A DNA stretch of 28,262 bases. Source: a virus. Where the stretch lies: positions 1-28,262 of IMG/VR virus record IMGVR_UViG_3300025319_001201, one strand, 5' to 3'. The translations under genes and the position numbers were made by a program. The notes under the pieces were generated by a model. That model did no database searches, was not told the DNA's origin, and was given only the letters and a program-made list of their open reading frames with translations. This document shows, one piece after another, positions 1-28,262 of this stretch (the stretch's first letter is position 1; each line of letters starts with the position of its first letter).

Positions 1-1
1 T

Positions 2-112
2 GACCTCCAGAGCCTCCAGATGATCATTGGGATCCTGGGCCAGAAACCCAATGACAATATGAAACCACTGCCGGATCAGCGGCCGCCTCGGCGCCACAAG
101 GCCCTGGTGTAG
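2..112 (+). CDS. C-terminal end of an unidentified protein (partial)
   Basis: An open frame enters from the left edge and ends at a TAG at 110-112, four bases before the GTG of the RNA polymerase gene. Only 36 residues are visible. They end in a proline- and arginine-rich tail (DQRPPRRHKALV). The codons have the same GC-rich third positions as the neighbouring genes and the spacing is tight, so it is probably the upstream member of the same transcription unit. Nothing in the fragment identifies a family. A missing structural gene such as the portal is possible but unsupported. Confidence 0.6.
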   Translation, partial: DLQSLQMIIGILGQKPNDNMKPLPDQRPPRRHKALV

Positions 113-115
113 CCG

Positions 116-3100
116 GTGGCATACTTTACAACTGAGGAATCCGACGGTCACGCTAAAGACGCGGTAGAACGGGCGATCAAAGAAGTCTTCACCGACATAA
201 CCGTGGGGGACAAGACCTTGCGGCTTGACGGTGTGCAGGTAGACCAGCGGCTTGACCCCCAGGATTACGAATCTCAGCGCCAAACCAAGTTGAAATCAGG
301 GGTCTGGGGGATGTCGGTCTCGGGGCTGTTCTCGCTGTTGGATCAAAATGGAAAGGTCAAGGACACGGGTCGGGTCAAGCTCATGACCTTGCCGCAGAAG
401 ACTGCTCGCCATACCTTCATCTTTGGAGGCCAGGAGTATCAATTCGATACTCAGTTTCGACTCAAGCCAGGGATATACACCCGGGTGACGGACGCGGGAG
501 AGTTTGCCTCCAGGATTTCGGCCGAGGGGAAATATTACCGCAATACCGAAATATTCTTTGATCCCCAGACCAAGGTCTACACCCTTGGGGTAGGGACTTC
601 CCACGTACCCCTCGCGACCCTGTTGGATCTCATGGGGGTGTCGGTCCAAGAGCTTGAACTTGCGGTCGGCAAGGAGGTCGCAACCGCGAACCTGGGGAAG
701 GCGAAGCCCGGGGACTACAGCAAGCTCTACAAGGCGTTGTTCGACCTGGACCCTGGACCTAAACCGGATTACCAGGTGATCGTCCAGGCGCTCCATGACA
801 GCAAGCTTGATCCTGATGCCACCGAGTACACCACGGGCATGAGGTTATCTTCGGTCGACAAGACCGCGATCCTCACGACCATGAAGAAACTGTTCAAGCT
901 GGTCAGAGGGGAGACAGAGGAGGATGACCCCAACAGCCTGGTGACCAAGTCGGTCCATTACTACGAGGACTATCTTCGTGAGTGGATCCTGAAACATGGA
1001 AGCGAAGTACGGCGAAAGATTTCCAACAAATTGCCTCACGCCAATAAGGTGGAGGATACGATCTCGACCTCCATCCTGATGCCGGCGATCGGGAAGCTCT
1101 TTACCGCGACCCCGTTGGCTCAACGGCGCGAACAGCACAATGTCGTAGACATTCTGTCGGGTACCGGCAAGACAACGCTCCGGGGTCCCGGGGGGATATC
1201 AGACCCCAACATGATTCGGGACGACATGAGGACGATCCATTCGTCCCACATGGGGTTCTTGGACCCGATCAAGACACCGGAAGGTTCGACCATCGGGACA
1301 ACCTTGTTCTTGTCTTCGTTGGCCAGGAAGCGGGGCAACGAACTGGTCGCGACCTTCATGGACGTGAAGACTGGCAAGGAGGTGGACCTCACGCCCAAAC
1401 AAGTGTTCGACACCGTGGTGGCGTTCCCTGACGAGTATGACTTTGAGGTCAAGCCACCGAAGGCAAAATCCAGCAAGGTGATGGCTTCCCACCGGGGTGA
1501 CGTGCGAGACTACCCGCCATCCGAGGTTCAATACGTCCCAGCTTCCCAGGCGGGACTGTTCCACCACACGACCAACCTGATCCCTTTTCTTCGATCGAAC
1601 AACGGCGTCAGGGCCATGACGGCGTCTCGTCAGATCGAGCAGGCCATCTCCTTGACCCATCGGGAAGCCCCCCTGGTACAACTGAAGTACGGTCGCTCCG
1701 ATTCGACCGCTGAGCAGGGGTTCGGTCGCTACCTTGGGGCCAGCCTCAGTCTAGTGGATGGTGAAGTTTCGTCTGTCCGGCAAGGCAAAATCATCGTGAA
1801 GGACAAGGCCGGGGCTTCCTCGGTAGTCAACACGTATCGAGATTTTCCACTCAACAACTCCAAGGGGTACATCAACTCCGAGGCCTTGGTATCCGTGGGG
1901 GATAAGGTGAAGAAGGGTCAGGTGTTGGCCGATACCAATTACACGAAGAACGGGACCCTTGCCCTTGGGACGAACCTTCGGGTCGCGTACGTCCCGTGGA
2001 AGGGCCTGTTGTTTGAGGATGCCTTGGCCATCAGCGAGTCCGCAGCCACCAAGCTGACTAGCGATCATCTCCACCAGTTCGTCGTGGAGTTGGGGGAGAA
2101 GTCGATCTCGGGTCGAGACAAATTCCGTAACTATTTTCCCAACAACATCTCCCATGCCCAGTCCCAGAAATTAGACTCCGACGGCGTCATCACGGTGGGG
2201 CAGGAAGTCAGCCGAGGGGATTACCTCTACGCGGGAATGTTTGAGAAAGAAGTTGATCCGGACAGCGAAGCGATCCTTCGGGTCGGGACCCGGGCGTTCC
2301 AATCGTTCGGTGACTCCTCGATCCAGTGGGAGAAAGATTACCCCGGGGTCGTGACCGCGGTGGAGAAGTTCGCCAAAAAGTACATCGTCCACGTGAAGAC
2401 CAAGGAACCGGCCGTCGAAGGAGACAAGCTGGTTGGGCGCCACGGGAACAAAGGGATCATCAGCAAGATTGTCCCGGATGCCGAGATGCCCCATGACCTC
2501 GAGGGCAAGCCATTCGAAATCCTGATGAACCCCGCGTGTTACGACGACAAGACAGAAGTTTTGACAGAAAATGGGTGGTTGCCTTTCTCACAGGTTAGTC
2601 AAGGCGACGTCGTAGCGTCTATGCATCCAAACGGAGAGTTAGTATATGAAAGTGTGCTGGCAGTTCATCGAAGTTTTTATGTTGGGCCAATGTACAGGAT
2701 CAAGAATAAAAAACTTGACCTTATGGTAACGCCAAACCATAGGATGTACACGCGAAAAGGAGACAGCAATGAGAAATCGCCGTATGAAATCAATGAAGCG
2801 AAGAAAATTTTTGGCCAGCGGCGCTACTACTTAAAGAATTCTGAAAAATGGGTGGGTAGTTCTGCAGAGGTTGTGCGCTTCGGAGAACCTGAAGATCGTG
2901 ATGGTACTGGGCCAAAAGCCGACCCAAGAAAACTGGAAATAGCCCCCAGTGAATTTGCCGAGTTCCTAGGAGTGTTCATCGCCGAAGGCTGGGCGTGTAG
3001 GCGAGAGGGTGGCATCTATGATGTGGGTTTAAGTCAGTCACAGAGATTGAATCCAGATAAATGCGTGGAGATCGAACGCTTTTTGGCTCTATTACCGTGG

Positions 3101-6100
3101 TCGTTTTCCAGGCGTGAAAGAGACAACGGTCAAGTTGAGTGGACTGCACGAAATAGGGAATTATGCCTTTGGCTCATGGAACATGTGGGCACAGGGGCCA
3201 AGAACAAACGTATACCACGCCAGGCACTGGCGTGGCCGAGCGCTACCTTAGAATTACTGCTTAACGGGCTCATGCTGGGCGATGGATCGACACGAAATTC
3301 ACCTCAAACGTCCCACTACGACAACCGGAGGTATTTTACGGCCTCGAAAGGTCTGGCGGACGACGTGCAGGAACTTGCGCTTAAGCTTGGTGTTTCTGCA
3401 CAGATAACGACACAAATTAGTTGTTTCAGAGAAACCGTTACGGATATCTTTGTGGTCAGTTTTTTGAAACGGTCAACACCTTCTGTTAATTGGCCAGGGA
3501 AAAAACATGCACAAGTGGAAAAGTGGGTACATTACGAAGGCGATGTATTCTGCTTGACTGTTCCCAGCGGGCTACTGTATGTTCGTAGGAATGGTGTGCC
3601 AGTATGGTCTGGTAATTCTGTCGTCGGGCGTGTGAACCTGGGGCAAGTGTACGAGACCCTCGTGGGCAAGGTGGCGGCCAAGACGGGGAACCCCGTGGTG
3701 GTGGACAACTTCGCCTCCGAGCAAGACAACCATAAGTACGTGGCCGACATGTTGAAGAAGCATGGGCTTCAAGATCGCGAAATCGTGGTGGATCCGGTCG
3801 ACGGACCCACGGAAAACCCGGTGCTCACGGGCAACCAATACATCTTTAAGTTGACCCATCAGGTTGATAAGAAGCTATCGGCTCGAGGGGCAGTGTCCAA
3901 GACCACGGGGGAAAGGCTCCAGTACACGGGTGACAAGATTCCATCGAAGGGCGGTTCCGAAGGTGGCCAATCGATCGGTATCCTCGACACCTACGCCCTG
4001 TTGGCCAACGGGGCAACGGCGAACCTCAAGGAGATGTTCTCGTACAAGGGGGACGCTCAGAATGCTTTGTTTTGGTCAACATTGAAGAACGGAGGTGTCT
4101 TGCCGGCCGCCGAGGTGCCGTTCACCGCAACCAAGTTTCTCGCGCTCCTGGAAGCCATGGGGGTACATGTCAAGAAGGATGGCAATTCGCTCCAACTGCT
4201 CCCCATGACGGATCGAGACATCGAGACCATGTCGGCCGGCGAATTGAAGAACCCCGGCCAGGCGCTCGACGCGAAGCTCCGGCCGTACCAAGGGGGTATC
4301 TTCGATTCCCAACGGACCGGTGGGCTCCATGGCAAGAAGTACACCCACATGAACCTCCCGTTCCCCGTGGTCAACCCGGTGACGCGGGACGGTGCCGTCA
4401 GGCTGTTGGCCTACCACCATCCCGATCACGGCGGAACCCTTGTGGACAAGATTCTCGAGGGGCACCTGGGGTTGAATAAGAAAGGCGATATCGTCCCGGT
4501 CGTTGAAGCCACGGTCGTGGGGGGTGCGGCGGTGCAGAACCTGTTGGCCCGGATCGACGTGGACAAGAGCCTCAAGACCGTGGAACAGGATCTCGAGACC
4601 GCGGCACCGTCGAATGTCAACACGATCAACAAGACCCGCAAGTACCTCAAGGCCTTGAAGGAGTTGGGCTACACGGCCGACCAGGCCTACTGCCTTACCA
4701 AATTTCCCGTGCTGCCACCGTTGTTCCGCCCCATCGTGGTGAATAAGAACGGGACCATCAGCAACGAGGATATCAATGAACTGTATCGTAAGCTCGGGGA
4801 GACGATCGAGGCGGTGAACCAAGGGGATAAGAAGTTACCTCCCGAAATGATGGCCCAGCGGTCTGCCGCGATCCAGGACATGGTCGACGCTGTCGCGATC
4901 TCGGGGTACAGCGCCCACAACCGAACGATGAAGGGGGTGATGCAGTTGATCTCGGGCACGAGCCCGAAGTACGGATTCTACCAGAAGAAGGTATTGAAGC
5001 GTCGGCAAGACCTCAGCGCCCGCAGCACCATCGTGCCGAACCCCGAGCTCGACGTCGACACCATCGAGGTGCCGGACAAGGCCCTATGGGAACTGTTCGG
5101 CCCGTTCGTCACCCGGTCGCTCGTGCAGTCGGGATATCCGGTCGCCAAGGCGGCGGAGCATGTGAAGGACAAGACCGAGGTAGCCAAGACCGCGCTGCTC
5201 AACGAGCTAAAGGATCGTCCCGTCCTGATGAAACGAGATCCTGTGCTCCACAAGTTTGGTATCCAGGCGTTCCATGCGAAATCTTCGTCCGGCAACACGA
5301 TTCGGATTCCCCCGAGCGTGACGACGGGATATGGGGCAGATTTCGATGGGGACCAAATTTTGGACACTGTTGTTGTATTTGCAACGGATTCGGTTTTGTG
5401 CCAGCATATACTGGAACAAGGAGCCGAAGACATGACTGCACGTTTGAAAACTGTGTTACCGACGATGGACATCCACGGGATGGTGTTCCTGTTAGACTTG
5501 CAGGATTTTCCTCACGGTGAATTGATTGGAGCTAAGCAAGGAGAAAAGGGTCCCATCGAGTTCTACGCGGTGCCCAATGGAGTTTACGTTCTAGCCTTAG
5601 ATGAGACTGTCGGCGCACTGGTGTGGTCACCCGTGACCGTATGGTCGAAGCATCTGGATCGTGAAATAGAGATCATCACACTGGCATCTGGACGACAGAT
5701 CGTATCGGACGACGATCCCCGTGCGGTCTACGGAATGGCCGCTGGTACGTTACTTTACGGACGCTTTCAACCTGCTACCGCAGTCGAGTCTCGGGTGCTG
5801 GTTCCTCGAGGCCAGCGCTTAAGCATCCCTGAAATACTACACAATGCATTCACAGGGGCGGAGAACTCTAATAGGCCTCGATCACACCAAGTATTTCCGG
5901 AAGTTGTACTGACAGAGAAACTCGGTTATTTCCTTGGGGCTGCCGCTGGCGATGGATGGGTTTCTTCTATAGATCAGATCTGCCTAGCATCGATAGATGA
6001 TGATGTGGTACTCCGGTTTGCCGAAGGCCTCGCGGAGATGATGCAGACAGGGCTTGTGCCTTTTAGTCTCGCGCACGTCACCACATCCTACGGTGAAAGC

Positions 6101-8950
6101 CGAAGAGCCTCGTTTTCTGCGAGTAGTGCTGGCAAAGTTCTCGCGGGATGGATTGGAAAAGGTGCGGAGAACAAACACTTGCCTCCGTTCTTTTTGACAT
6201 CTCCATTGGAATTTAGAAGGGGCTTGTTCGCGGGGTTGATGGATACCGACGGATCGATTTCGGTTTCTACAGCTAAAAGCAAGCCTCAGTTGATGTCCAA
6301 TTTTACGAGCATCAGTTTGCGCCTGGTTCGTGAGGTACTGTTATTAGCGGCGTCACTAGGAGTACGTGGACGTATCACGGCTTTTAAGTCGTCCTCTACA
6401 GGTAAGCCCTCATGGATAGTTAGCTTCTCAAACTACGATGTCAAGAGGTGGGGCGGCGCAGGTATGGCGTGCTCACATAAACTGGAGCTATTACGTTCAA
6501 TCGAGATAGGGATTACCCCATCTCTCGTGCGCCACGATCTTGTTCCTATCTCTGTTTCCTTGGCCCAGCACATCTACAAAAGTATTCCTATGGAACGCAG
6601 CGCCCCGCAGGCTCGCAAGAATGCGTATTTCAACTTTAACAAGGCAGCGAAAGAAGGCTATGTAACACGAGATGCTGCTGAACGAGTCACATCTTACGTG
6701 TCAATAAATCAGATTGTGGCCCACCCCGATGGCGCTCTGTGGTGGAACATCGTCCAGCAGACGGATGTTACGTGGGACATGGTGGAATCCGTGGAGGTCA
6801 CGGGTATTCGGGAGACGGGTTACGACCTCACGGTCCCGGGGCACGAGACCTTTATGAACGTCGAGGGTGTCGTGCTGTCCAACACCGTATCGGTCTACGT
6901 CCCGGCCACCGAGGCGGCGAAGGAAGAGGCCAAGGGTCTCGTCCCGAGCCGGAACCTCTTCGGCGTGAAGTCCGGATCCCTGATGCACAAGCCCCAGCAT
7001 GAGCAGCAGTTGGGGCTTTACCTGTTGACCGAGGAGGGGAGGAACACAAACCAGGTGTTCCAAAGTTTCGACAAATTGATGGAAGCGTATGGCCGTCGAC
7101 AGGTTCGCCTCCAGGACGTCGTGACCTTTGGGGGGCGCAAGACGACCTTAGGACGCCTCCTGGTGGCCAACGCGATCCCCATGGGTCGTCTACATGACGA
7201 CTGGTACCAGAAGATCGCGTACGACCGAAAATTCCGTCTGGACAAACATCAGGTCAACAGCCTGATGGTCCAGGTGGGCAAGACCCAGCCGGCCGATTTC
7301 CCCCAGTTCCTCACGACCATGCGGCAACTGGGGGACAAGGCTGCCTTTACCCTCGGGGCGTCGGTCAGCATGGCGGATCTCAAGCCGATGAAAGATTTGG
7401 CCAAGCATCTTCCCAACGCCACGGACTCGGTCCGCCGGATCGAACAGTACAGCACGGCCCGTGATAAGGTCGAGCACGAGGCCAAGCGCCGGCTCTCGGC
7501 CCAGGACAACGGGTTGTACAAGACCGTTGTCTCGGGTGCCCGGGGGACATTCGACCAGTTGAAGCAGATTGTCTTATCGCCTGGCATGATTTCAACGGAG
7601 GCGGGCCGCGTGGCCCCCAAGCCGATCAACCGGTCGTATGCCGAAGGCTTGAAACTCGGGGACTACTGGACCACACTCCACGGGGCTCGGCTTGGCATGA
7701 TCTCGAAGTCCCGCGGGACCGCGCTCCCGGGGTACCTGTCCCGCCAGATCATCAGCACGGTGGCAGATGCCCGGGTTACCACGGAAGATTGCCAGACGAG
7801 CCAGGGGATATACGAGGATGTGAAGAGTCGTGACATCATCGGGCGTTACCTGGCCAAGGCCCAGAAGATCGGGAACAAGTCAGTAGCTAAGGACACTCTT
7901 GTGGATGGCACGGTCGTGATGTCGGCCCGCAACGCAGGGGTATCGAAACTGTTGGTCAGGACTCCGTTGAAATGTGAAGCTCATGATGGCATCTGTGCCA
8001 AGTGTTTTGGCCGGTGGCACGACGGTAACGATCCGTCCGTCGGTACCAACATCGGGGTGATCAGTGGCCAGTCCCTTGGGGAACCCACGACCCAGTTGTC
8101 CATGAAGCTGTTTCATGAAGGCGGCGTGGCATCCAAGGCTTCGAAACTCGTGGATCAGTTCGCCGTGGCCGAGACCCTGCTGAAAGCGCCGCTTCGTCTT
8201 AAGGACGAGGCCGTCCTGAGCCAGGTGACCGGTACCGTGACATCGATCAACAAGACCGCGACCGGATGGAAGGTCTTCGTTGGGACCAAGGAACAATTTG
8301 TCCCGGCGTCCAGGACCCTGGAGGTTAAGGTTGGGACCAAGGTTCAACAAGGGGACAAGATTTCGTCTGGTCAGGTGAATGTCCACCAGCTCGCCAGCCT
8401 CGCGGGCATTGGGGCCGCGCAGAACCACATGGTAGGGTCTCTCCACGAACTCTACGGACCCCTTGGGGTTGACAAGCGCCACATCGAAACGGTGGTGCGC
8501 CACATGACTGACCTCGGGGTGGTGGATCAGGCCGACGGTGCCTCGGGGTTCGGGCGTGGTGATGTCGTCTCGATGGCCAAGATCGAGGCGTTCAACCGCC
8601 GCTACATGGCGCCCGACTGGGCCATTGGAAAAAAACTGGCGGAGAAGTACCTCAAGTATGGCCGTGGCACCGAGGTGACGGACCTGGTGGCCAAGGACCT
8701 CAAGGATCACAATATCAATAGGGTCAAGATTGAAGATGGCGGGGCTGTCAAGGCCAACCCAATGATCCGGGGGGTCAACACCATGCCCTTGATCCGGACG
8801 GATGATTGGGCAGCCAAGATGTCGTTCGAGCGACTCCGCGGCACCATGGAGACCGGGGTCCTGACGGCCGCGAAGGCCGACATAGCGGGTCGGTGGCCCC
8901 TGCCGTCCATCGGGTTCGGCAAGATTCAAGATCCCAAAACAGCAGGGTAA
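116..8950 (+). CDS. Fused beta/beta-prime multisubunit-type phage RNA polymerase with two inteins
   Basis: This protein should be a DNA-dependent RNA polymerase carrying both large-subunit halves in one chain. The beta part (about residues 1-1363) shows KTPEGSTIG near 386, GDKLVGRHGNKGIISKI near 769, the LMNP/VNLGQ motif split by intein 1, and the beta C-terminal GGQSIGILDTYAL near 1283. The beta-prime part (about 1364-2944) shows RPVLMKRDPVLHKFGIQAF near 1701, the metal-binding DFDGD (Asp 1742, 1744, 1746), a Cys cluster (TTEDC upstream, then C2620, C2627, C2630) matching the second beta-prime zinc site, and the trigger-loop motif GQSLGEPTTQLSMKLFHEGG near 2651. It ends with a recognisable beta-prime C-terminus. 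Removing both inteins leaves about 2074 residues, shorter than E. coli beta plus beta-prime (about 2750); the N-terminal beta-prime zinc ribbon is not visible. The start is GTG at 116. The gene lies among virion genes, which suggests but does not prove a virion-packaged polymerase. Confidence 0.93.
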   Translation: MAYFTTEESDGHAKDAVERAIKEVFTDITVGDKTLRLDGVQVDQRLDPQDYESQRQTKLKSGVWGMSVSGLFSLLDQNGKVKDTGRVKLMTLPQKTARHTFIFGGQEYQFDTQFRLKPGIYTRVTDAGEFASRISAEGKYYRNTEIFFDPQTKVYTLGVGTSHVPLATLLDLMGVSVQELELAVGKEVATANLGKAKPGDYSKLYKALFDLDPGPKPDYQVIVQALHDSKLDPDATEYTTGMRLSSVDKTAILTTMKKLFKLVRGETEEDDPNSLVTKSVHYYEDYLREWILKHGSEVRRKISNKLPHANKVEDTISTSILMPAIGKLFTATPLAQRREQHNVVDILSGTGKTTLRGPGGISDPNMIRDDMRTIHSSHMGFLDPIKTPEGSTIGTTLFLSSLARKRGNELVATFMDVKTGKEVDLTPKQVFDTVVAFPDEYDFEVKPPKAKSSKVMASHRGDVRDYPPSEVQYVPASQAGLFHHTTNLIPFLRSNNGVRAMTASRQIEQAISLTHREAPLVQLKYGRSDSTAEQGFGRYLGASLSLVDGEVSSVRQGKIIVKDKAGASSVVNTYRDFPLNNSKGYINSEALVSVGDKVKKGQVLADTNYTKNGTLALGTNLRVAYVPWKGLLFEDALAISESAATKLTSDHLHQFVVELGEKSISGRDKFRNYFPNNISHAQSQKLDSDGVITVGQEVSRGDYLYAGMFEKEVDPDSEAILRVGTRAFQSFGDSSIQWEKDYPGVVTAVEKFAKKYIVHVKTKEPAVEGDKLVGRHGNKGIISKIVPDAEMPHDLEGKPFEILMNPACYDDKTEVLTENGWLPFSQVSQGDVVASMHPNGELVYESVLAVHRSFYVGPMYRIKNKKLDLMVTPNHRMYTRKGDSNEKSPYEINEAKKIFGQRRYYLKNSEKWVGSSAEVVRFGEPEDRDGTGPKADPRKLEIAPSEFAEFLGVFIAEGWACRREGGIYDVGLSQSQRLNPDKCVEIERFLALLPWSFSRRERDNGQVEWTARNRELCLWLMEHVGTGAKNKRIPRQALAWPSATLELLLNGLMLGDGSTRNSPQTSHYDNRRYFTASKGLADDVQELALKLGVSAQITTQISCFRETVTDIFVVSFLKRSTPSVNWPGKKHAQVEKWVHYEGDVFCLTVPSGLLYVRRNGVPVWSGNSVVGRVNLGQVYETLVGKVAAKTGNPVVVDNFASEQDNHKYVADMLKKHGLQDREIVVDPVDGPTENPVLTGNQYIFKLTHQVDKKLSARGAVSKTTGERLQYTGDKIPSKGGSEGGQSIGILDTYALLANGATANLKEMFSYKGDAQNALFWSTLKNGGVLPAAEVPFTATKFLALLEAMGVHVKKDGNSLQLLPMTDRDIETMSAGELKNPGQALDAKLRPYQGGIFDSQRTGGLHGKKYTHMNLPFPVVNPVTRDGAVRLLAYHHPDHGGTLVDKILEGHLGLNKKGDIVPVVEATVVGGAAVQNLLARIDVDKSLKTVEQDLETAAPSNVNTINKTRKYLKALKELGYTADQAYCLTKFPVLPPLFRPIVVNKNGTISNEDINELYRKLGETIEAVNQGDKKLPPEMMAQRSAAIQDMVDAVAISGYSAHNRTMKGVMQLISGTSPKYGFYQKKVLKRRQDLSARSTIVPNPELDVDTIEVPDKALWELFGPFVTRSLVQSGYPVAKAAEHVKDKTEVAKTALLNELKDRPVLMKRDPVLHKFGIQAFHAKSSSGNTIRIPPSVTTGYGADFDGDQILDTVVVFATDSVLCQHILEQGAEDMTARLKTVLPTMDIHGMVFLLDLQDFPHGELIGAKQGEKGPIEFYAVPNGVYVLALDETVGALVWSPVTVWSKHLDREIEIITLASGRQIVSDDDPRAVYGMAAGTLLYGRFQPATAVESRVLVPRGQRLSIPEILHNAFTGAENSNRPRSHQVFPEVVLTEKLGYFLGAAAGDGWVSSIDQICLASIDDDVVLRFAEGLAEMMQTGLVPFSLAHVTTSYGESRRASFSASSAGKVLAGWIGKGAENKHLPPFFLTSPLEFRRGLFAGLMDTDGSISVSTAKSKPQLMSNFTSISLRLVREVLLLAASLGVRGRITAFKSSSTGKPSWIVSFSNYDVKRWGGAGMACSHKLELLRSIEIGITPSLVRHDLVPISVSLAQHIYKSIPMERSAPQARKNAYFNFNKAAKEGYVTRDAAERVTSYVSINQIVAHPDGALWWNIVQQTDVTWDMVESVEVTGIRETGYDLTVPGHETFMNVEGVVLSNTVSVYVPATEAAKEEAKGLVPSRNLFGVKSGSLMHKPQHEQQLGLYLLTEEGRNTNQVFQSFDKLMEAYGRRQVRLQDVVTFGGRKTTLGRLLVANAIPMGRLHDDWYQKIAYDRKFRLDKHQVNSLMVQVGKTQPADFPQFLTTMRQLGDKAAFTLGASVSMADLKPMKDLAKHLPNATDSVRRIEQYSTARDKVEHEAKRRLSAQDNGLYKTVVSGARGTFDQLKQIVLSPGMISTEAGRVAPKPINRSYAEGLKLGDYWTTLHGARLGMISKSRGTALPGYLSRQIISTVADARVTTEDCQTSQGIYEDVKSRDIIGRYLAKAQKIGNKSVAKDTLVDGTVVMSARNAGVSKLLVRTPLKCEAHDGICAKCFGRWHDGNDPSVGTNIGVISGQSLGEPTTQLSMKLFHEGGVASKASKLVDQFAVAETLLKAPLRLKDEAVLSQVTGTVTSINKTATGWKVFVGTKEQFVPASRTLEVKVGTKVQQGDKISSGQVNVHQLASLAGIGAAQNHMVGSLHELYGPLGVDKRHIETVVRHMTDLGVVDQADGASGFGRGDVVSMAKIEAFNRRYMAPDWAIGKKLAEKYLKYGRGTEVTDLVAKDLKDHNINRVKIEDGGAVKANPMIRGVNTMPLIRTDDWAAKMSFERLRGTMETGVLTAAKADIAGRWPLPSIGFGKIQDPKTAG
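2537..3616 (+). mobile_element. Intein 1 with LAGLIDADG endonuclease, in the beta half
   Basis: This is an in-frame 360-residue insertion (protein residues 808-1167) between ILMNPA and SVVGRVNLGQ. Rejoining the flanks restores the beta motif seen in E. coli as VLNP..VPSRMNIGQ. It has canonical class 1 features: Cys1 in block A (CYDDKTEVLTENGW), a block B TPNH at intein residues 65-68, block F DVFCLTVPSG near 336-345, and a terminal Gly-Asn followed by Ser at +1. Two LAGLIDADG-type motifs, FLGVFIAEG (143-151) and LLNGLMLGDG (241-250), indicate a homing endonuclease. The penultimate residue is Gly rather than the usual His. The DNA is visibly richer in A and T, with different codon choice, than the flanking exteins, as expected of a mobile insertion. 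Confidence 0.93.
5354..6883 (+). mobile_element. Intein 2 (atypical, Gln1) with LAGLIDADG endonuclease, at the beta-prime active site
   Basis: This is an in-frame 510-residue insertion (protein residues 1747-2256) immediately after DFDGD. Joining DFDGD to TVSVYVPAT restores the exact length of the bacterial DFDGDQMAVHVPLT loop, which fixes both borders: Gln at position 1, Asn at 510, Thr at +1. The C-terminal blocks are clear (GYDLTVPGHETF near 489-500, then VVLSN). Two LAGLIDADG motifs are present: LGYFLGAAAGDG (190-201) and LFAGLMDTDG (291-300). It departs from the norm in several ways. Position 1 is Gln, not Cys, Ser or Ala. The block B region reads SGRQIVSDDDPRAVYG (112-127), with Asp where the TxxH histidine should be. 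The penultimate residue is Ser. About 50 residues precede the first typical Hint strand. Splicing activity is inferred from the essential site, not shown. Confidence 0.85.
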
Positions 8951-10071
8951 TGGTGCTGAACCGCGATGATCAGCTCACGAGCCTGAAGTTACCAGACCCT
9001 GGGGGCGGGTGGGTACCGCCGGATCGGCCTGTCCTGATTGAAACGGCGGAAGTCGTGCGGGTGGATCCAGATCTGTGGACGTGTGATCTGGAATGCAAGT
9101 TCTCGGGCCGTAGACCGTCGAACATTGAGATCGGGGGCCTGGGGGTCAGTCGCAACGGCACCATGATGGGGTACATGCCCCAGGTGGGGGACAAGTGCAT
9201 CGTGGCCCACCTGTCGGACGTCCGGAGCCCCGTGATCCTGATGTTCCTCCCGGTGGTGGCCCAGAGGGGCTACGCCCGGGGTCGCCGCAAGGCCATGCGG
9301 CCGGGTGACACCATGATGTCGTCGGAATCAGGGAACTACGTCCACGTGCATGCCGGTGGAATCGTCGACATCGCGGCCGACCCCGTGACCCGCCGGATCT
9401 TCATCCCCCTGCTCCACCAGATCAAGGACATCTGTGAAAACTATACCCTCGAGACCGCCGGGGGCGAGTTCCGTTGGAAGAACCGTCGGGATGAGAAGGG
9501 GATCGACGGGACCCCGGTGGAGCTGGTCTACGAGGTCAAGGAATTCAGCAAGGGTGAGGTGGTCTTGGTGTTGAAGCAAGGGAACGTGACCGACGTGACC
9601 GACATGCCAGACCGTCCCGTGGACCACAGGGCTGTGCAAAAGGATGGCGAAGAAGTGTTTCGCTGCACTGTCGACCGGGCCGGTAACCTCAAGGTCACGG
9701 CCGCGAGCACGACGCTCGAATTCACTGATGATTTCGACATGACGGTCGAGGGTGAATTCAACATGTCGGCTACCGGGAAGGCGAAACTAAATGGAGACTC
9801 AGGCGTAGAATTGGCAAATGCCACGGAACCAGCGGTCTTGGGCACGACCCTCAAGACCCAGTTGGAGGCGTTCCTCACGGGTATGTCCGTCTTGATGGAC
9901 AGCCTGGCGGCCACGGGGGCCGCCTTGGCTGTTGCGGCGCAAGGTCCTTTGGCAGCCCTACAACCTGGGTTCCAGCAGATTGCCCCTGCGGTCACGACTA
10001 CCAAGGGGTCGATCGAGACGTTCAAGACTTCCCTGGCCCAGGCGTTGGCTCGTGACACCAAACTATCGTAG
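8950..10071 (+). CDS. Baseplate spike / gpV-gp5-like tail protein
   Basis: Probable baseplate central-spike protein of a contractile tail, 373 residues. The ATG at 8950 overlaps the polymerase stop codon (TAATG); the open frame extends further upstream, but that part lies inside the polymerase gene. Residues near 70-105 (MGYMPQVGDKCIVAHL, then SPVILMFLP) have the pattern of the OB-fold domain of gpV/gp5 proteins: a pore-facing loop, a V-G-D turn and a closing strand. A middle region (AGGIVDIAADP, LETAGGEFRW) and a repetitive beta-rich stretch near 255-290 (LEFTDDFDMTVEGEFNMSA) fit a beta-helical shaft. The C-terminal 80 residues are Ala-rich and helical. The spike assignment is by pattern only. 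Sitting directly behind the polymerase, it ties that gene to the virion module. Confidence 0.65.
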   Translation: MVLNRDDQLTSLKLPDPGGGWVPPDRPVLIETAEVVRVDPDLWTCDLECKFSGRRPSNIEIGGLGVSRNGTMMGYMPQVGDKCIVAHLSDVRSPVILMFLPVVAQRGYARGRRKAMRPGDTMMSSESGNYVHVHAGGIVDIAADPVTRRIFIPLLHQIKDICENYTLETAGGEFRWKNRRDEKGIDGTPVELVYEVKEFSKGEVVLVLKQGNVTDVTDMPDRPVDHRAVQKDGEEVFRCTVDRAGNLKVTAASTTLEFTDDFDMTVEGEFNMSATGKAKLNGDSGVELANATEPAVLGTTLKTQLEAFLTGMSVLMDSLAATGAALAVAAQGPLAALQPGFQQIAPAVTTTKGSIETFKTSLAQALARDTKLS

Positions 10072-10074
10072 ACT
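10045..10074 (+). promoter_or_regulatory. Sigma-70-like promoter, leaderless type
   Basis: TTGGCT (10045-10050), an 18-bp spacer and TAGACT (10069-10074) lie in the end of the spike gene. The -10 box is six bases (AGAGTC) before the ATG at 10081, so transcription would start at or next to the start codon. The same layout recurs before 16568 and 23663. The -10 box alone is weak; the shared geometry is the main support. Confidence 0.5.
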
Positions 10075-10080
10075 AGAGTC

Positions 10081-12105
10081 ATGGCGAACCTGTTCAAACC
10101 CAAGCCCCAGTTGACCGACACGTTCGAGAAGGCCGCGAGCCTCAGTATCCAGTTGGCCAACCCGCCGGAGGACTGGGAATCCGAGATCACGGACTACGCC
10201 TACCGGTTGCACCCCTGGCTCGTGGACTTTACCATCGCGATCGAGTTTCTCAAGAAGTTGCCGGATCGTCAGTATGGGATCGGGAGCATCTTGGTGTCGG
10301 CCAAGCAGCCAATTTCGCCCGAGCGTCAGCTCGGAAGCGCCTTCCAGCAAGGACCACAAAGTCAAGGAGCTGAGCAGGAGGTAATGGCCAGTATCCCGTT
10401 GATCATTGCCGAGGGGACCCTCGCGCCGCTCGATATCTTCATCTCGGGATCAACGGTCTGTGCCCTGGACGAAGACAATTTCAAACGCAAGGCTGGGGAA
10501 CTCACCCAGATGGGCAAGTATACGGGCCGGATTTCGTCCGACCCCACGCTCATTGGGTACCTATGGCCACCGTCCCGTACGTTCTTTTTTGGGTCCGGGG
10601 GCATGGACATGGGGTCCGCCATGATGGGGGGTGTCAAGCTGGCGGAAGACAGTCGTCTCGACGATGCCAAGTTTTTCTACAAGGCCCAGCGTCTTGGGGT
10701 TGAGGAACTTGAGATGTTGTCCGATTTCACAGGTGTGCCGTTTTCAGACCGGTTTTCCAAGGGGGCTGCTTATGTGAACCCCCAGAAGGTCAAGATCCTG
10801 CAGGAGAAGGTCGCCCAGGAGCCTGGGCTGGCCGATATCCTGGGGCCTTTGATCGAGGCGTTGGCCGGGACGTCCTCAGGAGTCCCGCCGGTCCGGGGGC
10901 CAGTGGTCCAGGTGCTCCAAGGGGTTGATGGAGCCACCGTCCGGGCCACCGACCCCACGGGGTTTAGCTTTACCCGCAGGGCTTCGATCGACATCCCCGG
11001 GGGCACGGACATTGGCAACGGGATGTTCTGCAGCCTCAAGCCCACGGCCACGATTAAATCGTCGAACGCCACCACCGTGAAGTTCGAATACCCGGCGGTC
11101 TGCGCCGCGACCCTGCAGGACGGCCAGGATCAGAAAGTTGGGTTCTTGGTCTCCACGGTGGTGGACCTTGACGGTAACCCCACGGGCAAGAGTCTGTTTG
11201 TCGATGCCAAGCGTCAATCCTGGGCCATGGAGTCGACACTCTATTGCTCCGTGGGCCGGGAACTCCAGGACATGAAAGGTGGGGTGCCCCAGGGCACTGG
11301 TTTCTTCCTTGCGGAAGGTGAAAAAGGACTTGTCGCCATGGTCCCCATGACCGTCCGGTCTATTGCCAAGGCCAAGGAAGGGACATGCTACTTCTGCACA
11401 GTCCACGAGTCTGGAGTGGCGTCCCGCGGGTTCCCGATGGACACGAGCCTCAAGGTCTACGTGGCCCAGGGGCTCCGGAGTCCCATCTATAGCCCCGAGA
11501 CCCAGGTCCTCACGGTTCCGGCATTTTTCAAGTGGGTTCCACTTGGGGATACAAGGTTTCGGCCGTTCGCCCCCCTGCGGGTGGACCCGACGGTCAAGGT
11601 CATGAAGCTGGCGAGTAACCTGTTTGCTCTCGAGGGCCAGGCGGTTTCCTCGATCGTGACCGAACCATTGGATTCAGATGATACCGCGCTGGTCTTGCTG
11701 GCCACCGGGGTGCCGGCCAATCAGGTCGAGACCGTGTTGGACAAGGTGGCGGACGAGGGGCTCGTGGAACTCACGGGGTGCCGTACCCTTGTCCCGAGGG
11801 GCAAGGTCTCGGTGGAGATCCCCTGGGTAGACATCGAATTCCTCAAGGCCGCGGCCATGCTGGACGATCCCAACAGTGTCGACGCTGTCCTGGGGCTTGG
11901 GCTCCTGGATACCGAGATCGAGAATGACTACAACTCGATGGCCCAGGACCTGGAGCGAGCGCAACAGAAGGTTGCACGGTTGCTACTCCTGAGCCGCCTG
12001 GGGATGCACGAGATCCCCGAGGGCCCGGCCAAGGTGGTGATGACCCGGATGCAACCCATTATCGACTCCCTGCGGGCAATCTCGCTCCAGGGGCTTTATC
12101 GATGA
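10081..12105 (+). CDS. Large virion-module protein of unknown function (674 aa)
   Basis: I do not recognise the family with confidence. The protein begins at ATG 10081, nine bases after the spike gene, behind a promoter-like sequence. Residues 1-100 are helical and charged (DYAYRLHPWLVDFTIAIEF). Residues near 100-125 (SIPLIIAEGTLAPLDIFIS) form a short beta-rich segment, followed by a Gly/Met-rich stretch (GSGGMDMGSAMMGG, near 173-186). The middle (about 280-520) is beta-rich and proline-rich. Positions 590-674 are helical (ILPFL-type helices, YNSMAQDLERAQQKVARLL). There is no signal peptide or obvious membrane segment. Its size and place between spike and terminase genes suggest a virion or tail component. 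A portal is conceivable from length and location, but no portal pattern is visible. Confidence 0.75.
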   Translation: MANLFKPKPQLTDTFEKAASLSIQLANPPEDWESEITDYAYRLHPWLVDFTIAIEFLKKLPDRQYGIGSILVSAKQPISPERQLGSAFQQGPQSQGAEQEVMASIPLIIAEGTLAPLDIFISGSTVCALDEDNFKRKAGELTQMGKYTGRISSDPTLIGYLWPPSRTFFFGSGGMDMGSAMMGGVKLAEDSRLDDAKFFYKAQRLGVEELEMLSDFTGVPFSDRFSKGAAYVNPQKVKILQEKVAQEPGLADILGPLIEALAGTSSGVPPVRGPVVQVLQGVDGATVRATDPTGFSFTRRASIDIPGGTDIGNGMFCSLKPTATIKSSNATTVKFEYPAVCAATLQDGQDQKVGFLVSTVVDLDGNPTGKSLFVDAKRQSWAMESTLYCSVGRELQDMKGGVPQGTGFFLAEGEKGLVAMVPMTVRSIAKAKEGTCYFCTVHESGVASRGFPMDTSLKVYVAQGLRSPIYSPETQVLTVPAFFKWVPLGDTRFRPFAPLRVDPTVKVMKLASNLFALEGQAVSSIVTEPLDSDDTALVLLATGVPANQVETVLDKVADEGLVELTGCRTLVPRGKVSVEIPWVDIEFLKAAAMLDDPNSVDAVLGLGLLDTEIENDYNSMAQDLERAQQKVARLLLLSRLGMHEIPEGPAKVVMTRMQPIIDSLRAISLQGLYR

Positions 12106-12111
12106 GCCGCC

Positions 12112-12879
12112 GTGGAGATCCCGGCGCGGGAATTCTACCGGTACCTCTTGCTCTGCGGGCATGATGCCAGTGGGATCACCAGGTCACTGGATGATCACCT
12201 CGTATTCCTGCCACCCAACACCGATCAATATTTCGACGAGCAGCGCGAGTGGGCCCTGGGGCTCCTGGGTCAAGGGCATCATCAAGTTACCCAGGCGATC
12301 CGTAAGGCCGGGTACTATGACATGTGGGCAGCACATCGGCGCCGGCGGGCAGGGGAATCGTGCCAGGTGGCCTACTCGCTGGTCAACAACCAGATGTTCC
12401 GTAACCCGATCGAAGCCTTGTTGCTCAACGGGTACACCGACGACGAGGTCGCGGGTGCGATCAACCGGTCCATCACCCATCCCCACGCGGTCAAGCTCCA
12501 GGACATCACGGCGTACCGTAGGTATTTTTTTAACCCCCGGATTCTCAAAGCCCGGGACATCTACTACCTCACGCTGAAGTGTGGGTGGCTCCGGTATTCC
12601 CTCCTGGGGCTCGAGCCCACGTTTTTGGAATTCGCCTTGAGGCTTCGGTATAGTACCGGCAGAACCATTCAGGAGACTGCCTACATCCGCGGGTTGCAAA
12701 CTTGGCTCGTTACGCTAGAATCATTACCCATCCGGACGGATCGCGAGGGGATCAAATCTCTCTCGGGATTCCTCTCATCCGTCAAGACGTTTGACCATAG
12801 CGATCATTTCAAAAAACCTGAAGACACCTTGATCGTAAAGTTGATGACTGAAAACGCAAGTCCCCTGGAGGTTCTGTGA
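12112..12879 (+). CDS. Unknown protein with helix-turn-helix-like segments, possible small terminase
   Basis: A 255-residue protein starting with GTG at 12112, six bases after the previous stop. It is largely helical. Residues near 103-150 (NPIEALLLNGYTDDEVAGAI, then a segment ending AYRRYFFNP) read like a helix-turn-helix followed by a helix, and another helical unit lies near residues 10-70. Two genes upstream of the large terminase, it occupies a plausible position for the small terminase subunit or another DNA-recognition protein. That role is inferred from position and fold impression only. The end overlaps the next gene by GTGA, implying translational coupling. Confidence 0.7.
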   Translation: MEIPAREFYRYLLLCGHDASGITRSLDDHLVFLPPNTDQYFDEQREWALGLLGQGHHQVTQAIRKAGYYDMWAAHRRRRAGESCQVAYSLVNNQMFRNPIEALLLNGYTDDEVAGAINRSITHPHAVKLQDITAYRRYFFNPRILKARDIYYLTLKCGWLRYSLLGLEPTFLEFALRLRYSTGRTIQETAYIRGLQTWLVTLESLPIRTDREGIKSLSGFLSSVKTFDHSDHFKKPEDTLIVKLMTENASPLEVL

Positions 12880-13421
12880 CGCAACACCTGCAAGTTCAAC
12901 GAAGCCTTGAGGTCGGGGGGATCCCCGTGTCCTCGATTGCCAACCAGGCGGCCAGCCTGGTGGGGTCATATTTCCATAAAGCTGGTCCCCACGTGGTCGT
13001 GGACTACAAGTACGATGCCCCGACGAACAAGTTTCAATTCCATATTTTTCCCAGGGTTCCGGACTACGAGACCTTCCTGCCCGACAACCAGACGTTTGCC
13101 AAGGCCATGGAGGGGGCGGTCATCGAGGTGTTGGGCAAGTCGGTCCAGGTGGACGCTGAATTTCATGAGGAAGAGGGCGTGAGCCCCTCGGGCCACCGGC
13201 TTGACACAAGGGTCATGGCCTATTGGCGAGATCCCTCGGGCGCCATCCAGTACTTCCGTGGATCCAACGGCAGGATGACGGATCGGAAACACAAAAACCC
13301 GGTTCCAATGGTGTGGTTCAGCGTGGGGACCGGGGCAATTTTGCTCGACCCCAACCTGGTGCTCGAGCGCATCGCGGGAGCAATTGTTGCGCGAGCCGAG
13401 AAGTTGGCAGGAAAGCCCTAA
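12876..13421 (+). CDS. Hypothetical protein (181 aa) upstream of terminase
   Basis: The GTG start at 12876 overlaps the TGA of the preceding gene. The protein has a helical N-terminus with an Ala/Val-rich stretch (SSIANQAASLVGSYF), then a beta-rich mixed domain (VVVDYKYDAPTNKFQFHIF, and VQVDAEFHEEEG near 90-105), and ends in a helix (LERIAGAIVARAEKLA). I recognise no family, catalytic motif, signal peptide or membrane segment. Its 3' end overlaps the terminase gene by about 35 bases, so both are probably translated from one message. A packaging or head-completion role is possible only by neighbourhood. Confidence 0.7.
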   Translation: MTQHLQVQRSLEVGGIPVSSIANQAASLVGSYFHKAGPHVVVDYKYDAPTNKFQFHIFPRVPDYETFLPDNQTFAKAMEGAVIEVLGKSVQVDAEFHEEEGVSPSGHRLDTRVMAYWRDPSGAIQYFRGSNGRMTDRKHKNPVPMVWFSVGTGAILLDPNLVLERIAGAIVARAEKLAGKP

Positions 13422-15051
13422 ACCGCTGCATCGATGGAAGCCTCCACCTGATCCCAACGCCACCACCGACGTCCAGGTGGTGGAGCAACTTCCATCTAGC
13501 CTTGCGGTCAAGATCATCCGGCTGCGGGATGGCGGCGGGATGCCCTTCACCTTTACCCGCAGGCCGTACCTGTATCCACTGTACGACCGATGGCACAAGC
13601 GCATGGTTGTCATTGGGGGCCGTCAGATAGAAAAAAGCTCGTTTTTATCAAACATGATGCTACTCCCTGCGGTAGCGCAACTCGACGGGCTCCGGGGATT
13701 CCGAACCCTGTACGTCGCGCCAACAGACAAGCACACCCGGACATTCGCCTATGACAAGCTCGACGGCACCCTACGGGCCAGTCCCCTGTTGCGCGAACTG
13801 TTGGGCAAGGAGGTGGTGGATAACCTGTACCACAAGGAGTTCTCCAACGGCTCGTCTGTGTTGCTGCGCTCTGCCTACCTGACGGCCGATTCGGCCCGCG
13901 GGATCCCGTCGGACCAACTGTTGGTCGACGAGGCCCAGGAGATGATCCCGAGCCACTTGCCTGTCCTCCAGGAGACCCTGACGCACTCGCACCATGACCG
14001 GTTCGGCCGCAGGATCTTGATCACCGGGACAGCCAATACTCCGGACTGCCTGATCGGGTCCTATTGGGCTGATTACTCGACGCAAGGCGAATGGGTAACC
14101 CGGTGCCCCAAGGGCCATGAGAACATCATGGAGATCGAGAACATCGGGACCACAGGACCCATTTGTTCTAAATGTCAACAGAATCTCAACGTCCTGGAGG
14201 GCCAATGGGTCCACCAGGCCCCTGGCAAGAAAGACATGTACATCGGGTACCGGATCCCCCAGGTTATCAACCCGATGGTTCTGGACCACTGGGATGAACT
14301 GTACAACAAACTCAAGACCTACAGTAACGCCAGGATCAGCAACGAGATCCTGGGCCGCAGCTACGAACTTGGGGTCAAACCCATCACGACGTCGGATCTC
14401 CGGCGGGCTGCCAACCGGCTCCCCATGTCGGTGGACCAGCAGTACATCCCACAGCCAATCATGGGGGTCGATTGGGGCTACGGGGACATCAGCTATACCG
14501 TCGTGACGATCGGGGGGTGGAATCAACACGGTAAGTTTCAGGTCATCTTCTGCAAGAGGTTCAAGGTAGGGCACGAGGTAAACCCTTTGTACCAGGTGCG
14601 CTACATTCTTGAAATTGCTAAGAAATTTCGTGTCGTGTTCATGGGACTGGACTTCGGGGCCGGGTGGAGCCAGAACACCAGGATCAGGACCGATTTTCCC
14701 AAGTGTTCGGAGTTCGTCTACGCCCATGGCCAGAAGGCCCTGATCAAGTGGAACCGGAATCTCAAGAAGTACATCGTGAGCCGCACCGAGTCCATGACCC
14801 ACCTGTTCGAAGCAATGAAGTCCCAGACCATCGAGGTGTTTGAAGGATACGTCGAGGAGTTCGGCCAAGATTTCCTCAACGTCGCGGTCGCGACGGACAA
14901 ACTCGGGAGAATCCTATATACTCACTCCCCCTTGCGTCCTGACGACGCGATCCATTCGCTCAACTATTGTTTCCTGGTCGCCCGGATGATGCGGAAGGAT
15001 ATCCAGATCATCCACAACGACCAGCTCGAAGATGAAGACGATTTCATATAA
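13384..15051 (+). CDS. terL: Terminase large subunit (packaging ATPase and nuclease)
   Basis: The packaging motor protein translocates genome DNA into proheads with an N-terminal ATPase and cuts it with a C-terminal RNase H-like nuclease. Visible motifs are a Walker A variant GGRQIEKSS (78-86), Walker B LLVDEAQEM (179-187) and the coupling segment ILITGTANTP (211-220). A four-ligand zinc-like insertion follows (C241, H245, C261, C264). The nuclease acidic residues are GVDWGYGD (D363), GLDFGAGW (D423) and LRPDDAIHSLNY (D520/D521). The Walker A carries Glu where Gly is standard, a variant I also associate with other phage terminases. There is no ATG before residue 53. TTG codons at 13384 and 13387 follow GGGAG (13376-13380), and the second has the better spacing. 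Length (about 555) is normal for the family. Confidence 0.92.
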   Translation: MLREPRSWQESPKPLHRWKPPPDPNATTDVQVVEQLPSSLAVKIIRLRDGGGMPFTFTRRPYLYPLYDRWHKRMVVIGGRQIEKSSFLSNMMLLPAVAQLDGLRGFRTLYVAPTDKHTRTFAYDKLDGTLRASPLLRELLGKEVVDNLYHKEFSNGSSVLLRSAYLTADSARGIPSDQLLVDEAQEMIPSHLPVLQETLTHSHHDRFGRRILITGTANTPDCLIGSYWADYSTQGEWVTRCPKGHENIMEIENIGTTGPICSKCQQNLNVLEGQWVHQAPGKKDMYIGYRIPQVINPMVLDHWDELYNKLKTYSNARISNEILGRSYELGVKPITTSDLRRAANRLPMSVDQQYIPQPIMGVDWGYGDISYTVVTIGGWNQHGKFQVIFCKRFKVGHEVNPLYQVRYILEIAKKFRVVFMGLDFGAGWSQNTRIRTDFPKCSEFVYAHGQKALIKWNRNLKKYIVSRTESMTHLFEAMKSQTIEVFEGYVEEFGQDFLNVAVATDKLGRILYTHSPLRPDDAIHSLNYCFLVARMMRKDIQIIHNDQLEDEDDFI

Positions 15052-15078
15052 CCCAACCCCACACCCCTGGAGTTCAAC

Positions 15079-16074
15079 ATGCCCATCGCCATGACCCGCT
15101 ACTTACCTAAAGGATCCGTGTTTTTCGGCACCACGGTAGAGTTCTTCGACATGTTCTGGAAGGTTCTGTCGGGCAACCAGATCAAGATCCTGGGGGCCTT
15201 GGCCAGGAACCAATCAATGGACACAGGGCATCCTGCAAGGTTGTCGATCTCCCGGATAGCTAAGATGTGTGGCATGACCCGCCGGACCACCGGCTTGGGG
15301 ATGGAGGGCCTGGTATCCATGGGGTTGGTGCTTCCGAAGGATGGAGCCTACTACCTCCAGATCCTCACGTTGGACCAGGCATCCGATGCACTCAAACGCA
15401 CAGACGTGATCAGAAACTGCTCACCCGACCTGATCGAAAAATGCTCACATAGCCGATCGAAAACTGCTCAGTTTGGCACAAAAACCCGAGCAGAAACTGC
15501 TCACATATTAAGAGAAGAAGAGGAAGAGAAGGTGGAAGAAAGGGGCCAAGAGCCCCCGGCCCTCGCCTTTCCAGGAGCCGGAGGGGATGGATCTGGCCTG
15601 CGGCCCGGGGGCAAGCTACTGCAACTACCTTCATCGGAACCCCAGATCCCCCGGGATCTTGAGCAAGACCTTAAGGACAAGCTCTTGGCCCAGGAGGCCT
15701 TGGCCATCCAGTTGAACAACTTCATCGTCCAGAAGTCCTACTACCGGGATCCATCCAAGCTCCAGGTCAGCTGGGTCCTCAAGGGGACCCCGGGCCACAT
15801 GACCGATCTATGCGCTAGGGTGGTGTTGTTGACCATCACCAACACCATGATCGAGGTGGCGAAGCAGCACGATCTCCTCCGGGTGCTTCCACGGAACAAC
15901 CGGGAACTGGAGGCTATGGGCGACGTCGTCGCCAACGTCACGATGCACCAGGATTGGGACCAGAGGTTCCGAGCCTTCTACCGGTGGGTGTGCCGCCAAA
16001 AGGATGACCTCGTGATCCAGAAGCTCGACTACTACTACAGCGACTGGAAGGAGGCCCTCAGGGCTAACGGCTGA
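15079..16074 (+). CDS. Phage replication-initiator-like protein (lambda O-like layout)
   Basis: A 331-residue protein with a winged-helix-like N-terminal DNA-binding domain (about residues 30-100: QIKILGALARNQ, LSISRIAKMCGMTRRTTGLG, then LVSMGLVLPKDGAYY). Residues 110-160 form a linker ending in a run of glutamates and prolines. A helical C-terminal domain (about 190-331) could contact a helicase or loader. The DNA coding for residues 110-142 carries four 18-bp iterons, followed by a purine-rich tract: the arrangement of lambda gene O with its internal origin. The ATG at 15079 follows GGAG (15068-15071) at 7-base spacing. A plain transcriptional regulator is the alternative. I infer a replication role from the domain layout plus the iterons; no ATPase motif is present. 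Confidence 0.7.
   Translation: MPIAMTRYLPKGSVFFGTTVEFFDMFWKVLSGNQIKILGALARNQSMDTGHPARLSISRIAKMCGMTRRTTGLGMEGLVSMGLVLPKDGAYYLQILTLDQASDALKRTDVIRNCSPDLIEKCSHSRSKTAQFGTKTRAETAHILREEEEEKVEERGQEPPALAFPGAGGDGSGLRPGGKLLQLPSSEPQIPRDLEQDLKDKLLAQEALAIQLNNFIVQKSYYRDPSKLQVSWVLKGTPGHMTDLCARVVLLTITNTMIEVAKQHDLLRVLPRNNRELEAMGDVVANVTMHQDWDQRFRAFYRWVCRQKDDLVIQKLDYYYSDWKEALRANG
15407..15504 (+). repeat. Four 18-bp iterons inside the initiator-like gene
   Basis: The copies are at 15407-15424 (TGATCAGAAACTGCTCAC), 15431-15448 (TGATCGAAAAATGCTCAC), 15454-15471 (CGATCGAAAACTGCTCAG) and 15487-15504 (CGAGCAGAAACTGCTCAC). Start-to-start distances are 24, 23 and 33 bp. Copy 4 contains a perfect inverted repeat, GAGCAG-AAA-CTGCTC; the others are imperfect versions. 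Because 23 is not a multiple of three, copies 1-2 and 3-4 are read in different frames and encode different peptides. The repetition is therefore a DNA-level feature, not a protein repeat. Confidence 0.85.
15407..15545. other. Candidate replication origin: iterons plus purine-rich unwinding tract
   Basis: The four iterons are followed at once by ATATTA and then 36 bases (15510-15545) that are purine on the plus strand except for one T at 15533. In lambda the origin inside gene O has the same order: iterons bound by O, then an easily melted tract with purine/pyrimidine strand asymmetry. Here the lower-GC stretch stands out against GC-rich surroundings. Origin function is inferred from this architecture and from the initiator-like product of the same gene. 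Confidence 0.62.
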
Positions 16075-16552
16075 TTGGAACCTGGAGTGGTACTCTCGAG
16101 TCCATGGACCTGAGGTTCACGATCGCCAGGGTGGCGAACTTGTCGATCATCTGGTTGGGCCCTTGGGTCAAGAGGTTGAATAGCTTGGCCGCCACCTGGT
16201 GGGGCTGGTGGGGCATCCCCCAGTACCGCTGCAATATCGTGAAGTCTACCCGCGAGGTTCCGGCCAACAGGCTGCAAAGTTGCGTGAGATCCAATTGCTT
16301 GATCATGTTGGTCATCAAGAGGTCGATCAGGAACACGAGTTCGTCCCCTTGGCACCTGAGGTCGAGGGACGAGATACCCAACAATAGTTTGATTTGTTGA
16401 AGTTCCCGGTACATTTCATACCACGTGGTCGAGTCCATCGTGGCGATCAAGACCCCGTCATTGAGTTGTCTCGTGGGCCGGTCGGTGTCCGTCATGATGG
16501 TCCGGACCCGTGCCCTTGATTTTCGGGCTATTGGCACGATCGGCTGGCTCAT
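16064..16552 (-). CDS. Lone minus-strand hypothetical protein (162 aa)
   Basis: This is the only gene I support on the minus strand. Read from ATG (16552-16550) to TAG (16066-16064), it has the GC-rich third positions typical of this genome, while overlapping plus-strand frames do not. The product is helical and Met/Leu-rich, with TTWYEMYRELQQIKLLLGIS and LVFLIDLLMTNMIKQLDL in the middle and an N-terminal basic stretch (ARKSRARVR). No family is recognised, and there is no clear helix-turn-helix, signal peptide or full membrane segment. Its 3' end overlaps the initiator-like gene by 11 bases convergently, and its start faces the promoter of the next gene divergently. This placement suggests a separately regulated small gene beside the presumed origin. 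Confidence 0.7.
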   Translation of the reverse strand: MSQPIVPIARKSRARVRTIMTDTDRPTRQLNDGVLIATMDSTTWYEMYRELQQIKLLLGISSLDLRCQGDELVFLIDLLMTNMIKQLDLTQLCSLLAGTSRVDFTILQRYWGMPHQPHQVAAKLFNLLTQGPNQMIDKFATLAIVNLRSMDSRVPLQVPISR

Positions 16553-16560
16553 GGTACTGT
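16531..16560 (+). promoter_or_regulatory. Sigma-70-like extended -10 promoter, leaderless type
   Basis: TTGGCA (16531-16536), an 18-bp spacer and TACTGT (16555-16560), with an extended -10 element (TGG at 16552-16554). GGAGTCG then separates the box from ATG 16568, so the transcript would begin at or one base before the start codon. It overlaps the 5' end of the minus-strand gene, so expression of the two could interfere. Confidence 0.6.
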
Positions 16561-16567
16561 GGAGTCG

Positions 16568-17737
16568 ATGATCAAGAAGGCGTCGTCAGTTCTCGATTTC
16601 GTCAGTATACCAGCGAAAGCCACCCCCTTGATGTACGAGGGCATGGCCGCCAAGGTAGCGGACGCTTATCTCGAGGGTCAGGTTGATCCCAACGTATCGA
16701 TCGCCCTGTTGGCCCGTGGGGCCGGGTTTTCGGCCGAGCAGATCCACCGGGTCGTGGAACTGTCGAACCACCAGATCAACGCCACGATGTCCAAGACGTC
16801 GAGCGACCAGTTGTTCACTTTCCCCGTCGCGACGGTCGAGGGGGTGGTCATGGCCATGGGGCTGGAGGACGAACCGCAGGATCTCGCGAAGCAAGGGTCT
16901 GATCTGTTGGATTTCGGTGCCTACCACCAGCTTCACCTGATTCCCGACTATGTCCAGATCCTCGTGGCCCAGCGGACCGATCGGCCGGTCGAAGTCGTCA
17001 AGACCGCGGAGCTTGAGCCGGAACCCAACCGGTTGATCCAAGAGAACCAACGGGTTGAGAAACTCGCGTCGTTGGCAGGCGAGATCGAGTACCTGGAGGC
17101 CAAGGTGCGGAGTCGTCTCCATGGGGTCAAGGAGGAATGGGGCAAGCTGGCGTCTGAGGAAGATCAGGTCGAATTCCTGGCGGCCGCGATCTGTTGCCTC
17201 GGGGGCCCGGCGGTTGAAAAGCTGGCGGAAGACTATGGTGCTGTAGCCAAGGGTCTGCTCCCACGGTTGGAGCATCTGGACGTCGAGGTAACCTCGGGAC
17301 AGTTGGACCAGGGGCATCCCATTGTCCAGGGGCTGATGGACCTCAACACCTTGGTCCAGGGGTACAGGGCCAAGGAAGCGGAACACCAGAAGCTCGCGGG
17401 GGTCAAGGACATGGCGGCCAAGATCCTGAAGGTCCCGGGGCATACGACTCGTCAGGTTGCCCGTGCTACTGGTAAAGGCGTGGGGCTCGTGGGCGCGACG
17501 GCCCGGGGGGCAGGGGAAGAGTTCCGCCAGATGACCCCCCTGGGGCTACGGAAGGACATTCGATCCGGCGTGGTGCTGGGGACCGCGGTCGAGGGAGCCA
17601 AGAATCTGCTTGAAGGCGGTAAACTTCGCCCTGGGGCCGCGGCGGCCCGGGGGATAAAGCAAGGGATCACGAGTCCATTTCTGGAGCGGTACCAGCGGAT
17701 CAAAGCCTTGCGCGACACTATCGGGAGTATGGCATGA
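16568..17737 (+). CDS. Helical structural-module protein of unknown function (about 389 aa)
   Basis: First gene of the head module. I place the start at ATG 16568, because the GTG at 16559 overlaps the -10 box of the promoter; a 392-residue product from 16559 is the alternative. Residues 1-110 are helical, with two hydrophobic helices (VSIALLARGAGFSAEQIHRV). A coiled-coil-like stretch lies near 155-200 (ENQRVEKLASLAGEIEYLEAKV). The last third is rich in Gly, Ala, Arg and Lys (TRQVARATGKGVGLVGATARG) and basic. No enzymatic motif is visible. Together with the next gene, which it overlaps by ATGA, it may form a head or internal virion component. The basic glycine-rich tail could bind DNA or membrane, but this is speculation. 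Confidence 0.75.
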   Translation: MIKKASSVLDFVSIPAKATPLMYEGMAAKVADAYLEGQVDPNVSIALLARGAGFSAEQIHRVVELSNHQINATMSKTSSDQLFTFPVATVEGVVMAMGLEDEPQDLAKQGSDLLDFGAYHQLHLIPDYVQILVAQRTDRPVEVVKTAELEPEPNRLIQENQRVEKLASLAGEIEYLEAKVRSRLHGVKEEWGKLASEEDQVEFLAAAICCLGGPAVEKLAEDYGAVAKGLLPRLEHLDVEVTSGQLDQGHPIVQGLMDLNTLVQGYRAKEAEHQKLAGVKDMAAKILKVPGHTTRQVARATGKGVGLVGATARGAGEEFRQMTPLGLRKDIRSGVVLGTAVEGAKNLLEGGKLRPGAAAARGIKQGITSPFLERYQRIKALRDTIGSMA

Positions 17738-18114
17738 GCCTGGCGAAACGATCGTCCGAGATGTCGACTGGCGGCCACGTGACCCAAGGGCTCGTGCGCC
17801 TCGGGGTTGCGGCGGCCCTGCCGGCGGCCGCGTTGTTGGCCTGGCGGGCCGGGAAGCCGAGTAAGAAGAAGGGCTTTGCCGCCATGCAGGAGCATGGGGG
17901 TGAGCAGTATAAGAACCTTCCACCCAAAGACAAGAAACTGGCCGAGAAATACTACGAGGGGGTCCTGCGCCATAGCCCCTCGGTAGCCAAGGACCCCATT
18001 GCTTCGTGGAACCTGGTCCACAAGCTGGTCCAGTCGCCCGGCGCCTACAGCCACGAAACCATCAAGACGTTGCGAGACGTCGAGTCCGCGGGTCCCAAGT
18101 TCTTCAGGAAATAA
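17734..18114 (+). CDS. Small protein with one predicted membrane segment (126 aa)
   Basis: The ATG at 17734 overlaps the preceding stop (ATGA). Residues about 18-40 (QGLVRLGVAAALPAAALLAW) form a hydrophobic alanine/leucine-rich segment, followed by a basic flank (RAGKPSKKKG), as in a single membrane-spanning helix with its positive end following. The remainder is soluble and helical (DKKLAEKYYEGVLRHSP). There is no signal peptidase site or recognised domain. Translational coupling to the previous gene suggests the two products act together. A virion-associated membrane protein or a hydrophobic packing helix are both possible. Confidence 0.72.
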   Translation: MSLAKRSSEMSTGGHVTQGLVRLGVAAALPAAALLAWRAGKPSKKKGFAAMQEHGGEQYKNLPPKDKKLAEKYYEGVLRHSPSVAKDPIASWNLVHKLVQSPGAYSHETIKTLRDVESAGPKFFRK

Positions 18115-18117
18115 CCG

Positions 18118-19524
18118 ATGGAATCGTTCGCGGTCGAGGGCAAGGTCTTCGAACCTTGGTGTGTTCGGCCGGATGAGCGGCCGGTCGAGCCGCTGTTTGG
18201 CCACGGGGGCTCGATGGACAAGGTGGCCTCAAGCCTTGCCCACGTGCCCGCGCTCCAGAGCTTCATCAACAAGGCCAAGCCCGAGGAGGGGTGGTACACC
18301 CTGTTGATCCATGCGCTCGGCACCGATGAGGTCTGGGGTCCCAACCGAAAGGCCGATTCGTTCCTGTTGGAAGACCTGGTCCCGATGGACAAGAGCGCCG
18401 CCTGGGGGTTCAAGTCTTTTGAGAAGAAGGCCCAGGGGTACGTGCATCACCGGAACTCACCTGACCGTTGGACTGGCCGGGTCTTGCTCTCGGCTTACAG
18501 CACTCCGATGGGCCGGGTCGAGTTGATCGCCAAGTTTAACCTCCAGAGGCTACGCGACGAGGGGGCTCCCTACTTTGCCGACGCCCTGGAACAAGGAGAG
18601 CTTCCAGCCGTATCGATGGGTACTCGAGTTCCGCACGATTCTTGCTCGATCTGTGGAAACAAGGCCACGAACGTCTTGCAATACTGTGATCATCTCAAGA
18701 ACCACCGGCTTGAAATCCTGCCTGACGGTCGTCGAGTCAGGATGTTCAACAAGTATCCGGTGTTCCACGACATCTCCTTGGTCTCCAGTCCAGCGGATCG
18801 TGCCGCCAGGGTTTTGATGAAAGTGGCGGAGGAACTCCCTGAATTGAAAGTAGCCGACATCATGAAGCAGATCCCCATGACCCCCATGGGTGGGCTCCGG
18901 GTGTTGAGAAAAGGGGAATACGCCGCGACCCTCCGGACAGACCAAGACCCTGATCTATCCTTGCGAAAGCTCATGAAGGCGGCGTCCAACCCGTTGGTCA
19001 ACGTGTTCTCGGCCCTCACGGGCCTGGGGATTCTGTTGCGACCCCATGAGTTCGCAGCCCTTCAGTTTGCCCGGGAGGGTAAGGCGGCCGCCGCCTCGAT
19101 GGCCATGGAGTCACGTTCCACCTTTCCTATCTATGACGTGGTGGCCGAGATGCCATGGCCTTTCGTACCCTTGGGTCCCGGGGATTGGCTCGACGACGTT
19201 GGTGGCCGATCCATCTATATCCCGGCGTTCTCCAACCGGCTGGATCGGCCTGGCGGCATGGTGAAACGGGCATCTGGCGGTAGCCAGGGGATCCCGGAAT
19301 CTATCCACTATGGGTATGGAGCCTACCGCAAGACCGCGGAGCAGTATCTACTGGATGGCACGGCAGCCCGATGGGTCCACCGGGATGCCGGAACCTTGAC
19401 GCGGGTACTGGGTCGTGATATACCGTTGGTAACGAAGGCAGCGCAAGTGGATCAGCCACGGGACGTTTTCGAGGCATTGGTTCGCGGGGGTTACCTTCCA
19501 ACATTAACCGTTTTGCAGGAGTAA
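18118..19524 (+). CDS. Prohead (head maturation) protease with long C-terminal extension
   Basis: Probable capsid maturation protease, which cleaves scaffold and capsid proteins inside the prohead. The N-terminal half (about residues 50-245) has the expected core: a strand-rich segment with ALGTDEVWGPNRKADSF, YVHHRNSPDRWTGRVLLSAY with candidate catalytic His 110/111, then MGRVELIAKF, and ELPAVSMGTRV with candidate nucleophile Ser166. Next come a CSIC...YCDHLK zinc-like cluster (C176, C179, C190, H192) and DISLVSSPADRAARVLMKV. This order matches large-phage prohead proteases with the SMG and CDHLK motifs. Residues 245-468 are an extension of unknown function that could hold a self-cleaved or scaffold-like part. 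The ATG at 18118 follows AGGA. Its position before the capsid genes supports the call. Confidence 0.75.
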   Translation: MESFAVEGKVFEPWCVRPDERPVEPLFGHGGSMDKVASSLAHVPALQSFINKAKPEEGWYTLLIHALGTDEVWGPNRKADSFLLEDLVPMDKSAAWGFKSFEKKAQGYVHHRNSPDRWTGRVLLSAYSTPMGRVELIAKFNLQRLRDEGAPYFADALEQGELPAVSMGTRVPHDSCSICGNKATNVLQYCDHLKNHRLEILPDGRRVRMFNKYPVFHDISLVSSPADRAARVLMKVAEELPELKVADIMKQIPMTPMGGLRVLRKGEYAATLRTDQDPDLSLRKLMKAASNPLVNVFSALTGLGILLRPHEFAALQFAREGKAAAASMAMESRSTFPIYDVVAEMPWPFVPLGPGDWLDDVGGRSIYIPAFSNRLDRPGGMVKRASGGSQGIPESIHYGYGAYRKTAEQYLLDGTAARWVHRDAGTLTRVLGRDIPLVTKAAQVDQPRDVFEALVRGGYLPTLTVLQE

Positions 19525-19529
19525 GGACG

Positions 19530-19880
19530 ATGAACGACTACATTTTTGAGATCTATGGAGCCCACAACGACGCCACGTTCGAAGGCCTCATGAAGGCCGC
19601 GGAGGACATCCGCGAGGAGTACGGTGAGGAAGGGGTCGCGGTGGTGGAGCAGATCCTCGACGAAACGCCCGCAGGCGATATCTTCGACGAGGAAATGGAA
19701 GCCCAGAAGACAGCCTCGGAGGACGAGGACTTCTCGGCCCAGCTGGTCGAAGCCGACGCCCAGGGTCGAGTCATCGCCCACGCGATCATCAGCGAGCTGA
19801 GCCGTTACGAGAAGACCGCGGAAGCGGCTCGTCAGTACCTCGTGGGGCGTTTCCAGGAAGTGATCGGAAAGGCGGCCTAA
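19530..19880 (+). CDS. Small acidic protein in the head module (116 aa)
   Basis: It starts at ATG 19530 behind a strong AGGAGTAAGGA ribosome site and lies six bases after the protease gene. The product is very acidic and helical (AAEDIREEYGEEGVAVVEQI; DIFDEEMEAQKTASEDEDF), with no cysteines or recognisable motif. Acidic helical proteins between protease and major capsid are often scaffold or core components, and that is a reasonable guess here from charge and place. I see no sequence signature that settles it. Confidence 0.75.
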   Translation: MNDYIFEIYGAHNDATFEGLMKAAEDIREEYGEEGVAVVEQILDETPAGDIFDEEMEAQKTASEDEDFSAQLVEADAQGRVIAHAIISELSRYEKTAEAARQYLVGRFQEVIGKAA

Positions 19881-19881
19881 C

Positions 19882-20253
19882 GTGCCGGCCTTCGAAGACA
19901 TCCTGAAGGGTATGGCCGGGCAGCGTGGAGCTGACGGTACTCCCGAGCCCTCGGGCCAAGGCCAAGAGGTCGAGTTCGATGTCGCGGGATTCGTCCAAGA
20001 GCTCGGCAAGACCGCGGAGCTCTTGGACAAGGTGGCGGAGAAGCTCCCCACGACCCCCGCGATGGCGGCGGCGAACCTCCGGATGCTCAACAGCCCCCTG
20101 GGGTTCAATCGCCAGGATGTCCACGACCAGGCCCGCGAGTTCGTCGGCCAGGTGCTCCCCCAGGCCAAGGGATCGCTCCAAATCCCCAGGTCCATCGGGA
20201 AGGTGGCGTCCGGGCCGGGCCGAGGGGTATTGGCTGGCCTGATGCGTTCCTGA
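19882..20253 (+). CDS. Small head-module protein (123 aa), function unknown
   Basis: GTG start at 19882, one base after the preceding stop. The product has a Gly/Pro/Gln-rich N-terminal third (GQRGADGTPEPSGQGQEVEF), a helical middle (FVQELGKTAELLDKVAEKL) and a flexible, basic C-terminus. No family is recognised. It is the last gene before a terminator, so it closes the transcription unit that begins at the promoter upstream of 16568. Given its neighbours, an internal or scaffold-related role is possible. Confidence 0.72.
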   Translation: MPAFEDILKGMAGQRGADGTPEPSGQGQEVEFDVAGFVQELGKTAELLDKVAEKLPTTPAMAAANLRMLNSPLGFNRQDVHDQAREFVGQVLPQAKGSLQIPRSIGKVASGPGRGVLAGLMRS

Positions 20254-20273
20254 ACTTCTGCTGCAATCGTTCC

Positions 20274-20299
20274 GAAGGGCCGGGTAATTCCGGCCTTTC
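20274..20299 (+). terminator. Hairpin terminator after the small head genes
   Basis: A 10-base-pair stem (GAAGGGCCGG with CCGGCCTTTC, one G-T pair) encloses a six-base loop. The tail is only weakly T-rich (GCATTTGTATTG), so termination may be partial. A promoter begins immediately behind it. Confidence 0.65.
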
Positions 20300-20303
20300 G
20301 CAT

Positions 20304-20333
20304 TTGTATTGTTGGGCCGCGATGGTGTAGAAC
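20304..20333 (+). promoter_or_regulatory. Sigma-70-like promoter for the capsid operon
   Basis: TTGTAT (20304-20309), an 18-bp spacer and TAGAAC (20328-20333), with TG directly before the -10 box. The -35 region and following bases (TTGTATTGT) are identical to the promoter before the tail sheath at 26953. The predicted start is near 20340, giving a leader of about 119 bases before ATG 20459. Confidence 0.5.
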
Positions 20334-20339
20334 AAAGGT

Positions 20340-20458
20340 AAGCACTTCGTCGCCGAGTCCTTTCAAGGACGTGGAGGCGGTGAACCAGTTGATCCTAGGG
20401 CATGGTGCCCGTGGAGGATCTGCCGTGCCACAACAACGAGACCATAAGGATGATCGAC
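20340..20458 (+). promoter_or_regulatory. Structured untranslated leader of the capsid operon
   Basis: I see no gene in this stretch. It contains two perfect short inverted repeats: GTCCTT-TC-AAGGAC (20357-20370), itself flanked by CGCC and GGCG, and GGGCA-TGG-TGCCC (20398-20410). AAGG at 20446-20449 stands nine bases before ATG 20459. The leader may affect message stability or translation of the capsid genes. No known riboswitch class is recognised. Confidence 0.35.
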
Positions 20459-20803
20459 ATGGACAAGCTGAATATGGAAGAAGTTCGAGGGCTACTCAAG
20501 GTAGCGGGGGAACAGCTCCGGGTATCCCAAGAGGTCATTGGCCAATTGGCTGCCCAGAACGAAGACCTCGCCCACCAGGTGGCGGCCCGGGACCTGACCA
20601 TCAAGCTGGCGTCGGCCGGCCGGCTCCCCATGGGCGAGATGCCCGAAAAGGTCGCGGAGTTGGAACAGAAGAGTGACCAGGACCTCCAGCTCGAGCAGAA
20701 GCTCGCGGACATGCAGGAGGATCGTGGCCACACGCTCCATCGTCAACCAGGAGCCCAGGGCCAAGATCACGGGACCGGGCTCATGAGCTTCTTACAAAGC
20801 TAA
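20459..20803 (+). CDS. Coiled-coil head protein, possibly frameshifted near its 3' end
   Basis: I choose ATG 20459 because AAGG stands nine bases upstream; ATGs at 20402 and 20450 are in frame but have poor sites. The product (114 residues) is a charged helix with heptad-like spacing (LKVAGEQLRVSQEVIGQLAA; KVAELEQKSDQDLQLEQKLA), as expected of a coiled coil, perhaps a scaffold or core component. After codon 87 the reading changes character: the annotated frame becomes His/Gln/Gly-rich with poor third-position GC. The +1 frame from about 20721 gives IVATRSIVNQEPRAKITG and a TGA at 20784-20786, with codon use typical of this genome. A frameshift near 20718 is therefore suspected. Confidence 0.65.
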   Translation: MDKLNMEEVRGLLKVAGEQLRVSQEVIGQLAAQNEDLAHQVAARDLTIKLASAGRLPMGEMPEKVAELEQKSDQDLQLEQKLADMQEDRGHTLHRQPGAQGQDHGTGLMSFLQS

Positions 20804-20825
20804 TCAACAAAAAAGGAGACGAATC

Positions 20826-21392
20826 ATGAGATTCGGAATGTTCACAATCGTGGAGCCCGGCCTGACGTACTCTCAGCGGCTCTCGTTTCCAGCGGACGCG
20901 GGGCTTTCGCTCGATCCCCTGAACACGGGATGCCCGATCGAAGGGGAATGGTTGGGACTCAATGTTTCCCAGGCGCTGTTCCGTGCCGACGCCACCCAGA
21001 TCCAGACGCTTTCGATTGCCTATCCCCTGCTGGTCGACAAGGGCCGGATGGATGTGCAGTCGGGTCGTCGCCTCACGGTGCTGGCGCACAAGGGCGCCAC
21101 GTGCCAGACCTCGGTCTTCGCGACCAAGGATGGGGCCGACGGGGCCATCACGTATGCGGCAGGTGACCTCTTGACCCTGTGCCGCTACATCGAGGACGCG
21201 GCCCAGGTGATCCACAGGATCGGGGTTTGCCCCTTGGTCCCGGCCGATACGGACGGTGGCACTGTCGATGGCGCGATCGTCCAGGCCAACCTGACGGGTG
21301 ATGCTGGGGCGAATCCGCTGCGTGTCGCCAGGGTCGTGCGGCCTCCGTACACCCAGGACCGCCGCAGCGTCATGGACATCGAAATCCTGTAA
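20826..21392 (+). CDS. Probable capsid decoration/stabilising protein (188 aa)
   Basis: It starts at ATG 20826 with GGAG at 20815-20818, a seven-base spacing that predicts strong translation. The protein is beta-rich, with many Gly, Val and Thr residues (FGMFTIVEPGLTYSQRLSF; GRRLTVLAHKGATCQTSVFA), and has no signal peptide or enzymatic motif. A small beta-rich protein made at high level directly before the major capsid gene is the usual position of a head decoration or capsid-stabilising protein. That role is inferred from location, size and ribosome site. A head-fibre or minor capsid protein is the alternative. Confidence 0.7.
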   Translation: MRFGMFTIVEPGLTYSQRLSFPADAGLSLDPLNTGCPIEGEWLGLNVSQALFRADATQIQTLSIAYPLLVDKGRMDVQSGRRLTVLAHKGATCQTSVFATKDGADGAITYAAGDLLTLCRYIEDAAQVIHRIGVCPLVPADTDGGTVDGAIVQANLTGDAGANPLRVARVVRPPYTQDRRSVMDIEIL

Positions 21393-21419
21393 ACAAGACG
21401 ACACAAGGAGATAAATCAA

Positions 21420-22514
21420 ATGGACTGGAGAAATCTCGACGGAATCCCGCCGGTCGTCTATAACCAGAACTTCTTGCAGAAGCTGGGACAGGACGCCGGT
21501 CAAGTAACCCGGGTGGGCGACAACTTCGTGGCCGATCGCCTGCGTGAAGACATGGTGTTCAACACCATTGTCCCGCAGAAGCCGATCCGCCCCGAGGAGT
21601 GTCAGGTCAACCTGGAGAACGACACGATGTACTACATCGTGAACCTCGACACCAACGCGGCCGCCGCGATCACGGACTTCCGTGGACCGGGTCGTGGCCA
21701 GATCATCCGGGCGCCCCGCGTCCCGATGTCTTTCCACATGCTCAAGTCCCGGGAGTTCGAAATCGCGGAGCAGGAGCTGTTGGTGTACAACTACCCCATC
21801 ATGCAGATGGTGTACGACTACGCCATCAAGGCGATCGGGGATCAGCATGACCTCTACATGCTCCAGAACGTCAAGCGGGCCATCGACTTCGTCGACGCCA
21901 ACGCGGCGTACAAGGCGGTGTTCGGCGGCGGGAGCGTGTTTGGAGTCTCGGCCACTGGGGGCGCCCTGACGGCGGGCATCATCAACCCGCTCAACAGCCT
22001 GTCCCTGACCCGCGCGAAGCAGAACCAGTCGAACCGGATCAAGCCTTCCAAGGTCATGATCACGCAGTTCGACTACAACACGTTGGACTCGTTGCAAGCG
22101 CTCGAACAGGGCGACCAGCTGCGTGGCCAAGTGTTCCGCGAGGGCTATCGTGTGCCCATGTGGACGGGCGTCGCGACCGTCGTGACGACCAAGCAGGACG
22201 TGTTCAAACCCGGGAACCTCTGGCTGTTCGCAGACGAGAAGTTCCTCGGGAAGAACGGGGTACTCGACTACGGGGGCGCACCGTACAAGCTATTCATTGA
22301 CCGGCGCAGCAACATCGTGACGTTCCACGTGTACTCGAACTTCGGGGCCGTGATCGCGAACGTCGGGTCTGCCGTGCAGCTCAAGATGTACGACGCGGCC
22401 TACGAGGCAGCGAACCCGAAGCAGAACCCGCTCAACATCGTGGACGACGACCTGTTCCAACAGCGCAATCTGGCGGAGCAAGGTGGTCGTTTTCCTCAAG
22501 TTCGTTCCTTCTGA
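21420..22514 (+). CDS. Major capsid protein, HK97-fold type
   Basis: The main shell protein of the head, 364 residues. The ATG at 21420 follows AAGGAG (21405-21410), the strongest ribosome site in the window, and a terminator follows the gene, both typical of a highly expressed capsid gene. Residues about 40-110 fit the extended arm and E-loop region (RLREDMVFNTIVPQKPIRP; FRGPGRGQIIRAPRVPMSFH), followed by a long spine-like helix (EIAEQELLVYNYPIMQMVYD). The middle (SNRIKPSKVMITQFDYNTLD) and end (NIVTFHVYSNFGAVIAN) fit the A-domain core. There is no N-terminal delta domain. The order decoration protein, capsid protein, neck genes supports the assignment, though the fold itself is judged by eye. 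Confidence 0.8.
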   Translation: MDWRNLDGIPPVVYNQNFLQKLGQDAGQVTRVGDNFVADRLREDMVFNTIVPQKPIRPEECQVNLENDTMYYIVNLDTNAAAAITDFRGPGRGQIIRAPRVPMSFHMLKSREFEIAEQELLVYNYPIMQMVYDYAIKAIGDQHDLYMLQNVKRAIDFVDANAAYKAVFGGGSVFGVSATGGALTAGIINPLNSLSLTRAKQNQSNRIKPSKVMITQFDYNTLDSLQALEQGDQLRGQVFREGYRVPMWTGVATVVTTKQDVFKPGNLWLFADEKFLGKNGVLDYGGAPYKLFIDRRSNIVTFHVYSNFGAVIANVGSAVQLKMYDAAYEAANPKQNPLNIVDDDLFQQRNLAEQGGRFPQVRSF

Positions 22515-22533
22515 AGGAAGGGCGAAATACGAA

Positions 22534-22563
22534 AGGGCCGTGCGAAAGCGCGGCTCTTTTTTT
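22534..22563 (+). terminator. Strong Rho-independent terminator after the capsid gene
   Basis: A 10-base-pair stem (AGGGCCGTGC with GCGCGGCTCT, including two G-T pairs) is closed by a GAAA tetraloop and followed by an uninterrupted run of seven Ts. It is the clearest terminator in the window and ends the capsid operon just before the HNH endonuclease gene. Confidence 0.9.
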
Positions 22564-22571
22564 GTCTTGAG

Positions 22572-22600
22572 TTGAGTATTGTGTGAAACTGTTGTAAACT
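22572..22600 (+). promoter_or_regulatory. Promoter candidate for the HNH gene
   Basis: TTGAGT (22572-22577), a 17-bp spacer and TAAACT (22595-22600), with TG directly before the -10 box. Only five bases (TACTC) separate it from ATG 22606, so the message would have almost no leader. It gives the HNH gene expression independent of the capsid terminator. Confidence 0.5.
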
Positions 22601-22605
22601 TACTC

Positions 22606-23604
22606 ATGCCATACAAAGATCCAGCGAAAGAACGAGAGCGAAGCCGACTGAAGTACTACAGACGTAAGGCCATAGTCAAACCGGCAACCGAGTGCTCGGT
22701 TCAGGATTGCCACAGACCGCACGAGGAAGGTAAGGTCAAGTGTTCAAAGCATTTGGCATATATGCGTGGGTACAAGGCCACAAATAGAATACCCACAGAA
22801 TCAAAGAAAGCTAAGGGGCTTTGCATTGGATCTGACTGCACGAAATTGTCTGAGCCAGGGTTTTCCAGGTGTGCCACCTGTAGGGCTCGTGCCAAAGACT
22901 GGGAGGACAGAAATCTGTCTAAGGTTCGAGAGAAGCATGGAGAAATGCGTCACAAAGTAAAGACTGAAGTGTTTATGGCTTACGGTGGTCGATGCTTATG
23001 CTGCGGTGAGCACAGGGAAGATCTGTTGACTTTGGATCATATAGGTGGATATAGGGATGGCCCGAGGGGTGGAGATGCCCTACGGGCGTGGGCAAAACGT
23101 AACGGTTATCCGGTCACCTTAAGGCTTCTTTGTATGAATTGTAATTTTGCTCTTGGGCACCGGAATCGTTGTCCGCACGGTCTTGAGGACTATGGAGTGA
23201 GGGTGGGGCGACCACCTGAGACTGTGTACTCATCGGTGGGTGAGGAGCATAAAGTTCGAGAGCGTAGGCGCAATGGCTATGTGAAGCTCAAGCTCCAGAT
23301 ACTCAACGCCTATGGTGGTCAGAAATGTGCCTGCTGCGGTACCGAGCACCTCGATTTCCTCAGCATCGATCACATAGATAACAACGGGGCGGCCCACCGG
23401 CTGGAAATCACGGGGAGTAAGACGGATGGTCGAAACTTTTACATCTGGCTCCGAAAGAATCACTTCCCCCCTGGGTACCAGGTGCTCTGCCATAGCTGCA
23501 ATCTGGCACGAAATCGCTTCGGTCAATGTCCCCATGAGCGCGAGCGCCTTGCGGCAGCCCCGGGGCCTACGGTCGAGGTGGAGCCTGGGGCCAACCTGGG
23601 TTGA
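22606..23604 (+). CDS. Tandem-HNH homing-type endonuclease with N-terminal zinc modules
   Basis: Probable free-standing DNA endonuclease, 332 residues. I choose ATG 22606; the TTG at 22579 lies upstream of the -10 box. The chain holds two N-terminal Cys clusters (C30, C35, C46, H49 and C73, C78, C89, C92), then two complete HNH units. Unit 1 (125-191) has CLCCG, LDH (D144, H145), CMNCN and CPH. Unit 2 (233-311) has CACCG, IDH (D255, H256), CHSCN and CPH. Each unit has the paired CxxC knuckles that hold zinc and the His expected to activate water. The 5' part of the gene is visibly more A/T-rich than the phage average, while unit 2 is closer to it. Its own promoter and the terminator before it mark it as an accessory insertion between capsid and neck genes. 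Confidence 0.88.
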   Translation: MPYKDPAKERERSRLKYYRRKAIVKPATECSVQDCHRPHEEGKVKCSKHLAYMRGYKATNRIPTESKKAKGLCIGSDCTKLSEPGFSRCATCRARAKDWEDRNLSKVREKHGEMRHKVKTEVFMAYGGRCLCCGEHREDLLTLDHIGGYRDGPRGGDALRAWAKRNGYPVTLRLLCMNCNFALGHRNRCPHGLEDYGVRVGRPPETVYSSVGEEHKVRERRRNGYVKLKLQILNAYGGQKCACCGTEHLDFLSIDHIDNNGAAHRLEITGSKTDGRNFYIWLRKNHFPPGYQVLCHSCNLARNRFGQCPHERERLAAAPGPTVEVEPGANLG

Positions 23605-23626
23605 ACCTGGGGTCAGGCTGGCCCGG

Positions 23627-23656
23627 TTGTCCCAAAGGCCACAACTTTGGTATAGT
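23627..23656 (+). promoter_or_regulatory. Sigma-70-like extended -10 promoter, leaderless type
   Basis: TTGTCC (23627-23632), an 18-bp spacer and TATAGT (23651-23656), with a perfect extended element TGG before it. GGAGTC separates the box from ATG 23663, putting the expected first transcribed base on the A of ATG. It is the best of the leaderless-type promoters seen here. Confidence 0.7.
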
Positions 23657-23662
23657 GGAGTC

Positions 23663-24157
23663 ATGCGAAAGGTTCAGGTCCACTCGAACGCCGTCTGCGG
23701 CGCGGCCCCGGGGCTGTACCGTGAAGATGACCTCTTGCCGTCCGTCCAGTACGACATCTCGATGGGCCGGGCCGAGTACGTCGAGGTGCAGGATACGGTC
23801 ATCGAGCCCGTGGCCCCCGAGGTCGTGGTGTCGACGAGTGTCGTGGAGATTGTGAACCCGGTGGTACAAGTGGTCGACACGATCGTCCCCGAGGTCAAGG
23901 TCGATATGGCCAAGATGGCCGACACCACGGGGGTCACGATCACGGATCCAGCGGGTGTCCAACAGGACGATCCGATTTCCGAGCTGGTCGAGTCGGGCGC
24001 CGAGCAGACGGAACAACCCGTTGCTCCGTTGGAACCTAGGGGTGACGACGATGTCGTGGATCCCGATCACGACCCTGTGGAGCCCAAGCGTCCCAAGGGT
24101 ACTGTCAAGGTCTCGGTTAAGTCGAAACCCAAGTCCAAACAAAAGGCACGGCGATGA
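23663..24157 (+). CDS. Unknown Val/Pro-rich protein with basic tail (164 aa)
   Basis: First gene of the neck module, starting at ATG 23663 directly behind a promoter; the open frame extends upstream into the HNH gene but has no suitable start there. The N-terminal 45 residues look folded (VQVHSNAVCGAAPGLYREDD). Residues 50-85 are a Val/Pro/Glu-rich low-complexity run (VIEPVAPEVVVSTSVVEIVN). Residues 105-145 are acidic, and the end is Lys/Arg-rich (VKVSVKSKPKSKQKARR). The mostly disordered composition suggests a linker or assembly factor. No family is recognised. It overlaps the next gene by ATGA. Confidence 0.72.
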   Translation: MRKVQVHSNAVCGAAPGLYREDDLLPSVQYDISMGRAEYVEVQDTVIEPVAPEVVVSTSVVEIVNPVVQVVDTIVPEVKVDMAKMADTTGVTITDPAGVQQDDPISELVESGAEQTEQPVAPLEPRGDDDVVDPDHDPVEPKRPKGTVKVSVKSKPKSKQKARR

Positions 24158-24579
24158 AGGTCACGCTGCAAGGTGGCCCGCGGGTCGACGCGGCCTTCCC
24201 CTGGGGTACGGTGCCACGGCTCCAGGAACACACGTTCGACAACATCACGGATCAGCAGCTCGAGATCATCTTCCGGGCCGAGAAGGCCGGGATGGTCAAG
24301 ATCGTGGCGGTGGAGAAGGCCCTGGAGATCGCGCCCGTGCCGGTCAAGCCGTCGATCACCGCCCCAGCCCCCTTGCCAGCCGTGGAGCCGAGGGTCCCGG
24401 TGGTCCAGCAGGATCCAAAGCCTGGACTTGAACCCGGGGCTTCCGTTGCGGAAGATCCACCGTTTGAAACCCTTGAGTTGCCAGCCCTGCAGGCACTTTT
24501 CCGTGACCGCACAGGCCAAGAACCGGGGAACCGGAACAAGAAGACCCTGATCAAGGGGATTCGACGTGCCGGTGGTTGA
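24154..24579 (+). CDS. Small protein with C-terminal SAP/HeH-like motif (141 aa)
   Basis: The ATG at 24154 overlaps the preceding stop. The N-terminal 55 residues form a compact domain (VTLQGGPRVDAAFPWGTVPR, ITDQQLEIIFRAEKAGMVKI). A Pro/Val-rich linker follows (55-100). The last 35 residues (LPALQALFRDRTGQEPGNRN, then KKTLIKGIRRA) read like the short helix-extended loop-helix motif of SAP/HeH or Rho-N type nucleic-acid-binding units. DNA binding near the head-tail junction is a plausible role but is inferred from this motif alone. The 3' end overlaps the next gene by 14 bases. Confidence 0.7.
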   Translation: MKVTLQGGPRVDAAFPWGTVPRLQEHTFDNITDQQLEIIFRAEKAGMVKIVAVEKALEIAPVPVKPSITAPAPLPAVEPRVPVVQQDPKPGLEPGASVAEDPPFETLELPALQALFRDRTGQEPGNRNKKTLIKGIRRAGG

Positions 24580-25423
24580 CCCGAGCCACGCGGAACAAGG
24601 GTCAACCGTCAGGATCCCGTTCCTGACCCTTTTGGCCGGAACCCCGGTGGTTCCGATCAGCCCTTTTGCTGTCGAGGTATACCAAGGGCAGGACGAGACC
24701 GGGACCCTGGTGGTGTCGTTGTCCCCCGTGGTCGATGACGTCGGCCGATTCCATGTCGATTGGCCCGTGGGCAACGCCCAGGCCGTCGGGATCTACGCAG
24801 CCTACGTGAACGCCGAGGTCGCGGTCGCGACCTTCTTCGTCGATCGAATCCGATTTGAGGTCAAGGGATTCGGTACCTACACGACCGTCGCGGGCCAGGC
24901 GGTCGGGTTCCCCACGACCCCGGGGCAAATCTCGGCCGCCCGGAACATCGAGATCTTTGTCCAGTTGGTCCGGACGATCCTGCGGGACCACCCTCAGTTG
25001 AACCGCCTGACCGAGGGGCGCGAGACCTCGGACGGGGAGATCAGGATCGCGATGGTCATGGCGATGTCGCTCTACAACGCGACCCCTCCCCCGATCGCCA
25101 AGGTGGAGTTTGGTTCGTTCCCGAGCATCGGGATGCTGGTCATCGGGACGATCGGGTGGATCCTCGCGTCCTCCGGGCTCCTGAGGCTACGGAACAACCT
25201 CCAGTACACCGACGCCGGGGTCACGGTGGATCCCGAGAACGCGGCCCTATACCTCCAGGCTCAGAATGTCTGGCAGGGCGCCTACACCCAGTGGGTCAAG
25301 GAATTCAAGATGGCGAAGAATGTCTCCGACGCCTTTGGCTCCACCCCCACGGGGTTGAACTCAGAGTATTTCTTCTTATCCGAGTTCCTCGGGGGCTCGG
25401 GGGTCATCGGGGGGGTGGGGTGA
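24566..25423 (+). CDS. Putative neck/connector protein with N-terminal Ig-like domain (285 aa)
   Basis: The GTG at 24566 lies inside the end of the previous gene. Residues 1-110 are beta-rich and Ig-like in pattern (VVDDVGRFHVDWPVG; AVGIYAAYVNAEVAVATFFV). Residues 125-285 are helical, with a hydrophobic segment (SIGMLVIGTIGWILASSGLL, about 187-206), then RLRNNLQYTDAGVTVD and a Gly-rich end. The position, in a tightly coupled run between capsid and sheath genes, suits a head-to-tail connector or adaptor. The hydrophobic helix could also be a membrane span. The role is a positional inference. Confidence 0.68.
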   Translation: MPVVDPSHAEQGSTVRIPFLTLLAGTPVVPISPFAVEVYQGQDETGTLVVSLSPVVDDVGRFHVDWPVGNAQAVGIYAAYVNAEVAVATFFVDRIRFEVKGFGTYTTVAGQAVGFPTTPGQISAARNIEIFVQLVRTILRDHPQLNRLTEGRETSDGEIRIAMVMAMSLYNATPPPIAKVEFGSFPSIGMLVIGTIGWILASSGLLRLRNNLQYTDAGVTVDPENAALYLQAQNVWQGAYTQWVKEFKMAKNVSDAFGSTPTGLNSEYFFLSEFLGGSGVIGGVG

Positions 25424-26268
25424 CCACCCAGGTGATCCGAGAATTCAAGGTCACGTCCCTTGGGCTGGACGTCCGGCGATTAGATACCCTGTGGTCATTT
25501 GTTCGTCCTGCCGATGCCTTGACCCATGAGGTATGGGTTGAGCGATCCAGCAGCCCCGGGGGTCCGTTCCAGCTGATTGCCAAGACCTTCAACGCGATCT
25601 CGTTTACCGATCGCAACATCTTCGGGACAGCGGTGTTTGCCCGGTATTACTACCGGCTCAAGGTGGTGTCGCGCCAAGCTCCCTACCCAGTGGTCGAGAC
25701 CACGGTGCCCCGGGAGTTTACCCATCCAAAGGATGTGCTGGGTAATGAGATCCGCCGGCGCCACAACCTGCTGCTCCGGGAGTTTATCGGTCGCCCCATG
25801 CTTTATTATCGCCTCAGGACCGATGGGGTCCGGTGTCATGATTGCTGGGGGGATCTCGAAAACCAGAGGGTCAAGAGCCACTGTGACACGTGTTTTGACA
25901 CCGGGTTCATCACCGGGTTTTTCAACCCCGTGGTCCTGATGGTCAACATGAAGGACGACCCCGATGCCTTGGTCCAGAATGCCGAGGTGGATGAAGCCTT
26001 TGTCCACATGGGCTCCGCCACCATGACGGCCGATATCGAGGCATTTATAGGAGACCTATTGGTGGAATCGGATAATACCCGGTGGCTCATCAGCTCACTC
26101 AACCATAGTGAGAAGCTCAGGTCCCGCACCATCCAGGTCCTGGGGGTGGCCCATGTGCAAAAAAGTGATGTGAAATACAAGGTTCCTCTCCCGGAACCGG
26201 ACATCTTGAGCAGGATTCCGTTGTCCCGTGAGTACGCGAGGCCCTACACCCTGGTGCCCGCGGCATGA
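25420..26268 (+). CDS. Neck-module protein with FN3-like domain and zinc ribbon (282 aa)
   Basis: It starts at GTG 25420, overlapping the preceding TGA (GTGA). A longer in-frame extension to 25156 lies inside the previous gene and is rejected. Residues 1-100 have a fibronectin type III-like pattern (LTHEVWVERSSSPGGPFQLI; ARYYYRLKVVS). A CxxC pair (RCHDCWG, near 143-146) and a second pair (CDTCFDTG, near 159-162) form a zinc ribbon. The C-terminal half is beta-rich (DLLVESDNTRWLISSLNHSE). The combination suggests a structural adaptor rather than an enzyme. It is coupled to the next gene by ATGA. A head-tail joining role is inferred from position. Confidence 0.7.
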   Translation: MTTQVIREFKVTSLGLDVRRLDTLWSFVRPADALTHEVWVERSSSPGGPFQLIAKTFNAISFTDRNIFGTAVFARYYYRLKVVSRQAPYPVVETTVPREFTHPKDVLGNEIRRRHNLLLREFIGRPMLYYRLRTDGVRCHDCWGDLENQRVKSHCDTCFDTGFITGFFNPVVLMVNMKDDPDALVQNAEVDEAFVHMGSATMTADIEAFIGDLLVESDNTRWLISSLNHSEKLRSRTIQVLGVAHVQKSDVKYKVPLPEPDILSRIPLSREYARPYTLVPAA

Positions 26269-26945
26269 ACATCCTGACGGCCGAGCAATATGCCGCGATC
26301 CAGCGGGACCTCGAGACCCTTGGGGTCGAGGGCTCGAGCCTCTTGGCCATCCCGCCGTTTGCCCAGAGCCAGGACTTCCATCAGTACGTCCGGGAAATCA
26401 TGCTGGCGTTCTACCGGGCGGTATTCCGCACGCTGCCCGACACATCGCTCCGGTGGGATCCGGATCCCGCGGTGTCGAAGATTCAAATCCGGTACGCTGA
26501 CCCGCGCGATACCGTGGCCAAGGGGATCACCCCGGCCCTTACGGCGGAACTGGGGCCCTTCACCTGGGGGAACCATGCGATCAACAACCTGTTGCACGAG
26601 TACAATGACGGCACCCGGCTCTACAGTGACCTTCGGAATGGATCTGTCATCCTGCGGGCCAGGTCGTCGACCAAACTGGAGGCCGAGTCCATGGCCTCGA
26701 TGGCGTCGGCCGCGCTCCACCAGATGCACTCGGAGATCGAGCGGATCACCAGCATCACGTTGATCGATGCCAACACGACGAACCCAGCGTCTGGTGAGCT
26801 CGTGGCCCAGAATCCCTCGGGCGAGTTCTTCGTCGCCACGGTGGTGTGCAACGTCCACCATCAGGAAACCTGGCGTACGTTGCCCAGGAGGCGAATAGTT
26901 GGCAAAGTACAGTACGCGGAACCCAAGGGCACTCCTTTCCCTTGA
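26265..26945 (+). CDS. Neck/tail-completion candidate (226 aa), family not recognised
   Basis: The ATG at 26265 overlaps the previous stop. The protein mixes helices (MNILTAEQYAAIQRDLETLG; YVREIMLAFYRAVFRTLPDT; EAESMASMASAALHQMHSEI) with a beta-rich C-terminal part (GEFFVATVVCNVHHQETW). There is no signal peptide, membrane segment or catalytic motif. It is the last gene before the promoter of the sheath gene. Size and position resemble tail-terminator or tail-completion proteins, which sit just before the sheath in contractile-tailed phages. I cannot confirm this from motifs. Confidence 0.68.
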   Translation: MNILTAEQYAAIQRDLETLGVEGSSLLAIPPFAQSQDFHQYVREIMLAFYRAVFRTLPDTSLRWDPDPAVSKIQIRYADPRDTVAKGITPALTAELGPFTWGNHAINNLLHEYNDGTRLYSDLRNGSVILRARSSTKLEAESMASMASAALHQMHSEIERITSITLIDANTTNPASGELVAQNPSGEFFVATVVCNVHHQETWRTLPRRRIVGKVQYAEPKGTPFP

Positions 26946-26952
26946 GGCTTGT

Positions 26953-26982
26953 TTGTATTGTGACCCCTGGTTCCTGTATGCT
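26953..26982 (+). promoter_or_regulatory. Sigma-70-like promoter of the tail sheath gene
   Basis: TTGTAT (26953-26958), an 18-bp spacer and TATGCT (26977-26982), with TG directly before the -10 box. It shares TTGTATTGT and geometry with the capsid-operon promoter at 20304. The short leader that follows includes CAGG eight bases before ATG 27000. Confidence 0.6.
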
Positions 26983-26999
26983 GGTTTCAGGTCGAACCC

Positions 27000-28262
27000 A
27001 TGGCAGTATCAGGTAAACGAGCAGGCGTAGAATTTTCCCAGGAGATCCAAACCCCCCTGGTCACGATCCTGGAGTCCGGGCTCCCGGCCATGGTGGTGGG
27101 GCCGTTCTACCAGGTCGTTGAGGCACTGGATGGCGAGACCATCAACCAGGATGCCGTGGCCAAGGATTCGGCCGGTAGCCCGGTGCTGTACAAGGGCAAC
27201 GCGATCGAAATTTACTTCTTCAGCGACATCGTCAACTTGACCGGGGCCTTGGCCATCCCAAGCCTATTGGACAAGTCCCTCGTGCTGCCGAACAACCAGG
27301 TGGCGACAGACCCGTTCTTCAAGGTTCTGCTCGTAAGCCCTGGGACCAGCAATTTCGTGCAGCTGGACCAGAACGTCGGGTTCGAGTTGATCGCCGGGGT
27401 ATCGGGCGCCGGGACCAACCGGACCGTCGGGATCCGGGTGTTCTCAGCCCAGGTGGATTCCAGTGGCAAGCCCTTCACCCCCGGGTATTTTGCCAATGTG
27501 GTGATTGGATTCCGAGCCCTGCGGCGTGATTACGCTCGTCGGTTCCTCAAGACCGACGTCAACGGGTTCTCCACGATCGCGGGGGGCGATGAGTTCGGAC
27601 CTGAGAACCCCGCGGCCCTGGGGTTGAACAAGGTCCTGGAGGTGGCGCAAAGCTCATTCCAGTACCTCGTGGCCTTGGATGAAGTGTCGGACGCGGAACC
27701 CGAGGGCACCTACGGGGCCTACCTCCGGGCCATCGAGGTCCTGAGCACGATCGAGGGCTATACCCTGGTGCCCTTGTCCCGTGGGCTCGCGGTCCAGAAC
27801 GCCATGGTCCGGCACATCCTCGACATGAGTGAAGAGACCAATCGCAAGGAGCGGATCGTCCTGCTCAATACCGAGCTGCCGACCAACGGGTCGAACGACA
27901 TTGGGGTCTCGGGCATTGGGGATCTCGACTTGATCCATGCCTATTTTGAGCAATCGTTGGCCGATGCTTACCACGTGATCGGCGAGGCTCGTCGTGGTGG
28001 TGCTGCGGTGAATAACAAGCTGGCCTACCGGGTGCTCGCGGGCACGGGGTCGGGGCCAATCTTGGTATCGGCCGACTTCCAAGTCCTGGCCACCAGCGTG
28101 GTGGGTTCGGTCGTCACGGGGAGTTCGAACATCAACGAGACAGGGGCCTTCGCGATCTCGACGGTCGGGAAGGTGGTGCGCTACAGTGTCACCGGGACTG
28201 TGGACCTCACGGGCAACCAGGCCAAGGCCAATAGTCCTGTTCGGCAGTTCCGTGGCATTGGG
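27000..28262 (+). CDS. Contractile tail sheath protein (partial, runs off the right edge)
   Basis: Open from ATG 27000 to the end of the window (421 codons, no stop). The last 200 residues before the edge carry the most recognisable part: GLNKVLEVAQSSFQYLVALD near 202-221, then AIEVLSTIEGYTLVPLSRGL, and MSEETNRKERIVLLNTELP. This corresponds to the sheath pattern in which a strand ending in V-P-L/T is followed by a helix and a strand with the I-V-x-x-N-x-E-L-P motif. An N-terminal SGLPAMVVGPFYQVVEA fits the sheath start, where the arm strands lie. A sheath means the virion has a contractile (myovirus-type) tail, in line with the spike gene at 8950. Confidence 0.75.
   Translation, partial: MAVSGKRAGVEFSQEIQTPLVTILESGLPAMVVGPFYQVVEALDGETINQDAVAKDSAGSPVLYKGNAIEIYFFSDIVNLTGALAIPSLLDKSLVLPNNQVATDPFFKVLLVSPGTSNFVQLDQNVGFELIAGVSGAGTNRTVGIRVFSAQVDSSGKPFTPGYFANVVIGFRALRRDYARRFLKTDVNGFSTIAGGDEFGPENPAALGLNKVLEVAQSSFQYLVALDEVSDAEPEGTYGAYLRAIEVLSTIEGYTLVPLSRGLAVQNAMVRHILDMSEETNRKERIVLLNTELPTNGSNDIGVSGIGDLDLIHAYFEQSLADAYHVIGEARRGGAAVNNKLAYRVLAGTGSGPILVSADFQVLATSVVGSVVTGSSNINETGAFAISTVGKVVRYSVTGTVDLTGNQAKANSPVRQFRGIG

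Follow-up and report, generated by a model that had tools for sequence, protein, structure and literature searches.

A candidate lambda-like replication origin within an initiator-like gene of a large phage with its own RNA polymerase

The 28,262 bp stretch of viral DNA analysed here (the window) contains, at positions 15079–16074 of the plus strand, a gene for a winged-helix protein of 331 residues. Four 18 bp repeats are embedded in the part of this gene that encodes the linker of the protein, and a purine-rich tract follows them. We propose that the protein is a replication initiator and that its gene carries its own origin; it is likely that the two work like lambda O and the lambda origin. 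A lambda-like origin in an initiator-like gene had been suggested in an earlier note made from the window sequence. The suggestion is supported by the place, number, order and spacing of the repeats, by a match to a lambda O profile and by a comparable gene in a distantly related phage.

The window is the complete IMG/VR virus record IMGVR_UViG_3300025319_001201. Further IMG/VR contigs belong to the same virus: G001 (78,502 bp), which overlaps window positions 1–13853 with two differences, G003 (24,886 bp), which spans window positions 6477–31362 with 12 differences in the shared part, and two more of 16,684 bp and 21,700 bp. The sequence examined for this virus totals 96,011 bp (about 96 kb) from four contigs (G000–G003). 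At window position 13853, inside the terminase gene, contigs G001 and G002 end at most one base apart, and two other contigs continue through this position. The phage appears to be large and little known, and to have its own RNA polymerase. A single ORF of 2944 residues at window positions 116–8950 apparently comprises the two large subunits of RNA polymerase. The match to phage beta/beta' proteins is in its C-terminal part, and two intein-like inserts are seen by eye.

The winged-helix protein has an HTH_36-like DNA-binding domain (15166–15330, plus strand), which matches PF13730 below the curated cut-off. Pfam returned HTH models only, all of them sub-threshold (among them HTH_AsnC, E = 0.0046). 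Among named families, the lowest E-value (0.0011) was obtained with the PcaR-type transcription regulator family TIGR02431 of NCBIfam, a match far below the cut-off of that family. When residues 1–109 were compared with the PHROG families at E up to 1, eight families were matched, of which six are annotated as replication initiation and two as unknown; the best E-value is 0.0064 and every single match is weak. The C-terminal region (approximately residues 188–331; 15640–16071, plus strand), which may recruit the helicase or another partner, has zero Pfam or PHROG matches at E up to 1 and is predicted to contain low-confidence helices. Structure predictions of the protein (mean pLDDT 37.8 and 51.8) were too poor for the fold to be judged from them, and with a cut-off of E = 0.001 a fold search with the predicted models was negative.

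Profile comparison points to a remote relationship with lambda O. An hhalign comparison with an alignment of 11 lambda O sequences covered residues 29–139 with a probability of 83.9% and an E-value of 7.8e-6, which is a pairwise value. In contrast, 60 shuffled versions of the protein reached at most 0.8% probability (E = 0.073 or worse). When the profile was compared with 70 ORFs of the virus (100–1199 residues, called mechanically), the best of the other 69 had an E-value of 0.075. The N-terminal DNA-binding domain is thus probably a remote homologue of that of lambda O. BLASTP against lambda O alone was not significant (E = 2.1), and the protein has no match to Phage_rep_O (PF04492) at E up to 1, a model which lambda O itself matches at 5.7e-36. 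The profile alignment stops at residue 139 and there is no family match beyond, so that no O-like C-terminal part is recognised. As a match to the Pfam model, a neighbouring loader gene and a recognisable O-like C-terminus are all lacking, we do not claim membership of the Phage_rep_O family. The lambda O profile was also compared with 712 ORFs of four relatives. The best E-value was 0.0057, for an ORF which is helicase-like by eye, and the initiator-like gene of one relative (see below) is not among the 15 best of the 712, which marks the profile as an imperfect detector.

The repeats, referred to here as iterons, are located on the plus strand at 15407–15424 (TGATCAGAAACTGCTCAC), 15431–15448 (TGATCGAAAAATGCTCAC), 15454–15471 (CGATCGAAAACTGCTCAG) and 15487–15504 (CGAGCAGAAACTGCTCAC). 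All four were found again where the earlier note had placed them, as 18 bp copies in the linker region with steps of 24, 23 and 33 bp. Copy 1 is identical to the consensus given there, while copies 2, 3 and 4 have one mismatch each. Copy 4 is indeed a perfect inverted repeat around AAA (GAGCAG-AAA-CTGCTC, 6 bp arms). When arms of 7 bp are scored, 6, 4, 3 and 6 of the 7 positions pair in copies 1 to 4; the outer two iterons are good palindromes and the two middle ones are weak. The iterons are free of all differences between the window and G003, and 6 of the 12 differences are bunched within 131 bp (15684–15814) of the 3' half of the winged-helix gene. Conservation of the iterons, which had been proposed as a check, extends to this near-identical contig of the same virus and was found nowhere else, so that this sign against an origin is half present.

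The copies lie in reading frames 1, 1, 0 and 0. The frame therefore shifts after copy 2, as had been noticed before, and the repeated unit is not the peptide. No other site in the 96 kb of the virus scores as high as the four-copy repeat (45); the runner-up has 39. When the codons of the gene were shuffled synonymously, all 300 versions stayed below this score (maximum 40), and so did all of 2000 synonymous recodings of the linker with the codon usage of the phage (maximum 37). Together with the frames, the recodings bear out the claim that selection acts on the DNA and not on the peptide. Codon usage over the later iterons and the tract is among the most atypical of the virus: only 0.36% of 20,590 windows are less typical than the 33 codons from codon 115, and 3.5% are less typical than those from codon 110. 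The repeat score alone is unspecific: a scan of 737 kb from four relatives gave six sites that score at least 45. Four of these were read; three proved to be in-frame repeats of the peptide, and the other belongs to a winged-helix gene. Many copies elsewhere in the genome had been named as a sign against an origin; a search of the four contigs of the virus for the core AAACTGCTCA, with at most one mismatch, revealed no cluster besides this one.

The near-pure purine tract described after the repeats was confirmed (15510–15545, plus strand; 35 of 36 bases), and we propose it as part of an unwinding element. In the 96,011 bp, on both strands, at least 34 purines in 36 bases occur only at 15510 and in the overlapping windows at 15509 and 15511. 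The Glu/Lys-rich peptide encoded there accounts for most of this purine bias: synonymous recodings average 32.1 purines in 36, and 0.5% of them attain 35. The least stable 50 bp of the iteron region are located at 15492–15541. Only 0.21% of positions over the 96 kb are weaker, and the stretch falls just outside the 25 weakest separate sites. The 45 bp after the iterons have an AT content of 58%, against a gene average of 43%; the corresponding values for lambda are 76% and 52%, and the melting propensity of the tract is moderate. A switch in GC skew, another check proposed earlier, was not seen, which counts against an origin: there is no sign change at the site, and 45 of 48 bins of 2 kb over the 96 kb are G-rich. 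A small dip in GC skew (−0.023) is located just upstream of the iterons.

The gene is placed between the terminase and head genes. Its upstream neighbour encodes a terminase large subunit, of GpA type as judged by family match (13459–15051, plus strand). No helicase or loader gene follows directly downstream: the next ORF (162 residues; 16064–16552) is convergent on the minus strand, has no PHROG match at E up to 0.1 and is no recognisable loader. An HNH/endonuclease VII-like gene (22579–23604) lies directly 3' of the capsid-like gene. An Rfam search gave no match.

Upstream of the window, on the minus strand of G001, family matches revealed a gene for a UvsX-like recombinase and genes for three replication proteins, namely a primase, a DnaB-like helicase and a DNA polymerase (phrog_17) that looks PolA-type by eye; the phage therefore has its own replication machinery. 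The helicase, primase and polymerase genes lie about 22–29 kb upstream, with the DnaB-like helicase ORF at window coordinates of about −8510 to −7074, some 22 kb from the iterons. The earlier statement that no helicase or loader gene is nearby consequently holds within the window but not for the phage, given this helicase gene. A DnaC-like loader (phrog_50) was not found in contigs G000–G003 (96 kb). The DNA polymerase on G001 (50608–53667; L016:10608-13667) is split by an intein-like insert bearing an endonuclease (phrog_4645 at residues 717–820).

The lambda origin is located in the middle of gene O and consists of iterons, every one an inverted repeat, and an AT-rich tract, according to one account (PMC7466680). 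The iterons are bound by O dimers, followed by further DNA bending and then opening, as stated in another (PMC5043065). In the annotated lambda genome (NC_001416), the iterons occupy codons 117–145 with steps of 20, 24 and 23 bp in frames 0, 2, 2 and 1, followed by a purine- and AT-rich tract. Here they occupy codons 110–142 (steps 24, 23 and 33 bp; frames 1, 1, 0 and 0). In both genes the linker region contains four iterons that are inverted repeats, at codon positions that almost coincide, with copies in different frames and a purine-rich tract directly downstream, and the profile match suggests related N-terminal DNA-binding domains. In contrast to lambda O, the gene described here has no match to PF04492 or in its C-terminal part, a GC-richer tract, one step of 33 bp and no adjoining helicase or loader gene. 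Moreover, it lies among terminase and head genes, and the large phage that carries it encodes an RNA polymerase, a helicase, a primase and a DNA polymerase.

The same blind repeat scan, applied to 11 genes of the lambda O family, revealed recognisable iterons in nine, and none in those of phages Brookers and Spoks. Besides lambda O, the closest known systems include P22 gene 18 and the Phage_rep_O genes of HK544, mEpX1 and others. A step of 33 bp also occurs in Pseudomonas phage PAJU2. Another initiator gene that holds its own origin is gene 38 of SPP1 with oriL, which has repeats and an AT-rich unwinding element; in the account cited, and unlike here, the repeats are direct, and SPP1 has a second origin (oriR), a loader (gp39) and a helicase (gp40) (PMC6316719). 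A second repeat cluster of equal strength was not found in the 96 kb of our virus.

A tblastn search of 50,697 phage records with the N-terminal domain gave four hits. The top-ranked one, not significant on its own (E = 2), is a gene of Vibrio phage 1.151.O (L115:2920-3714) annotated only as an HTH protein. This gene encodes an O-like initiator (phrog_391, 3.5e-44) and contains, after the HTH, three palindromic 18-mers which are identical at 17 of 18 positions and follow each other at steps of 21 and 22 bp. Of the other three hits, one (also E = 2) is in a record lacking annotation; the remaining two are annotated as DNA methyltransferases.

An alignment scan with the RNA polymerase identified 46 loci, four from the same virus and 42 from other phages (weakest E-value 3e-4). 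Near the polymerase, a portal gene was found in 14, a protease-like gene in 24 and a terminase gene in 2 of these 42 loci. The winged-helix protein was found by tblastn near the polymerase in none of the 42, nor at E up to 0.1 in the full records of 33 of them. Among 35 records, many of them fragments, two gave an HTH_36 match (E up to 0.01): the window and G025 (IMG/VR 3300033148_006102), a 195 kb contig of a distantly related large phage. With phrog_270 (E up to 0.001), three of the 35 records were matched, namely G025, the window and G031. In G031, it is a different part of the model that matches, to a protein of 223 residues. Both HTH_36 and phrog_270 match most or all of 14 control genomes and so are unspecific on their own; phrog_18020 was found in none of the 35 records, the window included, and is uninformative.

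The HTH_36 gene of G025 (184374–185684, minus strand; L125:4377-5684 corresponds to 184377–185684) is initiator-like and contains embedded iterons. It was the top repeat cluster in a blind scan, and was thus found independently of the HTH_36 search. Four iterons at steps of 24, 24 and 24 bp are located 3' of the HTH_36 domain and are followed by a 45 bp tract (64% AT, 73% purine), so that domain, iterons and purine/AT-rich tract come in the same order as in our gene. However, the iteron sequence is different, all copies are in a single frame, the two proteins are not significantly alignable by BLAST, the gene lies elsewhere in the genome, and it is overlapped by a downstream DnaC-like loader gene (phrog_50, 1.9e-6). 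Because of the single frame, selection on DNA and on peptide are inseparable in G025. The terminase gene of G025, about 56 kb away from its HTH_36 gene, is in the syntenic place, and the next slot holds an ORF of 537 residues with neither a PHROG match nor a match to the winged-helix protein. The architecture thus recurs in one related phage, while iteron sequence and gene place do not. A scan of the relatives with the G025 protein found only the protein itself.

Searches for closer homologues returned only this virus. In IMG/VR, relatives of the winged-helix protein were confined to the same virus; GTDB contigs gave nothing, and there was no match at E up to 1 among the INPHARED phages (50,697 records, tblastn) or among plasmids. 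A sequence search of the PDB gave two hits, both meaningless. Single-sequence scans with terminase, capsid and RNA polymerase found same-virus contigs only, and the capsid protein had no tblastn match among the 50,697 phage records. Two exact AAACTGCTCA cores 10–40 bp apart occur in 25 stretches of IMG/VR, one of them from this virus; in the other 24, no winged-helix gene was seen by eye (context and longest frame read). Five of these loci (L031, L046/L052, L049 and L050) have the pairs in short or no ORFs, a few with TGAGCA half-sites, and are unrelated as far as seen. In the open-licence literature (titles and beginnings of abstracts), none of the matches listed deals with a phage that has a multisubunit RNA polymerase and an origin embedded in a gene.

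From this anatomy we propose the following scheme, in which the protein acts as a lambda-O-like phage replication initiator. Its N-terminal winged helix would bind, probably as a dimer, to the four imperfect inverted repeats in the linker region of its own gene. Occupation of the iteron array would bend and strain the DNA, which would melt immediately downstream, in the weakly paired stretch rich in purines (15505–15545). The C-terminal part may then recruit the DnaB-like helicase, the primase and the DNA polymerase of the phage, either directly or via a host or unrecognised loader. The first steps appear well supported by the anatomy; helicase loading would be the weakest link.

Since the winged-helix gene touches the terminase gene, the main rival is that it encodes the small terminase subunit and that the repeats are its embedded packaging site (pac or cos) beside the large subunit. 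The gene is directly 3' of that for the large subunit and no other small terminase was recognised; two ORFs upstream of the terminase have no PHROG or NCBIfam match. The repeats bear GATC and are reminiscent of the hexamers of P1 pac. There is also a precedent, as the pac cleavage position of SPP1 (coordinate 1) is described as lying inside its small-terminase gene, 43,884 to 311 (PMC6316719). Nevertheless, we consider this reading unlikely: no small-terminase family of PHROG, Pfam or NCBIfam is matched at E up to 1, whereas six of the eight PHROG families of the winged-helix domain are replication initiation families, and the comparable gene of G025 is remote from the terminase gene and overlaps a loader gene. 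Furthermore, the window and G003 pass through the site unbroken.

Winged-helix proteins are often regulators. The protein might accordingly be a transcription regulator and the repeats operators through which it controls its own gene, the convergent gene or the head genes, and the sub-threshold HTH_AsnC (0.0046) and PcaR-type (0.0011) matches are of this kind. This is improbable, however, as no PHROG regulator family was matched at E up to 1, a scan of 14900–16700 for promoters of the sigma-70 consensus only gave no promoter-like match, and four regularly spaced linker sites with an adjoining purine tract follow an origin-like plan. That the repeats arose by chance or as a by-product of repeated codons in a disordered linker is highly improbable: the peptide largely explains the purine tract, and in-frame peptide repeats in relatives score equally high, but the copies here differ in frame, no recoding in 2000 attains their score, and this score ranks first in the 96 kb.

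To our knowledge, few origins have been described for large phages that encode an RNA polymerase. Our analysis provides a precise origin candidate of 140 bp in a phage whose initiator-like and capsid proteins are unmatched in 50,697 phage records. It would extend the origin-inside-initiator plan to a large phage encoding its own RNA polymerase, and its position in the packaging/head block is notable. The discovery of the G025 gene by a blind repeat scan indicates that embedded iterons can reveal initiators. A tentative and rather doubtful extension is that self-contained cassettes of initiator plus origin are swapped among large RNA-polymerase-encoding phages, each placed elsewhere and with its own iterons, here in the terminase/head block. 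If so, replication of this phage would begin amid its late genes, next to those for packaging and a long way from the helicase gene, which possibly couples replication to packaging.
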